Source of the DNA: a virus
DNA length: 64,000 bases
Strand: one strand, 5' to 3'
Virus record (IMG/VR): IMGVR_UViG_3300025000_000080
Coordinates: 1 to 64,000 of that record
Of this stretch, positions 1 to 64,000 are shown piece by piece. The position numbers were made by a program, and so were the translations under genes. Every line of letters starts with the position of its first letter. The stretch's first letter is position 1. The notes beneath the pieces were generated by a model. It was not told the origin of the DNA. It worked only from the letters and a program-made list of their open reading frames with translations, and made no database searches.

Positions 1-98
1 CCCGCCGTAATCGTGGGGGACGACGTGATGTCACCGAGAGTCTGGGAGATCCAGAGAACCAGCCTGTAAATTGCACCATTGTTCCGCAGATTGAACAT
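1..98 (-). CDS. N-terminal fragment of an unidentified phage protein
   Basis: An open frame runs from ATG at 98 off the left edge of the window. An AGGAG ribosome site lies 7 nt upstream. The visible N-terminus begins MFNLRNNGAIYRLVLW and continues through a Ser/Thr-rich stretch. It lies downstream of the tail-fibre and secreted-protein genes on the same strand, behind a terminator, so it probably belongs to another unit. The 32 visible residues are too few to assign a family. Confidence 0.55.
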   Translation of the reverse strand, partial: MFNLRNNGAIYRLVLWISQTLGDITSSPTITA

Positions 99-115
99 GA
101 GCCTGCTCCTTCCGT

Positions 116-146
116 AAAAGCCACACTGGAGAAAACTGTGTGGCTT
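116..146 (-). terminator. Rho-independent terminator after the secreted-protein gene
   Basis: A perfect 9-bp stem (118-126 with 138-146, AAGCCACAC/GTGTGGCTT) encloses an 11-nt loop. On the minus strand a short T run follows it. It lies just past the stop of the 228-800 gene and should close that transcript. Confidence 0.6.
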
Positions 147-227
147 CAGAGTAGCCGAGCGGGCTCAAGTGGTCAAAACGAGCGGGGGAAACGATAAGTG
201 TAGGGAAGCGGGAGGGAAACAGCGGGA

Positions 228-800
228 TTAGTTGCAGCCGACGTCGTCTGATGCGCGTAGCACCTCCACGCTGAGGTCCATCGGGCCGACGAAATCCACC
301 CACGTCCCGTCTACCGACCTGGCCTGTAAACTCACCCAGTATTCAGCGTCGGGACTCCACTGCAACTGAATGGTGCCGTAGATGGGCACCTTACTCGACT
401 GGCTTGCCCATGTGGCGCTGTTCTGCACCATAGTGGAGTAGTGTTCATCCCCGTAGGCGGGTCCCGACACGACCACACGAAGTTGGACGCCGGCCTTGCG
501 GATTCCGGTTTCCACCCGTCGTGCTCGAGCCATCGGTGAACTCTGACCGACCACGTTGACGTGCACGTAGCCCTGAATCCTGATCATGTCGCAGGACTCC
601 AGATCATACACGAGCGTATCGGTGAGGGGCACCTTGGCCCAGTCACCGGACGTCGTGGAGTGATAGGTGGTCCAGCCCTCCACATACTCCGTATCCGACC
701 GGACCCGGGTATGGACCTCGGAGGTAATGAACTCCGACGCCAGGATGGGCGACGAGACGAAGGACAGAATAGCGATGACCAGAAGCATGAAGTGTCTCAT
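228..800 (-). CDS. Putative secreted/periplasmic protein with signal peptide
   Basis: This 190-residue product starts with MRHFMLLVIAILSF and then a small-residue cleavage region (SSPILAS), a typical Sec signal peptide. The mature part is beta-rich with no motif I recognise. One Cys pair (DLESCDMI near residue 70, DDVGCN at the end) could form a disulfide. It has its own promoter and terminator, so it is expressed separately from the tail genes upstream. A cargo gene expressed in the lysogen, or an envelope-acting lysis or exclusion protein, would fit. Function is unknown. Confidence 0.7.
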   Translation of the reverse strand: MRHFMLLVIAILSFVSSPILASEFITSEVHTRVRSDTEYVEGWTTYHSTTSGDWAKVPLTDTLVYDLESCDMIRIQGYVHVNVVGQSSPMARARRVETGIRKAGVQLRVVVSGPAYGDEHYSTMVQNSATWASQSSKVPIYGTIQLQWSPDAEYWVSLQARSVDGTWVDFVGPMDLSVEVLRASDDVGCN

Positions 801-842
801 AAGAATCTCTCCAAGGGTTAATTTTGATTACTGAATAATGAG

Positions 843-883
843 ACTGTTACTGAAACAGTAAAGAAGCATTTTATAAAAGTCAA
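843..883 (-). promoter_or_regulatory. Promoter of the secreted-protein gene, with an inverted repeat over the -10
   Basis: Reading the minus strand, TTGACT (878-883), a 17-nt spacer and TACTGT (855-860) form a sigma70-type promoter about 55 nt upstream of the start codon. An inverted repeat (ACTGTT, 5 nt, AACAGT; 843-859) overlaps the -10 and could be an operator. Confidence 0.6.
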
Positions 884-891
884 CAAAAAAA

Positions 892-2571
892 TCACAACTC
901 TGGAAGGGCCAGGGTGTGGAACGGGCGGCGATAGGCGGCAGTGGCGGCGACTCGAGTGAACCACCGTGAGACGTGAGGCAGAATCACCCGTGTTCCGACC
1001 GCACCACCGGTGACGTCGTAGGCGACGAAGAGAGCGTCTCCGTCACTGAAGACAGACCGAGTGATAACACCGTAGTCAATCCGGTCGATGACGTGGCCTG
1101 TCCGACTGACGACCACTACTTCGTTGCCTGCTGCAGCGTAGATGTAGCGGCCGTCTGAGTGTACCGAGACCACTTCAGAGCCAGGGTCGATCGTCCAGAC
1201 GACAGAGCCATCATCTGGGCTGAATGCCGTAAGATACTTCCCGGCTGCGGCTGCGTGGCCCGCTATCAGCAGATCCTGATCCAGCGCGATTGAGTTGACC
1301 GTAGCACCGACGACCACACTCCAGTCAACCGTTCCGGCAAGATAATCGAGGCGCCGAAGTTGGAATCCTCCTGCTCCAGCTACGCCACCCATGAACACGT
1401 AACGACCGTTCGAAACTACTTGATTGACCGCCGCTGAATGGTCATAGCCCCATGTTGCAGGGCCAGCCAGTGACGGCGTGAGGGCAATTACCCAGTCACC
1501 GCTGGTGAAGGAAGCGCCACCGCTACAAGCGAGGATGACCTGAGTGCTGTCTGAGTAGCCGACGTAGCCCGACCCTCCGAGCGTGTTGTTGCTGTTGGTC
1601 AGGCTCCCATCGGCGCGGGCGACTCGGTAGACACAGGGCACAGCCGGGTCAGCGTAGTAGACCGATTCGCCATCGCTATGAACGAAGGAGATTGAACCGG
1701 CTGTCGCGATCTGCCACAACTGAGAGCCATCGGTTCGTGATACGGCACGAAGATACTCGTTGCCGGCGCCGTCGTACCAGATGTAATACACCTGTTCACC
1801 GTCCGAGCAGACACGATATCCATTCGTTGCAGCAGCCGGGGAGAGATCCCAAAACGACGTATAGGGCGTGTCGATCCCCACCCACGGGCCTTTGACGAAG
1901 CCGCCAGAGTTTACGGGTAGGGTAGTGATCAGGCCCTCGAGCGTCTCGTAGTTCTTGATGTAGTTGGCGACAACGTCGTCCTCAAGGTCTTGGAAACTCG
2001 GAGAGACAATGTCGTAGTCTTCCCGGCGAGTCGTGCTTATCTGAGCGGTATCTATTCCCCCATCTGCGTTGAACCGTCTCGCATCGGCCAGAAGAGTAGC
2101 ATCGGCTCGAAGCGCCGGTTTGACCGCTGCTCCGATTGCGGCTGCCGCCTCCATCTCCACTTCGATCGTGAACGACTCTTCCGACCGGTAGTTGCCCGGG
2201 ACAGCGTTGTCGTCCACGTAGGGCTCCGACTCGACACGAGCAGCGACCAGGAAGATGGACAGCCATCGCTCCTCGCCCGGGTTGGCGACTGTAGTGGATG
2301 CGCCGTTCTTGTCCACCGAACAGTCCACCAACTGTGCCGGCGTCACTGGAACGCGGTCCCCTGTCTGGTCGTATGCCACACCGGCAGCAACCGAAACGTT
2401 TGTGGATACAGGACCTGTCGGAGCGACTGTGAGTCCCCAGGCGACACCGTGCGAGCCGGTATAGCTGACGTCCATCACGTAGTTTTTGATCGCCTCGTCG
2501 ACGTCAACGAACGCCTCATCCATGTCATCCTGCGTGACGATCTGCCCATGGTAGAAATCTGATCTGTCCAT
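892..2571 (-). CDS. Tail fibre/receptor-binding protein with PQQ-type beta-propeller
   Basis: The product is about 559 residues. The N-terminal 200 residues (FYHGQIVTQDDMDEAF, then a beta-rich section) resemble phage tail-fibre attachment regions. From about residue 230 to 530 there are repeated blade-like units with W and D/N-G signatures (GDWVIALTP, GTVDWSVVVG, DDGSVVWTID), as in PQQ/pyrrolo-quinoline-type beta-propellers. It is the last gene of the baseplate cluster, just after gpI, where fibres are encoded in P2- and Mu-like phages. Two ATGs occur in tandem; the second has the better spacing to GGAG. The propeller may bind a surface polysaccharide or protein receptor (inference). Confidence 0.65.
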   Translation of the reverse strand: MDRSDFYHGQIVTQDDMDEAFVDVDEAIKNYVMDVSYTGSHGVAWGLTVAPTGPVSTNVSVAAGVAYDQTGDRVPVTPAQLVDCSVDKNGASTTVANPGEERWLSIFLVAARVESEPYVDDNAVPGNYRSEESFTIEVEMEAAAAIGAAVKPALRADATLLADARRFNADGGIDTAQISTTRREDYDIVSPSFQDLEDDVVANYIKNYETLEGLITTLPVNSGGFVKGPWVGIDTPYTSFWDLSPAAATNGYRVCSDGEQVYYIWYDGAGNEYLRAVSRTDGSQLWQIATAGSISFVHSDGESVYYADPAVPCVYRVARADGSLTNSNNTLGGSGYVGYSDSTQVILACSGGASFTSGDWVIALTPSLAGPATWGYDHSAAVNQVVSNGRYVFMGGVAGAGGFQLRRLDYLAGTVDWSVVVGATVNSIALDQDLLIAGHAAAAGKYLTAFSPDDGSVVWTIDPGSEVVSVHSDGRYIYAAAGNEVVVVSRTGHVIDRIDYGVITRSVFSDGDALFVAYDVTGGAVGTRVILPHVSRWFTRVAATAAYRRPFHTLALPEL

Positions 2572-2582
2572 CATTCACTCCA

Positions 2583-3449
2583 CTACACTACGATTCGGCG
2601 GAAATGCTCGTGAGATACCTTCATACGGTTGGCTATCCAGGTAATCGCCTTCTCTTCAAAGGCGGACGCCGGCGCCGGCAAGATGATGTCGAACGTATAA
2701 ATCACGTTGGCTGAACTAAGTACCGTTTCGGTACCGAGTTTGTCAGTCCCCAGTTTCCAACTACTCTTGTGAACTGGGTACACTGTAGCGTTGATGCCCA
2801 GGAAGAATCGAATCACGTTCTCGATGCCCGCCGCCGTCCCGGTCTGCCGGTAGATGGGGATGAGCGTCTGAACGAGGGCGCGCTTCTGCACTACCGTCAG
2901 AGCGAATGGGAACGGATTCCCAAGGTCGGTCAACATGTCATCAAGGAACGTCTCAGGGGCCAGGTCCGGATCGATGATGTCCGTCCATCGATCGATGTAG
3001 ACCAGTAGCTCATCCAGAATCGGCTGGAGGATGTTCTTGATGAACCGAGCCAGATCCCCCGAGTCGTCCCGTGACCAGTGCATGGAGGCGATCATCTCGT
3101 CCAGTGCGACGACTCTTCCGGATGGCTGCCCGTTGGCGACCACCGCCTTAGTGCTCCCCGTTGGAAGCGGGTCCGGGTTTGCATTGGCGTAGATCGGCGC
3201 CGTCGTGGTCAGCGTGTAGTTGCCGTTGGGGACGCCGTAGCAGTACAGGTCGATGACGGCAGCCGCCGACAGGACAGCGCTGCGAGGTATGACGGTATGC
3301 TCGTCCTCGCTTGTGCCTGTGAGCGTGTACGTCGATGCCGTGGTGCTGTTTGCCTGTGCCGGGTCCAGTGCCGCACTGAACGTGATACGAAGAATGGTTT
3401 CGGGCCAGAAGGCGACAGGGACGACGGATACGATTGTCGGAGCAGCCAT
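2583..3449 (-). CDS. Baseplate protein, P2 gpI-like
   Basis: The 288-residue product has an N-terminal Ig/Big-like beta domain (residues 1-100, AAPTIVSVVPVAFWPETILR). The gpI family region follows: a helical part with FLDDMLTDLGNPF, KRALVQTLIPIYRQTGTAAG (residues about 195-215) and IRFFLGI. The family helps build the baseplate rim that carries tail fibres. It lies directly between gpJ and the fibre gene, the order seen in P2-like phages. The N-terminal Ig-like addition is not typical of P2 gpI. Confidence 0.8.
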   Translation of the reverse strand: MAAPTIVSVVPVAFWPETILRITFSAALDPAQANSTTASTYTLTGTSEDEHTVIPRSAVLSAAAVIDLYCYGVPNGNYTLTTTAPIYANANPDPLPTGSTKAVVANGQPSGRVVALDEMIASMHWSRDDSGDLARFIKNILQPILDELLVYIDRWTDIIDPDLAPETFLDDMLTDLGNPFPFALTVVQKRALVQTLIPIYRQTGTAAGIENVIRFFLGINATVYPVHKSSWKLGTDKLGTETVLSSANVIYTFDIILPAPASAFEEKAITWIANRMKVSHEHFRRIVV

Positions 3450-3457
3450 GCTTACCT

Positions 3458-4999
3458 CTACGGGATTTCGGCCCCGGTATCACCGTTCCACACCGCTACG
3501 GTGCCGAGTTTCGGGAACTCCACCAGGTTGATGGTGTAGTCGTCAGCCGCACCATTGAGCGTCGTCGCACGACCGTCCACCGGTGTTCCGACCTTCCTTA
3601 CCCCTGCCGTGTTCTTCACGATGGCGTTGATATCCGACCATCTAATGGACGGTTCCGGATCGTCGTTCTCATCCCGCATGTAGTAGCCGAAGTTCACATT
3701 TGAATTCGGCTGCAGGTAGTCGTCAGCCGTCGCATCACTCACCACTGGCTCAAAGAACGTTGTCAGTGATGCGACGATGGCGGCCTTCACGGTGGCTGCA
3801 ACCGCGCCGGATGTCAGGTACACCCAGCAGACAATGTTGATGGTCGCGTAGGTGGGGTCCTTTACATCAACGACGTGGGTCACCATCACGGGCCGGGTCG
3901 TGCTGTACATGGTGTCGACGTTTGTCTTCAACCCTGCTGATGGCGTACCGCCCCCGGTTGGGACGATGTAGACGTAGGTGGTGTTCTCGAGACTCAGGAC
4001 TAATGGAGCTTCGTTTTTGGTGATGGCCAGGGCCCGTCCTACGCCGGTCACGAGACGCGCATTGTCCTCGAAGTCGGTGCGCGATACCGTGCGCTCGAGA
4101 GCTCGCAGGCTGGCAGGACCCGCCGTCCGAGCTGTCTCAATCGACTCCCGGTCTGTACCCAGGATGGACGCACCAGCCGCATTCGTTACGGCTACGGATA
4201 CCGGTGTCCCGCCTACGGTCGTGAGCGTCCCGGAGATGTCCTTGATTGCGGCGGCCTCGACGTTGCCAGCCACCCCGCCACCCGTCTTGTACTTCACGGT
4301 GAGCGTCCCGGATGGCGCCACACCGTTTACGCCGTCCCCGAACCGGATGTATGCACGGTCGTTCTCATCCACCGTGACAGTGTAGTGCTTGTCCGTCGAG
4401 ATCGAATCAAGGAAGTTGGAGACCTCTGAATAGTCCATTGCGTCAACCTGAACATATCCACCGTTGGCCACAGCAAGTGAGTCGTCTAGGAACGGAGTCC
4501 TACCCAACTTGATTACCTGGCCTGTAGACCCGTCCACTTGCCACGTCTCGTCATCCCAGAACTGCGAATGTTCAGCGGTACCATTCACCGATGTATTTCC
4601 CGCTGTAATCGTGACGGCCGCCAGGAGCTGAAATTCTGTTGGCGTCGACTCTCGCGTCTTTACGATCGTTCCAGCCGGGATGATGATGTCCTCACCCAGG
4701 GCAGACGCGATCGAGAATGTGACGGTGTGCTGTGCAGCAGTCGCCCCGCTCATCTCGTACTGGATGAGTTTCAACAGGCCGATCATATTCCGCCGCTGCT
4801 GGGCAGTGGTAATCCGACTTTCACCAGCCTGATTGTCCTGATAGTAGGAGAGAATGTCTCCGATAAAGGCGAACGCCTGCAGCAACTGATTGCCGAAGTT
4901 CGCCTCGTTGTAATCAGTCCATGCGGGAAACTGCTGCTGAGCGAGCGCCTGTTCCCGGACCATCAACGCTGCGTAGTCACGATCGGTATAGTCAGCCAT
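3458..4999 (-). CDS. Baseplate protein J
   Basis: The 513-residue product starts MADYTDRDYAALMVREQALA, with EANFGNQLLQAFAFIGDILSYYQD near residues 35-60. The central ADRE..RTAGPASLRALERTVSR motif region (about 285-310) is the hallmark of the baseplate J/gp47 family. The protein forms wedge segments of the baseplate. Start is supported by GGAG 7 nt upstream. It overlaps nothing and is 1 nt from the gp25-like gene, as expected for co-translation. Confidence 0.9.
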   Translation of the reverse strand: MADYTDRDYAALMVREQALAQQQFPAWTDYNEANFGNQLLQAFAFIGDILSYYQDNQAGESRITTAQQRRNMIGLLKLIQYEMSGATAAQHTVTFSIASALGEDIIIPAGTIVKTRESTPTEFQLLAAVTITAGNTSVNGTAEHSQFWDDETWQVDGSTGQVIKLGRTPFLDDSLAVANGGYVQVDAMDYSEVSNFLDSISTDKHYTVTVDENDRAYIRFGDGVNGVAPSGTLTVKYKTGGGVAGNVEAAAIKDISGTLTTVGGTPVSVAVTNAAGASILGTDRESIETARTAGPASLRALERTVSRTDFEDNARLVTGVGRALAITKNEAPLVLSLENTTYVYIVPTGGGTPSAGLKTNVDTMYSTTRPVMVTHVVDVKDPTYATINIVCWVYLTSGAVAATVKAAIVASLTTFFEPVVSDATADDYLQPNSNVNFGYYMRDENDDPEPSIRWSDINAIVKNTAGVRKVGTPVDGRATTLNGAADDYTINLVEFPKLGTVAVWNGDTGAEIP

Positions 5000-5000
5000 G

Positions 5001-5417
5001 TCAGATCTCCACCGTCGCGGTCTGGTCCACTACGACGCGGTTTGACGGCACGTTCGCGGTAATCAGTCGGTACTGGACGTCGATACTGCGCGTATTGGTA
5101 GTGGCGTCATTCTTTACGACAACCTCAGTCACCCTTACCCGTGGTTCCCACCGGCGTAATGCTTCCTCGACGTAGAACTGAGCCAAGGCATCTGTTGTCG
5201 GTCCAAGGTTGCGGTGTCTGAGCATACCCAATCTCGAACCGAACGTGTGCTGCCATGGCAATTCGCCAGCACTCAATCCGTTGGGCATAGCTGACTGAGT
5301 GCCAAGAATGTTTTCGATGCACGATTGGACTAGGGCAGCATCACCGCCGTTCACGAAGTCTTTGCCTTCTCTTCGAAATGGTGACAGCACTCCGAAGCCG
5401 AGAATCTTGCTGGCCAT
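5001..5417 (-). CDS. Baseplate wedge protein, gp25/gpW family
   Basis: The 138-residue product carries the conserved gp25 pattern: an N-terminal GFGVLSPFRREGKDFVNG and a central SCIENILGTQ..MPN (residues 28-45). It continues LPWQHTFGSRLGMLRHRN and ends with RWEPRVRVTEVVV (about 90-103). gp25 nucleates sheath assembly on the baseplate. ATG at 5417 has a good Shine-Dalgarno site; a GTG two codons upstream is possible. Confidence 0.88.
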   Translation of the reverse strand: MASKILGFGVLSPFRREGKDFVNGGDAALVQSCIENILGTQSAMPNGLSAGELPWQHTFGSRLGMLRHRNLGPTTDALAQFYVEEALRRWEPRVRVTEVVVKNDATTNTRSIDVQYRLITANVPSNRVVVDQTATVEI

Positions 5418-5419
5418 AA

Positions 5420-6325
5420 TCACCCCTGCGCCCCGGTGGCATCGGTCAAGTCGACCGCCGGATCAATAACGCGCATACCGCTATCGTCGAACGCCATGAC
5501 GCGCATAACGTGTGATCCAGAAACATCATTCGCATTGTGCCAGTAGCCGTAACCGAGGGGGCCCCCTACGCCCGTAAACACCGACCCATTCCAGCCGAGC
5601 GTAGTCCACCCTGTGGTGGGGGCGGTCGCGGAATTGGCTAGACTGTACATAGCGTGAGCGCCCAGGTTACCACCAGCGGGCTGCAACGCGATAGCGAGCC
5701 AGACACCCGCCGCCAATTGCCCCGCTGTGATCACGATCCCGGCTGAGTAGGAACCGGCGTGATCGGCGTACACCTTGTACTGCCCGCCGATCCATTGGAT
5801 ATAGGCCAGACAGCGCCTATCTCTATTGGATCGGAGATGAACGTGGATTCCCGCCGCGTCAAAGTTGACCGGGAGATTACTCGTAATTCGGCTGTAAAAT
5901 ACCTGACCCTGGCATATACTGGGCGTGATGAGCTTCGACCCCATCGGCGTCGTGTTCGTCCCGGTCACCCATGACGACGTTGCTGCTCCGGCCTTGACCG
6001 TCCTGGCGTTTGCAAGGCTGGTATTGTCATTACAGTTGGGTTTATCGCTCTTTGCTGTATTCTCATACGTCCACGGAGCAACGTAGGCGTCCGCCTGATG
6101 GACCAGTCCAGATGTGTCGAACAGAGTGCCGTAAACAGTGGGCGTAGCACCAGCGACAAATGGGTCAAGGTACGAAGCAAGACCCTCACAGAACGGGTTA
6201 AGAGAATCTTCGCATTGAGCCGATGATCGTTGAGCAGCAGAAATCTGCCCCGCGGCTTCCAGTGCGTCAGCTATTTCCCCGGCCAATCCGGTCGGAGGAT
6301 TAACAGTCCCGCCATCCAGTGCCAC
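5420..6325 (-). CDS. Virion-associated protein, possibly lectin-like
   Basis: The 301-residue product starts at GTG 6325 behind GGAG. The N-terminal 60 residues are helical. The rest is beta-rich with features of concanavalin/LamG-like folds (IHVHLRSNRDRRCLAYIQWIGG, GVWLAIALQPAGG, GYGYWHNANDVSG). It sits between the spike and gp25 genes, so it is probably a baseplate or fibre component. The lectin-like assignment comes from pattern only. Confidence 0.55.
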   Translation of the reverse strand: MALDGGTVNPPTGLAGEIADALEAAGQISAAQRSSAQCEDSLNPFCEGLASYLDPFVAGATPTVYGTLFDTSGLVHQADAYVAPWTYENTAKSDKPNCNDNTSLANARTVKAGAATSSWVTGTNTTPMGSKLITPSICQGQVFYSRITSNLPVNFDAAGIHVHLRSNRDRRCLAYIQWIGGQYKVYADHAGSYSAGIVITAGQLAAGVWLAIALQPAGGNLGAHAMYSLANSATAPTTGWTTLGWNGSVFTGVGGPLGYGYWHNANDVSGSHVMRVMAFDDSGMRVIDPAVDLTDATGAQG

Positions 6326-6327
6326 GT

Positions 6328-7062
6328 CTACTCCGTGTTTACATTACCGCTCTTGTTGGCGGCAAGGTCTGCGGCCATACCTGCTGTTGTTACCGCTGTG
6401 ATGCCACCCGCGCCATACTTGGTAGTAAACCCTGTCACATCTGCCGAGAATGCCACTGGGATAGCAGCAAATCCAAGTGGAGCCGCCGACTTCAACAGTT
6501 GAGCAAAGCCGTTCAATAAGTCACTGACGATGTCACCCCACGCTACTGGATGACCTGCTGTATCGCTTCCCAGATACACGTTGGGCGCGTTGACGATGAC
6601 CTTACTCGAACCGCTGATAACGGTCTCACCAGACTCGAGATCCAATTCCAGATGGTCATCTGTCGTCTTCGAGCGCAACTTCAGGGACCGCTGACCGGAC
6701 CTCTCGTCAATCTCTATTATCCACGAATCGGTCTCGAGGATGGCCTTGTCGACGTGGGCATCCGTAGGTGCTTCTCCGTCGCCCCAGTGTGACGGCATGT
6801 AACGAGGGGCCTCGATATCTCCGGCGACGAAAAACACTGCCACAGACGCATTGACCTTCGGCACCCACCACAACCCGCCCTGGCCCGCGCCGCCGCCAGG
6901 AACACCCACCGGGAATGCCCAGTCACTCTCCTCGAGTATCCCCGGGACAGTAACCTTCACCCGCCCGAGTCCGTCCGGGTCGTCGCGCTCCAATACGAAG
7001 CCGTCATACAGTCCGTACAGTTTCTGTTCTGGGTATTGAGTATCCGGATCCCAGACCGACAT
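6328..7062 (-). CDS. Baseplate spike protein, gpV/gp5-like OB-fold
   Basis: The 244-residue product begins with an OB-fold of the VgrG/gpV type: YGLYDGFVLERDDPDGLGRVKVTVPGI (residues 15-45), then WWVPKVNASVAVFF (about 67-80). A repetitive beta section follows (SLKLRSKTTDDHLELDLES, GSSKVIVNAPNVYLGSDTAGHPVAWGD) that fits a trimeric spike stem. The protein tips the tail tube and pierces the envelope. It directly follows the hub gene on the minus strand. Confidence 0.87.
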   Translation of the reverse strand: MSVWDPDTQYPEQKLYGLYDGFVLERDDPDGLGRVKVTVPGILEESDWAFPVGVPGGGAGQGGLWWVPKVNASVAVFFVAGDIEAPRYMPSHWGDGEAPTDAHVDKAILETDSWIIEIDERSGQRSLKLRSKTTDDHLELDLESGETVISGSSKVIVNAPNVYLGSDTAGHPVAWGDIVSDLLNGFAQLLKSAAPLGFAAIPVAFSADVTGFTTKYGAGGITAVTTAGMAADLAANKSGNVNTE

Positions 7063-7068
7063 ATACTC

Positions 7069-8226
7069 CTACTTCTTTGGCAGGAAGTCCTCACGAGGTC
7101 TCTGCACCTTGGGAGTCTTCTCTCTGTTTTCTCGAGCCGCCCCTACGCTGGTGTCCTTGCGGTTACTCGGCTTCCCGATGGCGTCACGACGCAACTCAAG
7201 ATCCGTGTAGTACCCACCGCTGATCTTGTGGACCGCTCTCACCACATAGTAGTTGCCATTGAGCAGGGTTCCAAAGTTCTCCAGCCTGATCACTCTCTTG
7301 GCTGTAAGAGTCGGGTCACCAACGACCGGGAGGCGCAGTTTCAGTTGTGATTGCTGGGTGACTCGGTACTTAGCCTCAGCGGTCTCCTTCAGGTGCTGGT
7401 CGTTATGCCAGGCTTGAAGCGACAATGATCGGAGAGGCTTGGAGGAGAAGGGAACCGCCTCCTGAACGAGCGTTGCCGGGCCAAGAACGGATGTGCTGAC
7501 GTTTGATTTGCTGGCCTTGTGCTTACGCACCTTCTTTTTTTTTGGGTCGACTGCAACCGTCTCCATGGAGCCCGGCTTGTTTTTTACGCTGTGCTCAAGT
7601 TCGGGAGTAAGCACTATCTCAGATCGATCTTTCGCCCCGCGCCAGACGAACGTCCGCACTGGTGCCTGCTGATGATCTCGAGGATGGAAGTGGAACGTGT
7701 CGTCCACATCAATGAACCATTCACACCCGAGACGTGCACCCCATCGCATGAGGAATTGAGCGTAGGTCTCCTGACTTTGCTGGACCACCTGACGCTTCAC
7801 ATTTGAGGCACTGATACTGGTCTTTGTGTGGCCCATGTCCTTCGCCATCTGTGCGGCGATCTCGTCGACGGACAGTCCCTTCCACGTCTTGGTCAACTTC
7901 TCATGGTGAAAGTCGCTCTCCTTACCGTATGCCTCGACGGTCAGGCGAAGAAAGCCTTTCACCACCTTGACCTTCATCGCCCGCTTGAAGGACAGTTTCG
8001 ATGGATATCCAAAGGTGAACTCGATCTTGTTCCCAGGCAGGAGAATGGGGTCTTCAAAGAACGCTAGGTCGGAGTTGTTCACCTGCAGCGTGAGTTTGTC
8101 CACGCCAACTGACCGGTCCTCGAAGTTGAAACTCTCCACCCGTTCGGCAGGCAGATCGATCGCCTCCCCTTTTTCAGGGACGATCTTGATGAAAAATACG
8201 CCACCTTCGTTTACCCGGATGTCCAT
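7069..8226 (-). CDS. Baseplate hub protein, gpD/gp27-like (late control)
   Basis: The 385-residue product shows the gpD pattern: SFNFEDRSVGVDKLTLQV (residues about 30-45), NKIEFTFGYPS (about 65-75) and EIAAQMAKDMG (about 128-138). QSQETYAQFLMRWGARLGCEWFID follows (about 155-178). The hub links tube to spike. The C-terminus is unusually basic (GAARENREKTPKVQRPREDFLPKK) and probably flexible. Order hub-spike-gp25-gpJ-gpI matches other contractile tails. Confidence 0.88.
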   Translation of the reverse strand: MDIRVNEGGVFFIKIVPEKGEAIDLPAERVESFNFEDRSVGVDKLTLQVNNSDLAFFEDPILLPGNKIEFTFGYPSKLSFKRAMKVKVVKGFLRLTVEAYGKESDFHHEKLTKTWKGLSVDEIAAQMAKDMGHTKTSISASNVKRQVVQQSQETYAQFLMRWGARLGCEWFIDVDDTFHFHPRDHQQAPVRTFVWRGAKDRSEIVLTPELEHSVKNKPGSMETVAVDPKKKKVRKHKASKSNVSTSVLGPATLVQEAVPFSSKPLRSLSLQAWHNDQHLKETAEAKYRVTQQSQLKLRLPVVGDPTLTAKRVIRLENFGTLLNGNYYVVRAVHKISGGYYTDLELRRDAIGKPSNRKDTSVGAARENREKTPKVQRPREDFLPKK

Positions 8227-8228
8227 CG

Positions 8229-8552
8229 TCAGTCCTCAAACCCGAAGAGTTCTTCAGCAAGAACGCGGTTGGACGGGGCATAAAGAATGATGCCGGGTTC
8301 GAGTTCCAGGGTTGGATCTGCGATGTTGTTGTAGACCGCTATCACCCAGTACAGTTCTCCGGCTCGAGGATTGTTTGGGTAGAGTCGATGGGCAATGTGC
8401 CAGAGTCGCTCCCCCTCAAACACTGTAACCTGTAGGTTGTCCTCGCGCTCTTTGAAGCGAAACTTCTCCAGACGTGGATCCTCTGCCAACAGAGTCGTGC
8501 CATCCGTGATGGTTTCGCTGTACAGATACCGGCTGGGGAATAACGCGCTCAT
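8229..8552 (-). CDS. LysM-type tail/baseplate protein (gpX or gp53 class)
   Basis: The 107-residue product ends with a LysM-like module: ERLWHIAHRLYPNNPRAGELYW, then VIAVYNNIADPTLELEPGIILYAPS (residues 47-95). This is the form seen in P2 gpX and T4 gp53-like baseplate proteins. It lies between the CIS-tube initiator and the hub. Its stop overlaps the next start within 4 nt. Confidence 0.75.
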   Translation of the reverse strand: MSALFPSRYLYSETITDGTTLLAEDPRLEKFRFKEREDNLQVTVFEGERLWHIAHRLYPNNPRAGELYWVIAVYNNIADPTLELEPGIILYAPSNRVLAEELFGFED

Positions 8553-9148
8553 CGTCGCGCTCCAAAGAATCGAACATCCTGACTATAGATGGCGGTCGCT
8601 CGAGCCTCCATCACCTCAAGTTCAATTCTGCCAAGCATCGGGCGCATGTCTGCTGTCTTAAACCGGGTGATACTTTCCTTCCATCGTTGGACCACGCATG
8701 TCATACTGATCCAGTTGGGCCATACCACCAGAATAGGGGGAGGACTCGATCCAAGCCCCGACTCACTTTGTGTCGGGTAGCATAACGATTCAAAAAATCT
8801 AAGGGCGTCCGCCATCTTTTGAACGTTGTCAGAGATGGCCTGCAGGTCGAATGCCAGAGATATAGCCTGCGCATTGGTGTTGCGATACTGAAGTGGAGTG
8901 TACCCCAACCCATCAGCCTGGATGACGTTGTAGACGACTTCGAGTTGTCTGGTCACTTCTGTTGGGTTGTACTGACACTCATATTCCTCGGTAGTATCCG
9001 TATTTACGATGACCACCCTGGGTGGACGAGTCTCCCATGGGATAGATGGAGGAGGCGCAACACTGCGCTCAAGCTGAGTATACTCCACCCGCTCGAGCCT
9101 GTTATTGGGCTTGACTGGCTCGTGTTGTACCCGCTCGAGTCGTGCCAT
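8549..9148 (-). CDS. Contractile-injection-system tube initiator (Afp7/Pvc7-like)
   Basis: The 199-residue product has the CIS tube-protein N-terminal signature YECQYNPTEVTRQLEVVYN (about residues 54-72). It continues DGLGYTPLQYRNTNAQAISLAFDL and WPNWISMTCVVQRWKESITRF. These proteins join hub and tube in Afp/PVC-type systems and related phages. The first 40 residues are basic and repetitive (two RLERVxxxxLER-like units). The family is usually followed by the LysM protein, as here. Confidence 0.78.
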   Translation of the reverse strand: MARLERVQHEPVKPNNRLERVEYTQLERSVAPPPSIPWETRPPRVVIVNTDTTEEYECQYNPTEVTRQLEVVYNVIQADGLGYTPLQYRNTNAQAISLAFDLQAISDNVQKMADALRFFESLCYPTQSESGLGSSPPPILVVWPNWISMTCVVQRWKESITRFKTADMRPMLGRIELEVMEARATAIYSQDVRFFGARR

Positions 9149-9156
9149 GCCGCCTC

Positions 9157-11499
9157 CTAGTACGCGTACTCCGGTTCGTCCATGAACATCTCGTCTTCGC
9201 CGTCCTTGGTGCGACGGTGAACCATTCCGGCGATTTTATCACCGTCGAGTTCCAGGGCGATGTGGGTTTCGATCGGTATATTGGCTTGTTCCCTTAGCGC
9301 GTCCCGTATCCATGCTTCGTTTTGACTGGCTTCCCATCGACGCTTTGCGTCAGATTCCAGAGCGCCTGATCGAACGACCATAGGCAGGCTTTCCATCGGG
9401 TCCTGATCGTATACGTCACCCCAATCATCCTCATTGAGTGTTGCCCTATTTCGTGGCCCGGCCCTTCTACTTGGTCCAGTTGTTAATGCAGGAGCGACCT
9501 TGTCCCATGATTCTTTTTTCTCTTGTGTCGTTTGCATCTGCGCGAGAGTCTTGATGGGGCCGACCTGGAATTTCTCGGGAATCATTCGCGCGGCTTTGAT
9601 GATCATGTCCATCACAAAACCGAGTTGTATTTTGATAAAATCAACGAATAGCGAAAAGCCCTCCTTCATGACACTAACGAGATAAATCCATTCTGTCTTG
9701 ATTCTCTTCCATCTATACGCAACCATAGCTACTACGGCGATGATGCCAGCAATCGCCAATCCTGCTGGATTAGCAACCATGGCCAAGTTCAACTGCCACT
9801 GTGCCCATCTCCACGCCACTGTGAGTGCAGTGATGATCTTGACTGCTGAACCATACGTTCCGAGAGCAGCAGCATATGCAATTACGACCATCTCAACGAC
9901 TTCTTTGTGCTCCATAAGGAATCCGGTCGTTTCCTTGATGGCGGTACGAACCGAAGCGAAGCCTTCCTGCGCTGCCAGGACAAAGGCGCGTACCCCTTGG
10001 TTCTCTGCCTTCTCGAGTTCCTGTTCCATCGCGCTACTCATCTGGCCCGTGGTCAGGATGTCGATGAAGGACTTCAACACCAACTTCACTTCAGACCAGT
10101 GGTCGCGCATCAGTAGGATGATCGGCAGTAGTGGCAGAATTGTCCCCAGACCAAGCCCAAGAAGCGATAGTTTAAACGCGGACAGAAGGGGTATCAGGAG
10201 ACCCAGGATTGCCTTGGAAGCAGCGAATGCGCTCACCAGGCCAACAAAGGCAGATGCCGCCAACACTATCTGCACGATGCCAGACTTGGTTTCGGCAGGA
10301 AGTTGATCGAACGCGTACAGGAACTTGTTGAGCGTATCGGTGACGAGTTTTACCGCGGGTCCGAATACTTTCGCCAGCGGTTCACCGAGAACGATCCCGA
10401 TTGTCTCCATCGTGCCCTGGAGAAGCACTTTCTGGCCTTCGAAGGTGTTCTGGATGTTGTCTCGGAATTGAGCCATCGTACCCGTTGAATTTTGGAGTTG
10501 CTGGCGAAGGTATGCCAGCGCATCTCCACCCTTCAGAATCTCGCCACTCGCAGTCGTGACTCCATTTTTCAACTGCTCCATCACGGCCAGAGATGCGGTC
10601 ATACCAAACGTACCAAGTGCGTCGTCCAGGGTTTTTGCTCTTTGGACATCAGACATGTGTTCTGTCTTCGCTGCCAGGTCCAAGAGGATGTCACCGAAGT
10701 CCCGGAATTGTCCCTTGTCGTTCGCAACTGCGATGCCGAGTTCGTCGAATGTGGCCTTGCCTGTCGTGCTCATTGAGAGAAGGGCACGGTTGACTGAGTT
10801 GGCCACCACGCTCATATCGAGTCCAGCGTTCTTGGCCAGACCCATGGTAACGAGCATTTCGGTCAGTCCCTGCTTACCTGCGATGGCACCCTTAGCAGAG
10901 TTGGCCAATGCCACCTGGAGATCGGTCGACTGGATTGCAGTAAGGTTTGAGATCTTGGTCAACCGGTCAAGAGCGAACCCTGCATCATCTACGCCGATGC
11001 CGTAGATCTTCATTGCAGCACCGGCGATGGTCGCGGCGTCGGCCACACTCAGTGACTGCCCCGCTGCGAAGTCCAAAGTCGGAATGAGTGTTGTAAGTTG
11101 CTCATTGACAGTGAAGCCGAGAGACGCCATGTTCTGGAGTCCTTCGACGGCCTGTGTCGGACTGAACTGGGTGGCTATGCCAGCGTCGATAGCGGCTCGA
11201 CGCAGTTTGACCAGTTCTTCTGATGTGGCGCCCGATACGTTGCGGACTTTGGCGAGCCCGAGTTCGAATTCACCAGCTCGATCTGCGAGGGATTTGAACG
11301 CCATCAGCGGAGCAGCGGCCATCCCGATACCGGCGAAGGCGATGCCCATCTTGTGCAGGGCGGAACCAACATCCATCGAACGTGTGGAGATGTTTCGGTG
11401 CAAGTTGCCGAATGCCCGATCCGTATCGAGGATTCCTTGCATGCCTCGATTGACGAAGTCGAAGACCACGCCGAGCCCGAAACTACCATTCAATGCCAT
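9157..11499 (-). CDS. Tail tape measure protein (TP901 type)
   Basis: The product is about 780 residues. The N-terminal helical core carries the TP901-type pattern ATSEELVKLRRAAIDAGIATQFSPTQAVEGLQNMASLGF (about 90-130), followed by TMGLAKNAGLDMSVVANSVNRALLSMS and FRDFGDILLDLAAKT. Hydrophobic segments lie in the middle (IVLAASAFVGLVSAFAASKAILG, YRWKRIKTEW after a long apolar stretch), as expected for the part that enters the host membrane. Length sets tail length. It follows the frameshift chaperone in the usual place. The second of two tandem ATGs is better spaced from AAGGG. Confidence 0.92.
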   Translation of the reverse strand: MALNGSFGLGVVFDFVNRGMQGILDTDRAFGNLHRNISTRSMDVGSALHKMGIAFAGIGMAAAPLMAFKSLADRAGEFELGLAKVRNVSGATSEELVKLRRAAIDAGIATQFSPTQAVEGLQNMASLGFTVNEQLTTLIPTLDFAAGQSLSVADAATIAGAAMKIYGIGVDDAGFALDRLTKISNLTAIQSTDLQVALANSAKGAIAGKQGLTEMLVTMGLAKNAGLDMSVVANSVNRALLSMSTTGKATFDELGIAVANDKGQFRDFGDILLDLAAKTEHMSDVQRAKTLDDALGTFGMTASLAVMEQLKNGVTTASGEILKGGDALAYLRQQLQNSTGTMAQFRDNIQNTFEGQKVLLQGTMETIGIVLGEPLAKVFGPAVKLVTDTLNKFLYAFDQLPAETKSGIVQIVLAASAFVGLVSAFAASKAILGLLIPLLSAFKLSLLGLGLGTILPLLPIILLMRDHWSEVKLVLKSFIDILTTGQMSSAMEQELEKAENQGVRAFVLAAQEGFASVRTAIKETTGFLMEHKEVVEMVVIAYAAALGTYGSAVKIITALTVAWRWAQWQLNLAMVANPAGLAIAGIIAVVAMVAYRWKRIKTEWIYLVSVMKEGFSLFVDFIKIQLGFVMDMIIKAARMIPEKFQVGPIKTLAQMQTTQEKKESWDKVAPALTTGPSRRAGPRNRATLNEDDWGDVYDQDPMESLPMVVRSGALESDAKRRWEASQNEAWIRDALREQANIPIETHIALELDGDKIAGMVHRRTKDGEDEMFMDEPEYAY

Positions 11500-11653
11500 C
11501 ATACACCCTTGAGATGAGACACATCAGTGCTACTAGCCCCACTATGGCACCCGATGACATGGGCTGGCGAATCAGGGATGTGAGGGACGGAATGTGACGA
11601 CGTAACCCACCAACGTCATCTAGTGATGGATCTGATTTTTAGGCATCAGTGGG

Positions 11654-12007
11654 TCATTTTGACTGGTTCGCTTCTCGTATCGCCTTGGAATCGGCCTCGA
11701 GTTGGTCCTCCAGCATCTGAGCGTATGCTATCAGATCCGGTGCGTCGAGTTCCATGATGTCGCGGTAAGACCAGCCGAGTCCATACCCGTCCTGCCGGTA
11801 TGAGAGTTTGAAGATGAGCTTTCGAAGCGTCTCCTGTGAAGGGATAGGGAAAGGTAGCCAGAGTCGGTCAGTGCTCGTTACCGGTCGGAGACAGCCGCCT
11901 GGTGTCGGCTCCCGTCGCCATCGGTCAGAGTCCTCTTCAGTGTCTTCGCTGCACTCCAGAAGCCTTTCCCACCGAAAGGGATTTCGATCTCGGTTCTCCT
12001 CCGGCAT
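11654..12007 (-). CDS. -1 frame extension of the tail assembly chaperone
   Basis: This frame is open from before 12007 to 11654 and overlaps the end of the upstream chaperone gene in the -1 frame. It probably has no start of its own. A heptamer C-CCT-TTC at 11974-11980 is in register with the upstream frame (codons CCT, TTC) and would slip to CCC, TTT. A slip there gives a fusion of about 339 residues, with ERLLECSEDTEEDSDRW at the junction side and QLEADSKAIREANQSK at the end. Tail chaperones just upstream of tape measure genes commonly use this arrangement. Confidence 0.65.
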   Translation of the reverse strand: MPEENRDRNPFRWERLLECSEDTEEDSDRWRREPTPGGCLRPVTSTDRLWLPFPIPSQETLRKLIFKLSYRQDGYGLGWSYRDIMELDAPDLIAYAQMLEDQLEADSKAIREANQSK

Positions 12008-12672
12008 TCCTCACAGACGACGGGCACGGCTGTGTCGACGCCGCAGTCGACCGTTTCCCAGTGCTTCATCAGCCAGTCCTGGTCGTAGCCCTCGATGTAC
12101 TCTCGGATCAGTGCGTCGGTGGTCATCTTCCCGTTGATGGTCGCCACCCGGTAGCCGAGAATCGCGGTCACGAGTTCGTTCTTCTTCTGCTTACGAAGCT
12201 TCGCCAGTTTCGTCTGGTCTCTGCCTCGTAGAATGTTGAACTCGACAACTGCGCCACTGTCCGGGAGCGTCGTCTTGAATAGCCGTCCCTCGGTCAGGGC
12301 TTGGATACTCTCCTCCGGGAGTGGGCGCACAATGAGTTTGCTCAGGTCGCCCTCTTCCTGGTTCGGATGCAGGCAAGTTGGATGCGGACACGTCCAGTCG
12401 TACTCGATGACGTCGCCGTAGGTCCATCGCCGTAGGTAGTACAGAAGTGCGGTGTGGTCACCCACCAGTAGTTCTGACGGACGGATGTGCTCGTCCAGGT
12501 CATAGAACGGCGGGATGTCGTAGATCCCGGTGGCGACCGACGTGAAGATCTGACCGACGATGTCAGGAGAATGTGCAGCACTGGGAGAAGCCAGGATATC
12601 GAGTTCCGGGGTTTGAAGCTTACGGATTTCACACCCCAACCCCGAAGGGAGAGTAACGCGGATGGTCTTCAT
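11878..12672 (-). CDS. Tail assembly chaperone, zero-frame product
   Basis: The 264-residue product lies immediately upstream of the tape measure gene, where chaperones that coat the tape measure are encoded. It has a Cys cluster (YDWTCPHPTCLHPNQ about residue 91-105, VVCEECRRR about 218-226) that could bind zinc. These features resemble T4-like baseplate-hub/chaperone proteins. A -1 slippery heptamer lies near codon 232. RBS AAGGAG precedes the ATG. Confidence 0.72.
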   Translation of the reverse strand: MKTIRVTLPSGLGCEIRKLQTPELDILASPSAAHSPDIVGQIFTSVATGIYDIPPFYDLDEHIRPSELLVGDHTALLYYLRRWTYGDVIEYDWTCPHPTCLHPNQEEGDLSKLIVRPLPEESIQALTEGRLFKTTLPDSGAVVEFNILRGRDQTKLAKLRKQKKNELVTAILGYRVATINGKMTTDALIREYIEGYDQDWLMKHWETVDCGVDTAVPVVCEECRRRTEIEIPFGGKGFWSAAKTLKRTLTDGDGSRHQAAVSDR

Positions 12673-12702
12673 TTGTCTCCTTCACATTCGCTGAATTGCA
12701 GA

Positions 12703-13164
12703 CTACTCGGCCAGAGCGAAGTAATCGTGCTCGAGCACCATCTCTTCGATGGTCGCCTCGTTCGAACTGTTGTCCCAGTCCCCGGCCGTGAACTTCTTCG
12801 GCCATGCATTCACAACGTTCCACCGTCGAAGCACGACACCGGAACGGTCTTTTTGAACGATGGAAACGTTGCGCTTCACGACCTGGCTGGGAAGGCCGAT
12901 ACCGGAGGCGCCCTCGTTGACGGCGATGGCCCAGGCATAGGTGTCCAGGTCATCGGTAGCCCCGCGCTTCAGCGTGATGGGCTCGAACTTCACACGCCCG
13001 GGGTCCTTGGCAGCGGGACGGTTCAGTCCGCCTTCGTTGATCTCGATCGTTTCAGTCTCAAATGACAGGCCCGAACAGGACATGAATCCTGCCCATGCGA
13101 TGCCGTCGATCTGGACCTCAAAGAGGTATTTCTTGTAGTAATTCCGGGGGGTCCCGAAGGCCAT
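12703..13164 (-). CDS. Tail tube protein (gp19-like)
   Basis: The 153-residue product matches the T4 gp19/Afp1 tube family: NYYKKYLFEVQIDGIAWAGF (residues 8-27), SCSGLSFETETIEINEGG (29-46), ITLKRGATDDLDTYAWA and a C-terminal RRWNVVNAWPKKFTAGDW..SNEATIEEMVLEHDYF. The protein stacks as hexamers inside the sheath. It directly follows the sheath gene. Confidence 0.93.
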   Translation of the reverse strand: MAFGTPRNYYKKYLFEVQIDGIAWAGFMSCSGLSFETETIEINEGGLNRPAAKDPGRVKFEPITLKRGATDDLDTYAWAIAVNEGASGIGLPSQVVKRNVSIVQKDRSGVVLRRWNVVNAWPKKFTAGDWDNSSNEATIEEMVLEHDYFALAE

Positions 13165-13192
13165 TGATACTCTCCTTATCCGCCGTCAGCCG

Positions 13193-15427
13193 TTACGCGC
13201 CCGCTGCTGCCAGTTCTGCCTGAATATCACGCATGTCCTGCTGGAACGTGACGATAATGAACTCCGCAGGCTTCTGCGTTGCGAGCCCGATCTCGCCGTT
13301 GATCCTGTTGACGAAGACCTCGGTGGGCGGATTCAGATCGTCACCGAAGTTTACCGTGTAACTGTCTGCCGGGGTGGCCCCACGGAACGCACCGGCAGTA
13401 TACTGCGTGTACAGGAAGGCCCGAATTGACTGTGCAATCTCGTTCCATAGCCGAGCGTCGTTGTTCCGGTGACGGTAGGTCTGGAGGTTGTCCTCCACGA
13501 CCTTCTCGATGTAGAGCACACCGCGCCGCTCCGACACGCTGGGGAAGTTGCCGGTTCCCTTCAATGTTCTTGCCCCATCGACGTAGTAGACGCCGTTCGC
13601 GTTCTTGGTGATGGGGTTGATCCGTTCCGGGAAGACCAGCCCGCGCGCCGCACTCTTCTGGACCTCGGTGGTCTCGAGCCCTTGGGCGCTCCTCAGCCTG
13701 CCGACTTCCTCACCAGCGGGCGGGAGGTAGACTCCACCCAGTTTGGAGCCGTCCACCCGTCCGTACAATCCGGAAATCAGTCCGGAAGGCGGAATGGTGA
13801 TGGTCTCTGCCGTACCGTGGACAGTCTTGTCAGGGTTCAGTACCTTGACCCGTGGCCAGTAATAGGCGCCGTACTCCGACAGGGCCTTGAGCCCGCGACT
13901 GGTCAGGTCGGACTTGGCTGCTGATGCGGTCAGATTGGCCGGGGGGTCGATGATAGCGAAGAGCCTGCGATCTTCGGCGTAGTTGATCATTCCCGTCGAA
14001 ACAGCGGACAGACTCGAGCGATCCGGGACGACCAGCACGGTACCATCCATGACGGTATCGAAGGCGTACAGCCCGGTTCCGCCTGCCTGCGACCCCGTGT
14101 AGTCGGTATCAGCCAGAGCCGAGATGCCGTCATTGCCACCCGTAAGCGTGTAGGTGGCGCTTCCTGGACGATCTGCTGGTGCGCTGTTGGCGCTGTCCAG
14201 ATCTGTGACCGCAATGTAGTTGGACCCCGTCGTAACGTCGTTGATCAGATCCTCAACGTACCGGTCGTCGGTGTCGCTCATCGACAGGTCTTGCCATGTC
14301 TCCTTGAGGATGCCACCCTGGTACACCTTGAGGTTGAAGTAGTACGAGGAGGCGTTCGATGCTGCTGATACGATTGCCGTGAGTCCATCGCCCCACCCGC
14401 CCGGCGTCTTGGCGTCGAACTTGAGCGTATTGACCGCCAGCGATGCGTTGGCGCCCGAATGAAGGGCATTATCGAATCCGATGATCGCATCGGCTGTGGA
14501 TGCCGCTTGGACCTGGACGGACCCGGTTGCACCTGCGGTGTCTGTCTCGAGTTTGACCCGGTCCCCTACGACCGTAGCCGTAAGCCCGGTAGTATCGGCA
14601 TTGATTCGATCCCGCACCTCGGCAGGGGTGACCGCGTCGATGTTGGCGACGTCACCCGAGCCAGTGGCCGCGCCGGCCTGGAACTCGAGTTTTCCAGCCG
14701 CGTTTGCAGTGCCACCGGTAATCTGGATGGAGGCGCCCGTTCCGCGCTGATTGGTCTCCATCGTCACGCCGGCACCGGCATTCACGTATGCTCTGCATCC
14801 CTGAGCATACTTATTGATACCGTTGGCGACCTCGAGCGCCGTCGCGGCAGTGATATCAACGAAGTCTGCCGTGGCGAAAGTAATCGTTGGCTTGGCCGTG
14901 CCTCCCACGGAGTAGGTCAGGGTCAGCCCGTCTGCGAGGACATAGGGGCCAGCTCCAGCAGTCGCACGGGTCGCCGCCGAAGCGTCGAACGTCACGGTCT
15001 CATTTCCACCGCCATTGGTGGAGATAACCAGGGTGTCAGCGGGCTCGAGGTCGTATGTGCCATCAATGCTACAGGTCGTGGTGCCCTTCGTGGCGCTGGA
15101 TGTGCTATTCGCCGCCGTTACGGTCGAAGTCGCCGCAGCGACAGACGTTGAGTCTGTGATGTCCGAGTAGTGACACGTCCGACTTACCCAGCACCGCCCG
15201 CCGCCCTCATTGAAGTGGGCCTCGATGGCAGTGCGTAGAGTCACATTGGACCGGTGTCCGCCGAAGATCTTGGTGTAGGTCGCCAGGTCAGCGATCTCGG
15301 TGGGTGTGCGGATCGGGCCGCGTTCTGTGACACCCAGGAACAGGCTGACCGCTGTGCTCGAAGTCTGAAAGATCTTGAGCGATGGGTTGGCCTCTTGAAT
15401 TTTGACCTGACTCTCGAGAAGCGACAT
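13193..15427 (-). CDS. Contractile tail sheath protein
   Basis: The 744-residue product opens with a sheath-type N-terminus (AVSLFLGVTERGPIRTPTEIADLATYTKIFGG, about 27-58). It ends with the conserved C-terminal domain: GVYYVDGARTLKG, RRGVLYIEKVVEDNLQTYRHRNND, then DDLNPPTEVFVNRINGEIGLATQKPAEFIIVTFQQ. The middle (about 90-330) is a long Ala/Thr/Gly-rich insertion that is probably displayed on the outer surface, making it longer than minimal sheaths. Confidence 0.93.
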   Translation of the reverse strand: MSLLESQVKIQEANPSLKIFQTSSTAVSLFLGVTERGPIRTPTEIADLATYTKIFGGHRSNVTLRTAIEAHFNEGGGRCWVSRTCHYSDITDSTSVAAATSTVTAANSTSSATKGTTTCSIDGTYDLEPADTLVISTNGGGNETVTFDASAATRATAGAGPYVLADGLTLTYSVGGTAKPTITFATADFVDITAATALEVANGINKYAQGCRAYVNAGAGVTMETNQRGTGASIQITGGTANAAGKLEFQAGAATGSGDVANIDAVTPAEVRDRINADTTGLTATVVGDRVKLETDTAGATGSVQVQAASTADAIIGFDNALHSGANASLAVNTLKFDAKTPGGWGDGLTAIVSAASNASSYYFNLKVYQGGILKETWQDLSMSDTDDRYVEDLINDVTTGSNYIAVTDLDSANSAPADRPGSATYTLTGGNDGISALADTDYTGSQAGGTGLYAFDTVMDGTVLVVPDRSSLSAVSTGMINYAEDRRLFAIIDPPANLTASAAKSDLTSRGLKALSEYGAYYWPRVKVLNPDKTVHGTAETITIPPSGLISGLYGRVDGSKLGGVYLPPAGEEVGRLRSAQGLETTEVQKSAARGLVFPERINPITKNANGVYYVDGARTLKGTGNFPSVSERRGVLYIEKVVEDNLQTYRHRNNDARLWNEIAQSIRAFLYTQYTAGAFRGATPADSYTVNFGDDLNPPTEVFVNRINGEIGLATQKPAEFIIVTFQQDMRDIQAELAAAGA

Positions 15428-15445
15428 AACATCCTCCAGCAGCCG

Positions 15446-15694
15446 CTACAGCGTAATCATGGGTGCCGGGTCACCTGGAACCGGGCGATATCTGCGGATT
15501 TCCTTTAGAGGTCCATTCGGTTTAAGCCTGCGTGAGACGTCCTGGCAGCGAAGAACGGACGCGTCGACGGTTACGGTCTCGCCAGCCAGGATGGTCATCG
15601 TGTAGGGTATGCCATCCCTCGCAAACGGCCCATCCAGAGCGCATGTGACCATGTTTGCGCGGTCGGTATTTTTGAGTTCAACGACATCTCTCAC
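15446..15694 (-). CDS. Small virion-region protein
   Basis: The most likely start is GTG at 15694, which overlaps the stop of the upstream gene as GTGA and has GGGAG 7 nt upstream. This gives 82 residues (VVELKNTDRANMVTCALDGPFAR at the N-terminal side, YRPVPGDPAPMITL at the end). It sits between the IPT-domain protein and the sheath. It is well spaced and co-directional but matches no family I can name. Confidence 0.6.
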   Translation of the reverse strand: MRDVVELKNTDRANMVTCALDGPFARDGIPYTMTILAGETVTVDASVLRCQDVSRRLKPNGPLKEIRRYRPVPGDPAPMITL

Positions 15695-16584
15695 GACTGG
15701 CTCCCGTAACTGAGGATGATGCTGCTCGAGTCCGTCACCGGTCCCTGCTCCAGGGTCTCGCCGTCCTCGAACAGAACGCCTTGAACCACGAATCTGCATG
15801 ACGCTTCCCTTACATCCGAATCATTTGCCTTACTTGGGAGATCGAATTCTTCAATCAGATCCCAATCGTATTCCAGAGTCGTCCCTGACTGTGTAAGCAC
15901 AGCCAGTTTCGGCGTAACAGTCAGCGTCTCTGTAGTGTGATGTACCAGCGAGAAGAGCTCGACGTCAAAACGCGCCCCGATTGTAAGCTCAAAAACGAGG
16001 TTGCAACGGGTGGGAGCTCTCCGCTTTTCAAACGACACCGGGTCTCCACCAGCGTCGTAAGTGATCGACGTAGACTCCTGCGTCTCGGTCCATGCGTCCT
16101 TTGGGCCAGAGAGTGGCCCATTTAATGTGATACACGGAAGCGAGGCGTGCTGAGGAATGCTCTTGGTATCGCTGGTATTCGGATCGTATTCCGAGTGGCT
16201 AAGGCGCGACACATCCTCGATCACTTCACGCCGGAAGATCCGGACGACCGCCTCGATCACTTCTTGCAGATGAGACGGAGCCGTAAGGTTTGGGCGGCCA
16301 TAGGTGAACGCACTGGCCTTTGTCGCCGTCTGCTCGGTGTCGATGTTCTGTACCGAAACACTGACCACTCCCGGGTCATGAGACGGTGACTGGCACACGA
16401 TCCGGGTAGCACTTTGCACCTGAACGTTCAATGCTTCATCGGTGCCGAACTTGACCAGCACCTTATCCTCGTCGCCCTCGCCTACCTCCTGAACGGGGAA
16501 GTTGGTTCCGGTGATGAGCACATACGTTCGGCCTCGAGTGAGCCCAGACGACGGTGACACTGTGGAGATGGTAGGTGCAGGCAT
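15691..16584 (-). CDS. Neck/tail-completion protein with N-terminal IPT/TIG domain
   Basis: The 297-residue product begins with an IPT/TIG immunoglobulin-like domain (APTISTVSPSSGLTRGRTYVLITGTNF, residues 2-90). The remainder (QEVIEAVVRIFRREVIED, GARFDVELFSLVHHTTETLTV) lacks a named motif. Its place between the gp10-like and sheath genes fits a tail-terminator or completion role. ATG at 16584 overlaps the upstream stop as TGATG. Confidence 0.55.
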   Translation of the reverse strand: MPAPTISTVSPSSGLTRGRTYVLITGTNFPVQEVGEGDEDKVLVKFGTDEALNVQVQSATRIVCQSPSHDPGVVSVSVQNIDTEQTATKASAFTYGRPNLTAPSHLQEVIEAVVRIFRREVIEDVSRLSHSEYDPNTSDTKSIPQHASLPCITLNGPLSGPKDAWTETQESTSITYDAGGDPVSFEKRRAPTRCNLVFELTIGARFDVELFSLVHHTTETLTVTPKLAVLTQSGTTLEYDWDLIEEFDLPSKANDSDVREASCRFVVQGVLFEDGETLEQGPVTDSSSIILSYGSQS

Positions 16585-17216
16585 CACCGGCCTCCAAATC
16601 GACGAACAGACTGTCTAAATTCACTGAACGCTCGCTCACGGATTCGATCCGGAGACTTGCTCTTATTCGCCTCGAAGACCGGGCCGATGAAAGGGCGCGC
16701 CGGCGTTTGGAACGGTCCCAGTACAGTGGTAGAAGCCTTAAGCGGGGCAGCGACGAACCCCATCCACCAGAGTAATGCCCAGAACTTCCGAAGTTTCGGC
16801 GTGACTCGGATGTAGAACTTCTTTGTTCCTAATTCCTGAGCCATCGCTACATTGATGAGTTTGGCGCTCCACCCTTTACCGCCATGAAGATTCGTCCTGC
16901 TCTTCCGATTGACTCCGACGAAGACCTGGAATCCTTTGACTGTTGGGTTGACTGGTGTGATGGTCTTGATCGACCGCATCAGCGCACCAGTAACCGCCAA
17001 TGCTTTCGTACCTGAGTTGCGGTTGAGTTTCCGTATCGCCAATGTCAGCGGACTGAGTTCAGGCGGGACGATATCCTGCTTGACGATGCGCTCCTTCATC
17101 TCCTTCTCGTAAAGAAGCGCTTCCTGCTGTACAGCCCTATGAACGATCTGGGGAGCAACGATGTTGAGCGCCTTTAGCATCGGTCCAACAGTTCTCCAGT
17201 CACCTGTCAGCCTCAT
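16584..17216 (-). CDS. Head-tail joining/virion morphogenesis protein (HK97 gp10-like)
   Basis: The 210-residue product begins MRLTGDWRTVGPMLKALNIV. The pattern of an N-terminal helix, VTGALMRSIKTI (about 77-88), HGGKGWSAKLINVAMAQELGTKKFYI and TPARPFIGPVFEAN near the C-terminus is typical of gp10/phage virion morphogenesis proteins. Those act at the head-tail junction. The ATG overlaps the upstream stop as ATGA; a GTG 39 nt further upstream is possible. Confidence 0.7.
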   Translation of the reverse strand: MRLTGDWRTVGPMLKALNIVAPQIVHRAVQQEALLYEKEMKERIVKQDIVPPELSPLTLAIRKLNRNSGTKALAVTGALMRSIKTITPVNPTVKGFQVFVGVNRKSRTNLHGGKGWSAKLINVAMAQELGTKKFYIRVTPKLRKFWALLWWMGFVAAPLKASTTVLGPFQTPARPFIGPVFEANKSKSPDRIRERAFSEFRQSVRRFGGR

Positions 17217-17722
17217 CTGGCGTACCGATCCTCTTGGCTGAATGTCACTACCCACAAGTGCTGACTGACCATGAATCCTGACGGGCGGACCTGATCGACC
17301 TTCAGTGGTGGCCGGTGGTCAGTAGCACCGGGATCGTCGTCGAACGAAATCAGAAGTACGCCGTCCTCGTCATAGACAGACACGAGCCGGTCATTCGTTC
17401 TGATCAGACATTCGCCGCCAGAACCAATCAGTGAAGCGGTTACAAGATCGTCATGGTCGAACACCAGTTCAATCTGAGTAGTCGGTGCAATACCACCTTG
17501 CACCATTCGCAACTTCTCCCATGTATCTGTTGAGATCTGAGCGTACAGAGTGACCTGTGTCTCGGCCCTGATGAGGTCGGCTATTCCATCGCCGTTGTCG
17601 TCGACCCCAACCGGTTCACGCAGTAGGTCGTTGTAGCCGGGTGCGTCGTCGCTCTCTGTGTCGAGTCTGCCGACAATCACCTGGTACTGAGTCACCAGGC
17701 CAGGGTTCAGATCGAGCATCAT
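17213..17722 (-). CDS. Putative head-tail connector component
   Basis: The 169-residue product (MMLDLNPGLVTQYQVIVGRLDTESDD) is acidic and beta-rich, with a Ca-binding-like acidic loop VDDNGDGIADL (about residues 39-49). It lies between the adaptor-like protein and the gp10-like protein and overlaps both by 4 nt. The context suggests a neck protein. The loop resembles an EF-hand/dockerin-like loop but may be accidental. Confidence 0.55.
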   Translation of the reverse strand: MMLDLNPGLVTQYQVIVGRLDTESDDAPGYNDLLREPVGVDDNGDGIADLIRAETQVTLYAQISTDTWEKLRMVQGGIAPTTQIELVFDHDDLVTASLIGSGGECLIRTNDRLVSVYDEDGVLLISFDDDPGATDHRPPLKVDQVRPSGFMVSQHLWVVTFSQEDRYAR

Positions 17723-18780
17723 GCTGACCCCACATACGAAGCACGACGATACATGGTCAAGATAGAGTCGATCTCAGGGTCGCCCGTGAACATGCCACGC
17801 CCGACCAGTTGCGCCGAAGATGTGACGCTGAAACTCTGGTCCTTTGTCTCCTGGCTCGAGATACGAAACCGGTGGCGCAAAGTGTCACGCTTATGTGTCT
17901 GCGACAACTTCGGGAGTTCGCGCACTGTGAGTAGGGCGCAGGCACGCTTGATGAGCCGTGGTGTCTTACCTCTCACGTTCGACGGATCATAGTCGGTATA
18001 GCCGAAGTAACCGGACAGTTGGACGTTGCCGCTCCCCTCGGGCCACTTGCCATCCTGGTCATCGTACAGCCGCATTTCACGGCGAGTAGTGTGCAGGAGT
18101 TCGATCCGTGGATTCTCGCGGTCATCCATCGTACCCGTCACCTGACCTCGCAGATGACGGGTGTAGACCATCACTGTGTCCAGGCCCACTTCATACAGCG
18201 TCGACCCGTCAACACGGCTGGTGACCTCAATCTTGGAGATCGAAATGATGGGTATGGGCAGTTCGAGAACGTGCGTTCCTGAGCCATCAACGATGAACGG
18301 CGATGACTCGGGGAACGCTCTGGGAGCGAACCATCGACCGGTCATTACGTCGATGTACTGGGTAGCTACGTCGATGGCATCTGCTACCTGATCGTTGGGG
18401 TAAGCCGTAACGGTGAATCCCTGATCTCGCATCTCCTGTACCGTCAGATACGAACTGACCAAAGACGTGGCAGCAACAGCCGTCTGGAGTGTGTAGACGG
18501 TCGCCGCCTCACCCTCGTTGACGACCACCGTCCATCGGTCGTAGTACGTGCCCGCCGAGTCGTAGTTGGCAGCCAGCCCGGTCACTTCGTAGATGCCGGT
18601 CTGTACCTGGACGATATTGGACCCGGTGATGGTCTGCAGGACTGTCACACCGTCCGTATCCAGAATCTGTACCGACGTGATCGAGTACGGATCGAAGTAG
18701 GTGTAGGTGGCAGTCGCTTGGAATTTGATCTGAAGGAGAAGGTCGGTACCGACCAGGGCAGTGTCACGAGTGGTGGCCAT
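17719..18780 (-). CDS. Neck adaptor-like protein with N-terminal Ig-like domain
   Basis: The 353-residue product has two parts. Residues 1-110 are an Ig-like beta domain (SITSVQILDTDGVTVLQTITG, DSAGTYYDRWTVVV). Residues about 113-353 look like a gp6-type adaptor: SSYLTVQEMRDQGFTVTAYPNDQVADAIDVATQYIDVMTGRWFAPR. The end (GDPEIDSILTMYRRASYVGS) matches the C-terminal arm seen in such connectors. It would bind the portal and close the DNA channel (inference from position). Confidence 0.62.
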   Translation of the reverse strand: MATTRDTALVGTDLLLQIKFQATATYTYFDPYSITSVQILDTDGVTVLQTITGSNIVQVQTGIYEVTGLAANYDSAGTYYDRWTVVVNEGEAATVYTLQTAVAATSLVSSYLTVQEMRDQGFTVTAYPNDQVADAIDVATQYIDVMTGRWFAPRAFPESSPFIVDGSGTHVLELPIPIISISKIEVTSRVDGSTLYEVGLDTVMVYTRHLRGQVTGTMDDRENPRIELLHTTRREMRLYDDQDGKWPEGSGNVQLSGYFGYTDYDPSNVRGKTPRLIKRACALLTVRELPKLSQTHKRDTLRHRFRISSQETKDQSFSVTSSAQLVGRGMFTGDPEIDSILTMYRRASYVGSA

Positions 18781-18785
18781 GAGGC

Positions 18786-19112
18786 TTACTCCTCAGTGGC
18801 GGACAGGATAATGCTGGCTTTGCCTGAAGCGTAGACGGTGGTATTCGCCCGAATCCAGCGAGCGTACTCACTGACGACCTCGAGCGATGCTTTTGGGATT
18901 TGGACACCCGTCATCCCCACCAGACCGGCATTGCCCACGTCGACGAAGTTGACCCCGTCTAGACTCACCTGCAGCGAGACGGTTCCATCCCACTGGACTG
19001 CACCATCCATCACCTGGACATGCAAAGGGGTCGCAAGCGGTGGGATGGACTGCGCCCTACCTGCGGCTACAGATTCGGGGACCGGGAGTTCTCGTTTCCA
19101 CGGTGTCGCCAT
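18786..19112 (-). CDS. Small virion structural protein
   Basis: The 108-residue product has a beta-rich core (LHVQVMDGAVQWDGTVSLQVSLDGVNFVDVG) resembling small phage proteins that use an F5/8 or BNR-like strand pattern for decoration. It begins inside the last 56 nt of the upstream DUF5659-like gene, with AGGAGAAGCC before ATG. It sits in the neck cluster. Confidence 0.55.
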   Translation of the reverse strand: MATPWKRELPVPESVAAGRAQSIPPLATPLHVQVMDGAVQWDGTVSLQVSLDGVNFVDVGNAGLVGMTGVQIPKASLEVVSEYARWIRANTTVYASGKASIILSATEE

Positions 19113-19356
19113 GGCTTCTCCTGTTGTGCAGCAGGCTCTTCAGGTTCCGTACCTGCTGGTCATGCTGCGCACTTTCGCTGGTCAGGTACTCGATGGCAAG
19201 AGCGGGCCCTCGAGCGTGCGGGTCCGAGAAGACAAGACGGAACTTCCCGTCATCCAACCGTTGAGCGTCTTCCATACTCAACCTGGATTGGCCAGAGTCA
19301 TCTTGTATCAGCAGCCATCCGGCCAGTCCCAAGTCGGAAGTGATATAGAGACTCAC
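19057..19356 (-). CDS. DUF5659-like protein
   Basis: The 99-residue product from GTG 19356 has the DUF5659 layout: SDLGLAGWLLIQD (6-18), DGKFRLVFSDPHARGPALAIEYL (36-58) and QQVRNLKSLLHN (67-78). This family is common in phage structural clusters. Its function is unknown. The basic tail after residue 78 overlaps the start of the next gene. Confidence 0.65.
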   Translation of the reverse strand: MSLYITSDLGLAGWLLIQDDSGQSRLSMEDAQRLDDGKFRLVFSDPHARGPALAIEYLTSESAQHDQQVRNLKSLLHNRRSHGDTVETRTPGPRICSRR

Positions 19357-19955
19357 CGCCGTTTCTCCGCACGAAGAGTTTTGCCACTCCGTCTGACGGC
19401 AGGCTCCGGGACCTTCACCAGACTCGGCCCATCGGCCCGTTTGCCAGAGTCGATGACTTCGGGCTTCTCTTCCAGTGCCGGTGCCGGCGCTTCGGCCGAG
19501 TCGTCCCAGTTGTCACTGGACGAAGGCGCCACCGGTTCCGGTTCGGGTGCGGTCACGACGGGCTCAGCCACCAGCACTTTCTCGGGTTCGACGATGGGCG
19601 ATTCACTGAGACGTCCCACCCGCTTGGTGTCCACCATCGCGTCCTTCGGAATCGCAGCGCTTACCCGTTCCCCGGTCGCCTGTCGCTGCTGTCGCTGCAG
19701 GGCGAGTCTCTTGGCCATGGCCTCGGACTGCTCGAGGTTGATGACCTGCTCGTGGGTGAACACCTCGAACACTGGCGGGCTGTTCGGGTTCAGCACATTG
19801 CTGCGCTTGTTGCGAAGCCCCTCGCCAAACACGGTGGACACCTTGTACCACCCGTCGTGGTTGTACTCGAAATTGGTACCGCCGATGGTGTAGTTGCTCG
19901 GCTTCGGTTCGTTGGGACCGACACGACGAATGCGGACATAGAGGGAATCGGACAT
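19353..19955 (-). CDS. Virion-region protein with long disordered C-terminus
   Basis: The start at 19955 is chosen because AAGGA precedes it and the frame further upstream is not protein-like. The 200-residue product has an ordered N-terminus (SDSLYVRIRRVGPNEPKPSN, about 1-75). A Pro/Glu/Ala-rich tail follows (EPVVTAPEPEPVAPSSSDNW), ending in basic RRSGKTLRAEKRR. A similar acidic-to-basic linker occurs in some head-stabilising or ejection proteins. It lies next to the capsid genes, but its role is unknown. Confidence 0.6.
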   Translation of the reverse strand: MSDSLYVRIRRVGPNEPKPSNYTIGGTNFEYNHDGWYKVSTVFGEGLRNKRSNVLNPNSPPVFEVFTHEQVINLEQSEAMAKRLALQRQQRQATGERVSAAIPKDAMVDTKRVGRLSESPIVEPEKVLVAEPVVTAPEPEPVAPSSSDNWDDSAEAPAPALEEKPEVIDSGKRADGPSLVKVPEPAVRRSGKTLRAEKRR

Positions 19956-19992
19956 GAAGAAAATCCTTTCACATACACAGGTTGAGAGAAGG

Positions 19993-21204
19993 CTACGCGT
20001 TACCCACCAGGGACTCGTAGCCGGTGCCGGCCGTGGCCACACCACCGGTAAGATCGAGTACAGTTTCGAGCGTGCCGGAGAAGGTGTTGAGCGTCCGGGA
20101 CGCACCCTTCCGAGACGTGGTGAGCGCCACCTTCGTCCCACCGCTCACGCTCGGGACTACGCCCAGCCGGTTCAGCCCGGCCTTCTCGAGCATGGTGACC
20201 ACCTCGGCTGCGGTGGCTGCAGTGGCGTCAGTGGCGTTCGCGGTGGCGATTGCACTGGTAATGGGACAGGACATCGCCACCCCATCCAACTGGAAGGCAA
20301 ACGTCTTCCCGCCGTTCACGTTGTACGTCTGGGCGTTGTTGGACACGATCGAACGTGCCGTCGCGGTCTTTCCGGCCGCCAGGGCGTTGGTCCTGAGTTC
20401 GTTTGTAAGGGTCACCAGGCTTGCTGCCGTCGCGCGCAGGTTAGTGACGTCGGTCGCGGCCAGGTTGTGATCCGTGGCCAGCGTGTTGGTCTCGGGTGCC
20501 GAGATGTGGAAGTAGTTGCAGACGCCCTGGTTATCCGCGCTTGCCGCCGAGAACTCAATCGTCACCACCAGATCCAGTGCTCCATTGGTGGCGAAGGTGT
20601 TTGTCGGCAGCGAGACGCCGGACACTATCGGACTTCCGGCTGCGCTGGGCTCGCAGATGTAGCCGTAGCCGATGACCGGCACGGCTGCACCGGGAGCACC
20701 GGTCGCCACCATTTCGAAGTCGCCCACGACGAAGTCATTGTTGGCAACGTCGATGGCGCCGCTGTCGAGCAGGATGGTCCCGGCCACACCACCCAGTCGC
20801 AGACGTACCCGAGCGGTGTCCGCGCCATTGGTGGACGGGAAATACGCCCCGAACCGCACCTTGAAGACCTTGCCCGACGTCAACGCGTTCGTAGCGATCG
20901 TCAGCGTGCGAGACACGGTCTCAGCGACAGTGTCCGTGACCGTTGTTCCGCCCGTCACCGTGGCCAGAGGGTTCTGAGCAGCGGGAATCGACCCCTGCAC
21001 AGTCACCGCTGCCGGCGCACTCACTGCCGCCGTGGCGGGCTTGGTGTGCTGAATGCCCGAAATATCGGTCACCAGGTCCCGGATGACTGCCGCGAGCGAA
21101 GCACGATTCGGCATGTCTGCCGGCGCATCGCTCAGGTTCGCACCGCCTGCGAAGTGGCTCTTTCGAACCAGCGTGCGAACGACATCGCCAAAGAATCCCT
21201 TCAT
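19993..21204 (-). CDS. Virion structural protein, possible head fibre/decoration
   Basis: The 403-residue product is Ala/Thr/Val-rich and mostly beta, with few charged residues in the centre (GKVFKVRFGAYFPSTNGADTARVRLRLGG). This profile fits a capsid decoration or fibre protein. It starts with a helical MKGFFGDVVRTLVRKSHFAGG and follows the major capsid gene. The start has GGGAGAGATCT before ATG. No conserved family is recognised. Confidence 0.6.
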   Translation of the reverse strand: MKGFFGDVVRTLVRKSHFAGGANLSDAPADMPNRASLAAVIRDLVTDISGIQHTKPATAAVSAPAAVTVQGSIPAAQNPLATVTGGTTVTDTVAETVSRTLTIATNALTSGKVFKVRFGAYFPSTNGADTARVRLRLGGVAGTILLDSGAIDVANNDFVVGDFEMVATGAPGAAVPVIGYGYICEPSAAGSPIVSGVSLPTNTFATNGALDLVVTIEFSAASADNQGVCNYFHISAPETNTLATDHNLAATDVTNLRATAASLVTLTNELRTNALAAGKTATARSIVSNNAQTYNVNGGKTFAFQLDGVAMSCPITSAIATANATDATAATAAEVVTMLEKAGLNRLGVVPSVSGGTKVALTTSRKGASRTLNTFSGTLETVLDLTGGVATAGTGYESLVGNA

Positions 21205-21265
21205 AGATCTCTCCCTGTAACTGAGGAGAACGGGGGCGTGTTAAGCCCCCGACCCGGTCAGCGAA

Positions 21266-22207
21266 TTACGCAGCCAGCGGCACTCGAACTTCCGTTGCCT
21301 TTGCAACGGCGTCCTCTTCCTCGTACTGCACGGCCATACGAAGGGTCACCACCACGATGATCTCATCGCTGCTGATGTCCTCGTCGGTCTTGATGCTGAC
21401 CTGGCGCCAGAAGCCGATGAGCATGTTCTGTCGCGGGGACAGGAGAACGGTGGTCTGGTCGCTGTTCGTTCCCAGCGTCTCGAGATGAACATCGACCGGC
21501 ACCAGCGGAATGCCGCTGTACTGGATGCGCTTGTTCTCCAGCAGGTAGGCGTCCATACCCACCCGCTGACCGAACGTGTTCCTATACTCGACCTCGGCAT
21601 TCCATCCGGTGAGGAAGGCCATGTCCTCGAGACTGCGCCGGTACTGAACCGGGATCTGCCTGAGCAGGAGACGCAACACATCGCCGGAGAGTTCGGCGTC
21701 GTTGGCGTCGTAGGTGTGGGACGTCGCCAACTTCACATACCCGTCCATGACGGCCAGGTAGGTATCGGAGCTGGTCGTGTCACCGTTGACCGCGAGTTCG
21801 TCGAGATCGCGGGGGACGGCGTCGAGCAGCCGGTTCATGATCGTGGTCCGGAGGTTTCCCCGCTCGATCGAGTCCTCGAGGATTGCGGTGTCCAGCCGAA
21901 CCTCGGCCTTGAGGTACTTCGAATCGAGTTCCACCTTCTCTGTAACAGGCTTGGACCGGTCGTTCACACTGAGAGCGGTTCTAGCCGTGCCGGCACGCAT
22001 GACGCGAGTGGTGAAGCCGATCTTCTCGACGAGCTGCTTCGGCGCGTTCATGGTCACGGTTCGCGCCATCGGCAGGACCACGGCCCGTCTGAGGATCTTG
22101 GCGACGAACTTTGCCGCCTGTGCGGGCTGGAGCACACCTCCATTACTGGTGAGCTCACCGAGCGCCATATCGGCTTTTTCGAACAGAGAACGGAAATCTT
22201 GTGCCAT
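21266..22207 (-). CDS. Major capsid protein
   Basis: The 313-residue product starts MAQDFRSLFEKADMALGEL with GGAG 8 nt upstream of ATG 22207. HK97-fold features include an N-arm helix, AVVLPMARTVTMNAPKQLVEKIGFTTRV (E-loop side), LDELAVNGDT, then QNMLIGFWRQVSIKTDEDISSDEIIVVVTLRMAVQYEE. The last part is the typical end of phage coat proteins of this class. It follows the protease/scaffold gene, as in most HK97-like operons. Confidence 0.88.
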   Translation of the reverse strand: MAQDFRSLFEKADMALGELTSNGGVLQPAQAAKFVAKILRRAVVLPMARTVTMNAPKQLVEKIGFTTRVMRAGTARTALSVNDRSKPVTEKVELDSKYLKAEVRLDTAILEDSIERGNLRTTIMNRLLDAVPRDLDELAVNGDTTSSDTYLAVMDGYVKLATSHTYDANDAELSGDVLRLLLRQIPVQYRRSLEDMAFLTGWNAEVEYRNTFGQRVGMDAYLLENKRIQYSGIPLVPVDVHLETLGTNSDQTTVLLSPRQNMLIGFWRQVSIKTDEDISSDEIIVVVTLRMAVQYEEEDAVAKATEVRVPLAA

Positions 22208-22269
22208 CTGAAATTCTCCCATCAGCAAGAGCGTTTAGCTCAACAGCGCAGCAATCGAAGCGGCTGCTA

Positions 22270-25200
22270 TTACCAGGAATCGTCGTCGTCCGACGCCTTC
22301 TCCACACGGGGACGGCCCGTGGCGCCCGCGACCTTGTAGGATCGGCCCACGGCGTCGACTTCGGCCCACGGATCGGACTTCTCGGTGTTCTGCTTCCCGG
22401 CGTCAGCGTCCGATGTCGTGGTGTTGCCACCCAGCCCGGCATCCTTCAGCAGCGCAGCCTTTGCAGCGGCGTCCTTCTCAGCTGTGGCCTTATCGGTCTG
22501 GGCCTTATCGGCCTGGGCCTTCAGCACGGCATTCTCGTCCTTCAGTGCCTGCTGGGCCTTGGTGAAGTCGGTCATCTGTGCCTTGAGCGCTTCCATCTCG
22601 GCCTTCAGGGCAACGGACGGGTCGACTGCCGCGTTCTCGGTCTTCTCCTTGAGCGCGTCCGCGTTCTCGGTCTTCTCGGCCTTCGGCTTCATGGAGCCAC
22701 CGCACGAACTGCAGAACTTGGCTTCCTTGGTGTTCATGGCCTTGCAGGACGGGCACGCCATGTCAGCCTTTTCCGTGGTCTTGTCGGCTTCGGTCTTCTC
22801 GGTCTCGGTCGGCTTCGTGGTGGTCTTCTCGATCTCGCTGATGAGCAGACCGACGCCGCCGTGAACGTCCTTCAGCGCCTGGACGGTTGCCGTGGGGTCC
22901 TTCTGGTGGTTCTCGCGCACGAACTGGGCGATACCCTTGAGTACATCCTTCATGTCACTCTCCCGGATGGTCGATTCAAACTCTTTGAGGAAGCTGTCAG
23001 TCTCACTCTGTGCCGGACCACCAACGATCCAGTCCCAAACGCGCTTCCACATACTCTGCTTTGAAGTTGACACGTCACTTGACTGACTGTCAAAAATGCG
23101 AGTCAATGCTTCAGACTCGAAGTCATCGCCCGACTTGAAGACACTGAACGACTTCACACCCTGGCCTGAATTGGCACCTCGATTGACGAAGGATACTTTC
23201 CAGACCTCCATCTCTTGGAGTTCTGCGTTCTGCTTCATTTTCATGGCTGGAGGTTCACTCCCCTGGACAGGCTTTGCCGTCCCTGCGATGGACACATAGC
23301 CGTATTCACCTGCCTCAATGGACTTCCAGAGGCTGTCATCCATGATCTTGGCAGACTGCATCCATGTGCCTTCGGGTGCCGTGGTATCACCCGACTTCAC
23401 CTGCCAGTTCTCAACGACTCGCGCGTCTCGCTTGGCATAGTCGTGGTCGGCATCGAATTCCTGACTTTTCTCCATCCAGAAGGTCATGGCGTTGTAGATC
23501 GTCTCAGGGGACATCCAGTCCCCGTGAGTGTCCTTCTCGTATGGCCGATAGACCTCGTAGGAAACAATTCGATTGGGTGCGTCGATCTTCAGGATGGGGA
23601 CGAGTCGCACCGTGTTCCCATCTGCGCCCTTGTAGGTCTGTGTTCGGTTTGGAATAGGTAGTGCGTCGATCTTCGCTTCGAAGTCCGCGACCGCTTTGAG
23701 TACGGACGCCTGCGTCATCTCGGCAGGCAAATGTTTCCAGTCGGCCAGGACATCATCCAGATCGGTCTTGTTGAACTGCTTTGCCACCGGCTTGAACGAG
23801 ACGACCGCCTCCACCTGGGTTACGTTCGAGAAGGTGATTGAGCCATCTGCGGACTTGGTCCAGTCGGTCTGGTAGAAGCCATCATTGCGATAGTTGTAAA
23901 CGATAATGTATGTCTCGTAGACACCGTCCAAACTGGCCGGGCAGTAGTCATGATCCGTGGGTCCGAAGATGCCTGTAAGTCCTGCCTTCTTCACCGCATC
24001 GTACATGTCACGCCGGAATACTTCGACCGATTGTCCGGCCAGATCGATCTTCTCTGTCTGTACGGTGACGGACTCAGGAGGCTTCGGCGGCTCCACCGAA
24101 ATGAATGACGTGACCGCCTTGACTTCCTGGACGTCGCTGAACGTGATCGTGTCGCCGTTCCGTGCCCAGCCTGCACGGTAGTACATCACATCGCGGTAGT
24201 TGTAGACGATGACCTCCGTCTCCATGACCGCGTGGATGTAGCCGGGATAGTAGTGGTCGCTGTGATTATAGGTTCCCCACAACCCATCTTTGGCAGCGCT
24301 CGTAACGGCCCGCTCGAGTAGCGCCATGAAGTCCTGAATGGTTCCGCCACCCAGATCCAGTTTCGCGACCATCTCCTTGGCGGTTTCCTGTACCTGCTCA
24401 TCCACGCGCCGCTTCAGATCAGGGGCCAGAAGAGTCTTCACCAGGGTGCTATCAGGGTCGACCGTGACACCTTCCTGGAGTGCCCTTAACACGATACGGC
24501 TGAACACGATCTTCCGGGAGCGAGGCTTGGTATACTCCTCGTAATTGGCGGTGAATCGGGACAGGGCGTTCCGCAGTCGCCCCTTCGGTATGAGCGGATA
24601 CTTGAGATTGACAGGATCCCCGTAGTCCTCGAGGCTTATGGGGAACCCTTTGGGAAATCGAAGGTTGGTACTTTCGAGAATCTCGATGGCGAACCGTCCG
24701 GCTCGGGCCTGCTGTGCGGCTTTCGCCTCGTCATCGGTCATGTCGGCTGTCGGCTCATCGGCCTTCAGTGTCGGCTCGGTCTTGACCTCACCACCCGAGG
24801 CCAGCGACTCGACATCCACGATCTCAGGAACAATGGGACCACCTTCCACCGGCTTATTGGTCTTACGCGGAGGCTTAGCCTGCTTGGGCAGCGGGACGCC
24901 GATGTAGGCGGTCACGCCATCACCGAGTGGAAGCGGATGAAAGCGGGGATTGCCTGACTGGAACTTGCTCTCGGCACGGATGGTAGCGACCCAGCGGTTC
25001 CCCGTCTTGGTGATAGCCTCGTCATCTTCGATGGCGTAGAAGTTGGCAGCAAGCCACTTCTCGACGTCCTCCACCGACAGATAGGTGTCGTCGGAGAAGT
25101 CGAGCCGATGGAGTCCGCCGACAGAGTAGGTGTCCTTGATAACGATCGCAATGGCGTCTTTCATCGTTTCTGCGAGCTCCTGTGCCTGGTTGTCCCACCA

Positions 25201-25488
25201 CTTTGCATCCGATGGCCCCAGTATTCCCCAGAGTGCCGTTGCCACATCAAGCGGGACTGGGTCTGCCTTCCTTGCGTCGATCTTGCTGACACCATTGGAG
25301 TGGTGCCGGGAATGCCATGCGGAGGCTTCCTTAACCCAGTCATCAGACGGAGTCGTGTCCCCGTCGACTACTCCCTGAGCACGACGCACCGTTTCAGGCT
25401 TCAGCCCGTCGCCGCTAAAGCCCTCGCTATGCCACTTCAGACCGACTTTGAAGGCACGAATCATTCGGGCGGGAAATTTGTCTGCCAT
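22270..25488 (-). CDS. Fused prohead protease (XkdF-type) and scaffold with zinc ribbon
   Basis: The 1,072-codon gene encodes several parts. Residues 1-200 are an unassigned region. A tandem repeat lies at about 395-470 and 495-570, each containing IVYNYR and TFSNV/TFSDV. An XkdF/S78-like protease region lies at about 640-790 (VSYEVYRPYEKDTHGDWMSP, DADHDYAKRDARVVENW, YGYVSIAGTAKP). A four-Cys zinc ribbon follows (Cys912, 915, 926, 929), then a Lys/Glu/Ala coiled coil (960-1015) typical of scaffolds, and an acidic end. The protease would mature the prohead and the coiled coil would direct capsid assembly. It is unusually long for this role. Confidence 0.7.
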   Translation of the reverse strand: MADKFPARMIRAFKVGLKWHSEGFSGDGLKPETVRRAQGVVDGDTTPSDDWVKEASAWHSRHHSNGVSKIDARKADPVPLDVATALWGILGPSDAKWWDNQAQELAETMKDAIAIVIKDTYSVGGLHRLDFSDDTYLSVEDVEKWLAANFYAIEDDEAITKTGNRWVATIRAESKFQSGNPRFHPLPLGDGVTAYIGVPLPKQAKPPRKTNKPVEGGPIVPEIVDVESLASGGEVKTEPTLKADEPTADMTDDEAKAAQQARAGRFAIEILESTNLRFPKGFPISLEDYGDPVNLKYPLIPKGRLRNALSRFTANYEEYTKPRSRKIVFSRIVLRALQEGVTVDPDSTLVKTLLAPDLKRRVDEQVQETAKEMVAKLDLGGGTIQDFMALLERAVTSAAKDGLWGTYNHSDHYYPGYIHAVMETEVIVYNYRDVMYYRAGWARNGDTITFSDVQEVKAVTSFISVEPPKPPESVTVQTEKIDLAGQSVEVFRRDMYDAVKKAGLTGIFGPTDHDYCPASLDGVYETYIIVYNYRNDGFYQTDWTKSADGSITFSNVTQVEAVVSFKPVAKQFNKTDLDDVLADWKHLPAEMTQASVLKAVADFEAKIDALPIPNRTQTYKGADGNTVRLVPILKIDAPNRIVSYEVYRPYEKDTHGDWMSPETIYNAMTFWMEKSQEFDADHDYAKRDARVVENWQVKSGDTTAPEGTWMQSAKIMDDSLWKSIEAGEYGYVSIAGTAKPVQGSEPPAMKMKQNAELQEMEVWKVSFVNRGANSGQGVKSFSVFKSGDDFESEALTRIFDSQSSDVSTSKQSMWKRVWDWIVGGPAQSETDSFLKEFESTIRESDMKDVLKGIAQFVRENHQKDPTATVQALKDVHGGVGLLISEIEKTTTKPTETEKTEADKTTEKADMACPSCKAMNTKEAKFCSSCGGSMKPKAEKTENADALKEKTENAAVDPSVALKAEMEALKAQMTDFTKAQQALKDENAVLKAQADKAQTDKATAEKDAAAKAALLKDAGLGGNTTTSDADAGKQNTEKSDPWAEVDAVGRSYKVAGATGRPRVEKASDDDDSW

Positions 25489-25556
25489 GAATCACCAAAT
25501 AGGTTTTGAGTCCACGGTAGCAGGTAGGCAGGAAGGGCGTCAAAATCGGGCAGGAA

Positions 25557-26969
25557 TCAGACGATCACAGGCTGGAGTGTAGACCGACACAACCCGTGCA
25601 GTGGAGGGGGCCCTATGCTTTGGGAGAGGATATCGTTGACCTTATCCGTGTACTCTCCCCGGTCGTCCCTGTTCCCCATCCCTGACCGGGAGATCTCAGC
25701 GAGAACGGTGTCTGTCCCGTCCTTGCCACGGACGAATATCTCCTTCTTGCCGTCGTCGAGTTGTCTCTCTCTGACCCATGGATTCTCGTACTTGACGTCC
25801 ATCGGATCATCGAGGGACTCGAGCCCTTTGAGTAAATCAAGCGCGCGTCCAACATTAACAAACTTGCCGTCAGCCCATCTACACTGATCGCTGGTCCTCT
25901 CGTCCAGTATAGCTGTAAAAATTGCCGTCTCAATTCCAGCTTTACTGTAAGTGCTCAGGTGTCCATAGGCTTCAGCCCTCACCGTGTAGGCATTGGCCAC
26001 AACGCGATAGTAGTTTGGATTGCCTCCCCGGACCTCGAGCCATCTGGACAGGTCCTTACCGATCTCGTCACCCGATAGCCCCTGTTCGAAGCCCCGAGCG
26101 GTAATGGAGCGTGCGGCTTCACTCCATTGGGCTGAACGCTGTTTAAACTGGTCGGTCACGAAGTTGACGGTGGACTTTCGAAGGAAGTTCACCGATGCTT
26201 TGTCCACAGCGTCGAACGTGGCTGTGATGGGACCGTTCGAGGGGACCTTGCTCCCACCTGGCCCCCATTCATACTTCTTCGCGTCCCAGGCTCGTACAGC
26301 CTTGACCACGCGCATTCCGTGCTGCAGGAGTGGAGAGGCGAGTAACCCAGCGAAGGCGCCTCCTGCCTTGGTGAACCCATCGGCGATGGCTGTGATCTGC
26401 TTCCCGAGTTCGACTTCGCCCAGCGCTACCCAGTCAGTAGACTCCGCAATCTCCACGAGTTCAGCCACGGTGGCGTCTACCGTGCCCTTCGCCAACTTCG
26501 CCAGTTTCGCCACAAGCCGCTCGGTTTGCTCGTCCTGGGGGAAGATGTCATCCGCCTTCTGAATCGACGTGGTGAACCCCGCAGCGGCCATCATGACGTC
26601 GATATCAGCGATACCCGAGTTCAACCTTGCAAGGATGTCGGTGTAGTCGAGCGTGACCGCACGCTTGTAGATCGTCCCCTTGCCGTTACCCTCTACGGCG
26701 TAGGCCAGGGTAACAGCGGAATCGGGCGCAACGGCTTTCTCAGCCAGCAACTCTGCATCGACGTAGGATAGACCGGCCGCAAGACGCTCCACAGACACGA
26801 CGTCACCGTCTCGCTCTGTAACCAGCACCCATCCTTGCCGGCCCACCGTTCGCCCACCCAATGCTTCCCTGGCGTCCTTCAACGTGGCGACACATCGGAC
26901 AGGCGAAGCGACCAGATAATCTGCGTCAATTACCCGTGGTGCTGACTTGCTCAATCTGTGCATGCACAT
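25557..26969 (-). CDS. Head morphogenesis protein, Mu F/SPP1 gp7-like
   Basis: The start at 26969 is set by AGGAGG 6 nt upstream; longer reads upstream are not protein-like. The 470-residue product has a C-terminal Mu F-like domain (about 300-470): ILDERTSDQCRWADGKF and PPLHGLCRSTLQPV, with paired Cys/His positions. Family members assist head maturation and some have lytic-transglycosylase-like roles. It sits upstream of the protease/scaffold gene and starts the structural operon. Confidence 0.85.
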   Translation of the reverse strand: MCMHRLSKSAPRVIDADYLVASPVRCVATLKDAREALGGRTVGRQGWVLVTERDGDVVSVERLAAGLSYVDAELLAEKAVAPDSAVTLAYAVEGNGKGTIYKRAVTLDYTDILARLNSGIADIDVMMAAAGFTTSIQKADDIFPQDEQTERLVAKLAKLAKGTVDATVAELVEIAESTDWVALGEVELGKQITAIADGFTKAGGAFAGLLASPLLQHGMRVVKAVRAWDAKKYEWGPGGSKVPSNGPITATFDAVDKASVNFLRKSTVNFVTDQFKQRSAQWSEAARSITARGFEQGLSGDEIGKDLSRWLEVRGGNPNYYRVVANAYTVRAEAYGHLSTYSKAGIETAIFTAILDERTSDQCRWADGKFVNVGRALDLLKGLESLDDPMDVKYENPWVRERQLDDGKKEIFVRGKDGTDTVLAEISRSGMGNRDDRGEYTDKVNDILSQSIGPPPLHGLCRSTLQPVIV

Positions 26970-26988
26970 ATCACGCCTCCTACGACCT

Positions 26989-27017
26989 ATCGTACCGGCA
27001 GGACTTTTTTCCCGCAA
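26989..27017 (-). promoter_or_regulatory. Candidate late promoter for the structural operon
   Basis: On the minus strand TTGCGG (27012-27017), a 17-nt spacer and TACGAT (26989-26994) lie just upstream of the Mu F-like gene. The match is moderate, and a phage-specific activator may be needed. It faces away from the helicase promoter at 27032-27060. Confidence 0.4.
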
Positions 27018-27031
27018 ACCGTAGTAAGGTG

Positions 27032-27060
27032 TTGAAACTTTAAAATAGCCGTTGTATACT
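27032..27060 (+). promoter_or_regulatory. Promoter of the SF1 helicase gene
   Basis: TTGAAA (27032-27037), a 17-nt spacer and TATACT (27055-27060) precede the helicase start by about 27 nt. The spacer contains TTAAAATAG, related to the recurrent upstream box seen at other promoters of this phage. Confidence 0.65.
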
Positions 27061-27086
27061 CGTATCTGACCACTACGGAGGAGCGG

Positions 27087-28724
27087 ATGCCGAGCGATTG
27101 GACGCCGAGTAAACACCAGCGAGCGCTGTATGATTGGATTGACAACGGCATGGGGCATGCTGTTGTGAAAGCGGTCGCAGGATCAGGGAAGACCTCAAGC
27201 ATCGTCCGTGCGCTCGAGCGTATCCCGTCTCGGTGCAGCGTCCTTTTCGTCGCGTTCAACAAGGACATCGCTGACGAACTGGCGCGACGTGTCCCTGCCC
27301 ATTGTCAGGCGAGAACGCTCAATTCGTTCGGCGTCAAGGCTTGGTTCTCGTGGGCCAGGTCGTACCCGGAGGTCAACAAGCACAAGACTAGTAACCTACT
27401 CCGGTCCATTCTTTCTTACGCTGAAGGTGATGCCTACGGAGCGGAGATTGAGACCTTGGTAGCACTGGCTAAGAGTCATGGTGTCGTGCCTGCCGGCGCT
27501 TCTCACTTTCAAGGGCTCATGCCCGACTGTCCCGAGACGTGGAAGTATTTCATCGAACGGTACGGGATCGCCATCAAGGCGCAGGACCGCGACCGGGCGA
27601 TGATCCGTGTGAGCCAGGTATTGAAGGAGGGGATCAAGACATCCCGGTCGGTCATCGACTACGACGATCAGCTTTATATGCCCGTCATCGCCGGCGCAGA
27701 TTTCCCGCAGTTCGATTTCGTCTTCGGGGATGAGGTTCAAGACTGGTCGCCTGTTCAGCGAACGATGATCAAGCGTGCGCTCAAACCTACTGGTCGCTTC
27801 ATTGGAGTAGGTGACGAAAATCAGGCCATCTATGGCTTCAGGGGCGCTGCTTCAGACTCCATCGACAAGATCATTGAGGAGTTCAGAGCCACCGTTCTAC
27901 CGCTCAGTGTGACATACCGCTGTCCCCGTTCGGTTGTCGCTCTGGCTCAGAAACTTGTGCCGGAGATCGAAGCGGCTGCAAACGCAGTAGAAGGTGTTGT
28001 CGAGTCGCCATCGTCATACCGAGTGAGCGACTTCACGCCTGCTGATCTCGTGGTCTGCCGCTGCACAGCGCCGCTGGTGTCACTCGCCTATCGAATCATC
28101 GGTCAAGGTGTCCCTTGTCGCGTACTTGGCAAGGACATCGGTCAGGGACTCATCACCCTGATCGACAAACTCGATGTCAGAACCATCGACGGCCCAGATG
28201 GGCTGTACATCCGCCTTGGTAAGTGGGAGGACAAGGAATCCTTGAGTTTCGCACTGGCTGACAGACCGGGGCTTGCCCAGTCCGTTCACGACAAGGCTGA
28301 CTCCCTACGCGCCATTATGGACAGCCGTCATGACCTTGAGACGGCGGCCAACCTCAAGGATGCCATAAGGACGACGTTCGCCCCCGAGAACTCAAAGGCG
28401 AACGTTCTGACCCTGGCCACCATCCACAAGGCCAAGGGGCTCGATGCTGATAACGTTTGGCTGCTCAATCCCGACTTGCTGCCGGGCCGATGGGCGACAC
28501 AAGACTGGGAACTCCAGCAGGAGAGAAACCTCGAGTACGTCGCATACACCCGGGCAAAGCAGGCTCTACGGCTCATCAGTGACACCGGACTGTGCGGGCA
28601 GGATGGACGCCCGCTAACGGTTAAGAAGCGGCCCAGTAAGGAACCTAAGCCGCTTACGCCGTCACAGAAGGCAAGAATCGAGAACGAGATATTCGGTGCG
28701 CTCAAGGTGGGCGCCCGACGCTGA
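27087..28724 (+). CDS. Superfamily 1 (UvrD/Rep-like) DNA helicase
   Basis: The 545-residue product carries the SF1A motifs in order: Q-type start (TPSKHQRALYDWI), Walker A AGSGKT (residues 31-36), motif II FGDEVQDWSPVQ (about 213-224), motif III GDENQAIYGFRG, motif IV YRCP, motif V IHKAKGLDADNVWLL and motif VI EYVAYTRAKQAL. It should unwind DNA 3'-5' in phage replication, recombination or repair. The RBS GGAGGAG is strong. The next gene starts within 20 nt. Confidence 0.93.
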   Translation: MPSDWTPSKHQRALYDWIDNGMGHAVVKAVAGSGKTSSIVRALERIPSRCSVLFVAFNKDIADELARRVPAHCQARTLNSFGVKAWFSWARSYPEVNKHKTSNLLRSILSYAEGDAYGAEIETLVALAKSHGVVPAGASHFQGLMPDCPETWKYFIERYGIAIKAQDRDRAMIRVSQVLKEGIKTSRSVIDYDDQLYMPVIAGADFPQFDFVFGDEVQDWSPVQRTMIKRALKPTGRFIGVGDENQAIYGFRGAASDSIDKIIEEFRATVLPLSVTYRCPRSVVALAQKLVPEIEAAANAVEGVVESPSSYRVSDFTPADLVVCRCTAPLVSLAYRIIGQGVPCRVLGKDIGQGLITLIDKLDVRTIDGPDGLYIRLGKWEDKESLSFALADRPGLAQSVHDKADSLRAIMDSRHDLETAANLKDAIRTTFAPENSKANVLTLATIHKAKGLDADNVWLLNPDLLPGRWATQDWELQQERNLEYVAYTRAKQALRLISDTGLCGQDGRPLTVKKRPSKEPKPLTPSQKARIENEIFGALKVGARR

Positions 28725-28743
28725 ACATGTGGAGGAAGTTGAA

Positions 28744-29718
28744 GTGATAGCGGAAAGCCCTTACAAAATTCTGAGAATCAAAGAAGACGAGACGCGAGAC
28801 AAGGTGGATGAAGCCTGGCTCCGACTCGTCACCGATTACCACCCCGGCCGTCCAGTGGAGGACTTGGACGAATACCAGAAGGTGATGAAAGCCTATCTGG
28901 AGATCACAGATCAGACCGCCGACTACATCACCGTAGACGGCGTGTGTGACTGGGCGCCGGTTCACATTAGAAACGAGATGTGGCGTGCGGAGGACATCCG
29001 GGAGGGAAAGGATATCCAGGCAGGCTCCATCGACGTAATGAGGGAGTGGATCACAGCCCTGCCGGACTACATGCCGAATGAACGGCTCGAGAAACTCCCC
29101 GGCTTCGACGTGCGGTCCATCATCGACCGGCTGCTCATTCAGCCGGAGTTCAAGGACGCCGGACTTCCAGAAGACCCTCGGGCGTTCCGCATTCTCTGGC
29201 GGAACAGCAAGTGGGTATCCAAGGGTGCGGTGGTGTTCGGGAGCCTGAGCACGGTCAGCAAGAAGGACCGGAACCTCTGGAAGGAGGGCTACGTCCCCTT
29301 GTGGACGATGACGCTCAGCCTTCCCGCCTGGCTGCTGATGGAGGAGTGGGAGAAAGAGCGACTGGTTCATCACGAGATGGGGCACGCGGACTTCGACGTG
29401 GACGCGGCCAAGGCGAAGACTAAGGGCCACGACATGGAAGAGAACCTGGCCACCATCGCCCGGTATGGTGCCAGGGACAAGGGGCATGCCTGTGTGATCG
29501 CTCACGCCAATGCCCATCCGAGGACCATAGAACTCATCCAGGCGGCGGGATGGGCGGATGGGCAGGGACTTCTATTCAAGCCGCTCAAGCGTGACGAGCG
29601 AGGCGCCGAACGGGCGATGATGGGCAGTGCCACGATTTTGACCGGCTCGAAGTCGGTGACCCTGACCAGTAAGCAACTCGACATGGTGGACCAAGCCATC
29701 TCGGCCCGTCACCTGTAG
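28744..29718 (+). CDS. J-domain-like/phage metallopeptidase fusion protein
   Basis: The start is GTG 28744, with GGAGG 8 nt upstream. The first 50 residues resemble a J-domain: SPYKILRIKEDETRDKVDEAWLRLVTDYHPG (about 5-35), with HPG in place of the usual HPD. The C-terminal part (about 150-260) looks like the phage putative-metallopeptidase family: EKERLVHHEMGHADFD with HEMGH at 210-214, then GHDMEENLATIARYG. The HPG change would be expected to weaken DnaK stimulation. Substrate is unknown. Confidence 0.7.
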   Translation: MIAESPYKILRIKEDETRDKVDEAWLRLVTDYHPGRPVEDLDEYQKVMKAYLEITDQTADYITVDGVCDWAPVHIRNEMWRAEDIREGKDIQAGSIDVMREWITALPDYMPNERLEKLPGFDVRSIIDRLLIQPEFKDAGLPEDPRAFRILWRNSKWVSKGAVVFGSLSTVSKKDRNLWKEGYVPLWTMTLSLPAWLLMEEWEKERLVHHEMGHADFDVDAAKAKTKGHDMEENLATIARYGARDKGHACVIAHANAHPRTIELIQAAGWADGQGLLFKPLKRDERGAERAMMGSATILTGSKSVTLTSKQLDMVDQAISARHL

Positions 29719-29727
29719 CCTACCCAC

Positions 29728-29780
29728 AGCGGCATGGTTCTCTGGTCACGGCAATCTGGGCCATGCCGCTGGTTTATTTT
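29728..29780 (+). terminator. Terminator after the helicase unit
   Basis: A 10-bp stem, AGCGGCATGG (29728-29737) with CCATGCCGCT (29761-29770), is followed by GGTTTATTTT on the plus strand. The T run is imperfect. It separates the plus-strand unit from the convergent HNH gene. Confidence 0.55.
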
Positions 29781-30199
29781 CTTGCCCGGTGTTCATCCTC
29801 GTGACACTTCGCACACAGCGCCTCAAGGTTCTCCCAGGCGTCACTCCCACCTTGTGACCGATAGATCCGATGATGAGTGTGATTCGTCCACATGTTGCAG
29901 CGCTGACAGCGAGGGAAGGCGTTTTGGAAGGCTTTTGAGTGCTGTGACCATGCCTTTTTCCAGGCGAGCCCGGCGCGTTCCGATCCATCGCCCCATGACG
30001 GATCAGGTATCCAGCGACGACAGACGAAGGAACCATCCGGCTGAGTAAGAGGGTTGTCGCAGCGATGGCCCGGGACGGAAGCGACAACATAGTCCATAGG
30101 TGTCTCGCCATGAACGCGATCCCCGAACGTCACCACAAGGTCACGTTTCTCAGGTGTAATCCACCCGAGTTTACACAGCGGACACCGCCTGCCTTTCAA
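29774..30199 (-). CDS. HNH endonuclease with N-terminal zinc ribbon
   Basis: The 141-residue product (TTG start overlapping the upstream stop as TTGA) has an N-terminal CPLCKLGW and a later RCDNPLTQPDGSFVCRRW that may bind zinc. Its HNH core is at the C-terminus: FPRCQRCNMWTNHTHHRIYRSQGGSDAWENLEALCAKCHEDEH. HNH nucleases in phages work in packaging or homing. Here it sits far from the terminase, in an accessory unit, so a homing or defence role is equally likely. Confidence 0.8.
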   Translation of the reverse strand: MKGRRCPLCKLGWITPEKRDLVVTFGDRVHGETPMDYVVASVPGHRCDNPLTQPDGSFVCRRWIPDPSWGDGSERAGLAWKKAWSQHSKAFQNAFPRCQRCNMWTNHTHHRIYRSQGGSDAWENLEALCAKCHEDEHRARK

Positions 30200-30657
30200 T
30201 GGAGTATTCTGCCGGCGGCATCCGTGAGTACGACCAGACGTTCATCGGCGTTGACCCGGTTCTTCTCCACTGGGATGGTGCCCATCGACGGGTCGGCCAT
30301 TGCAACTCGTGTGACACGCCCCTTATTGCGAGGATGGACAGCGCTGTCCGTGCGCTTCCCGCCCTTGAACGTCTGGACCACCGGCTCAGGTAGCCCGAGG
30401 ACCTTGTGAGCGAGCATGGCTCGAGCGGTCTCGAATGCCTGTTCGAAGCCCTGGCCACAGTCGTACAGGTACTCGAGCATGTAGGTCAGAAGATCCGCCG
30501 TTCGATCCACGAGTTGCTTCTCGGTGTAGACCGGGGGCTTACCGGTCAACTGTCCTTCCAACTGGAACGTTTCGAGCACAGCCGCCACAAGCCGCTGCTC
30601 CCCGATCTTCTGATACACTCGTGTGACCGCGTCTTCTCTATTCGGCCGTTGTCCCAT
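30196..30657 (-). CDS. Hypothetical protein in the wHTH-regulator unit
   Basis: The 153-residue product (MGQRPNREDAVTRVYQKIGEQRLVAAVLE) is mostly helical at the N-terminus and basic in the centre (TFKGGKRTDSAVHPRNKGRVTRV). It overlaps the regulator gene upstream by 20 nt and the HNH gene downstream by 4 nt, so the three are co-transcribed. No family is recognised. Confidence 0.6.
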   Translation of the reverse strand: MGQRPNREDAVTRVYQKIGEQRLVAAVLETFQLEGQLTGKPPVYTEKQLVDRTADLLTYMLEYLYDCGQGFEQAFETARAMLAHKVLGLPEPVVQTFKGGKRTDSAVHPRNKGRVTRVAMADPSMGTIPVEKNRVNADERLVVLTDAAGRILH

Positions 30658-31090
30658 GATTCTCCTTCACTTCCGTGTAGATACGGATCAATGTTTCCTC
30701 GTAGACGAGCCTGCCATCCGATAGCCGAGCACCCCGCCTGCCGTCCGGGAGTTTGAAAATCTCATCTACTGTCACAATCCGGCTCGGGTTATTCTTCGCC
30801 GCCCATGTCGTACCCGCCTTGACCTTGCAAGCCTTCTTAACCTGCTCAATCGTGACCACATCCAACTTCACCCGCTTGGAGGCGATGGCGAAGATGATCG
30901 GCTGACGGCCTCGACTGAAGGTGGCAGCGTTCCCCACCCGCTTGACGACACCCTGCTTCTCGAGCCGCCTTACACGACGGTTCATCACCTGGCGTGAGAT
31001 GGGCGTGCTCCAGCGCTCGCACAACTGGCCAATGGTCTGCGGCCCGTGAAGTTTCAGCAGTTCTACGACTTGAGCGGATCGATCTTGCAT
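30638..31090 (-). CDS. Winged-helix DNA-binding regulator
   Basis: The 150-residue product begins with a winged-helix layout (SAQVVELLKLHGPQTIGQLCERW, RQVMNRRVRRLEKQGVVKRVG, residues about 4-55) like MarR/TrmB-type repressors. A C-terminal region (DEIFKLPDGRRGARLSDGRLVYEETL) may sense or dimerise. It is transcribed from a promoter that overlaps the opposite-strand promoter of the 31186 gene. No clear ribosome site precedes the ATG, so expression may be weak. Confidence 0.7.
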   Translation of the reverse strand: MQDRSAQVVELLKLHGPQTIGQLCERWSTPISRQVMNRRVRRLEKQGVVKRVGNAATFSRGRQPIIFAIASKRVKLDVVTIEQVKKACKVKAGTTWAAKNNPSRIVTVDEIFKLPDGRRGARLSDGRLVYEETLIRIYTEVKENHGTTAE

Positions 31091-31097
31091 GCCGCAC

Positions 31098-31139
31098 TAT
31101 AAAATAGTAGTTGAATCTTACGCCACTAATGGGTACAGT
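31098..31139 (+). promoter_or_regulatory. Plus-strand promoter, overlapping an opposing one
   Basis: TTGAAT (31111-31116), a 17-nt spacer and TACAGT (31134-31139). The 19 bases ending at the -35 (31098-31116) match the recurrent box ATTAAAATAnnnGTTGACT with a few changes. It drives the small membrane protein gene at 31186 and the genes after it. Confidence 0.65.
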
Positions 31140-31165
31140 ATGTAAGACCCCCTTTAATAAGTCAA
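31137..31165 (-). promoter_or_regulatory. Minus-strand promoter of the regulator/HNH unit
   Basis: On the minus strand TTGACT (31160-31165), a 17-nt spacer and CATACT (31137-31142). Its -10 shares three bases with the plus-strand -10 at 31134-31139, so the two polymerases cannot bind at once. Confidence 0.65.
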
Positions 31166-31185
31166 CAACTACTGCTGAGGCGGAC

Positions 31186-31347
31186 ATGCGGAGCGAGTAC
31201 AGGCATTTGTTGCGGCCGGTGCAGATCGTGTTTGTGACGGACGAGACGCCGTCACCGTTCGTGAGCACATGGAAACTGGTGCTGATGGTCGGTCTGATTG
31301 CGATGACCGGCGTGATGTGCGGTCTGGGCCTGGTGTCGGTGCTGTGA
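31186..31347 (+). CDS. Small single-span membrane protein
   Basis: The 53-residue product starts at ATG 31186 with GAGGCGG upstream. It has a short soluble start (MRSEYRHLLRPVQIVFVTDE) and one hydrophobic segment, LVLMVGLIAMTGVMCGLGLV, at about residues 32-51. The C-terminus ends in the membrane. It leads the accessory plus-strand operon. Function is unknown; a toxin-like or membrane-sensing role is possible. Confidence 0.6.
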   Translation: MRSEYRHLLRPVQIVFVTDETPSPFVSTWKLVLMVGLIAMTGVMCGLGLVSVL

Positions 31348-31360
31348 AGGGAAACGAGTG

Positions 31361-31603
31361 ATGGAGAAGCGTGAGATCCGCTGGCGACAGGCAAACCATC
31401 TCCCCTTGGCGATCACTCGGCTTATGCCGGGTGTCATCAACTACAAGGGTGTCCACCTCCCGCCCTCAACCGTGACACTCCCGGCTGACCTTCTCGAGCC
31501 GACACAGGAGGGGGACACCCTCCACTTCGATATCGAGACCTATCGTCGGGCGGTATCGACGCCAGAAGACACGGCTACTCATCTGCGGGAAGAGTCGGTT
31601 TGA
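31361..31603 (+). CDS. Hypothetical small protein
   Basis: The 80-residue product (MEKREIRWRQANHLPLAIT) has two predicted halves joined at MPGVINYKGVHLPPSTVTLP and ends with an acidic helix. AAGGG precedes the GTG/ATG pair. It lies 14 nt after the membrane protein gene in the same operon. No family is recognised. Confidence 0.55.
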   Translation: MEKREIRWRQANHLPLAITRLMPGVINYKGVHLPPSTVTLPADLLEPTQEGDTLHFDIETYRRAVSTPEDTATHLREESV

Positions 31604-31620
31604 TGGTATAGGAGAAAGCG

Positions 31621-31818
31621 ATGAAGCACCAAGGCTTAAAATGCCGCACTTGTCGGGGGCGTGGCACGGTAAAAACCCGGCGACTCTGCACGATCGTCAC
31701 CGAGCGGGATTGCCCTGACTGCGAGGGCACAGGACGGGCGGACGCTGATGAGGATGCGGCGTGGCTTCCTCCAGAGTTTAGAGGCACAGAAGAGGAACTA
31801 AGGGAGACTGAGACGTGA
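31621..31818 (+). CDS. DnaJ-type zinc-finger protein
   Basis: The 65-residue product consists of two CxxCxGxG repeats, CRTCRGRG (residues 8-15) and CPDCEGTG (31-38), the pattern of half a DnaJ central zinc domain. An acidic tail follows. A DnaJ zinc domain normally has four such repeats; here there are two. A separate J-domain-like protein is encoded 2.9 kb upstream on the same strand. It may bind unfolded protein or RNA (inference). Confidence 0.75.
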   Translation: MKHQGLKCRTCRGRGTVKTRRLCTIVTERDCPDCEGTGRADADEDAAWLPPEFRGTEEELRETET

Positions 31819-32336
31819 ACCACATGAAGGATCTGACCAGTGATGACTTGACGGCACTCGCCACGTTCGACCCGGAGACACCGGAAGGGCGAACGGAGTT
31901 CAACCGCCTGGCGCATGAGATGATGCGCAGGGATGGGGATGTACCGATAGAGGAGGCGATCAAGCATGTCAACGCAGGACTCATGGATGAGTCAGAGGCG
32001 CTTGACATGGTCCGCCGAGGCGCCCCTGAGTACGACGGTACTGCCACCCGATATGTCTATGAGGTAAGGCACTACCGCCGCCCGATCGCGGACCTCTGCC
32101 GTCCCGGAGCCTTCGACCCGGAACCGATCGTCAAAGCCGTAAGAGAATGGACCGGGCGTCACCTGACGTTGGCAGTCGAATACGACGGTTCTGTGTGGTC
32201 TGCAATGTTTCACACTGGGCTAACAGGCGATCCGTGTGTGTGCGAGGAAAGCCCGTTTATGGCCCACGCGGTGATAGTCGCCGCCGTTGTGGCGTGCGTT
32301 GTGTACGGACGAGATTATGCCGCCGTAACGCCCTGA
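31815..32336 (+). CDS. Hypothetical protein
   Basis: The GTG start at 31815 overlaps the upstream stop as GTGA. The 173-residue product is helical and acidic at the N-terminus (LTSDDLTALATFDPETPEGRTEF), with a central EVRHYRRPIADLCRPGAFDPEPIVKAVREW. A hydrophobic C-terminal stretch (AHAVIVAAVVACVVYG, about 147-162) could span a membrane or pack internally. No known family. Confidence 0.6.
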   Translation: MNHMKDLTSDDLTALATFDPETPEGRTEFNRLAHEMMRRDGDVPIEEAIKHVNAGLMDESEALDMVRRGAPEYDGTATRYVYEVRHYRRPIADLCRPGAFDPEPIVKAVREWTGRHLTLAVEYDGSVWSAMFHTGLTGDPCVCEESPFMAHAVIVAAVVACVVYGRDYAAVTP

Positions 32337-32402
32337 TAGCCTTCTTCCTCCCTCCTACTCTTATTCCCTTAAAAATAATTTGAAGCATTGTCATTTCTAC
32401 TA

Positions 32403-32431
32403 TTGACAGTAATCAAAGCCTGCCTTATATT
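32403..32431 (+). promoter_or_regulatory. Promoter of the LPD29-like gene
   Basis: TTGACA (32403-32408), a 17-nt spacer and TATATT (32426-32431), 44 nt before the start codon. The upstream flank is AT-rich (CTTAAAAATAATTTG). It is the best internal promoter of this accessory block. Confidence 0.75.
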
Positions 32432-32475
32432 AGGTACATAGACGCTGGCAAAAACAAATCACGGGAGAGTAGGAC

Positions 32476-32919
32476 ATGGCGACCATCATCAACATGAGCA
32501 CCAGGCGACAGATGGAGACAATCTACGAGACACCCGCTGAGACGGCCAAGAAAATCCGGTCAGCGCTGAAGGTCGCATTCCCTGGTATCAAGTTCAGCGT
32601 CCGGTCGCGGTCATACTCCATGGGCTCGACTGTTGATGTCGCTTGGACGGATGGCCCGCGGACAAAGGACGTGGAGGCGGTAGCAGGGCAATTCGAGTCC
32701 ACATCGTTCGACGGGATGGACGACAGTACGCACCACCACGGCTACATCCTTGACGGCGTGCGATATAGCGGCGCTGGTTACGTCTCTTGCCAGCGCGAGT
32801 ATTCGTCCGAATGGGCGGCGCTCCTGCTGGCTTATGCCAATGATAACGGCTCGTTTGAGTCGTACCAGGACGAGTGGGAGCGGATGGCCTGGGCCGAACA
32901 GGACCTGACGCTCGAGTAG
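32476..32919 (+). CDS. LPD29-domain-like protein
   Basis: The 147-residue product matches the LPD29 type of domain, known from polyvalent proteins of phages and conjugative elements: TAKKIRSALKVAFPGIKFSVRSRSYS (about 23-48), STVDVAWTDGP (51-61) and FESTSFDGMDDSTHHHG (73-89). Such domains are thought to be delivered with DNA and to counter host responses. Here it is a stand-alone protein with its own promoter. Confidence 0.75.
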   Translation: MATIINMSTRRQMETIYETPAETAKKIRSALKVAFPGIKFSVRSRSYSMGSTVDVAWTDGPRTKDVEAVAGQFESTSFDGMDDSTHHHGYILDGVRYSGAGYVSCQREYSSEWAALLLAYANDNGSFESYQDEWERMAWAEQDLTLE

Positions 32920-32932
32920 TTCCACACCCCGA

Positions 32933-32952
32933 GCCCGGCGGGCAATCCGGGC
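32933..32952 (+). other. RBS-proximal hairpin before the 32965 gene
   Basis: GCCCGG (32933-32938) pairs with CCGGGC (32947-32952) across an 8-nt loop. It lies directly upstream of the GGGAGAG ribosome site. The same layout recurs in the 56-60 kb block. Confidence 0.5.
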
Positions 32953-32964
32953 AGGGAGAGAGAG

Positions 32965-33546
32965 ATGATGACATGCTCTTGTGGACAGTCCGACGCGCAT
33001 GAGATCGCCCGGTCTCACACCTATGATGGCATCGCCGTCTGCCTGTGGTCAGATGGCATGGTGTCCGGTCTCATGGGCTTCCGATTGCGCGGTGTCCCTT
33101 CACGGCGTCCCAGGACCCCGGAAGCACGCGAGAATGCACTGACCGCCGGACATCTCCTTCTGGGTGATGCGGGCATCTACGATGCCGACGAACTGCCGGA
33201 CCTGTACCGGGCTGCTGAAACCGCCGCACGGGAGGACGCACTTCCGGGCACGATGCGTGATGAGTATGCACGGATTCAGAAGCCTGCAACGCCCACGCTG
33301 ATATGGGTGGTCCTGGCCACGGATCGCGACGGCAAGCCGACAGAGCGGTATGCCAAACTGCCGCGACTGTCGAAATGGCCTGGCTTGGTCATCTGGGATT
33401 TCTGTAACGGTCCCGGGAGTGCCCGGGGTCGGTATCACGTCATGCGTGAGGAGCATCCAGCGGGTTACGCGGACAAGGTCTGTTATAGGACCGGGTGTGC
33501 GTTTGCTCGGTTGACTGATCTGTGGAAGCACTTAGAGGAATCATGA
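32965..33546 (+). CDS. Hypothetical protein with N-terminal Cys-His motif
   Basis: The 193-residue product starts MMTCSCGQSDAHEIARSH; this Cys/His cluster could bind zinc. A conserved-looking C-terminal region (WPGLVIWDFCNGPGSARGRYHVM) has no known family. The next start overlaps its stop as ATGA. Tandem ATGs lie at 32965 and 32968. Confidence 0.6.
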   Translation: MMTCSCGQSDAHEIARSHTYDGIAVCLWSDGMVSGLMGFRLRGVPSRRPRTPEARENALTAGHLLLGDAGIYDADELPDLYRAAETAAREDALPGTMRDEYARIQKPATPTLIWVVLATDRDGKPTERYAKLPRLSKWPGLVIWDFCNGPGSARGRYHVMREEHPAGYADKVCYRTGCAFARLTDLWKHLEES

Positions 33547-34121
33547 GACGCAAACGCCGAAATCCTGAAGCAGAACGTGCGGAAGCGCTCCGCGAGACTG
33601 AGCGGCGGGTGAAAGAGCGGGAAGCCCTCGATCGGGAGTGGGCACCCTTCGACGCTCTGGCTGCGCGTATCTGCCTCGAGCAGACATTGCCCCTTATCGG
33701 CGTGGACGTGCCCGCATGGGGGCAGTGCGCGGAGGAGATGACGCTTGAGGGGGCAGAGCGGCGACACGAGACGATCGCCATCCTGGCGCGGTCGGGCGTC
33801 TCCGATGTGTGCCTTCGGGACCTTGTGAGCGGGTCGGACCTGTACGCCTCCGATCGGCTCACCGCGATATGGTGGGCGCGGCTCCGGATACCTCCGGTGA
33901 CGGACATCAGCAATGTGGCGGACAAGGATGCCTTCGTTCGGACACTGCTTATCCGTGACCTCGATGAGATGGTGGCGGCAGGCACGATCCACTCGGATGC
34001 TCGGGCTATACTCCGGGGCACCGAGGACATCTTTCAGCACAACCGGCAGCGAGCACGGCGGGAACTGCAGGAGTTCAACGCCCGCCTTCAGTCGATGGTG
34101 GGGAAGGATGACCATGCTTGA
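33543..34121 (+). CDS. Hypothetical helical protein
   Basis: The 192-residue product begins with a basic, charged helix (MRRKRRNPEAERAEALRETERRVKEREAL) likely to be a coiled coil. The rest is helical (GAERRHETIAILARSGVSDVCL, DEMVAAGTIHSDARAIL). It could bind DNA or RNA through its N-terminus. The ATGA overlap and AGAGGAATC site support this start. Confidence 0.6.
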   Translation: MRRKRRNPEAERAEALRETERRVKEREALDREWAPFDALAARICLEQTLPLIGVDVPAWGQCAEEMTLEGAERRHETIAILARSGVSDVCLRDLVSGSDLYASDRLTAIWWARLRIPPVTDISNVADKDAFVRTLLIRDLDEMVAAGTIHSDARAILRGTEDIFQHNRQRARRELQEFNARLQSMVGKDDHA

Positions 34122-34512
34122 GCACATCACCGCTTCTGTCTCCGCTCTCGAGGAGTTATGGTCACCGTTTGATCATGGGCTGTGGTGTGAGGCTATGCGC
34201 CGCGAGGATGTGGCGTTCTGCATCGCAAAGAAGTGGAGTTTGTCCCCGTCCGAAGGGGAGAATATCCCGTTCGATACTCGCTACTACCTCGCACATGCGG
34301 CACGGATTGCGTGGTTCGTCGAGAACGGATACCAAGGCAGCGTCGAGATAGATGTGCCGATCAAACGGTCACCGACATGGTATCCAGTGCGAGACGGAAA
34401 CCACCGGCTCGCTGCCGCCATAATCCGTGGCGACAAGACCATCCCTGCCGTGTGGTGGGGAGGTCCGCAAGACGTACTCGAGAAGATCAGGATGCCGCCG
34501 TCATGCCCCTAA
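34114..34512 (+). CDS. ParB/Srx-fold nuclease-like protein
   Basis: The 132-residue product has the ParB/sulfiredoxin-fold core motif VRDGNHRLAAAIIRGDKTIPAVWWGG near residues 93-118, preceded by VEIDVPIK. The DGNHR pattern is typical of small phage ParB-like proteins. Roles range from partition to DNA nicking. It overlaps the preceding gene by 8 nt and the next by 10 nt. A partition role is not shown. Confidence 0.65.
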   Translation: MLEHITASVSALEELWSPFDHGLWCEAMRREDVAFCIAKKWSLSPSEGENIPFDTRYYLAHAARIAWFVENGYQGSVEIDVPIKRSPTWYPVRDGNHRLAAAIIRGDKTIPAVWWGGPQDVLEKIRMPPSCP

Positions 34513-34724
34513 TCAAGCCGCGCGGTCGCAACGGTAGACGCCCGCCAGGTCATCACACGCCCATCAAGGAAGCCGTCTCGCGTTCGGTAGGTGTATCCTT
34601 CATGACCACGGTGGAGCGCCGGGCATGGATTGACGCTGAAGTAAAGCGGCGCGGCGTTAAGTCTCTTGGAGATGTGCTGAACGAGTTGATTCAGCAGGCG
34701 ATGTCAGCGAAGACTGCCCAGTGA
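34503..34724 (+). CDS. Small basic protein, possible ribbon-helix-helix
   Basis: The 73-residue product has a basic, proline-rich start (MPLIKPRGRNGRRPPGHHTP). A C-terminal part follows (GVSFMTTVERRAWIDAEVKRRGVKSLGDVLNELIQQAM) in a strand-helix-helix order like RHH repressors. It overlaps the ParB-like gene, so they may act together. Its last 21 nt overlap the convergent portal gene. Confidence 0.55.
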   Translation: MPLIKPRGRNGRRPPGHHTPIKEAVSRSVGVSFMTTVERRAWIDAEVKRRGVKSLGDVLNELIQQAMSAKTAQ

Positions 34725-36878
34725 AGGCATGGCGCGCCCACCCAGCATGACCCATTCCTTCAACACGTTCGCATCCACTTCGATCTTCTCACCATCGCCC
34801 CGCTCGAGCCTGCCCAGTGAATCCCTGAGTATGTGCTCATCGATCCCCATCAAGGTCGCCTGCTTCGTCAGACTGTTCATCTGCTCCAGCATATCGGAAC
34901 GAAGATCAGACAGGAACCCCAGCACATCCTCACGAGAGACGCCGCCAGACGCCCGCTTCTGAGCGAGGAAGTCGATAGCCTTACCAACCCCTTCAGGAGA
35001 CGTACCCATCGCCCCAGGCGCCCCTGTGACGCCCTTCATCTGTGCCAGGTATACTGGCAGCGGCAACTTCGACCATTCGCTATCGTATGGCGGCAGGGAG
35101 TGATTCAGAGCATCGGCGGCGATGAGCCGGGCCTCGTCCAGCGTGAGGAACCCGGCGCGCACTGCCACGTCTGCGAGCTCGATCAGTTCTCTCGAGTCCC
35201 GGTTGATGGGCGCGTTGCTTCGATAGTCCCAGTAGCGGGCACCGAAGATCGGGAGCAGGCGAATGTTGATGACGTCGTCGATATCCTTCCTCTCCGGCTC
35301 ATAGGTGTGCTTCTCGACGTGATCGGCCATGACTGTGGCCGTCGCTCGATTCATGCCCATGAACTTACCCACGGACATGGGCGGGTTGCCGAAGGCGCTG
35401 TCGATCTTATCCCCTTCGTCCTTCCGGTATCGGACATAGAGCGCATCGTCGCGCTGGTACTGGGTGAGGGGGATGACGTGGATCTTTGGGATTGGCGCGT
35501 CACCGACAACGGGCGAGCCTCTACCAACACCAGACGGCGCGGCCTCGAGCGTCAGGATACCGCTGGTGCGGTTGTGGCCCTTCAACTTCGTCTTCAGGTG
35601 CTTCTCGATCTTCTCGACAGCTCCTGCTGCAAACCTCCCACCCTCTACCAGAATCATCAGGTCCGGGATCGCGTCGTTACGCAGTGTCATCAGGTTGACC
35701 TGCTCGGCCTCGATCTCTCCCAGAGCTCCCACGACAAGACCCTGCCAGCGAGGGACGCCGTAAACGTCATGCTCAGTATTGATCAGCGTGAAATGGATCA
35801 TCTCAAGGGCGGGCCCGGTCTCGGTCCCCATCTTGATCGCCTTGTCCAGTTCAGCCTTCGTCTTGTACGTCTGGCCGGTGCGATTGCCGATCAGCCGTGG
35901 GTCGCCTATCTCCTTGAAGAAGATCATGCCGCCGCCGTACACATTCGGCACGGCCGGTGTGTCTCCTTCACCGATGCCCTGGACGTATCGCCGGAACGAC
36001 CGGATTACCTTCACCTTGTCGTAAGAAACCGGGCTGATCTTCACGCGGTCGCTGACCTCGACGTTCATGTCCTCGGGAGACAACTTCACGGCTCGAGTCG
36101 TGCGAGCGGGAACCCACCACAGAGAAAGCGGCTCACCCCATGGATTACGATTGATGGCCAGGAAGCCGTTGCCGTAGGTCTCCAGGTCCCAGCGAAGGCG
36201 CCGGCGAATCCGGATCAGGGTCTCCTTGGGATTCGGATTGTCGAAGAACAGCCGCAACCGTGCCTGCTCGGCCGCCATCTCGAGTTTGAGCCGCTTCTTC
36301 CTGGCGTCTACCTCAGAGTCGTCGATCTCCAACTGCACTTCGGGCGGGTCTCCCCCATCCGTCCAGTGCTTCACCCGTGCCTCGTGAAGTCGCTCCATGT
36401 AGATGACGGCGCGGATCTCGTCGTCCACCTTTTCAGATGCCAGATCCACCCGTGGCATGAGCTGGTATCCGTGCGCGTCGATACCGTGATTGTACGCCTC
36501 GATGTTCTGACGGATGGATGGGGAGTTGCGAACGATGAAGCCCAGCCAGGCAAAACTGATCGCTGGCGGGATGACGCCCACACCGGAGAAGAGCGTGTTG
36601 AGCTTGTTCTCATCCACCCGAATGATGTCGGGCTCGATACGGCCCAGGTCCTGCGGCCCGCCGTCGTCACTTTTCTGGATGCTTGACTTCTGGACGCTGG
36701 CTCGAGCCGGTGCATGCCGGTCGATCCACGCGTCCCCAGTGGCGTTTCCCGCATCTTTCGCGGTGATCTCCCGATCAGCATTGTCGATCGCGTCTTCCCA
36801 TCGCTCTTGCGGTTGGTCCTCTGCCCCACCCAGACTGCACACCTTGATTTCCCAGCCGCTATATCCCTGCTCTTCCAT
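34704..36878 (-). CDS. Portal protein
   Basis: The 724-residue product starts at ATG 36878, overlapping the terminase stop as TAATG. Portal-type segments include NSPSIRQNIEAYNHGIDAHGY (about 117-137), LRWDLETYGNGFLAINRN (about 228-245) and WQGLVVGALGEIEAEQVNLMTLRNDAIPDLMIL (about 385-420). FGNPPMSVGKFMGMNRATATVMADH (about 520-545) fits the clip/stem end. An extra N-terminal acidic region of about 80 residues is present. It follows TerL as usual. Confidence 0.88.
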   Translation of the reverse strand: MEEQGYSGWEIKVCSLGGAEDQPQERWEDAIDNADREITAKDAGNATGDAWIDRHAPARASVQKSSIQKSDDGGPQDLGRIEPDIIRVDENKLNTLFSGVGVIPPAISFAWLGFIVRNSPSIRQNIEAYNHGIDAHGYQLMPRVDLASEKVDDEIRAVIYMERLHEARVKHWTDGGDPPEVQLEIDDSEVDARKKRLKLEMAAEQARLRLFFDNPNPKETLIRIRRRLRWDLETYGNGFLAINRNPWGEPLSLWWVPARTTRAVKLSPEDMNVEVSDRVKISPVSYDKVKVIRSFRRYVQGIGEGDTPAVPNVYGGGMIFFKEIGDPRLIGNRTGQTYKTKAELDKAIKMGTETGPALEMIHFTLINTEHDVYGVPRWQGLVVGALGEIEAEQVNLMTLRNDAIPDLMILVEGGRFAAGAVEKIEKHLKTKLKGHNRTSGILTLEAAPSGVGRGSPVVGDAPIPKIHVIPLTQYQRDDALYVRYRKDEGDKIDSAFGNPPMSVGKFMGMNRATATVMADHVEKHTYEPERKDIDDVINIRLLPIFGARYWDYRSNAPINRDSRELIELADVAVRAGFLTLDEARLIAADALNHSLPPYDSEWSKLPLPVYLAQMKGVTGAPGAMGTSPEGVGKAIDFLAQKRASGGVSREDVLGFLSDLRSDMLEQMNSLTKQATLMGIDEHILRDSLGRLERGDGEKIEVDANVLKEWVMLGGRAMPSLGSLR

Positions 36879-38638
36879 TACATCCACCTCACCTGATCGA
36901 AAACGCTCACTGGTCGCTCGTACTCCACATCCACATCATCGCTGTCTGTCGTCATCTGTAAGCCCATGCTTCGGACTCGTAGCGCCCCGTCGTCATACGT
37001 GTCATGTGATCGTACACCTTCCTCGAGCATGTCCTCGTTCATCAGGTAGTATTCGATGAGTAGGATGATGCAGTAGACGAAGGCGTCAACGAGGTCGTCA
37101 TGGACACCGAACGGGAAGTCCCCCATCTCGGCCTGTAGATCTTCTGTCCCGGGAAGAAAGTAGACTCGGCACTGGTCCACGTATGGCTGAGTGCGGATGG
37201 CTCGGCTGATCTTGTCCCCACCCACCTTCTGGGGACGGAGCGGACGGAGCGGCAGCAGCGCCATCTCTTTCACGTACTGGCGCATCCATGTCTGGGCCGC
37301 CACCTCCTCCATACCGACGTGTTGGAGTTGATCGCGGATGGCCCAGTCGACAATCGCCCTGGCCGTCTTCTGGAGCCCTCCACGGAAGGCTGAAGACCTG
37401 AAGACGTAGATATTCAGATCTTCGCCCAGAGCCACCGATACATAGCCGTTACGGTCGTTCCGGCTCTTCTCTGTGAAGGCGAAGTCCCACGCTCCGACCG
37501 CCCCCGCCATCTCCACGTTTTCGATAACTTCCCATGTCGTAAACTGGAATTTCGTTGTATCCCAGATCCGATCATCGTCAGACATCGGCTGAAGCAAGTA
37601 GGCTCGAGCGAAGTGGATGCGAGGGAGGCGCGCGAAGCGTTTCTGAAGCCGTACTCGTCCCCATTGTTCAGGCCACACCGGACTGAACTCATCAGCGACC
37701 TCGCCGCGTGCTTCTGCCTGCTGCCTGGCCCACTCGCCACCCACCGGACGACTGAACAGAAACCAGCCCATCTCAGGGGCCTTGGCCTTCAACTCGCTAT
37801 GGAGGTCCGCTTTGTGCCATGGCGTCCCGATCCAGACGACTTTGGCCCCGTCTGCGCATTCTCGTTCAGGTAACTCGGCCAGTTGTCCGCCTCGAGCGCG
37901 TCTGTCCGGTAGCGTGTCGGGAAGAGAGTTGAAGTCGGTCTCCTCCCCGTCGTCGTTGACTGGTGAGCCCGCTGCTTCCCCGTCGTCGTCCTCTTCGACC
38001 ATCGGGAGCCAGACACCGAAGAAGGTCTCCTTTGTCGCCTCACGCATAGCCTCGGAGCGGACGGATTTGGGATTGACCACGTCATCGAATAGCAGTCGTG
38101 TGGCACGACCACCAATACCAGAGCTGTCCAGGCCGTAAGCTTCGACGCTGGCGTCCTTCGAGATGATCTTACGCTGGCAATAGATTGCGTGTTGAGTCCA
38201 CCCTGCCATGTTCGCTGGCTTCAGGTGGGGGAAGACTTCATGCACTCGTGGGTTGTGCAGAATGTGCTCTGTGATCTCGCGGACACGCTTCTTGGCTTCC
38301 GCATCACTCACGCAGATGATCTTGATGAGTTCATCCGGGTTATTGCCCAGCCAGAACAACACTCTGGCCACACACTGTGTCGTCTTGCCGGTGTCTCGAG
38401 GAAGTTCGCCAAAGATGTATTCCTGGGTATCTATGGCGGACTGGAAATCGCGATGAACTTGCGACTGGCGGACCTGATGCGGGGTTCCGTCCGGGTTCTT
38501 GCGCCGGGAGTCGGAAAAGCAATACTCGACGAAGACGTTGGTGTCATGTCGCGCCTGCTTGACCTTTCTGGCCCGCGCGACTGCGCTGATCTTCTCGAGT
38601 TCCTGAAGCTTTGCTATCTTTTCCCAACGTGTTTCCAT
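36878..38638 (-). CDS. terL: Terminase large subunit
   Basis: The 586-residue product has an ATPase domain with P-loop GELPRDTGKTTQ (about 77-88), LLFDDVVNP as Walker B (182-190) and VWIGTPWH as a motif III-like region. A nuclease domain follows, with WDFAFTEKSRNDRNGYV and FGVHDDLVDAF supplying acidic residues. It packages DNA into the prohead. ATG 38638 is preferred; an alternative 36 nt upstream would overlap the previous gene more. An Asp/Glu-rich insert (EEDDDGEAAGSPVNDDGEE) splits the ATPase domain. No small terminase is evident nearby. Confidence 0.9.
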   Translation of the reverse strand: METRWEKIAKLQELEKISAVARARKVKQARHDTNVFVEYCFSDSRRKNPDGTPHQVRQSQVHRDFQSAIDTQEYIFGELPRDTGKTTQCVARVLFWLGNNPDELIKIICVSDAEAKKRVREITEHILHNPRVHEVFPHLKPANMAGWTQHAIYCQRKIISKDASVEAYGLDSSGIGGRATRLLFDDVVNPKSVRSEAMREATKETFFGVWLPMVEEDDDGEAAGSPVNDDGEETDFNSLPDTLPDRRARGGQLAELPERECADGAKVVWIGTPWHKADLHSELKAKAPEMGWFLFSRPVGGEWARQQAEARGEVADEFSPVWPEQWGRVRLQKRFARLPRIHFARAYLLQPMSDDDRIWDTTKFQFTTWEVIENVEMAGAVGAWDFAFTEKSRNDRNGYVSVALGEDLNIYVFRSSAFRGGLQKTARAIVDWAIRDQLQHVGMEEVAAQTWMRQYVKEMALLPLRPLRPQKVGGDKISRAIRTQPYVDQCRVYFLPGTEDLQAEMGDFPFGVHDDLVDAFVYCIILLIEYYLMNEDMLEEGVRSHDTYDDGALRVRSMGLQMTTDSDDVDVEYERPVSVFDQVRWM

Positions 38639-38889
38639 TCCGCTTTCTGCGCCGGGGCATCCGCGATCGTGCATGTGGTAAGCATCGCCCCCATGCCTAC
38701 CATCAGTGAATAACTCAGAACCGACCCCCGCAAGACATTGATAGCCAGGTACAGTCCGGCAATCTTGGCATACCGCTTGATCGCCCGACTGTGACGGTGC
38801 CGGTGGATCTCGAATGCAACATCACTCGCTGTCGTCGGATCCCCGGGGTCCTGATACGCGCCCACCACGCTTGCGAGTTGATTTCTCAC
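38614..38889 (-). CDS. Small membrane protein, possible holin
   Basis: The 91-residue product starts at GTG 38889 with AGGAG 7 nt upstream. The N-terminus is polar. The basic HRHRHSRAIKRYAK segment is followed by a hydrophobic C-terminal half (IAGLYLAINVL, then VLSYSLMVGMGAMLTTC, about residues 43-73). It overlaps the upstream gene by 68 nt and the terminase by about 25 nt. Overlapping small membrane genes are typical of lysis genes. Confidence 0.55.
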   Translation of the reverse strand: MRNQLASVVGAYQDPGDPTTASDVAFEIHRHRHSRAIKRYAKIAGLYLAINVLRGSVLSYSLMVGMGAMLTTCTIADAPAQKAEWKHVGKR

Positions 38890-39133
38890 GACGGATCTCC
38901 TCTTTCACCTCCTGAAGCAGTCTCCTTTCCTCCATGCCCATCTGCAGGGAGTGCTCAAGGGATCTGTTCAAGAGTTCCATTGTCTTTGAGATATGCGGGG
39001 CAAACCGTGCCCAGACTGCCCGCACCCCCAGGATGATGGAGATCAGAATCACGATGTAGGGGATGTAGTTTGGACTCGAGTTTGCAAAGGTCTTGATGAC
39101 CTCACCCAAGCCCACCGTGGTTCCCGGTGTCAT
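38822..39133 (-). CDS. Single-span membrane protein with charged cytoplasmic/periplasmic tail
   Basis: The 103-residue product has one N-terminal membrane segment (YIPYIVILISIILGVRAVW, about 23-41). A long amphipathic charged helix follows (MELLNRSLEHSLQMGMEERRLLQEVKEEIRREK) with a basic tail. This layout resembles an inner-membrane spanin or holin accessory protein. AGGAGACGG precedes the ATG. Confidence 0.6.
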   Translation of the reverse strand: MTPGTTVGLGEVIKTFANSSPNYIPYIVILISIILGVRAVWARFAPHISKTMELLNRSLEHSLQMGMEERRLLQEVKEEIRREKSTRKRGGRVSGPRGSDDSE

Positions 39134-39151
39134 GTCCCGTCTCCTGTCTCA

Positions 39152-39180
39152 ACAGTATCCCAAATGCGGCGTGTTGACAA
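39152..39180 (-). promoter_or_regulatory. Promoter of the membrane protein-terminase-portal unit
   Basis: On the minus strand TTGTCA (39175-39180), a 17-nt spacer and TACTGT (39152-39157), about 20 nt upstream of the first start codon. A T-rich flank (TTGATTTTTG) lies just upstream. Confidence 0.6.
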
Positions 39181-39297
39181 AAATCAACACGCGTCGTGAG
39201 TGCCTAACTCTATTATCCCCAGCGTGTGGGCATGCGCAAATCTGATGCCATCGGGCAGCGTTCAGGGGTCAAATGGATGAGTTTGGTAGAAGAAAAG

Positions 39298-39334
39298 AAA
39301 AAGGGGCGACTCTGCGATAGAATCGCCCCTTTTT
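39298..39334. terminator. Bidirectional terminator ending the RNA operon
   Basis: A 12-bp stem AAAAAGGGGCGA/TCGCCCCTTTTT with a 13-nt loop has T runs at both ends, so it can stop transcription in either direction. It lies just past the 3' end of the tmRNA on the minus strand. Confidence 0.85.
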
Positions 39335-39355
39335 GTCAACTGGGCTTGCCAGAAA

Positions 39356-39711
39356 TGGTGGAGGCGCCGATGTACCGCCCATCGGGTCCGAAAGAACTCG
39401 ACTCAAGGTGTCTACGTGCGTAGTGCTCTGATCAGTTTCGCCCTAGATCTGCAGGCACACAGTCTGCCGGGCTAGCAGGTGATATTCCCTCGTTTAGTCC
39501 TGCGCTCCACGAGGGTTTTGACTGCTGGCATTATGCCCACCTGGCCCCGCAGTCTGAACCAGGCGAACAGCCCACTAAGCGGCCTGACGGTCGTAGTCGG
39601 CGTAGTAGTCGGTGTTGTTTGCGACTATGGTTTTGAGCCTGTTTAACGAGGCGACCCACCTCTGCACGCTGCCCTGATCTACCGTTCCCCCGTCGAATCT
39701 ATTTCGCCCCC
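39356..39711 (-). ncRNA. ssrA: Phage-encoded tmRNA
   Basis: The 356-nt RNA has a 7-bp acceptor stem (GGGGGCG 39705-39711 with CGCCTCC 39360-39366), encoded ACCA at the 3' end, and the conserved 5' AGATTCGACGGGG. The resume region CATAGTC is followed by GCA AAC. The tag frame reads ANNTDYYADYDRQAA and ends TAG, 15 codons against 10 in E. coli. The 3' half keeps the ACTGA..AGCAC and TTTCGGAC segments of bacterial tmRNA. The T arm is unusual: its stem encloses a GGCGGTA-containing loop in place of the canonical TTCRANN. tmRNA frees stalled ribosomes with SmpB and marks the nascent chain; no smpB is visible, so host SmpB would be needed. Confidence 0.9.
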
Positions 39712-39728
39712 GAAACTGTAAAATGGAA

Positions 39729-39800
39729 TGCCCCCAGTAGGATTTGAACCTACGACCTGCCGGTTAAAAGCCGGCTGCTCTACCACTGAGCTATGGAAGC
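39729..39800 (-). tRNA. tRNA-Lys(TTT)
   Basis: A full cloverleaf reads from G at 39800: acceptor GCTTCCA/TGGGGGC, D arm GCTCAGTGGTAGAGC, anticodon loop CTTTTAA, T arm GTAGGTTCAAATCCTAC. CCA is not encoded. It lies 17 nt upstream of the tmRNA, so both are probably cut from one transcript. Confidence 0.92.
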
Positions 39801-39801
39801 G

Positions 39802-39993
39802 TTAGACCTCTTCGACCTTGATGGAGTATTTCCACCGCTCCATCTTGTCGTCAGACTCGGTTGTGATCTCGAGATGGTCAAGACCTGCCTCTTTGCCTCT
39901 CACATCCGTGACATGGAGTGCCTTACCAGACTCGGGACTGGTCAACAGAATGGACTTGAGGAAGTCGCTTTCTTTATCCACGTCGATCTCCAT
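39802..39993 (-). CDS. Small acidic protein inside the tRNA cluster
   Basis: The 63-residue product (MEIDVDKESDFLKSILL, ending MERWKYSIKVEEV) fills the gap between tRNA-Glu and tRNA-Lys with 1-6 nt to spare on each side. GGGA lies 8 nt upstream. It is charged with alternating strands and turns. Its tight fit suggests a functional gene cut from the same transcript, but the family is unknown. Confidence 0.55.
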   Translation of the reverse strand: MEIDVDKESDFLKSILLTSPESGKALHVTDVRGKEAGLDHLEITTESDDKMERWKYSIKVEEV

Positions 39994-39998
39994 GTGAA

Positions 39999-40069
39999 TG
40001 ATCCCACAGGGAATTGAACCCTGGCTTCCGCCGTGAAAGAGCGGTGTCTTGCCACTAGACTATGGGACC
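39999..40069 (-). tRNA. tRNA-Glu(TTC)
   Basis: The cloverleaf reads from G at 40069: acceptor GGTCCCA/TGGGATC, D arm with GTCTAGTGGC, anticodon loop CTTTCAC (TTC, Glu), T arm CAGGGTTCAATTCCCTG. CCA is not encoded. The end position may be off by one. Confidence 0.9.
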
Positions 40070-40157
40070 AAAGGTAGCGCCGTCGTGTTCAACGGCACTG
40101 AACTTCCGGACTCTTACCGGCTGCATGTGCAGGACTCGTGTAGCCAATCGAACAGGA

Positions 40158-40658
40158 TCACATCGAGTAACTGACCTGACATCCGCGCCGACAGTACAGA
40201 CGCGGCTTGCGGTGCAACGAGGGGATCTCGATGAAGACATCGCCCTCGGAATTCGTGTTGAAACAGATCCGGTGAGTGCGGGCGAATTGGTACGCGGCAG
40301 TCTCAGCGCTCACACCGCTGGTCAACACGGTTCCGGTCATTCGCTTCTTGCTGCCGGACTTGTGCTTGAACGTGGCCAGGGTCACTGAGTCAACGTCCGA
40401 CTCGTCATCAACATCTTCCTCAACCGACAACTCCGGACGACTCACGAGAGACAGTGCCGACACTCGAGGCCAGTAAAGCTTCGGGCGCGCCTTGCCCGGT
40501 ATCTCGCTGGTATGTTGACCATCCGCCAATATCGGCTTGACGACCTTATGGACAGCGACCTTGGCGGGCAGGACTGCTAGAGCTTCACCGGTCTTTACCT
40601 TCACATGACCGGCAGCCTGACTACTCCACTGGACCATGTCACCAAGTTGATACTGCAT
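40158..40658 (-). CDS. Hypothetical protein with SH3/Tudor-like N-terminus
   Basis: The start is ATG 40658, with GGAGG 6 nt upstream. The 166-residue product begins QYQLGDMVQWSSQAAGHVKVKTGEALAVLPA, a pattern common to small beta-barrel (SH3/KOW/Tudor-like) domains that bind nucleic acid or protein. An acidic linker (EEDVDDESDVDSV) separates a C-terminal region (SAETAAYQFARTHRICF). It sits between RNA genes, so an RNA-related role is possible but not shown. Confidence 0.6.
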   Translation of the reverse strand: MQYQLGDMVQWSSQAAGHVKVKTGEALAVLPAKVAVHKVVKPILADGQHTSEIPGKARPKLYWPRVSALSLVSRPELSVEEDVDDESDVDSVTLATFKHKSGSKKRMTGTVLTSGVSAETAAYQFARTHRICFNTNSEGDVFIEIPSLHRKPRLYCRRGCQVSYSM

Positions 40659-40682
40659 TTCAGCCTCCATGTTCACGTTAAC

Positions 40683-40755
40683 GACCGCCGCTGAGAATCA
40701 AACCCAGGCTTCCGGTTGCGCGTCCCGGCGTGCGATCCAGCCACGCTGCAGCGGT
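40683..40755 (-). tRNA. Degenerate tRNA-like gene (anticodon uncertain, possibly GCG)
   Basis: The 73-nt segment closes with a 7-bp acceptor (ACCGCTG 40749-40755 with CGGCGGT) and has a T arm CTGGG/CTCAG with loop TTTGATT. The anticodon arm is irregular: CCGGGACGCGCAACCGG pairs only as four bases with a 9-nt loop, or five with a mismatch. Position 33 is C in place of T, position 8 is C. No CCA is encoded. It could be a damaged tRNA, a decoy or a processing element. Confidence 0.45.
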
Positions 40756-41042
40756 GAAAGATAAGGCGGCGCTGTTCAACAAGCAGCGCCATTAAGCCCG
40801 TAGTATGGGCGCCTCATGAAAGACTCCCGGTTAACGTGCCGGGTCACGCCCTACACAGATAAGGCAGTTTCAGACACCTTACATCGGCGCTCGGATCGAA
40901 CGAGCAGCTTCCCCTGTCCGTCCCCTTCGGGCTGCGCTAATACTTCAGGTTCGGGATTCCTGAAGGCATGCCCGTAAATGCCTCACGCACATGCCGAAGA
41001 CTCCAAGTATTTAACGACGTGGGAGTCTTGGATGACCGTCTC
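40756..41042 (-). other. Structured non-coding stretch with tRNA-like fragments
   Basis: There is no convincing gene here. Several hairpins occur on the minus strand: GGCGCTG/CAGCGCC (40768-40790), CCCGG/CCGGG around CACGTTAA (40825-40842), ACTTCAGG/CCTGAAG-type (40943-40964) and AGACTCC/GGGAGTCT (40998-41028). A canonical T-loop-like CTCGTTCGATCCGAG occurs at 40891-40905 but lacks a matching acceptor. AGATAAGGC appears twice on the plus strand (about 40760 and 40858), each followed at similar distance by a GC hairpin. Confidence 0.4.
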
Positions 41043-41126
41043 TGGTGGAATCGGCCAGGATCGAACTGGCACTTGCTACACCTTGGCGCGCCGTGTAGTT
41101 GCTCTATCCGATTGAGCTACGATCCC
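41043..41126 (-). tRNA. tRNA with expanded anticodon loop (type undetermined)
   Basis: The acceptor GGGATCG/CGATTCC, encoded ACCA, D arm GCTCAATCGGATAGAGC and canonical T arm GCCAGTTCGATCCTGGC show this is a genuine tRNA gene. The anticodon arm, however, is CTACA..TGTAG with a 13-nt loop (CGGCGCGCCAAGG) where 7 nt is normal; the loop contains the 8-bp palindrome GGCGCGCC. The amino acid cannot be assigned. Possible readings include an inserted stem, a decoy tRNA or a tRNA that needs unusual processing. Confidence 0.75.
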
Positions 41127-41330
41127 ATAACGCGGGCCTTTTCCAGCCCGCCAGGCTAACATTCAACACAAGGAGGCCAGTCCATAGTGCCTATCTGCGG
41201 TAATTTGCAGACATGCGGCCGCACGCAGCCTTAAGCCTAGTGCATGTCTCCGTTGGTCAAGCCAACGGCACTGACGAAGGGCGGAAAGCCGAGCCAGTGA
41301 GGATTCAAATGGAGTCGGCGCCATTTTGGA
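41127..41330 (-). other. Non-coding stretch between tRNA and HNH gene
   Basis: No open frame is convincing. Hairpins visible on the minus strand include GCGGGC/GCCCGC (about 41132-41151), TCTGC/GCAGA (about 41192-41211) and the strong CCGTTGG TCAAG CCAACGG (plus-strand reading, 41251-41269). The run resembles a folded leader or intron-like RNA but carries no group I core I can identify. Confidence 0.35.
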
Positions 41331-41864
41331 CTAGCGGTCGTGAACTGGCGTCTTTCTCGTTTTTAAAGCATGGCACCAGACGCATAATACTTGCAGATTT
41401 TCCAGTGAATTATGTTCACGGTTATTATCGATATGATCAACGTCTAACATTGCAGAATACTTGTCGTATCCACATTGACAACATTTCTGCCCGTATTCCC
41501 GGAGTGCACGTTCCCTGTAATAACTCTTTCCGTTTTTGTATTGTCCTGGCCGTATTTCCTCAATCCCGCCAATTCTCTGAGCCAAATCCTTGCATGCTCT
41601 GGTACAAAAGTAAAAACCATGTCTTGAATTCTTTTTCTTGCCTGTTAGTTTGACGAATTGCTTTCCACATTGTGAGCATGTGAGAGTCTCGCGGCGTTGC
41701 TTCGTCTTAGCATGGCACTTTTTGCTACAAAACTTTGCACCATTAAGTATGTGCCTTGGCAAATAAAACGTTGCTCCACATTGAGCACACACCTTAGCAT
41801 ACAGTTTCCTGAAGTAGCCATCATAGCTATCAGATGTGATGTACTCTGACTCTTCTTGCGCCAC
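41331..41864 (-). CDS. HNH homing-type endonuclease with two zinc fingers
   Basis: The 177-residue product (GTG start) has two N-terminal zinc fingers (CAQCGATFYL..FCSKKC about 26-50 and CSQCGKQFVK..FCTRAC about 63-91). The HNH core follows: CCQCGYDKYSAMLDVDHIDNNREHNSLENLQVLCVWCHALK (about 128-168). It is clearly more AT-rich than its neighbours, a sign of transfer. Lying among tRNA-like genes, it may be a homing nuclease that recognises them. The ribosome site is weak. Confidence 0.82.
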   Translation of the reverse strand: MAQEESEYITSDSYDGYFRKLYAKVCAQCGATFYLPRHILNGAKFCSKKCHAKTKQRRETLTCSQCGKQFVKLTGKKKNSRHGFYFCTRACKDLAQRIGGIEEIRPGQYKNGKSYYRERALREYGQKCCQCGYDKYSAMLDVDHIDNNREHNSLENLQVLCVWCHALKTRKTPVHDR

Positions 41865-42194
41865 TGAAGTACTTTTCTGCTTGAACCGCTATCCTCTGGT
41901 GCCAATCTCTGTCAGGCTATGTGCGCTCCACATACAAACGTCTTGTATACTGCAGGCCAGACGTTCCCCCACTGAACTACAGCCCCGTATGCTCGTCTTT
42001 CCCGGCTGCCTGGCTCTGTCTCGTCGAGCCTTCACGCCCGCATGGGCTCAGAGAGTGCGCCACCACTCAATCTGAGGTCGGTTGCTTTGCCCCGGAGGTT
42101 ACAGGGCGCCGGTTACCATACCGCCTCCCGATGACTCATGCACAGAGAGTCGGGAGCGCTACTCTGCCGGGAGTTTCACCCGGGTGCCGAAAGA
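41865..42194 (-). other. tRNA-like 5' half and hairpin-rich stretch
   Basis: From G at 41986 the minus strand reads GGGGCTGTAGTTCAGTGGG with a D arm GTTC/GAAC. An anticodon-like stem CGTCT/AGACG then closes a 15-nt loop. The following hairpin TATGTG/CACATA takes the place of a T arm, and no good 3' acceptor partner is present. Further upstream are CTCCCGA/TCGGGAG (42125-42156), CCGGG/CCCGG with 7-nt loop (42168-42185) and GGCTC/GAGCC. No protein gene is seen. Confidence 0.4.
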
Positions 42195-42310
42195 ATAAAA
42201 GACTGGGCTGACGGTACTGGTTCCACTCAGGACAGCGCTGCTTCCACTCCGGATGTACAACTCAGCAGGAACGCCACTCAACTCAGTCACTGGATCAACC
42301 GCCCAGTCTT
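42195..42310 (-). ncRNA. Terminally paired small RNA at the head of the RNA operon
   Basis: A predicted transcript starts near 42310 with AAGACTGGGC, which pairs fully with GCCCAGTCTT at 42199-42208; a T-rich tail follows. The closed interior of about 92 nt carries three CTGAGTKG motifs and three GAGTGG motifs. The stem's first base coincides with the expected start of the promoter at 42317-42359. It could be a stable regulatory RNA, a sponge, or a capping/processing structure for the tRNA precursor. Confidence 0.6.
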
Positions 42311-42316
42311 TACCAG

Positions 42317-42359
42317 ACTGTACCATGACCCTAGATATACAGTCAACAACTATTTTAAT
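42317..42359 (-). promoter_or_regulatory. Promoter of the tRNA/tmRNA operon
   Basis: On the minus strand the box ATTAAAATAGTTGTTGACT (42341-42359) ends in the -35. An 18-nt spacer and TACAGT (42317-42322) follow. The expected start lies at about 42310, the first base of the paired small RNA. It belongs to the recurrent 19-bp promoter class. Confidence 0.7.
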
Positions 42360-42367
42360 GATTCGTC

Positions 42368-42841
42368 TTAAAGGTTCGGTCGACCGAACCCGAGGCAGAG
42401 CGCTCTCTTGCGGAGACGACGCGCGACATGCGAAGATTTACCACCGCTGGGAGGCGCGGTGTTGCCCTCCACCGTGACGACACAGCATGAGTTGGACATC
42501 TCGACGATACCCACATGATTGGGCTTGCCATTCCCCCGGACATCCATGAAGGCGATGTATCCGGGTTCCGGGTCGTCGACCAACCACCCGCGCTGGCGAA
42601 ACGCCTCGAGGCCGATGGCGACGGAAGCAAAGCCGTTATATCCAGGGGCTTGAAGTTCAGGAAGGGGTGTGCCCGCCTCGTCAAAACACCACGAGACGAA
42701 CATGCCGCACCAGGGCTGGCCATCCCAGTTCTGCCCAGCAGTCTCCCCGTACCATTCTCCGTACTTGGTACGATTTGAGCCGTCCGGAGCCTCCTGCATT
42801 CCGATCTCAGATATAGCTATTTCCAAAGGCGTGTTGCTCAT
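42368..42841 (-). CDS. CHAP-type endolysin
   Basis: The 157-residue product starts at ATG 42841 with GGAGATCGT upstream. It has a CHAP amidase/endopeptidase layout: ISEIGMQEAPDGSNRTKYGEWYG (about 9-31), QPWCGMFVSWCFDEAG with the catalytic Cys (about 41-56), and a GNGKPNHVGIVE segment with the expected His (about 102-113). Basic C-terminal residues may help wall binding. It has no signal peptide, so a holin is needed. It lies with a short upstream gene sharing one promoter. Confidence 0.82.
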   Translation of the reverse strand: MSNTPLEIAISEIGMQEAPDGSNRTKYGEWYGETAGQNWDGQPWCGMFVSWCFDEAGTPLPELQAPGYNGFASVAIGLEAFRQRGWLVDDPEPGYIAFMDVRGNGKPNHVGIVEMSNSCCVVTVEGNTAPPSGGKSSHVARRLRKRALCLGFGRPNL

Positions 42842-42902
42842 ACGATCTCCATCATTGAAGGGTATGAGCAAAGGATAGCCTGTAAGGGCGGGAATCACAA
42901 AA

Positions 42903-43151
42903 TCAGGAGAGAGCGGGAATCAGGGCAGCAGCGATCGTGTGGAGTGCGACGGACAGGCGCTCGGACAGACTCGACCCAGCCGGGGGGAAGTGCCTGCTGA
43001 AGTTGTCCAGAGAGATGGTCCCCTTGACGTCGTCGTCGGTGACGACGCGCACGATGGGGCGAACGCACTGGGCAACCTCAACGACGTGAACGGACATGGC
43101 GCCATGAATCCAGGTGGAACCAACGACGGGAAGACCGGATTGAGTCAACAT
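42903..43151 (-). CDS. Small protein upstream of the endolysin
   Basis: The start at 43151 has GGAG 8 nt upstream. The 82-residue product (MLTQSGLPVVGSTWIHG) has a beta-rich N-terminus, DDDVKGTISLDNFSRHFPP in the middle and a hydrophobic C-terminal helix (RLSVALHTIAAALIPALS). It could attach to a membrane by that helix. It is the first gene of the lysis transcript. A holin role is possible but unproven. Confidence 0.55.
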   Translation of the reverse strand: MLTQSGLPVVGSTWIHGAMSVHVVEVAQCVRPIVRVVTDDDVKGTISLDNFSRHFPPAGSSLSERLSVALHTIAAALIPALS

Positions 43152-43192
43152 GATGTTTGCTCCTAGTGTGTGATGAACATTCAATGACTCAA

Positions 43193-43234
43193 TTTATAAT
43201 GTTCGTTAGCGTAGCTGTCAACTATTATTTTAAT
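43193..43234 (-). promoter_or_regulatory. Strong promoter of the lysis unit
   Basis: On the minus strand ATTAAAATAATAGTTGACA (43216-43234) ends in a consensus -35. A 17-nt spacer and TATAAA (43193-43198) follow. It is the best match to the recurrent promoter class. Confidence 0.8.
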
Positions 43235-43249
43235 GTTTCTGTGTTTAGG

Positions 43250-44161
43250 TCAATAATTCCTGATCAGGACTTCGTCGACGGCTCCACGCCCGGTGCCCTT
43301 GCAGTTGACGGAACGGATGGCGCGGACGTGGGAGATCTCAAAGCCCTTGTACAACTCGAGCACGGCAGGGTGAGCGCTGTTGCATAGGAGGAAGTTGATA
43401 GAGCGCTTCGCCAGGTCTTGGCATGCTTCAGCCAGACTTGCCTGGTGATCCATTCCGAATCCATCAGCCGTGTACTGGTCGAACGAGGCGGTCACAGAGA
43501 CAGGAACGTAGGGTGGGTCGAAGAAGATGAAGTCACCGGCTCGGGCCAGAGATGTACTGGAAAGGAAGTCGGCCTCGAGTATTTCAGCACCCTGGAGCGA
43601 CGATGACGCGGCCAGGAGGACATCTCCACGCACCACATCAGCCGTCACCTTGGATGGATCGAAGCTGACGTTGAACTCTCCCTTCTGGTTCTCCCGGAAC
43701 AGCCCGTTGAAGCATATCCGGTTCAGGAAGACGAACAGGGCCGCAAGCCTTATCGGGCTGGGTGGCGTTGAGTCGGTGAACAGCCCAAACACACCTGACC
43801 GTCTCTCGCGTACTCCACGATTGAACTCTGTACGAGCTCGCAGATAGCCCTCCAGCGTTCGCTCCTGCATGAGTCGCTCGAGTTCATCGATCACATCTTG
43901 TGGTCGGCTACGGACCATTCGATAGCAGGTGACCAGCCTATGGTTCAGGTCGGACAGATAAGCAGCTCCTTTGATCCGTCTCTCCCGGACCATGGCGAAG
44001 TAGACAGCACCTCCACCGATGAATGGCTCATGGTAGGCGTTGAACCGCTTCGGGACGAGACTCAGGATCGGCTCGAGTAGTTGGTCCTTACCACCCGCCC
44101 ACCGAAGGAACGGCCGCGGCTCAAGCCCATTTTTGCCACTAACCGTAATCGCTGCTACCAT
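43250..44161 (-). CDS. dam: DNA adenine methyltransferase (Dam-like)
   Basis: The 303-residue product is a D12-class N6-adenine methyltransferase: FLRWAGGK (18-25) binds S-adenosylmethionine, then YHEPFIGGGAVYF (43-55), NRICFNGLFRENQKGEFNVSF (147-167) and the catalytic DPPY (215-218). It probably methylates GATC-like sites, protecting phage DNA or tuning gene expression. ATG 44161 is chosen over upstream in-frame codons. It reads away from the divergent 44186 gene with only 24 nt between. Confidence 0.9.
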   Translation of the reverse strand: MVAAITVSGKNGLEPRPFLRWAGGKDQLLEPILSLVPKRFNAYHEPFIGGGAVYFAMVRERRIKGAAYLSDLNHRLVTCYRMVRSRPQDVIDELERLMQERTLEGYLRARTEFNRGVRERRSGVFGLFTDSTPPSPIRLAALFVFLNRICFNGLFRENQKGEFNVSFDPSKVTADVVRGDVLLAASSSLQGAEILEADFLSSTSLARAGDFIFFDPPYVPVSVTASFDQYTADGFGMDHQASLAEACQDLAKRSINFLLCNSAHPAVLELYKGFEISHVRAIRSVNCKGTGRGAVDEVLIRNY

Positions 44162-44185
44162 GCCACCAAATCCTTGGAGGAGACT

Positions 44186-44488
44186 ATGCGTCCCAGTGAA
44201 GTGAAGATTGAACTCGTGTCCGTTACCTGCCCTTGTGGCTTGTCCCTGGCCGAATGTGCCGAGCACCGCCCACTGTTTTTCGATCTGCTGAAGGAGCGCG
44301 TTCCTGAAGCACAGAAGAACCTGATCGGGCCGGCGCTGTTCAGTTTGTTCGTCGATCCGGTCAAAGCAGCCGGATACGTGCTTCAGGCGTTGAGCACGCT
44401 GGCTGTGTTCGGCGTCGTCTGGTATCTGATCGCGAACGATTATCGGCTGGGTGTGTCGGTAAGTCGCCGGGAGCGAAGTTCATCGTGA
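44186..44488 (+). CDS. Small membrane protein antisense to a methyltransferase end
   Basis: The 100-residue product starts at ATG 44186 behind TTGGAGGAG. It has an N-terminal CPCGLSLAECAEH motif (about 14-26) that may bind zinc and a hydrophobic segment near the C-terminus (YVLQALSTLAVFGVVWYLIA, about 65-84). Its last 128 nt overlap the tail of the convergent methyltransferase gene. Strong RBS and membrane segment support it, but one of the two overlapping ends may be wrong. Confidence 0.55.
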   Translation: MRPSEVKIELVSVTCPCGLSLAECAEHRPLFFDLLKERVPEAQKNLIGPALFSLFVDPVKAAGYVLQALSTLAVFGVVWYLIANDYRLGVSVSRRERSSS

Positions 44489-45368
44489 GCCATTCACGGC
44501 AGCCGTTTGTCCGCCCTCTGCCCTTCAGGTATTGAGTGATCTCGACATACTGCCAGCCAGTCCCCATGGTGATCGGTTCAGCCTCGCAGATGACGACTCG
44601 AGCGCCAGTAGTGGCCCAGACTCGAGCCACCCTGACGACGTCCGCCCGCGAGAAGACGTACTCTCCATAGCCCTCAGTCCCCTCGTAGGGTGGGTCAATC
44701 AGGACCAGCACACCGGGCCCGCCCCACACGGTAGGATCTACTTCCAGCGCTGAGCAATGGAGTACAGTCAGTGATGACAGTTCCGGAAGTGCTTCAATGC
44801 GCTCGATCAGATCTGGAAGACGGACGTTGCGCCGGCCTACCCCTTCACCGCGTTTCTCCCGGTATTCCCGGTTGTAGGGCGCCGTCTGATCCATGCCGTG
44901 CGTCTTCCAGCGCCGGGCGTGTCCAGTATGTGTCTGGATAAGGCCATCTCGAGCAGTGCCTGCGACACACACGGGATAAATGATTTTCCGACCGTAGCCC
45001 CAGAATTGCAGTGTGGACCAGTGGCAGACACGTCCGAGAATCCCATCTGGAACGGGCGACTTTGCAATTCTCTCCCATAGAGTAGAAGGATCGGTGTCCT
45101 GCCACGACTTGAGGCACGATACCAGTGCTGCCCTGTCGTCGTGGTTTTTTACAACCTGCCAGAACTCGCCATACGGTCCCGGTTCAACGGCCAGATAAGA
45201 GTCAGCGCCCATCCCCGGCGTAACCCGCATAGCAGGAAGAAGCGCGTCCAAGAAGTTGAACTTACTCCCCCACATCGGAATGGTGATCTTGTGGACCTCC
45301 CATCCCAACCGGAGAGTTGTGCAGAGAGAGGCCCCACAGAGTTCAATGAAGCGAGTAGGGCGTGTCAT
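44361..45368 (-). CDS. Second DNA methyltransferase
   Basis: The 335-residue product has a SAM-binding-like N-terminus (RFIELCGASLCTTLRLGW, about 6-23) and a catalytic LIDPPYEGTEGYG (223-235). It resembles phage D12-type or N4/N6-amino methyltransferases but has little similarity to the Dam protein next door. The last about 35 residues are Arg-rich and lie antisense to the 44186 gene. GGAAT upstream of ATG 45368 is a weak ribosome site; translation may be coupled to the DUF488 gene it overlaps by 4 nt. Confidence 0.75.
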   Translation of the reverse strand: MTRPTRFIELCGASLCTTLRLGWEVHKITIPMWGSKFNFLDALLPAMRVTPGMGADSYLAVEPGPYGEFWQVVKNHDDRAALVSCLKSWQDTDPSTLWERIAKSPVPDGILGRVCHWSTLQFWGYGRKIIYPVCVAGTARDGLIQTHTGHARRWKTHGMDQTAPYNREYREKRGEGVGRRNVRLPDLIERIEALPELSSLTVLHCSALEVDPTVWGGPGVLVLIDPPYEGTEGYGEYVFSRADVVRVARVWATTGARVVICEAEPITMGTGWQYVEITQYLKGRGRTNGCREWLTMNFAPGDLPTHPADNRSRSDTRRRRTQPACSTPEARIRLL

Positions 45369-45748
45369 ATTCCAGCACCGATCCGAAAGTCGCTGCCAAC
45401 CGGCTGCCCGTCCAACTCCACATCGACACCATGACGCACCAGAAATGCCGCGAGAATCCTCCGATGGCAGAACTCGACAGGCTTTTCCCAGCAGAACAGC
45501 GTGCAGTCGTCGGGCAATTCCAGTGACATGCCGCCGAACGCATAGAGCGCATTCAACTGCGCCCAATACCGACGCGTGAACTCGTGTATTGTCATACGTC
45601 CAGACTTCGCCGCTTCAACGTCCGACCACTCAGGCGCAAGGTCCCTGCGGTGTTCGTCTACGTCGATCCATTTCGGAACGCCGTTCGAGATGGCGATCCA
45701 TGGGCGAGAATACTGCTTCGCTACTGCATAGTGAGCAAGACGAATCAT
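45365..45748 (-). CDS. DUF488 family protein
   Basis: The 127-residue product keeps the DUF488 core: TRRYWAQLNALYAFGG (about 59-74) and CTLFCWEKPVEFCHRRILAAFLVRHGV (about 83-109). This family is often found with restriction or mobile genes; its activity is unknown. ATG overlaps the upstream stop as ATGA. It precedes the second methyltransferase. Confidence 0.75.
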   Translation of the reverse strand: MIRLAHYAVAKQYSRPWIAISNGVPKWIDVDEHRRDLAPEWSDVEAAKSGRMTIHEFTRRYWAQLNALYAFGGMSLELPDDCTLFCWEKPVEFCHRRILAAFLVRHGVDVELDGQPVGSDFRIGAGI

Positions 45749-46212
45749 GGTTCACGCTCCAGTGCTAGACGCTTCGCCTTTACCTTTGCGTATGCCTTGT
45801 TATTGTTCGCCTTCAACCTGCACTTCGATGTGCAGTACACTCGACGTCCGCGCCCGTTCGATCGTGGGTCCACCACATACGATTCATTGCAGGTCGGGCA
45901 TGTACGACGCTCGACGCCCCGCTCAGCCACTACCTGACTCTGCTTGTCACGATGTCGCCGTCTGGAATCGGCCTTGTGAGCCTCCCACTTGACGGAGTCC
46001 GTTTTCCTGGCTTGACACATGGTCTGATTGTGGATAGACGTAGCCAGGACCTCTCTCGGCTCTCTAGAGTGAAGCCAATACCATCGGCGAAATTGCTCTC
46101 GTCTTGCCTCTCGACGTGCCTGGACATAGACCTCGTACTGTTCATCAGCACGACCAGAGAGTGAACGGAACATGGCCTGTACTTCAAGGCTTAGATGCGG
46201 ATGCCAGGCCAC
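45745..46212 (-). CDS. Basic zinc-finger protein
   Basis: The 155-residue product (GTG start overlapping the upstream stop) has a long basic helix (EVYVQARREARREQFRRWYW). A C-terminal treble-clef-like finger follows (CPTCNESYVVDPRSNGRGRRVYCTSKCRLKANN, about 107-139), similar to the N-terminal fingers of the HNH nuclease at 41.3-41.9 kb. No HNH core is present. DNA or RNA binding is likely. Confidence 0.6.
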   Translation of the reverse strand: MAWHPHLSLEVQAMFRSLSGRADEQYEVYVQARREARREQFRRWYWLHSREPREVLATSIHNQTMCQARKTDSVKWEAHKADSRRRHRDKQSQVVAERGVERRTCPTCNESYVVDPRSNGRGRRVYCTSKCRLKANNNKAYAKVKAKRLALEREP

Positions 46213-46502
46213 TATGCACCCATATCTTTGAAGCCGTATCGGTCACGAAGTTGTCTCTGGAACTCGGCCATCTCACAACTCCACGCCTTCATACCTTCCG
46301 GGTCCTCGAGCCAGACCCCGCATCCCCGCCAGAGCCAGCAAAGATGGACGGAAGGCGTCCGCACAAGTCGTGTCTTGTTCTCCACCCAGAAGCCACCGGG
46401 TGACCACATCAGAGCAGGAAAGACTGGGCGTGCGTTCGATGCTTTCCACACGTTCATCGTGTAGAAACGAGGTCGCCATTTGAACAGTCGTTTGAACATC
46501 AT
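46212..46502 (-). CDS. Hypothetical protein
   Basis: The start at ATG 46502 (TGATG overlap) or 46499 gives about 96 residues, MMFKRLFKWRPRFYTMNVWK at the N-terminus and AWSCEMAEFQRQLRDRYGF near the end. It is Trp- and Cys-rich with a basic start that could contact a membrane or nucleic acid. It is co-translated with its neighbours. No family is recognised. Confidence 0.55.
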   Translation of the reverse strand: MMFKRLFKWRPRFYTMNVWKASNARPVFPALMWSPGGFWVENKTRLVRTPSVHLCWLWRGCGVWLEDPEGMKAWSCEMAEFQRQLRDRYGFKDMGA

Positions 46503-46816
46503 CACTCCCACCCGCAGACAGCCAGCGCACCAGCCGCTCTTCGTACCCACTCAGGCCATGGCGGATACGCCAATTCCCAGAGGAATACTCGCCCAAGGTA
46601 TTCCTTCCCGTCGTCAAGAACCAGATCCACCCAGACATCCATCTCGATCTCACCATCCGTGTTAAGTTGCGCAGAGATGTGATCATAGAATGTCGAGCCC
46701 GACTCAAAACGATTGTGCTCGTAGATGACAACGTATCCTAGAGCGCCATGGTGCTCCAGAACGAACCCGGCCGCCCGTAGTCGGTGAAGCATGTTCTCTA
46801 TCTTTGCACCACTCAA
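46502..46816 (-). CDS. Hypothetical protein
   Basis: The start is probably TTG 46816, overlapping the upstream stop as TTGA with GGAGG 7 nt upstream. The 104-residue product has an N-terminal helix-strand unit (IENMLHRLRAAGFVLEHHGALGYVVIYEH) and a Trp-rich C-terminal part (FLWELAYPPWPEWVRRAAGALAV). No family is recognised. Confidence 0.55.
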   Translation of the reverse strand: MSGAKIENMLHRLRAAGFVLEHHGALGYVVIYEHNRFESGSTFYDHISAQLNTDGEIEMDVWVDLVLDDGKEYLGRVFLWELAYPPWPEWVRRAAGALAVCGWE

Positions 46817-47121
46817 CTCAGATCCTCCAGCACCAGGCCGTATGCACCCGCCTTAATTGCTTCACGTCGCGCCTCGTACACAGAGAAGTCCGAATGGTCC
46901 CGAGCATAGTAGCTAAGCTTTCGCGCCTCAAGCCACTCTTCATACCGTGCCTGACGTTCTGCCATCTCCTCTTTCGGACACGAGTAGCCTTCTGGTTCTC
47001 CCATGGCTCGAGCCACATCCGAACCGGCATTGATCTCGATCCATGTCTCAGGAGCGGTGCAGGCCCTGTCCACCATGAAGGGGCAGACGAGGCAGAAGGA
47101 ATGTTGACAGTCGAAGGCCAT
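46813..47121 (-). CDS. Cys-rich hypothetical protein
   Basis: The 102-residue product begins MAFDCQHSFCLVCPFMVDRACTAP, where five Cys could bind zinc or an iron-sulfur cluster, and continues into a charged helix (KEEMAERQARYEEWLEARKL). A GAGAGGTGACTC leader before ATG closely matches that of the next gene upstream. Function is unknown. Confidence 0.55.
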   Translation of the reverse strand: MAFDCQHSFCLVCPFMVDRACTAPETWIEINAGSDVARAMGEPEGYSCPKEEMAERQARYEEWLEARKLSYYARDHSDFSVYEARREAIKAGAYGLVLEDLS

Positions 47122-47131
47122 GAGTCACCTC

Positions 47132-47512
47132 TCAATCGTCGTCTTCTTCGTCTTCCCACAACTCTTCGATCTGAGCGCAGACACGCTCGCGAGCAGGAAT
47201 GGAAAGCCCGCCAATGTCAGACCACGGTATGGACGATGGATTCTCGATCCAGTGGTTCATAAGAGTTTCCCACATCTCCGTGTAAATCCAGGTACAGAGC
47301 AGTGTATCTCTGATCTCACGACAGACAAGGCACGTCCGGTGATAGTCTGGACTTCCACCCCATATGCCGAACACATACTCGTACTGGTCACCGGGATTGA
47401 TCGTCCCGCCACACTCACCACAGCGATACTGCTTCTTGGCGCAACGGAATGAGACACGATGGACCGTAGGTGAACAGTTATCTGTGTCTACATAGATACA
47501 CGCGCATGCCAT
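47132..47512 (-). CDS. Hypothetical zinc-binding protein
   Basis: The 126-residue product has a treble-clef-like arrangement: YRCGECGGTINPGDQYEYVFG (about 29-49) and YHRTCLVCREIRD (about 57-69). A very acidic C-terminus (IEELWEDEEDDD) follows. Small proteins of this layout are common in phages. Their role is not known. Confidence 0.6.
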   Translation of the reverse strand: MACACIYVDTDNCSPTVHRVSFRCAKKQYRCGECGGTINPGDQYEYVFGIWGGSPDYHRTCLVCREIRDTLLCTWIYTEMWETLMNHWIENPSSIPWSDIGGLSIPARERVCAQIEELWEDEEDDD

Positions 47513-47520
47513 GAGTCACC

Positions 47521-48516
47521 TCACCACAGCCATTCACGACAGTTCTGAAGGTCATCGGGCCACTCGGACATGTCGCCGCCGGCGGGGTCATTCAGGAATC
47601 GGTAGAAGCCGTTGGGCTTCCCTTTGGGCAGCGTGACGCCCTGCGCTGATATCCGGTCTGCAACACTGAACGGCTTACTCCCCACCTGCTTCAGCCGGAA
47701 CCCGATGCCCAACTCCCGGCACTGGTCCCGGAGCGACCGGACCCACGACAGATCCGTGGGCCATGCCCCGCGTCCGTTCGAGCCGTCGAAGATGACAAGG
47801 TTGGGCTTTTTGAAGCCATAGCAACCTCTCGCCCACGGGAAATCCTTCGGTGTCGGTATCTCATAGCGACATACCGACAGATCTAACCCCTCCTTCGGAG
47901 TCAGGCTGACGACGCGCCACCGAGCCGGGATCTGTGCGAGGTCCTGCCATCGTCGCTCGAGCAGATCCTGCGTCGATGCACTGGCGCCGAGGATGAGGTT
48001 GGGCAGGGGCCATCGTGGATTGTCAGGGAATGTGGCTGCTATCCCATGGTTGTCGAGATGACGAAAGCAGTCCGCCAGAGGTACGCCGATTTGTGCTATC
48101 CACTCGAACCGCTCCCGGAGCACATCCGGCCACTTGGTCAGCATCAGGCACATGTGCTGAGGCGTGGCGGCGATGACTCCCATGACGGCGGCGAAGTATT
48201 CAGGCGGCGCCAGACTGATGTCACCCATGAACTGCACCGCGATCATGCGCGGATCTCGCCAGCACAAGGGTTGTTGGAGTCGTTCGGGAAGACTCAGCCA
48301 TTCTCCGGTCCATGTAATCCGGTTTGCGCCGTCCGGTGCCCATGTTTCCCGGGAGCCCGGGGTGTTCTTCGCTTGCCTCGGAATCTGCCCCAGCGCCCAG
48401 CAGTTCCGACCCTGTTCGCATCCCCTGCATCCATACCCGACGTTCCATGTCTCGCCTTTGAGTACGGCGCCGGTGTCGGGGTGAGTCTGATGGTTCAAAT
48501 ACTCGATGCCGTGCAT
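47521..48516 (-). CDS. DUF5131 (phage Gp37/Gp68 family) protein
   Basis: The 331-residue product shows the family N-terminus TWNVGYGCRGCEQGRNCWALGQ (about 23-44), a Cys pattern similar to a radical-SAM iron-sulfur site. It continues ANRITWTGEWLSLPERL, FMGDISLAPPEYFAAVMGVI and RLKQVGSKP. Family members may be radical SAM enzymes, but no reaction is established. AGGAG precedes ATG. Confidence 0.75.
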   Translation of the reverse strand: MHGIEYLNHQTHPDTGAVLKGETWNVGYGCRGCEQGRNCWALGQIPRQAKNTPGSRETWAPDGANRITWTGEWLSLPERLQQPLCWRDPRMIAVQFMGDISLAPPEYFAAVMGVIAATPQHMCLMLTKWPDVLRERFEWIAQIGVPLADCFRHLDNHGIAATFPDNPRWPLPNLILGASASTQDLLERRWQDLAQIPARWRVVSLTPKEGLDLSVCRYEIPTPKDFPWARGCYGFKKPNLVIFDGSNGRGAWPTDLSWVRSLRDQCRELGIGFRLKQVGSKPFSVADRISAQGVTLPKGKPNGFYRFLNDPAGGDMSEWPDDLQNCREWLW

Positions 48517-48527
48517 AGTTATGCTCC

Positions 48528-48761
48528 TCAGTTGCCAGTGTCGGCTTTCAGTCCGCCATCACTGCGTTTCCCGTTGCACTCGTCGCAATACCAAGCGGGT
48601 CGGAGTTGAGCGCCACCGGTCTCGTCAGATTCAAAACAGAGCCAGCCACCATCGTTTTCGGCCCACGTCTTCGAGCATCCGCCGAAGCATGAATACTTAG
48701 AAACGACGTCGACAACGGCTCCATCACGTATCGGATTCGTCCCCAGATCAAGCCGCTTCAC
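48528..48761 (-). CDS. Small zinc-ribbon-like protein
   Basis: The GTG start at 48761 overlaps the stop of the 45-residue gene as GTGA and has GGAGG 5 nt upstream. The 77-residue product carries YSCFGGCSKTW (about 23-33) and AWYCDECNGKR (about 55-65), a likely zinc ribbon. It could bind nucleic acid. A longer read from ATG 48785 is possible. Confidence 0.55.
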   Translation of the reverse strand: MKRLDLGTNPIRDGAVVDVVSKYSCFGGCSKTWAENDGGWLCFESDETGGAQLRPAWYCDECNGKRSDGGLKADTGN

Positions 48762-48895
48762 CACCACCTCCGGACCCGCATCCATAGCGCTCGAGCCATG
48801 AGAACCACCGTCCCGATGTACGGAAGCAGGACAAGAATCGGCTGAATCTCGAGCCAGCACGGAAACAGCCCGTGTAGTAACAACAGCGACGTCAT
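48758..48895 (-). CDS. Short hydrophobic membrane peptide
   Basis: The 45-residue product runs from ATG 48895, which overlaps the nuclease stop as ATGA and has GAGGG upstream. It starts MTSLLLLHGLFPCWLEIQ, has a membrane segment (PILVLLPYIGTVVLM, about 19-33) and a basic end (RALWMRVRRWW). The downstream gene overlaps its stop, so all three are translationally coupled. Confidence 0.5.
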   Translation of the reverse strand: MTSLLLLHGLFPCWLEIQPILVLLPYIGTVVLMARALWMRVRRWW

Positions 48896-49641
48896 ACTTC
48901 CCTCATCATCTGGTGAAATTTGGCGACTCGTTTTTTAAACAGGTCCCAGTAGTGTTTCATCTCCCAGGGAGCCAACCGGATGATCTGGGCTTCCTGGCCA
49001 GGGACGGCGATCACGATCATGCCGTGTTTGATACCACCGTATGGATGACCGTATAACCGGTTCACAGCCGCACAGTAGCCCGCCGTCTGACACCGATAGT
49101 CATCCAGGAAGCCTTCCTTCTTCACCTTGTCCGACGTCTTCCAGTCGAGCACAACTGGCACACCGCCGACAATCCCGGGCCACTCGACATGAGCAACAAG
49201 GTCGGTGCTACCGGCAAACCCGTAAGGGTGCCAGACGACGCCCTCGACAAGGTAGGGACGAATAATCATCGGGAAGACGTGTTGGATCGACTCCCAGTAG
49301 GGAGCAGCCACGTCAGCGATGACGACGGGTTGAGTTGTGAGTCTCGCCTCAGCAGCGGCATGCATCCCCGTCCCGCGATCAGTCGCCCGGTGGCTGATAA
49401 GGTTGGCTTCGAACTCGCCAACACGCTTACGCCACTCATCGAGTTTTGCTTTGTCCCGAGGAGTCTTTGTTGCGGCCAGGATGGTAGTCACGCCTGCGAA
49501 CTGGTGACCATCAGGTAAGGAGTAGTAGCGGAACATGTCACGCCAGACATGTTGGCCTGAGAATGGCGTGAGGGGAGCGCCCACGGGCGGACCTTGTATC
49601 AACTCAGCTTTTTCGTTCCACCGCCCTACCTGCTTCCGCAT
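48892..49641 (-). CDS. PD-(D/E)XK exonuclease (Cas4/RecB-like)
   Basis: The 249-residue product has the nuclease core GFAGSTDLVAHVE (about 141-153) with the catalytic Asp, then VVLDWKTSDKVKKEG (about 161-175) with the D-x-K site. QTAGYCAAVNRLYG (about 183-196) supplies the QxxxY motif. The H in SHRATDRGTGMHAAAE (about 84-99) fits the family's N-terminal site. It may act in recombination or degrade host DNA. ATG 49641 follows GGAG. Confidence 0.82.
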   Translation of the reverse strand: MRKQVGRWNEKAELIQGPPVGAPLTPFSGQHVWRDMFRYYSLPDGHQFAGVTTILAATKTPRDKAKLDEWRKRVGEFEANLISHRATDRGTGMHAAAEARLTTQPVVIADVAAPYWESIQHVFPMIIRPYLVEGVVWHPYGFAGSTDLVAHVEWPGIVGGVPVVLDWKTSDKVKKEGFLDDYRCQTAGYCAAVNRLYGHPYGGIKHGMIVIAVPGQEAQIIRLAPWEMKHYWDLFKKRVAKFHQMMREV

Positions 49642-49659
49642 GCACACTCCGAAAAAGAC

Positions 49660-49714
49660 CCGTCAAGACATCACCACACAAGGAGATACTGAGAACGTCA
49701 TTACGTCTTGACGG
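49660..49714 (-). promoter_or_regulatory. Attenuator-like hairpin in the nuclease leader
   Basis: CCGTCAAGAC (49705-49714, minus strand) pairs perfectly with GTCTTGACGG (49660-49669) and is followed by TCTTTTTC, which looks like a terminator. It lies between promoter and start codon. The loop holds a possible 12-codon leader frame (MTFSVSPCVVMS). It may reduce or condition nuclease expression. Confidence 0.5.
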
Positions 49715-49722
49715 TATGTAAT

Positions 49723-49764
49723 AGAATGTCATGCGGAATAGAAAGAGTCAACTGGTATTTTAAT
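49723..49764 (-). promoter_or_regulatory. Promoter of the nuclease unit
   Basis: On the minus strand ATTAAAATACCAGTTGACT (49746-49764) ends in the -35. A 17-nt spacer and CATTCT (49723-49728) follow. It is a member of the recurrent promoter class; its -10 is weak. The start falls at about 49716, at the foot of the leader hairpin. Confidence 0.65.
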
Positions 49765-49775
49765 GAAGGGCAGGT

Positions 49776-50027
49776 TTAAGCGGCAGAAGCTTCGGGAATG
49801 GCTACGTGCAGATGAGCAGCGCACTTGCTGCACACATCTCCGGCCCACCAGCAAGGACTGAATCCGGCCGGCGCGTGGTCGAACGCGACACGGATATGCC
49901 GCTCCGTCTCCACGGGACTGATGTTCAACCCGGAGCAGAACTCTCTCATCTCCTCCCGGGTGTCAAACTCCATGGTGCACGGATCGTCATCCGTGCACCC
50001 GCAATGTTTACAGCAAACGTGTCCCAT
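49776..50027 (-). CDS. Small zinc-binding protein
   Basis: The 83-residue product starts MGHVCCKHCGCTDDDPC behind AAGGAGG. It ends with FSPCWWAGDVCSKCAAHLHV. This Cys pattern (CxxCGC..PC and PCWW..CxxC) is common to small phage proteins of unknown role. It is the second gene of a short unit repressed through the operator at 50322. Confidence 0.65.
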   Translation of the reverse strand: MGHVCCKHCGCTDDDPCTMEFDTREEMREFCSGLNISPVETERHIRVAFDHAPAGFSPCWWAGDVCSKCAAHLHVAIPEASAA

Positions 50028-50029
50028 GT

Positions 50030-50284
50030 TCAATCCTCCTTGATTACTTCGGCATCCAACAGTCGTCGCAGCAGCACAACACATCTGTATTTATCGTTGC
50101 CCGGTGGCACGTCGAGTAACACACCGAGACTGGTTTTCAACTCGCCGCGCAGCCAGTCAATGAAGTCCCCGAGAGGCATTGTCGGGAGGTCCGACCGCGT
50201 GAACATCGTGTCACGCATCTGGGACACGATGTCGATAGGGGAGCCTTGAAAGGAAACACCGTCAGCAAATAAAATCTGCATTTG
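50030..50284 (-). CDS. Small protein opposite the repressor (Cro-like position)
   Basis: The 84-residue product (MQILFADGVSFQGSPIDIVSQMRDTMF) starts at ATG 50284 with AGGCGACAA upstream. No HTH is obvious; the core is DFIDWLRGELKTSLGVLLDV. It holds the place of a Cro/early lytic gene, divergent from the repressor. It is followed by the zinc protein. Confidence 0.6.
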   Translation of the reverse strand, partial: QMQILFADGVSFQGSPIDIVSQMRDTMFTRSDLPTMPLGDFIDWLRGELKTSLGVLLDVPPGNDKYRCVVLLRRLLDAEVIKED

Positions 50285-50321
50285 TCGCCTACTGGGAAAG
50301 CTGCTATACTGCTGTAAACGA

Positions 50322-50335
50322 TTTACTATAGTAAA
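50322..50335. promoter_or_regulatory. Palindromic operator between repressor and divergent gene
   Basis: TTTACTATAGTAAA is a perfect 14-bp palindrome. It lies just downstream of the start of the minus-strand promoter (50355-50383), so bound repressor would block it. A close copy occurs at 51939-51952. Confidence 0.65.
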
Positions 50336-50354
50336 CAAGCAAGCTGTTGAGTTC

Positions 50355-50383
50355 ACTCTAGTCGCAGCGGACAACCCTGTCAA
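50355..50383 (-). promoter_or_regulatory. Minus-strand early promoter opposite the repressor
   Basis: TTGACA (50378-50383, minus strand), a 17-nt spacer and TAGAGT (50355-50360). It drives the genes at 50284 and 50027. The operator at 50322-50335 falls in the initial transcribed region. Confidence 0.65.
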
Positions 50384-50401
50384 TGTATTTTTGAGGGCGG
50401 C

Positions 50402-51148
50402 ATGAAGTTTAAGGAAGTTCTGGCGCAACTACTTAAAGAGAAAGGGCTTTCGTCGCGTGATCTCGCCAGGTCAGTGCATATCAGCCCATCTGCACTGACG
50501 AAATATTCCCAAGGGGCAACTCCGGGACTGGATGTCGCACTCAGGATTGCCGATGCGTTGGATGTGTCACTAGACTACCTGACAACGGGAGTCGAGCCAA
50601 GGAAGAAATGCCCGGATGTTGATCATCACGCAATTATCGAGGAATTCGGTCTTGGCGAACTGGCACTACTCGCGAGTCTGGGCACGCAGGCTCCTATCTG
50701 GCAGATTACCAAGGTGCTGCTCGAGTACATTCCCCGGGCGGTCACTTTTGACGAACTACGAGCGGCACTTCCGGCGCTGAGCGAGCAGACCTTACATGCC
50801 GCACTACTGGCCATGCGGATCAAGTCCGTCGTGGTCGAGTCGAATGGTGGCTACCGCCTGGGTGACAACGTCCCCGAGTACGAAGCTCGACAGTTGGGCG
50901 ACATCGGCCAGCATGTCAAGGTGGCGCTCGATGCCTTGTTTGGCCATGTAATCCCAGCTATTGAACGCCAGGACAGCACCGGGCACCTGTTGACGATGAC
51001 AGCAGAGGTCCCCGACGATGTAGGGCGCGATCTGATTCATCGGCTTCGCGTTGAGACCCGACGTTACAGCAAGGCAGCAATGGCTAACCATGGCAACACA
51101 ACCGTGTCGGTTGTGTTAGGACTTGCAGTAGACAAGAAAAGCGACTAG
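50402..51148 (+). CDS. CI-type repressor (XRE HTH)
   Basis: The 248-residue product has an XRE helix-turn-helix at residues 1-62 (FKEVLAQLLKEKGLSSRDLARSVHISPSALTKYSQG, then ALRIADALDVSLDYLTTG). The C-terminal region (about 80-248) has no LexA-type cleavage site that I can see, so induction may use another signal. It should maintain lysogeny by binding the palindrome upstream. Start has GAGGGCGGC. Confidence 0.85.
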   Translation: MKFKEVLAQLLKEKGLSSRDLARSVHISPSALTKYSQGATPGLDVALRIADALDVSLDYLTTGVEPRKKCPDVDHHAIIEEFGLGELALLASLGTQAPIWQITKVLLEYIPRAVTFDELRAALPALSEQTLHAALLAMRIKSVVVESNGGYRLGDNVPEYEARQLGDIGQHVKVALDALFGHVIPAIERQDSTGHLLTMTAEVPDDVGRDLIHRLRVETRRYSKAAMANHGNTTVSVVLGLAVDKKSD

Positions 51149-51218
51149 TATCTCCACTGCGGAGCTGGGCGAGTATTGCTGAGTGGGGCTGTATAAAACC
51201 CCAACTACCGAGGTCGTA

Positions 51219-51440
51219 ATGAAAAGAATCGCTGTGTCCGTAATTCTGGCAGGATGTTTGGTTTCTCAGGAGGCTTATGCTGGTGGCATGATCATTGAGT
51301 CGATCAAGGCCGCCATTCAGCAGCACTGGCAGATGCAGAAGGGTAAGGGAGAGAAGGTTCAGAAGCAGATCCAGCCACCACAAACGCTACTAGAACAGAT
51401 CGTCGATGCGCTGATGGAGAAGACCCCTCACAAGAAGTAG
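51219..51440 (+). CDS. Small exported protein next to the repressor
   Basis: The 73-residue product begins with a signal peptide (MKRIAVSVILAGCLVSQEAYAGG), with a possible cleavage after AYA. The mature part is short, Gln/Lys-rich and helical (IIESIKAAIQQHWQMQKGKG). It follows the repressor on the same strand and is probably expressed in lysogens, as exclusion or conversion genes are. The role is inferred from position. Confidence 0.6.
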   Translation: MKRIAVSVILAGCLVSQEAYAGGMIIESIKAAIQQHWQMQKGKGEKVQKQIQPPQTLLEQIVDALMEKTPHKK

Positions 51441-51444
51441 GCGC

Positions 51445-51831
51445 TCACCACACTCCGGTGGCTGTTGCGATGGCAATCACAGCAGCCACCGCTGATACAG
51501 CACCAAGGACAGTGGCAAGAACCGTCCTGGGGAGGCGCCTCACCGGGGGAACTGTACGCCCAGGAAGTGGGTTGGGAGTGCCGCGCATGGGGAGTGGGGG
51601 CGGCGGGCACAGCGCTGGTAGACAGTTGTACCGGTTGAACGTCGGTTCCAACTTCACGACGCTCGCATGTTCCTCGATTATAACGAAATCCGGCGAGTGT
51701 TTCGACTGGATGGCCACTTCGGCGCGGCCCTGAGTCCCATACCTGAGTTGAGCGTACTTATCAGCCCGTTCCTTGGAGCCGAAATCCAACGAGCGAACGT
51801 ACATCGTGTCGCGATAGAGATCAAACCGCAT
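51445..51831 (-). CDS. Membrane-anchored protein
   Basis: The 128-residue product (ATG 51831, GGAGG upstream) has a soluble N-terminus (MRFDLYRDTMYVRSLDFGSKERADKYAQLRY), a Pro-rich linker (CPPPPLPMRGTPNPLPGRTVPP) and a C-terminal membrane helix (TVLATVLGAVSAVAAVIAIAT). A tail-anchored protein of the lysogen or early phase is likely. Confidence 0.6.
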   Translation of the reverse strand: MRFDLYRDTMYVRSLDFGSKERADKYAQLRYGTQGRAEVAIQSKHSPDFVIIEEHASVVKLEPTFNRYNCLPALCPPPPLPMRGTPNPLPGRTVPPVRRLPRTVLATVLGAVSAVAAVIAIATATGVW

Positions 51832-51894
51832 AAGCACCTCCACGTCTGCTTCGATCTCCGTAGCCGCCCGGACAGCCCGGCCACCACATGATCA

Positions 51895-51936
51895 ACTATG
51901 CGCGGGAGATGCACGACAGTCAAATACTATTTTAAT
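51895..51936 (-). promoter_or_regulatory. Promoter of the membrane-anchored protein
   Basis: On the minus strand ATTAAAATAGTATTTGACT (51918-51936) ends in the -35. A 17-nt spacer and CATAGT (51895-51900) follow. It belongs to the recurrent class and lies beside a repressor-like site. Confidence 0.6.
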
Positions 51937-51938
51937 CA

Positions 51939-51952
51939 TTCACTAAAGTAAA
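51939..51952. promoter_or_regulatory. Second repressor-like site
   Basis: TTCACTAAAGTAAA matches 12 of 14 bases of the palindrome TTTACTATAGTAAA at 50322. It directly abuts the promoter box at 51918-51936, where bound repressor could activate or repress. Confidence 0.5.
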
Positions 51953-51997
51953 CAGAAGGGCAGGTATGTTGGCGAGGTTGTGAACGGTATTCTGTTG

Positions 51998-52387
51998 CTA
52001 CTCCTGCCCCCATCTTGGCGGGGCGACCTGACCTCGAGCGGGTTGGGAGAGCATACCCAGATAGACGGCCCGCTTCACGACATTGCCAACCTGGCCTGAT
52101 TTGATGCCTAAAGCGTCCGCTACCTCCGATATCGTGAGAACAGCATTGCGCTCGATTACGTATGCTACCACTCTGCCACGGGTGGGACTGTCGGTTCCAG
52201 ATCGTTTCGAGATCTTGCGAACAGCACCAGTCTCGGCAATGGGCTGTCCGAGGTAAACCTCTCGAGCACTACGCAACAAGTTGGCCTTTTTAATGAGTTC
52301 TTGCCCCTCCTTGATTATCTCCTCTGCTTTTTTTCGCAACTCTTGTTCATCTGCTTCCAACTGTTCGACTACCTTGTCCTTTTGCAC
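51998..52387 (-). CDS. Winged-helix regulator with N-terminal coiled coil
   Basis: The 129-residue product (GTG 52387, AAGGAGG upstream) has an N-terminal coiled coil (MQKDKVVEQLEADEQELRKKAEEIIKEGQEL). A C-terminal winged-helix-like part follows (RGRVVAYVIERNAVLTISEVADALGIKSGQVGNVVKRAVYLGML, about 68-115). It probably binds the palindrome over its own promoter and regulates early genes. Confidence 0.65.
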   Translation of the reverse strand: MQKDKVVEQLEADEQELRKKAEEIIKEGQELIKKANLLRSAREVYLGQPIAETGAVRKISKRSGTDSPTRGRVVAYVIERNAVLTISEVADALGIKSGQVGNVVKRAVYLGMLSQPARGQVAPPRWGQE

Positions 52388-52415
52388 GATTGACCTCCTT
52401 GTGTGGATTGGGGCC

Positions 52416-52445
52416 AGTATATGCCCGCAGTTTTGATATTATCAA
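52416..52445 (-). promoter_or_regulatory. Promoter and palindrome of the winged-helix gene
   Basis: TTGATA (52440-52445, minus strand), an 18-nt spacer and TATACT (52416-52421). The -35 lies inside a 13-bp perfect palindrome with a single central base, TTGATA-A-TATCAA (52433-52445, read on the minus strand), a likely autoregulatory operator. Confidence 0.6.
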
Positions 52446-52572
52446 GGATTATTTAATGTATCGGCATCTGGATCGGCGGCAGCGGCTATGGAAGATGAAC
52501 AGCGGAAAAGAGCAGGAGCAGCAAAATCGCAAGAAAAGACGAATCGATCAGAATCTGACGCTCCGTCCGGTG

Positions 52573-52887
52573 TCACACCCACTGGGCGAAGTGGAGATTG
52601 AGCCGGGCTCGCCCCGGCGTGCGCCACTCCGGTAACTCGGTTCTACCATTCCGGACGTATCTGGTGAACCGAAGACTACGGAGTGGCCGGGCTCGCCCCG
52701 GCACGGCTGGACAGTCATAATTCGGTGGCTCCCAGATCGCCAGCTCCGGGAACGCGCCCTCGAGCGCTAGAATGCCCGCCATTACGCCGCGGGTCTGGCG
52801 GGTCCACTCTCGTGCGACGGGCTCCTGGTGTGACAGGAATACGGCGACACTGACGAGTGCGACCATCAGGATGAGGAGGAAAAGCAT
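52573..52887 (-). CDS. Small membrane-anchored or exported protein
   Basis: The 104-residue product begins MLFLLILMVALVSVAVFLSH, a signal anchor, behind GGGGAGTCA. The rest is Arg/Pro-rich and contains PGRAR twice (PGRARPLRSLRF and PGRARLNL). It lies between two DNA-binding genes on the same strand. Function is unknown. Confidence 0.6.
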   Translation of the reverse strand: MLFLLILMVALVSVAVFLSHQEPVAREWTRQTRGVMAGILALEGAFPELAIWEPPNYDCPAVPGRARPLRSLRFTRYVRNGRTELPEWRTPGRARLNLHFAQWV

Positions 52888-52975
52888 TGACTCCCCGTTG
52901 TTTGGGTTATGGTCCCGGTCACCCGGTACAAGACAGAGCGTATCACACGTAACACTAAAATACTACTTAAAAGTA

Positions 52976-53380
52976 TCAACGGTGCTTGATAGTCTTGCGC
53001 TGTGGACGCGCAGCGGGTTTGGCTGCCGCTGGAATGTCAACCCGGCCATTGGACGCTATCCACTCGCCAAACGCCTTTTTTGAGATGAGGATTCGATTCC
53101 CCACCTTACTGAAAACACGGTTGAATCCGTTGTGCTCAGCGTTGAACACCCACCATCGAAGTTGACTTTCCTTTTCGGGCCATGGCATGCGCTGGCACCA
53201 TTCCTTCAGCGGAATCCAGTCGTCAAGGCCATTCTCCGTCTGAATGATAGGAGGCTGACGAGCGCCCTGCGAGCGCTGTACCTGCTCCAACTGCGCCTGA
53301 AGTTGAGGCGCCATCACCGCTAATTGCCCCAGTAGATCTATCAATTCGCCTATCGTCAGGTCACGCACGTTCATATTCAC
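52976..53380 (-). CDS. Putative excisionase / MerR-like DNA-binding protein
   Basis: The 134-residue product has an N-terminal helical part (TIGELIDLLGQLAVMAPQLQAQLEQVQ) and a central HTH-like segment of the excisionase type (DWIPLKEWCQRMPWPEKESQLRWWVFNAEHNG, about 54-85). NRILISKKAFGEWI follows, then a basic tail. Its place beside attP and divergent to the integrase suggests a directionality factor. Confidence 0.55.
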   Translation of the reverse strand: MNMNVRDLTIGELIDLLGQLAVMAPQLQAQLEQVQRSQGARQPPIIQTENGLDDWIPLKEWCQRMPWPEKESQLRWWVFNAEHNGFNRVFSKVGNRILISKKAFGEWIASNGRVDIPAAAKPAARPQRKTIKHR

Positions 53381-53400
53381 TCCAGCAAGGCACTGCTAGG

Positions 53401-53429
53401 AGTATGGACGAGGCGCAACCGGTCGTCAA
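53401..53429 (-). promoter_or_regulatory. Promoter of the putative excisionase
   Basis: TTGACG (53424-53429, minus strand), a 17-nt spacer and CATACT (53401-53406). An AT-rich stretch (AAGTAAAAGAGTATTTTAAAA) lies just upstream of the -35. The match is moderate. Confidence 0.5.
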
Positions 53430-53734
53430 GGACTTTTAAAATACTCTTTTACTTTTAAGCAGAGAATTATCTACCAACTGGGTGGAGATATTCGAGATAG
53501 CGAAATCTAATGGACAGCCAGATACCACTATGGCATGATCAAACGCAGTAGCCATTTCCTGCAGACGCTGCCGCTCATGCCGCTCTAGCACCAACAATAC
53601 TCGCCCGCACCCGTAGCATTTCCCGTAGCAGTGACACCTGATTCGGGACAGTAATCAGTAGCAATACGCTAACGCGACTCACTTGTAAGCCTGCGAAAGA
53701 TCGAAACAAGTGCTGTAATAGTCCAGTGTGCTTT

Positions 53735-53781
53735 CCCGATTCGTAATCAGCAGGTCGCCGGTTCGAATCCGGCCTTCGGCT
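53735..53781 (+). other. attP core identical in form to a tRNA 3' half
   Basis: The core reads from an anticodon loop TTCGTAA through GCAGGTCG and a canonical T arm GCCGGTTCGAATCCGGC to the 3' side. No 5' half of a tRNA precedes it. Integration at this core would restore the 3' end of the host gene, most likely tRNA-Thr(CGT). Confidence 0.8.
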
Positions 53782-53795
53782 TTCAACGAAATCAA

Positions 53796-53828
53796 GGGGT
53801 TGTGCCTGACTGGTGCAGCCCCTTTTTT
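53796..53828 (+). terminator. Terminator after the attP core
   Basis: GGGGTTGTGCC pairs with GGTGCAGCCCC (with wobbles) around a 5-nt loop, followed by six T. It probably serves the host tRNA gene after integration and insulates the integrase. Confidence 0.75.
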
Positions 53829-53871
53829 CGTTCCGGTCGCGAATCCGTAGCAGTCGCATCGGGAGGTATCC

Positions 53872-54972
53872 ATGGGCACTACCAAGCAGGGTAAGCGACT
53901 CCCACCGGGGATAATCGAGCGAGTCTACCCTACCGGACGGAAGGTCTACCGGGTCGAAGTCCGGATCAAGGGGTATGCACCCCAGGTGAAAACCTTCGAC
54001 CGCCTCCAGGACGCTAAATACTGGCAGGACACGACCAAGGCGGTCATTAGAGAAGAGAGGCTCAGACCCGATGTTGTGGCCCAGAGTCGCACCGTGGCAG
54101 ACCTGATCGACCGGTATATAGACGAGGTGCTTCCCAATAGGCCGAAGAGCGCCCGGGACACTGAGCGAGAGCTCTTCTGGTGGAAGGCGCAACTGGGAGA
54201 TGTAGCGTTGCCAGATGTCGCTGCCACCATGCTTACCCAGGCTCGAGACGATCTTGCACGAGGACTGACTCCCCGCGGTCAGGTCCGGACACCTGCCACG
54301 GTCAACCGGTACCTGGCTGCACTCAGTACCGCGTTCACCGCTGCAGTCAAGGACTGGGGATGGATGGATGCCAACCCGATGGTCAAGGTCCGAAAGCAGC
54401 GTGAACCTCGAGGCCGAACCCGGTTTTTGACCGACTCCGAGCGGGCACAGTTACTCGAGGCGGCGAAGCGTCAGAACCCGGCTATGTACCCGGTAGCAGT
54501 CCTGCTCATCTACACCGGTTGCCGGCTGTCCGAGATCATGGGCCTGCGCTGGGAACAGGTGGATATCGAGCACCGTCACCTGGTACTGCGCGAGGGGACG
54601 ACTAAGAACAGCGAACCTCGCTACGTCCCCCTAGCTGCACCTGCGCTGGGCGCAATCCGAGACTGGACGAACCATCACCGGCTACTCGGTGTGGATCTGC
54701 TCTTCCCTAGTACGATCGACACCTGTAAACCCCTGGACCTAAAGCGAGCTTGGGACGCATGCATCCGCGAGACTGGGTTACAGGGCGTCACCCGGCACAC
54801 GCTCAGACACACAGCCGCCAGCTACCTGATCATGTCCGGCGCCAGCCTCGCCGACGTGGCTGCTATTCTGGGTCACAAGTCCCTCCAGATGACCATGCGC
54901 TACTCCCATCTGTTAAACGCGCACAAGCAGGAGATCGTGGACCGCATGGCTGAGAAGTTCCCCTCCAAGTAA
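53872..54972 (+). CDS. int: Tyrosine-type integrase
   Basis: The 366-residue product has an N-terminal arm-binding region (LPPGIIERVYPTGRKVYRVEVRIKG), a core-binding domain (about 60-165) and the catalytic domain. R is in YTGCRLSEIMGLRW (about 207-220). The HxxR box is in VTRHTLRHTAASYLIMSGASLADVAAILGHKS (about 305-336), and Y is in TMRYSHL (about 340-346). It joins attP to attB in a tRNA gene. A clear GGGAGG precedes ATG. Confidence 0.95.
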   Translation: MGTTKQGKRLPPGIIERVYPTGRKVYRVEVRIKGYAPQVKTFDRLQDAKYWQDTTKAVIREERLRPDVVAQSRTVADLIDRYIDEVLPNRPKSARDTERELFWWKAQLGDVALPDVAATMLTQARDDLARGLTPRGQVRTPATVNRYLAALSTAFTAAVKDWGWMDANPMVKVRKQREPRGRTRFLTDSERAQLLEAAKRQNPAMYPVAVLLIYTGCRLSEIMGLRWEQVDIEHRHLVLREGTTKNSEPRYVPLAAPALGAIRDWTNHHRLLGVDLLFPSTIDTCKPLDLKRAWDACIRETGLQGVTRHTLRHTAASYLIMSGASLADVAAILGHKSLQMTMRYSHLLNAHKQEIVDRMAEKFPSK

Positions 54973-54979
54973 TCTCCTC

Positions 54980-55008
54980 TTGCATTACGTCCCGGCTGGT
55001 CGTATAAT
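54980..55008 (+). promoter_or_regulatory. Promoter of the small HTH gene
   Basis: TTGCAT (54980-54985), a 17-nt spacer and consensus TATAAT (55003-55008), 28 nt before the start codon. It lies between integrase and the small HTH gene. Confidence 0.75.
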
Positions 55009-55035
55009 ACAGCGTACCCTTTTGCCGAGGACAAC

Positions 55036-55284
55036 ATGAACTATCTTACTCAAGACGAGATTGCTGAGCGATATGGCCGTAGTACACGGGCGGTGCGTCG
55101 ATGGCTCAGTGACGGGTTGCTCGCCGGTGATGCACTTACCGATGAGCAGGGGTGGGTACCCGCTGACCAGGCTAAAGATCTAACCGTCCGCCGTTACCGT
55201 ATTCCCCACGATGCGGTAGACGGGTTCATCTTGCCGAAAAAGCGGAATCCGAACCCGATTCCGCCGTCTCGAAAAAAATCGTGA
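55036..55284 (+). CDS. Small helix-turn-helix protein
   Basis: The 82-residue product has an HTH typical of phage or plasmid helix-turn-helix/MerR-like proteins: LTQDEIAERYGRSTRAVRRWLSDGLLAG (4-31). A basic C-terminus follows (LPKKRNPNPIPPSRKKS). It may control the variable arm, for example through the palindromes at 55317-55337 or 56290-56337. An A/T-run palindrome follows the stop (55271-55290) and could end transcription. Confidence 0.7.
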   Translation: MNYLTQDEIAERYGRSTRAVRRWLSDGLLAGDALTDEQGWVPADQAKDLTVRRYRIPHDAVDGFILPKKRNPNPIPPSRKKS

Positions 55285-55311
55285 TTTTTTTACGAAAGTG
55301 AATTTTACCTG

Positions 55312-55340
55312 TTGACATATGTCCAGCCGGGACATATAAT
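55312..55340 (+). promoter_or_regulatory. Consensus promoter with embedded palindrome
   Basis: TTGACA (55312-55317), a 17-nt spacer and TATAAT (55335-55340) match the sigma70 consensus exactly. The spacer holds an 8-bp inverted repeat ATATGTCC (55317-55324) / GGACATAT (55330-55337), an ideal operator. Confidence 0.9.
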
Positions 55341-55374
55341 CCTAATCAGATAATCGAGGTTGGGAGGACAACTA

Positions 55375-55623
55375 ATGACAGCAGCCCAGATCAGGACAAG
55401 GCGAAATTCAGAGAAGGCCGAGCAGATCGAGCGGCAGACTCAGCGGAACACCGCCAGCAGTCGCAAGATGATGGAGGCGCTTCAAGCGTTGGATATGGAG
55501 TCGAAGTCTGATGAGTGGATGCTGGCATTCGAGCAGTACGACATCCGGGAGTTGGCCCGGGGTACTGACGCAGTGGGGCAGCCAATAAAGCCGCCCTACA
55601 AGTATCGAAATGTGAAGTTGTAG
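55375..55623 (+). CDS. Small basic helical protein
   Basis: The 82-residue product (MTAAQIRTRRNSEKAEQIERQTQRN) is a charged, mostly helical protein ending PPYKYRNVKL. It has a strong GGGAGG site and a perfect promoter, so it is probably highly expressed when its operator is free. No family is recognised. Confidence 0.6.
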   Translation: MTAAQIRTRRNSEKAEQIERQTQRNTASSRKMMEALQALDMESKSDEWMLAFEQYDIRELARGTDAVGQPIKPPYKYRNVKL

Positions 55624-55735
55624 TTTTCAGCGGGCGCCCTCAGCCCGACCCCGGCATTGTGCCGGAGTCCAACCCTGGCCCCGATACCGAGACGGTGGGG
55701 CCGAGAGCGGCGGGAAGCCGCAAGGGAGATGGGAG

Positions 55736-55951
55736 ATGGACGAGACACGGATCGAGTGGGCGGCGGTGGTGGACGCGAGTGGGGGTGTCGGTCGGTCCCT
55801 GCCCGTCCCGGTTGGCGGAACCGCAGGGGACGAACGCGATTCCGAACTCGGCAGGTACGCCACCGAGGCCGAGGCGGATGCTGCGCTCGAGGCTGCGTAT
55901 CCTGGTTGGGAGTGGCGCCGAGGGCACGTGTACGCTCACCCCGACTACTGA
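55736..55951 (+). CDS. Hypothetical small protein
   Basis: The 71-residue product (MDETRIEWAAVVDASGGVGRS, ending GHVYAHPDY) is acidic and beta/alpha mixed, with the AEADAALEAAYPGWEWRRG segment a likely helix. GGGAG precedes the ATG. A 6-bp stem (CCGGGA/TCCCGG) follows the stop within 25 nt. No family is recognised. Confidence 0.5.
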   Translation: MDETRIEWAAVVDASGGVGRSLPVPVGGTAGDERDSELGRYATEAEADAALEAAYPGWEWRRGHVYAHPDY

Positions 55952-56026
55952 CCCCGAGCCCGCCGGGAGCCTATCCCGGCTCGCTCCTCCGTGTCCCCGA
56001 TGACCGGGGGCAGAGAGGAACGACCC

Positions 56027-56064
56027 TTGACTTCCCTCTCCCCGCCGGGTATATCTCCAGAGGG
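56027..56064 (+). promoter_or_regulatory. Promoter with partial palindrome at the -10
   Basis: TTGACT (56027-56032), a 17-nt spacer and TATATC (56050-56055). The -10 runs into TATCTCC-AGAG-GGGGATA, a near-palindrome similar to the operators at 56290-56337. Confidence 0.65.
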
Positions 56065-56084
56065 GGATAACCGGAGGATACACG

Positions 56085-56285
56085 ATGAAATGGTACTCAG
56101 TTCGTGCGGCGGCCCGAGAACTCGGGTTCGCCGACAAAAACTCAATCCGCCAATTGGCGGACCGGAAACGGGCGCCGCTGCAACTGGACTATGCCCGGGA
56201 CCCAGAGGGCCAGCCCCTGGAGCCCAGGCAGCCCCTGGTTTCGGAGGCGGAGATTGCCCGGATTCGGGCGGAGCGGGCGAAGTAA
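56085..56285 (+). CDS. Small HTH-like protein
   Basis: The 66-residue product (MKWYSVRAAARELGFADKNSIRQLADRKRAPLQLDY) has a layout like a compact helix-turn-helix followed by an acidic-basic tail (EAEIARIRAERAK). GGAGGATACACG precedes ATG. It could autoregulate via the nearby palindromes. Confidence 0.55.
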   Translation: MKWYSVRAAARELGFADKNSIRQLADRKRAPLQLDYARDPEGQPLEPRQPLVSEAEIARIRAERAK

Positions 56286-56289
56286 AATA

Positions 56290-56342
56290 ATCCCCAATGG
56301 GTATCTTTTTCTGTTGACACGCATACCCGCTGGGGATATACT
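56290..56342 (+). promoter_or_regulatory. Promoter flanked by paired inverted operators
   Basis: TTGACA (56314-56319), a 17-nt spacer and TATACT (56337-56342). ATCCCCAATGGGTAT (56290-56304) and ATACCCGCTGGGGAT (56323-56337) are inverted copies (13 of 15 bases). One lies upstream of the -35 and one in the spacer, so the pair could form a repression loop. Confidence 0.75.
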
Positions 56343-56400
56343 TATATCATCAACGGTCGCAATGAGGCGGCCGGAGATTAAGACGAGAAGGAGAATAGAA

Positions 56401-56595
56401 ATGAAATCGTACCAACTCATCCAGAACACCGGCGTATACACCCCTGGCGTCCACGCCTTCGAGCCCGACGAGGAGATCCCCGCCGGCAACTGGTCGGGTG
56501 TGGTTGAGACCATCGACCAGCAGGAGGGCGAGTCCAATACCGACTTCGAGGCACGGGTGACCGCCCGCTGCCGGAAATTGGACGCTTCGCTATAG
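56401..56595 (+). CDS. Hypothetical small acidic protein
   Basis: The 64-residue product (MKSYQLIQNTGVYTPGVHAFEPDEEIP) is acidic with a C-terminal helix (NTDFEARVTARCRKLD). AAGGAG lies 8 nt upstream. It is driven by the operator-flanked promoter. No family is recognised. Confidence 0.55.
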   Translation: MKSYQLIQNTGVYTPGVHAFEPDEEIPAGNWSGVVETIDQQEGESNTDFEARVTARCRKLDASL

Positions 56596-56602
56596 CCTCC
56601 GC

Positions 56603-56645
56603 CCCTTGATCGATCGCCCGACTGCCAGACGGACGATCGGATGAA
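56603..56645 (+). repeat. 43-bp direct repeat, copy 1
   Basis: The 43 bases are identical to 57488-57530. Each copy forms an imperfect hairpin (CGATCGCCCG with CGGACGATCG) and is followed by ACAACAGCCCGG and a second small hairpin before a Shine-Dalgarno site. Confidence 0.85.
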
Positions 56646-56689
56646 CGGACGACAACAGCCCGGGAGACCGGGCACAGCAAGGAGATGAA

Positions 56690-57022
56690 GTGAGTTACTT
56701 TTTCGATAGCCATGGGCAGTTATGGCAGGCTCTGTGGGGCCGGCATAAATATCAGGACCGTAACGGGCAGGAAGTTGAGCCGTTCGGTCCGACCGGGGCG
56801 GCCGTCCCGGTCCGTAGATTGTCGGCGGCGGGTATCGCTCCCCGTCCAGGTCAGACGGCCCACGCGGCGGCACACGGCCGCGTAACGGTATCGGAGGATG
56901 GGTGGTCCCTGCTGGATGCGGAGCGGGACTGGCCGCCCACCGACGAGGCGTGGGATACGCGCCACCGGCTGCACTCCAGGTGGGACGAGGCGGCTATCGT
57001 GCTACCGCCTCAGACCACCTGA
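56690..57022 (+). CDS. Hypothetical protein
   Basis: The 110-residue product from GTG 56690 (AAGGAG upstream) begins MSYFFDSHGQLWQALWGRHKYQD. It has a basic, Ala-rich middle and ends DTRHRLHSRWDEAAIVLPPQTT. It lies behind the first 43-bp repeat. No family is recognised. Confidence 0.55.
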   Translation: MSYFFDSHGQLWQALWGRHKYQDRNGQEVEPFGPTGAAVPVRRLSAAGIAPRPGQTAHAAAHGRVTVSEDGWSLLDAERDWPPTDEAWDTRHRLHSRWDEAAIVLPPQTT

Positions 57023-57069
57023 TTTGCCCGTCCTCCCCGTCGTCTGGGGGGGGACGACGAATAGCACCG

Positions 57070-57094
57070 GGCCCGCTTCGGCGGGCCGTTTTCT
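57070..57094 (+). terminator. Strong terminator
   Basis: GGCCCGC-TTCG-GCGGGCC, a 7-bp stem with a UUCG-type tetraloop, is followed by GTTTTCT. It separates the 56690 and 57160 genes. Confidence 0.75.
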
Positions 57095-57127
57095 CCTGCC
57101 CCCGACGATCGGAGGCAGAGGAAAACG
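57085..57127 (+). repeat. Intergenic hairpin repeat, copy 1
   Basis: This stretch (GCCGTTTTCTCCTGCC arm, GGCAGAGGAAAAC arm) can fold on itself and is about 90% identical to 58586-58628. A shorter relative lies at 55991-56024. The two arms may help recombination or insulate genes. Confidence 0.65.
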
Positions 57128-57159
57128 GACGAAACAGCCCGAGAGGGCAGGAGGACGAG

Positions 57160-57423
57160 ATGAAGCACCGATACACTCTCCACGCCACTGACTACCAACT
57201 CAAGCCCAAGGTAGTCATAGCAAGCCCCTGCGGCTGGCATGTCCGGCCGGTCACGCCCGGCGAACGTGTATTCTCCCGGCAGGGCACAGCGTCCGCCGTC
57301 GTGCCGGACGGCATCGACGGTGCCGTACTCGCCGAGCACATCCTGTGGCTCAAGGATGGCGAGGTCGTTTCCGGGGCGATATTGTGGAGGGCGGGCGGTG
57401 CATCCGCCGCTCGCGTGGAATAA
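57160..57423 (+). CDS. Hypothetical protein
   Basis: The 87-residue product starts at ATG 57160 (MKHRYTLHATDYQLKPKVVIASPCGWHVRP) with CAGGAGG upstream, and ends GASAARVE. It is a compact beta-rich protein. A CCCGAGAGGG hairpin lies directly upstream. No family is recognised. Confidence 0.55.
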   Translation: MKHRYTLHATDYQLKPKVVIASPCGWHVRPVTPGERVFSRQGTASAVVPDGIDGAVLAEHILWLKDGEVVSGAILWRAGGASAARVE

Positions 57424-57431
57424 ACGCGCAG

Positions 57432-57467
57432 TTCAGACAGTTGGTCGCGGCTAGCTGGCCGCTGTAA
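57432..57467 (+). pseudogene. Remnant of a paralogue of the 59029 gene
   Basis: Codons TTC to TAA read FRQLVAASWPL and stop; the 59029-59829 gene ends FRQLVAAIWPL and stops with the same downstream bases (CTGTAATCG). No longer open frame precedes it. It is the end of a deleted or recombined paralogue. Confidence 0.65.
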
Positions 57468-57487
57468 TCGATTTGGACGCCCACCGT

Positions 57488-57530
57488 CCCTTGATCGATC
57501 GCCCGACTGCCAGACGGACGATCGGATGAA
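57488..57530 (+). repeat. 43-bp direct repeat, copy 2
   Basis: Identical to 56603-56645. It follows the gene remnant and precedes the 57576 gene, so it marks a likely recombination joint. Confidence 0.85.
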
Positions 57531-57575
57531 GTGGCGAAACAACAGCCCGGCAAGACCGGGCAGAAGGAGAACGAG

Positions 57576-57773
57576 ATGGATCTGAAAAACGTAGTGGTTC
57601 CACCTGGATACGCCGTCCGCCCGGACGGTTGTATCTACCCGCGAAGCAGTGTAACGGACATGGCAGCCGCACTGGAGTTGCGGAGGAGGCGGGAGGCAGC
57701 GAGAGAATACTCCCGTGTTCACCCCGAAGAGGTGTGCGACGTAACCGCCTGGAAAGAGACTGATGAGGGTTGA
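57576..57773 (+). CDS. Hypothetical small protein
   Basis: The 65-residue product (MDLKNVVVPPGYAVRPDGCIYPRSS) has a short beta start and a strongly basic helix (ALELRRRREAAREYSRV). AAGGAGAACGAG precedes the ATG. A CCCGG/CCGGG hairpin lies upstream. No family is recognised. Confidence 0.5.
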   Translation: MDLKNVVVPPGYAVRPDGCIYPRSSVTDMAAALELRRRREAAREYSRVHPEEVCDVTAWKETDEG

Positions 57774-57837
57774 CCCCGTCCTTTCGGAGACGTGAGACGC
57801 CCGGAATACCGGGCAAAGGAGACGAAGGAGAACGATC

Positions 57838-58584
57838 ATGCTGAATCTGTGTCATTTCGCCGTCGCCGTCGCGGGTGTCACGTACCCCGCGGCGGTCCCT
57901 GCTCCGCTCGTTTTCACTCCGGTCACCGCGCCGGGCAGTCATCCGGCGTTCCCGGTGCTGTTGGGGTTTAACGGCCCCGATGTGCGCTTATGGAGGTCGA
58001 CGGACGGCTCTTCCGTCGGACTCGACGGCGGTGTTGAGAGTCACGATGGCGTAGTCATCGTGCCCCGATTTGCCCCTGCGGTCCGGTGGGTTCGCGCTGC
58101 CGGGCTCATCCCGTTCTGCGTCCCGCTTTCCGGCCAGCGGCAGCAGAACGGGTCGTTTGTCTGCGACGTCCTTGAGCCTGCTCCGGAGGGGCTCGAGGTG
58201 GAATTCCTCGACCCGGGCGAGTGGCCCGAGGACTCGGAAGACGAGTGTATGGACGACACTCCGACGTGGCAGGCGGCGGGGTTTATCAAGTGTCCCACCC
58301 TCCCGCTCATGGCCTACCACCTTCACCGGGCGATCCCCGGGTCGTTCGCGGTGGAGGTCGCCGACGGTCCGGATCTGGCGCAGGTCCCCGTCGAGTTACA
58401 GACACTCCGGTTGCCGGGCGGGACGGTGCAGGTGCCCCCCGGGTGCGAGGGGTACGACGCGATCCTGGTGCCGCAGGACGGGCGGATCATCGATGCCGTC
58501 CATGTCACATATCCCGGGGTCGCGATTCTTGTCACCGACGTCACGAGGTCGGGACAGCGGACCGGGCTGTTTCAGGTCCGGTGA
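57838..58584 (+). CDS. Hypothetical protein, beta-rich
   Basis: The 248-residue product (MLNLCHFAVAVAGVTYPAAVPAP) has a weakly hydrophobic N-terminus that could be a signal. The body is beta-rich, with acidic runs (EFLDPGEWPEDSEDECMDD). It is the second largest gene of the arm and shares the structured leader (CCCGGAATACCGGG). No family is recognised. Confidence 0.6.
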   Translation: MLNLCHFAVAVAGVTYPAAVPAPLVFTPVTAPGSHPAFPVLLGFNGPDVRLWRSTDGSSVGLDGGVESHDGVVIVPRFAPAVRWVRAAGLIPFCVPLSGQRQQNGSFVCDVLEPAPEGLEVEFLDPGEWPEDSEDECMDDTPTWQAAGFIKCPTLPLMAYHLHRAIPGSFAVEVADGPDLAQVPVELQTLRLPGGTVQVPPGCEGYDAILVPQDGRIIDAVHVTYPGVAILVTDVTRSGQRTGLFQVR

Positions 58585-58585
58585 T

Positions 58586-58628
58586 GCCGTTTTCTCCTGC
58601 CCCCGATGTCCGGAGGCAGAGGAGAACG
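58586..58628 (+). repeat. Intergenic hairpin repeat, copy 2
   Basis: About 90% identical to 57085-57127, including the first 21 bases exactly. It lies between the 57838 and 58649 genes and can fold into a similar hairpin. Confidence 0.65.
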
Positions 58629-58648
58629 AAGTTGCAAAGGAGTATGAG

Positions 58649-58948
58649 ATGCAGGTTCAGTGGAAAGCCGGGTGTGGTTATGGCCGCAATCCGATCCAGG
58701 GGCGGCGGATAGTCGTATCGTGGGACCCCTCCACCGAAAAGGTGGGGGAACTGGTGAAGGTGGTAAGCCCGGGACACGGATACATCCCTTTGGAGTATCG
58801 GCACGTAGATGTGACCGTTGAGCAGGCGGAGCACCTCGCCCGGTTCGGCACCCACGCCGACCGGATCGCGATGGAAAACCAGGAGGCGGAAGGGCGCCGC
58901 CGCTACCGTGAGGAATGGGCGCAGATTCTCGGTGTCACTGCGCTCTGA
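58649..58948 (+). CDS. Hypothetical protein
   Basis: The 99-residue product (MQVQWKAGCGYGRNPIQGRR) starts at ATG 58649 behind AAAGGAG. It has a beta-rich start, then a charged helix (AEHLARFGTHADRIAMENQEAEGRRRYREEWAQ). No family is recognised. Confidence 0.55.
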   Translation: MQVQWKAGCGYGRNPIQGRRIVVSWDPSTEKVGELVKVVSPGHGYIPLEYRHVDVTVEQAEHLARFGTHADRIAMENQEAEGRRRYREEWAQILGVTAL

Positions 58949-59028
58949 CTACGCCTGACACCGATGCCCGATGTGAGGCGGGCATCGTGGACAACAACGA
59001 AAACGAAAACGAAGAAGGGGAGAGTGGA

Positions 59029-59829
59029 ATGGAAGCAATCCTGAAGCAGCTCGGTATCGCCCTGACCACAACGGAAATCTGGCGTAAGTGGACGCGGCAG
59101 ATTTCATTTTACGACAATAGCCACTGCCCCAACGGCAGACTGAATCAGACAATCCAGACTGATGGGCGCATTGCCTACAGCGCCCGGGAATACACTCACC
59201 AGCCGAATGACCACTTTACCGGCGGCGGGCACAAGACCGTCACCGTGACATCGTGGACGTGGCTTCTCGTCCTCGCGGACGGGAAGCACCTGAACGGCTC
59301 GCAGTGGCGGCACATCTCAGAGGTGATTGTGACCGCCGAAGCGGACCCTGAAAAGGTTCTGACCGTCGTCGCCCTCGAGTTGTACGGCGGCCCTGCCGAC
59401 GCCGGTTATCTCCATATCCAGACCGCCCAGCAGGCGCGGACGTGGATCGAGACACACTACCTTATCGGGACCCGGGCATCGGACGGTGCCATACTCTTCC
59501 GTCGCCGCACCGAGTGGGCGGAGTGGAAGACCCGCCCGCCCGTCGTTGCCCGGCTCGTCGAGCAGTTCGGATCGAGCGTTGTCGTCGCGCCGCCGCCGGT
59601 ACCGATGGAGCATACCGATGAGACTCGGGCGATGTTTCCCGGGAGTCGCCAGACCGTACCCGAGGACCTGCTTGACGCGGGACCTACGGTGATGACCCGG
59701 CCCAATGTCCGGGCGTATCTACGGAGCGTGCGACCTGATGCGGTGGCGGCATATGACGCGCATGACGGCGTGTCCCACTACGGGCACGGGCCGTTCCGGC
59801 AACTGGTGGCGGCCATCTGGCCGCTGTAA
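59029..59829 (+). CDS. Hypothetical protein, paralogue source of the 57432 remnant
   Basis: The 266-residue product (MEAILKQLGIALTTTEIWRKW) has a beta-rich middle (KTVTVTSWTWLLVLADGK, VVALELYGGPADAGYLHIQ). Its last residues FRQLVAAIWPL match the remnant at 57432-57467. An 8-bp hairpin (GATGCCCG/CGGGCATC at 58969-58988) lies upstream. It is likely one of a small repeated gene family in this phage group. Confidence 0.6.
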   Translation: MEAILKQLGIALTTTEIWRKWTRQISFYDNSHCPNGRLNQTIQTDGRIAYSAREYTHQPNDHFTGGGHKTVTVTSWTWLLVLADGKHLNGSQWRHISEVIVTAEADPEKVLTVVALELYGGPADAGYLHIQTAQQARTWIETHYLIGTRASDGAILFRRRTEWAEWKTRPPVVARLVEQFGSSVVVAPPPVPMEHTDETRAMFPGSRQTVPEDLLDAGPTVMTRPNVRAYLRSVRPDAVAAYDAHDGVSHYGHGPFRQLVAAIWPL

Positions 59830-59967
59830 TCGGTTGGGGGCCGCCTCTTGATCCCCCGGCAAAACTGGGCATGGGGATGCACCAATTTCCGGTAACCGCC
59901 CTTCGAATCGCCGCCCGGCACTGTCGGACGGCGGGACGAATGACGGAGAGTAACAACAGGAGGTTTT

Positions 59968-60180
59968 ATGGACGACGTGAAACATTTTCTCAGCGACTAC
60001 GCACGCCATATCAGAGAGGCACAGCGAAACCTCCCTGAAACACTGTACAAGCAGCACCCTCTTTCCAACGACTGGTGCGACGACACCGGCAATGTGGTCT
60101 ATCGGGGACCGACGCCGGACGGATACCGGCGAGTGAGCGACATCCCACTGAAATGGGAGATGGAGGATGCCAATGATTAA
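59968..60180 (+). CDS. Hypothetical small protein
   Basis: The 70-residue product (MDDVKHFLSDYARHIREAQRNLPETLY) starts behind ACAGGAGG. It has an N-terminal helix and ends KWEMEDAND. It overlaps the next gene by 8 nt. A GCCGCCCGGC-type hairpin lies upstream (59911-59935). No family is recognised. Confidence 0.55.
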   Translation: MDDVKHFLSDYARHIREAQRNLPETLYKQHPLSNDWCDDTGNVVYRGPTPDGYRRVSDIPLKWEMEDAND

Positions 60181-60400
60181 GAACGTGGCTGACTTGAGAT
60201 CCCATGTGGACGCAGCAATCGCCACAGGCGACAAGCGTCACCTGGAAGCGCTGGTTTACCAATCCCGGACGATGGCGTGGTCACCCCATGCAAAGTATGC
60301 GGTTCGGGAGATCCGGGAACGCGCCGAATCCGCTCTGGGATATCGCGTCCATGACGAGACGATGGCGACGGATGGACGGCGCATGATTGCACGCTGGTAA
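60173..60400 (+). CDS. Hypothetical small protein
   Basis: The 75-residue product starts at ATG 60173 (GGAGGATGCCA upstream): MIKNVADLRSHVDAAIATGDKRHLEALVYQS. It is all-helical, with KYAVREIRERAESALGYRV in the second half. It overlaps the upstream gene by 8 nt, so the two are co-translated. Confidence 0.55.
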   Translation: MIKNVADLRSHVDAAIATGDKRHLEALVYQSRTMAWSPHAKYAVREIRERAESALGYRVHDETMATDGRRMIARW

Positions 60401-60441
60401 CACACTAGACACCCACCTGACGGTGGGTAAACGGAGGTATC

Positions 60442-60924
60442 ATGTTCAAGCCAGGTTCGCTCGAGGTCCCTTCCCCTACTGCCACCAGCCACACCTTCGA
60501 ATGTGGTCATCATGTCGAGTTCACCAGCAATAGCGCCCGTCGTTCGTTCGAGGACTCGCCCAGATGTCCCCGGTGCTGGTCGTCACGTCCGACCGTACAC
60601 CTGAAACTGACGACGACTCACCGGCATTACTCGTTTGAGCATCGCTGGTGGACCACTGTCGAGGCGGACGTGTTGCACACCTGTAAGCAGGGCTTCGCGA
60701 CCGAGGATGCTACGGTAGAAGCCGTTAACGACTCCGTGCAGGCCATCCTGACCGATCTTCACCTTTTGGTCCCTGAGCCTGGTATACGTGACTTCCTAGC
60801 CGATCCCACGCTACTACAGCGCTTCCAGGCCGCAATCGACCGCATCTTTTCGCTGGACGTCCATCTATGGGTGGGCGGAAAGTGGCTGGAGCGGGTAGGT
60901 ATGCAAGCGGGGTGGCGGTCGTAG
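60442..60924 (+). CDS. Hypothetical protein with a Cys-His motif
   Basis: The 160-residue product (MFKPGSLEVPSPTATSHTFECGHH) has FECGHHVEF and SPRCPRCWSS (about 19-47), which could bind zinc. Its C-terminus is helical and hydrophobic (FQAAIDRIFSLDVHLWVGGKWLERVG). It ends 3 nt before a convergent gene. A CCCACC/GGTGGG hairpin precedes its GGAGG site. Confidence 0.55.
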   Translation: MFKPGSLEVPSPTATSHTFECGHHVEFTSNSARRSFEDSPRCPRCWSSRPTVHLKLTTTHRHYSFEHRWWTTVEADVLHTCKQGFATEDATVEAVNDSVQAILTDLHLLVPEPGIRDFLADPTLLQRFQAAIDRIFSLDVHLWVGGKWLERVGMQAGWRS

Positions 60925-60926
60925 GT

Positions 60927-61997
60927 CTACCAGCGGGCCAAGATCTCGTTGTCCGGGTGCCATCGCTTCAAAATGGCAATGGTTTCCGGCATGTGATTCT
61001 TGAGCAGCCACAGCGCCGGGTCCGGCTCGACGGGCACGTTCATTTCCAGACACCAGCCCAGCCGCCCGAGTTGAACACCCGCCGTCAGGATATGAACCTC
61101 GTGCAGCAGTTCGGCACGATGGAGTGCTCGAGTGACGAACTGCTCCGTCAGAACGGATAATTCTCTCAGAACGGGTACATTCAGATCATGCACGTTGACC
61201 GGCTTATTGGGGACGGCGACCACCGGGGAGTCTTGGACCGGCGTCAACTCCACATACTCTGGTTCGGACTGAATTATCGACATGTCGGGCTCGAGTTCAG
61301 CCACAGCGTTGATTACGCCGGTCGACGTCGGCAGATCTTGACCATCGGGCGTGTACATGTGGGGCCAGAGGTACTGGGGCTGCTCACCGAGGAATTCGGC
61401 CACCTTCCGACGTGCGGTACGAAGGCTCCGGCTTGTGTTCATCCCGGACAGTGTTTTGATCGGGATATCGAGACACTCCGAGAGTCCTCGCCATGTCGCG
61501 ATACCGTGTTCCTTCATCGCCTGTGTCACTTTGGGATTTCCTGCCATCACTACTCTCCTTTTCTGCTTCTGCTCATCACGTTCACGCTTGAATGCCAGCC
61601 GCGTGGGTTCACACTCGGCTTTGCACTCCTCCACATCAAGAATCTTCACCTTCTTGTCGAGCTCGGCGCGCTTTTTTGCTACACCAGCCCGAAGTTTTTC
61701 GGCTACAGTTGTATCAGGCTGCTCTCGTTCTTCCTGGGGAATTTTGTCCAGAGGATCGGGCTCAGCGAACACCGGGTTTCTGACCGCCCTGGCGTCCTCA
61801 TGAGACTGCACTTCTTCAACCCATTCGCGGACGATAGAGAGGGCAGCAGCAGGCGAGTCAACCGAAGTGCTGACAGGAGAGCCATCTATCCGACAGACCC
61901 GCATATCACCCCGTCTGCGCTCGATAAAAGCCACCTTCCGCGATCCGTAGTAGTAGACTCCGTCTGACTCCACAATAAGCCTTGCCACATCTCCCAT
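60927..61997 (-). CDS. DNA-binding protein with Ner-like domain
   Basis: The 356-residue product has an N-terminal beta domain (VARLIVESDGVYYYGSRKVAFIERR) and a basic linker. A Ner/repressor-like segment follows at about 150-215 (HGIATWRGLSECLDIPIKTLSGM, then RKVAEFLGEQPQYLWPHMY). The C-terminal part is unassigned. It overlaps the DpdA-like gene as TAATG, so both are translated together. It may regulate or guide the modification system. Confidence 0.6.
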   Translation of the reverse strand: MGDVARLIVESDGVYYYGSRKVAFIERRRGDMRVCRIDGSPVSTSVDSPAAALSIVREWVEEVQSHEDARAVRNPVFAEPDPLDKIPQEEREQPDTTVAEKLRAGVAKKRAELDKKVKILDVEECKAECEPTRLAFKRERDEQKQKRRVVMAGNPKVTQAMKEHGIATWRGLSECLDIPIKTLSGMNTSRSLRTARRKVAEFLGEQPQYLWPHMYTPDGQDLPTSTGVINAVAELEPDMSIIQSEPEYVELTPVQDSPVVAVPNKPVNVHDLNVPVLRELSVLTEQFVTRALHRAELLHEVHILTAGVQLGRLGWCLEMNVPVEPDPALWLLKNHMPETIAILKRWHPDNEILARW

Positions 61998-62944
61998 TAG
62001 AACAGCCCCATCTGAACCTGGCTCTCACCATGCTCAATTGAATCCAGCACATACCGCCGCCACATCAGCGCCCACTCAAGACAATTCGCGCAGTTCTGAT
62101 GAGTGGCTATTGGGTCATGGCACAGCCGATGAGTAAACGCCTGTCCGTTGGCGATAGCTGCCCGTCGAGCTTCGAACGACCACGCCAGACTGTCGGCACT
62201 AGTCATAGAAGCCGCTGCCATCTTCAAGCCCAGTTGCTTGAAGCCGAAGCCGTGAAGACGTATGCCTTCTCGAGCAAGGGACTCCATAATCCCGGCTGCT
62301 TCATACGTTCCCTGGCGCCGGCAAACACTTCCCACACCCACCACTTTGAACTTCCTCAGATCGATTCCAGCCTTGTCGTACATCTCAAGATGTCGGAAAT
62401 ACGACCAGAGGGACCACCCTTGGATGACCGGTGCCCACGGCAGATCTGGTGCCATGGAGGAAAGTTCAAGGTACGATGCAATCGTCCGCTTCTGGTGTTC
62501 TTCCGTGGACAGACCTGTCTTCTCTCTGATTCGAGGCTCACACATCCAGTCCTGAATAGCAGCCCAGTCAAGACCGCCAATCTCCTCTGCACAGATCCGG
62601 ACTTCTTCCACGTACTGTCGAGCGGGTACCGTCCATTTACCGTGCAGATCAAGTTCCTGAAATCCACCAGAGTCCAGCGCCCAGCGAGTGACAGCACGCC
62701 GCCACGGCTTGCGACTTTTGACCGGCAAGACGCACCCGTCCCCATCTACTGCAACGGGAACCCATCGCCCCGATGCGTCGAGGCGCATATCAATACGGAT
62801 GACTCGGGAGTCAGGTGCTTGTGGGCCTTTTAATTTAGAAAGTCGCAACGGATTCAGTGTTCTCCGGCTGACGAACAAGGGAACACCAATCAGTCGTTGG
62901 TCGAACAGCCATCCCGTCTGATGAGTCCCCAGGTAAAACCTCAT
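61997..62944 (-). CDS. dpdA: DpdA-like DNA transglycosylase (TGT family)
   Basis: The 315-residue product has the tRNA-guanine transglycosylase pattern as seen in phage DpdA: LDSGGFQEL (90-98), PWAPVIQGW (169-177), KVVGVGSVCRRQG (200-212), HGFGFKQLGL (231-240) and a SADSLAWSFEARRA segment (249-262) with the probable nucleophile Asp. A C-terminal Cys/His set (HRLCHD..HQNCANC, 272-288) fits the zinc site. DpdA swaps guanine in DNA for a 7-deazaguanine base, which blocks restriction. No preQ0 synthesis genes are visible, so precursor would come from the host or from genes outside the window. Confidence 0.78.
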   Translation of the reverse strand: MRFYLGTHQTGWLFDQRLIGVPLFVSRRTLNPLRLSKLKGPQAPDSRVIRIDMRLDASGRWVPVAVDGDGCVLPVKSRKPWRRAVTRWALDSGGFQELDLHGKWTVPARQYVEEVRICAEEIGGLDWAAIQDWMCEPRIREKTGLSTEEHQKRTIASYLELSSMAPDLPWAPVIQGWSLWSYFRHLEMYDKAGIDLRKFKVVGVGSVCRRQGTYEAAGIMESLAREGIRLHGFGFKQLGLKMAAASMTSADSLAWSFEARRAAIANGQAFTHRLCHDPIATHQNCANCLEWALMWRRYVLDSIEHGESQVQMGLF

Positions 62945-63086
62945 CCCTCACCACCTTCCGCGCCAAGTCCGCTATCCTGATCAGCCGCCAGTCGGGTGAC
63001 ATCCTGCCGTCACCTGCGATCATCTCTATCGACACAAGTAGCGCCAGCACCCGCTGCAACTCGTCCACAATCGCTTGCATATCCAT
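62835..63086 (-). CDS. Hypothetical small protein overlapping dpdA
   Basis: The 83-residue product (ATG 63086, TGATG overlap) begins MDMQAIVDELQRVLALLVSIEMIAG, a helical start. Its last 110 nt overlap the DpdA-like gene in another frame, which is unusually long. The N-terminal half looks real; the end may be extended by chance. Confidence 0.45.
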   Translation of the reverse strand: MDMQAIVDELQRVLALLVSIEMIAGDGRMSPDWRLIRIADLARKVVRDEVLPGDSSDGMAVRPTTDWCSLVRQPENTESVATF

Positions 63087-63475
63087 CAATAGTCAGCCTT
63101 GTAGATGAACCCGGTGGGAAGCAGTTCAGCCCACACACGAGCCTCGGCGCGGGCCAGAAACACTGGAGGTTCCAATCCTTCAGTAACGGTGCCCGACACG
63201 CGCACATGCGACGACGGAAGTTCATATTCCACCAGTTCCACATACTCGCACGGATCGACGGCAGCCAGATACTCTCGAGCGTTGACACTCTGATACAATG
63301 GCCAGAGATCCTGACGATCAGTGTAGTAGTGTTCAGCGACTTCCTCCATCGAATGGAACCCGCCTTTCACATCAGGTTCATCGACGAATTGTTCCTGAAG
63401 GCCCTGCCACGCCGCGTCAATCGACGGCGCAACGATGTAGTTACCGAACCATTTGAACAGCCTGTCACCCTTCAA
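63086..63475 (-). CDS. Hypothetical protein
   Basis: The start is probably TTG 63475, with GGGAGG 7 nt upstream; in-frame codons further upstream have no ribosome site. The 129-residue product (MKGDRLFKWFGNYIVAPS) has a beta-rich second half (YVELVEYELPSSHVRVSGTV). It ends with a hydrophobic-basic tail. No family is recognised. Confidence 0.55.
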   Translation of the reverse strand: MKGDRLFKWFGNYIVAPSIDAAWQGLQEQFVDEPDVKGGFHSMEEVAEHYYTDRQDLWPLYQSVNAREYLAAVDPCEYVELVEYELPSSHVRVSGTVTEGLEPPVFLARAEARVWAELLPTGFIYKADY

Positions 63476-63507
63476 TTGTTGCCTCCCTTCATGTGGCGTG
63501 CATAGAC

Positions 63508-63939
63508 CTATTGATGATGACCACACCTCTTGATACGGTTGTGAAGGCGTGTGGAGATCGGATAGCGCCGCTGCCCTTTTAGAAGGCTTTCCTGGTCCTT
63601 ACTCTCCTGCAACGCCTTCAGGTATTGTGCAGAAAGATCGTCCCACGCGGCGACGAGCTTGCCCCACACCGGATGATCGGCCAGTCTGGCAAAAGCGAGT
63701 TCCTTTACTTTTGGAATCTGCTCCACCAGTCGATAACATCGCCCGAAGTCGCTGGCATCGTGAGGCCATGGCGCACTCAGGCGAAGTCTCGCAACCCACG
63801 CCGTATCGTCCAGTGCAGTGGCAGCCAGATACTCAGAGGAGATGCCGTGATCACCACTGCGATACCAGGATAAAACCTTTGTGCCCAACTCGCTGTTGGG
63901 AATGCCGGCCAGCGTGGTTTTCTCATGGTCGATCTGCAT
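63508..63939 (-). CDS. Hypothetical protein of a phage-common family
   Basis: The 143-residue product (MQIDHEKTTLAGIPNSELG) has WYRSGDHGISSEYLAATAL (about 25-43) and SAPWPHDASDFGRCYRLVEQIP (about 54-75), a pattern I have seen in many phage and prophage proteins of unknown role. ATG 63939 has no clear ribosome site. The frame stays open to the right edge, so the gene may start outside the window. Confidence 0.6.
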   Translation of the reverse strand: MQIDHEKTTLAGIPNSELGTKVLSWYRSGDHGISSEYLAATALDDTAWVARLRLSAPWPHDASDFGRCYRLVEQIPKVKELAFARLADHPVWGKLVAAWDDLSAQYLKALQESKDQESLLKGQRRYPISTRLHNRIKRCGHHQ

Positions 63940-64000
63940 ATGGGTTGTCCAAAGCACTCGCCCATTGAGTTGGATTCTGATCCATCCGCATCGCCGTAAA
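63923..64000 (-). CDS. C-terminal end of a gene entering from the right edge
   Basis: A frame open to the right edge ends RMDQNPTQWASALDNPYADRP and a TGA at 63923. It overlaps the start of the 63939 gene by 17 nt, the tight coupling seen elsewhere here. Too little is visible to name it. Confidence 0.4.
   Translation of the reverse strand, partial: FTAMRMDQNPTQWASALDNPYADRP

Follow-up and report, generated by a model that had tools for sequence, protein, structure and literature searches.

The phage J-domain proteins described so far are almost all of one kind, 48 of 49 unique sequences being class C proteins in which the J-domain is the sole known domain (PMC13254874). DnaJ docks on DnaK through the basic residues R22, K26, R27, K48, and K51 plus H33, P34, and D35 (PMC8215388). 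Changes of the latter motif to HPN or QPD abolish stimulation, HPE being apparently the sole change tolerated, and proteins with such altered motifs are classified as type IV (PMC13254874). Because a J-analogue that was designed de novo and lacks HPD can stimulate Hsc70 (PMC13254874), loss of HPD is not an absolute proof of lost Hsp70 stimulation, and whether HPD-less J-domains are accidental or selected has been posed as an open question (PMC13254874). Among metallopeptidases, the name minigluzincin has been applied to both Wss1 and Spartan (PMC4559962; for Wss1 also PMC5557861), SPRTN possesses zinc-coordinating histidines (PMC5127644), and Wss1 acts together with the segregase Cdc48 (PMC4559962). 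Mycobacteriophages encode SprT-like proteins resembling SPRTN (PMC12363180), and host proteins have been suggested as substrates of SprT-like metallopeptidases from phages (PMC7824862).

In the locus described here a J-like domain and a metallopeptidase are found in one protein. The window, a stretch of 64,000 nucleotides (positions 1 to 64,000 of IMG/VR record IMGVR_UViG_3300025000_000080), has in its ORF list a plus-strand frame, 28744-29718, encoding a 324-aa protein, in which ORF call and Pfam together delimit a J-like domain, a linker, a metallopeptidase domain of family PF18894, and a C-terminal tail. The first-pass annotation of a J-like module joined to a metallopeptidase at this place is confirmed. 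We give about an even chance to the reading that the product is a minigluzincin/SprT-like protease with a J-like docking module devoid of canonical DnaK stimulation, acting perhaps on protein-DNA complexes.

A ribosome-binding-site-like GGAGG, read from the sequence at 28731-28735 (plus strand), lies 8 nt before the GTG at 28744, and for this reason the start at 28744 is preferred over a longer in-frame one, GTG 28696, which would give 340 aa. The antisense ORF 28702-29517 is unsupported, and its codon-position profile differs. The same ORF is carried by a near-identical twin contig, IMGVR_UViG_3300025154_000052 (137,577 bases), which shows 11 differences from the window in the 8,475 bases compared and has a sheath and a terminase that match those of the window at 100%. 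Window and twin contig are the same virus, a contractile-tailed phage as judged by sheath, tape-measure, and baseplate matches; a search for other relatives by sheath and terminase found the twin contig alone. The twin protein differs solely at residues 197-199, and HPG (in place of the J-domain HPD) and HEMGH are present in both assemblies. Since the twin contig has the same residues, it is unlikely that HPG is a chance or sequencing error of a single assembly, although this agreement is not independent proof, because the two assemblies may stem from one population. The difference at residues 197-199 comes from 8 contiguous bases (29333-29340; L197P, L198S, and M199R in the twin). In the twin they read as the reverse complement of window 29372-29379, bases that lie inside the HEM codons; a template switch or an artefact of assembly could produce this. 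Three further contiguous differences lie at 34410-34412.

The zincin-like metallopeptidase domain covers approximately residues 119-243 (29098-29472, plus strand; Pfam, alignment, and models). Residues 126-243 match PF18894 (PhageMetallopep) with an E value of 1.8e-11 and 44.7 bits, where the cut-off is 23.7, and the domain alone scores 46.5 bits. In HEMGH (residues 210-214; 29371-29385, plus strand) the family alignment predicts H210 and H214 as zinc ligands and E211 as the catalytic residue, and GHDMEE (residues 228-233; 29425-29442, plus strand) contains H229, which aligns with the histidine of the SPRTN GHxxE. An alignment of 34 members shows no variation at H210, E211, H214, H229, D230, R240, and G242, and HD-x-E is found in 86 of 88 distinct motif cores (two of them this virus's own, with two ORFs lacking the motif set aside). 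The C-terminal phage metallopeptidase that the first-pass annotation read from HEMGH and GHDMEE is thus upheld, with PF18894 above its cut-off and the motif residues invariant in the family; its metal site is probably present rather than absent, the motif being intact and the predicted fold that of a zincin.

Comparison with SPRTN bears on the third ligand. The window motif HEMGHA-x13-GHDME and the SPRTN motif HEMIHA-x13-GHGPE are identical at 9 of 23 positions without a gap (E 0.013 in this single comparison), and the spacing from histidine to histidine is the same in both. Such spacing is uncommon within PF18894: 5 of the 88 cores have 14 residues between the histidines, against 25 residues in 59. 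We take the GHG histidine of SPRTN to be its third zinc-coordinating histidine. By this likeness H229 may be the third zinc ligand, E232 being the other candidate.

Membership in the SprT family is weak at the level of sequence profiles. The window has no match to the SprT-like family PF10263 at E<=1, a threshold passed by 3 of the 34 members (best 0.095); hhalign against E. coli SprT gave a probability of only 7.7%; the family-alignment profile matched no solved structure; and E. coli SprT used as bait brought up zinc fingers and a ribosomal protein, but no protease. PADLOC gave no defence-system match for the protein. In PHROG 513 and in several phage records, such as NC_020850.1 and NC_018279.1, PF18894 proteins that carry HExxH...GHDxEE bear the label "transposase", which looks wrong. 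In the archaeal control genome of Sulfolobus acidocaldarius PF18894 is matched above its cut-off; therefore the family is not confined to bacterial phages.

In the full-length model, pLDDT is 83-92 from residue 121 to 230 except for one block of 73, and falls to 65 over residues 231-240, where GHDMEE ends. Modelled alone (alignment A10), the protease domain reaches a pLDDT of 79.0 and a pTM of 0.75, with the GHDMEE block at about 69. Its nearest fold in structure alignment, where values of Z within 1 count as tied and a Z below 8 may mean just a common arrangement, is selecase (Z 8.9, rmsd 3.4, 101 residues aligned), along with abylysin (Z 7.4, rmsd 3.0, 89 aligned), SPRTN 6mdx (Z 7.2, rmsd 3.4, 96 aligned, 25% identity), and HtpX (Z 6.7, rmsd 3.2, 91 aligned). 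Selecase and abylysin are among the first six rows of this alignment, but Foldseek gives an E value of 0.046 at best, and neither the full-length nor the protease-domain model has a PDB match at E<=0.001. The top hit in a viral library is a protein bearing the name putative phage metallopeptidase (E 2.8e-6). The models support a zincin fold of the minigluzincin/SprT type, not one single family.

Upstream of the protease gene, a UvrD/PcrA-type helicase gene (27087-28724, plus strand; phrog_1967, E 2.6e-89) ends 19 nt before it. A promoter-like TTGAAA-17-TATACT lies upstream of the helicase (27032-27060, plus strand), one such site being found where 1.3 are expected by chance. Downstream, a candidate terminator consists of a 14-bp hairpin followed by a T-rich stretch (29727-29771, plus strand); it is only modestly better than shuffles (z -1.49, 18 of 200 as good), and the terminator scan, which does not admit a loop of this length, leaves it out. 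We infer that the helicase and protease genes form one transcription unit. At five viral loci with relatives of the helicase, the stretches read contain no HExxH neighbour of at least 90 aa, so the pairing looks local. Between the protease and portal genes, 29774-34512 holds an HNH endonuclease, a MarR-like regulator, an LPD29-domain protein, and small orphan ORFs.

The pair is on the plus strand inside head genes of the minus strand (MuF-like, 25557-27158; portal, 34704-36887; terminase, 36878-38674). The position of the protease gene between the MuF-like and portal genes would suit a role in virion maturation or packaging, with head or packaging proteins as the protease substrates and a structural protein as the binding partner of the J-like part, and a role in maturation has been proposed for phage metallopeptidases (PMC7824862). 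In five of nine phage records, furthermore, the annotated terminase is the second (L003, L005, L009, L010) or third (L011) gene after an unfused family gene; the other four do not have that arrangement, two of them ending soon after the gene. This neighbourhood of PF18894 gene and terminase is a steady one, with a DUF2280-annotated gene between the two in two of the five records. Single unfused loci lie near helicase and methylase genes (L055) or ParB-like genes (L200). The virus, however, already has an S78-type prohead protease (22270-25488), and the fused gene runs opposite in strand to the surrounding head genes and sits behind a helicase. We therefore consider the maturation role unlikely, albeit with some claim to attention, and prefer a targeted protease acting perhaps on protein-DNA complexes. 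The prohead protease gene (22270-25488, minus strand) encodes a 1072-aa protein with Peptidase_S78_2 and a zinc-ribbon-like stretch, and apparently contains two tandem copies of a segment of ~75 aa with 'VYNYR' in its middle.

The N-terminal J-like domain comprises residues 1-60 (28744-28923, plus strand; Pfam, model, and profile), with helices at 6-9, 18-32, and 41-55. Residues 6-57 match PF00226 with an E value of 4.8e-5 and 23.8 bits in the whole protein, below the cut-off of 27.8; the match in the 73-kb record, 27.2 bits (E 3.1e-7), is just below it, and that of residues 1-64 scanned alone, 28.4 bits, is above it. At E<=1, neither of the two records has any other PF00226 match. A J profile built from 12 other viral J-domains, with the window left out, matches it alone (E about 8e-7) among 13,101 stop-to-stop ORFs of at least 50 aa from 179 sources, the matches being the window and two twin-contig copies. 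The closest solved sequence is the J-domain of human DNAJA1 (E 0.01).

The full-length AlphaFold2 model has a mean pLDDT of 65.9 and rests on a 40-row alignment (A5) in which the N-terminal pieces of 26 metallopeptidase rows are misplaced in the J columns; a re-trimmed alignment (A6) misplaced the J rows instead, and A5 was therefore used. By ten-residue blocks, pLDDT over residues 1-60 is 87, 94, 87, 73, 85, and 68, whereas residues 58-98, 260-307, and 310-324 are below 50. The linker, residues 61-118 (28924-29097, plus strand; Pfam and model), is thus of low confidence over 58-98, and residues 61-124 have no Pfam match; nor has the C-terminal tail, residues 244-324 (29473-29715, plus strand; Pfam and model), which is mostly of low confidence. 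The predicted J part aligns with the J-domain of CbpA (3ucs; Z 8.8, rmsd 2.8, 59 residues aligned) and with DnaJ in its DnaK complex (5nro; Z 8.2, rmsd 3.4, 58 aligned). Foldseek with the full model places two Euglena complex I subunits in the top two rows (E 0.0099 and 0.016), and J-domains come next. Residues ~1-60 are predicted to adopt a J fold. The J-domain with HPG for HPD in the first-pass annotation is accordingly borne out by the PF00226 match and a predicted fold with Z up to 8.8, and the fold prediction it had called for returned a J fold rather than none.

Degenerate J-domains can pair with functional ones, as Pam16 does with Pam18 (PMC13254874), and the J-like part might by analogy be a decoy which pairs with host J-domain proteins and either directs the protease to a protein of the DnaJ type or blocks such a protein. 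Tim14-Tim16 (2guz) is indeed matched by the model, chain A with a Z of 8.4 and chain B in Foldseek with an E value of 0.23 and a probability of 1.00. Many J-domains tie on Z, however, so that Pam16 (Tim16) is not singled out among them, and we judge a decoy quite unlikely; in the preferred reading the J-like part would be a docking surface for the protease.

At the positions of the five E. coli DnaJ basic residues the protein has D, L, R, Q, and M, so that one of the five is kept (R27), and the motif at residues 33-35 (28840-28848, plus strand; translation and alignment) is HPG, corresponding to D35G. In the 12 other viral J-domains, which were found with patterns favouring canonical sequences, with copies excluded, and are not a random sample, four of the five basic residues are kept in 11 and three in one, and HPD is present in all 12. 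The net charge of helix II is -2, as compared to +1 to +4 in these 12 and +3 in E. coli DnaJ. No Hsp70 was matched at E<=0.01 in either virus record, the records being possibly incomplete. A clear J-domain with a non-conservative HPD change places the module in type IV, while HPG and one docking basic of five set it apart from functional Hsp70 co-chaperones. From its sequence, loss of the DnaK contact fits better than recruitment of DnaK clients: the domain has kept few of the residues needed to dock on DnaK and to stimulate its ATPase.

The first-pass annotation had left two outcomes open, cleavage of host chaperone clients that the J-domain brings in and loss of the DnaK contact; the changed docking residues favour the second. 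Recruitment of host DnaK or of a divergent host Hsp70, passing clients to the protease, has in its favour the predicted J fold, the retention of H33, P34, and R27, the existence of phage J-proteins that act on DnaK (Rki; PMC13254874), and the tolerance of HscC-type Hsp70s for HPE (PMC13254874). But HPG differs from HPE, and delivery of DnaK clients is unlikely because D35 and four of the five docking basics are changed, helix II is acidic, and no Hsp70 is matched; we hold any such recruitment to be very improbable, and prefer docking that bypasses DnaK. Least probable of all is that the J-domain is a decaying passenger and that the protease alone matters, or that neither does, since despite the lost docking residues and the restriction of the fusion to one virus the frame is open in both assemblies, the J fold is still predicted, and G+C by codon position in the J part (0.63/0.30/0.67) has the pattern of a coding gene.

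The fusion of a J-domain to PF18894 was seen in one virus only, in its two assemblies. No second J-fused gene was found among 179 metallopeptidase-profile ORFs with 88 distinct cores from 179 sources, which include many copies of the same contigs. Searches of phages gave 67 records at E<=10, with 0 covering 80% of the protein; in the best 60 of the 67, 58 rows lie within residues 97-269, and the other two, ssRNA-phage rows at E 9 over residues 20-111, were taken as chance. Plasmids gave 10 records at E<=1, and in all of them the match spans less than 80% of the protein. Among viral contigs, the protein alone as query found the twin contig only, and three alignment scans, each taking in up to 600 candidate stretches and 80 loci and so missing some relatives, showed no other fusion among the matches listed. 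One scan of genomes gave 6 loci, none a J fusion. In three phyla, PF18894 is present at E<=1e-6 in 8 of 398 genomes, 6 of 298 genomes, and 3 of 396 genomes, respectively; 6 stretches from these were read, one of which (L214) showed no motif match. The literature searched yielded no description of a J-domain fused to a PF18894 metallopeptidase. J-domain plus PF18894 is a new domain architecture made from known parts, not a new kind of system.

In the model we prefer, a degenerate, HPD-less type IV J-domain fused to the N-terminus of a PF18894 zinc metallopeptidase would serve as a docking surface which directs the protease to a partner or substrate while leaving DnaK unstimulated. The protease would be active; its predicted metal-site residues are those invariant in the family. 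Because the gene follows a UvrD-type helicase and its product resembles SPRTN, protein-DNA complexes are possible substrates, either at a blocked replication fork or in the form of a host DNA-bound protein. Against this model stand the weak sequence-based SprT membership and a third-ligand region at only ~65-69 pLDDT, the lack of helicase pairing at the five relative loci, a promoter and a terminator near chance, and the unfused gene shortly before the terminase in five of nine phage records. A bolder version, which we think doubtful, is that the phage has recreated the principle of Wss1/SPRTN out of bacterial components, namely a SprT-like protease, a re-purposed J-domain as guide, and a co-expressed helicase, and that these clear or destroy DNA-bound proteins at the replication fork, or cleave a host chaperone-network protein or a DNA-bound defence protein. 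A protease-fused phage J-domain that no longer has its DnaK contacts but retains the predicted J fold offers a compact test case for the question of accident or selection in HPD-less J-domains, and the fusion also gives a clue to the function of PF18894, a family of phage proteins labelled "transposase".

Compared with known systems, the protein is closest in its catalytic part to the PF18894 (PHROG 513) proteins of phages and prophages, with which it shares HExxH...GHDxEE, RYG, and the same domain. Those proteins, in contrast, are mostly about 150-220 aa, have no J-domain among those examined, and are encoded near the terminase in five of nine phage records rather than behind a helicase. Like the type IV J proteins Pam16 and DNAJB13, the protein has a recognisable J fold with HPD replaced non-conservatively, and canonical Hsp70 stimulation is not expected (PMC13254874). 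Unlike them, it additionally loses four of the five docking basics and carries a metallopeptidase, a fusion described for none of them in the part of the source available (PMC13254874). SPRTN, Wss1, and the minigluzincins selecase and abylysin resemble it in predicted zincin fold (Z about 7-9), and SPRTN also in HEM-x-H and GHxxE at the same spacing, whereas the sequence-profile link is weak and the phage protein has a J-like module and no known DNA-binding region. The J-like module apparently stands in place of the targeting motifs of SPRTN and Wss1. Finally, in the jumbo-phage MoxR/vWA pair the vWA cochaperone likewise carries a metallopeptidase domain, but both the cochaperone and the ATPase are different ones, and the peptidase is N-terminal there, whereas it is C-terminal to the J-like part here (PMC7824862).
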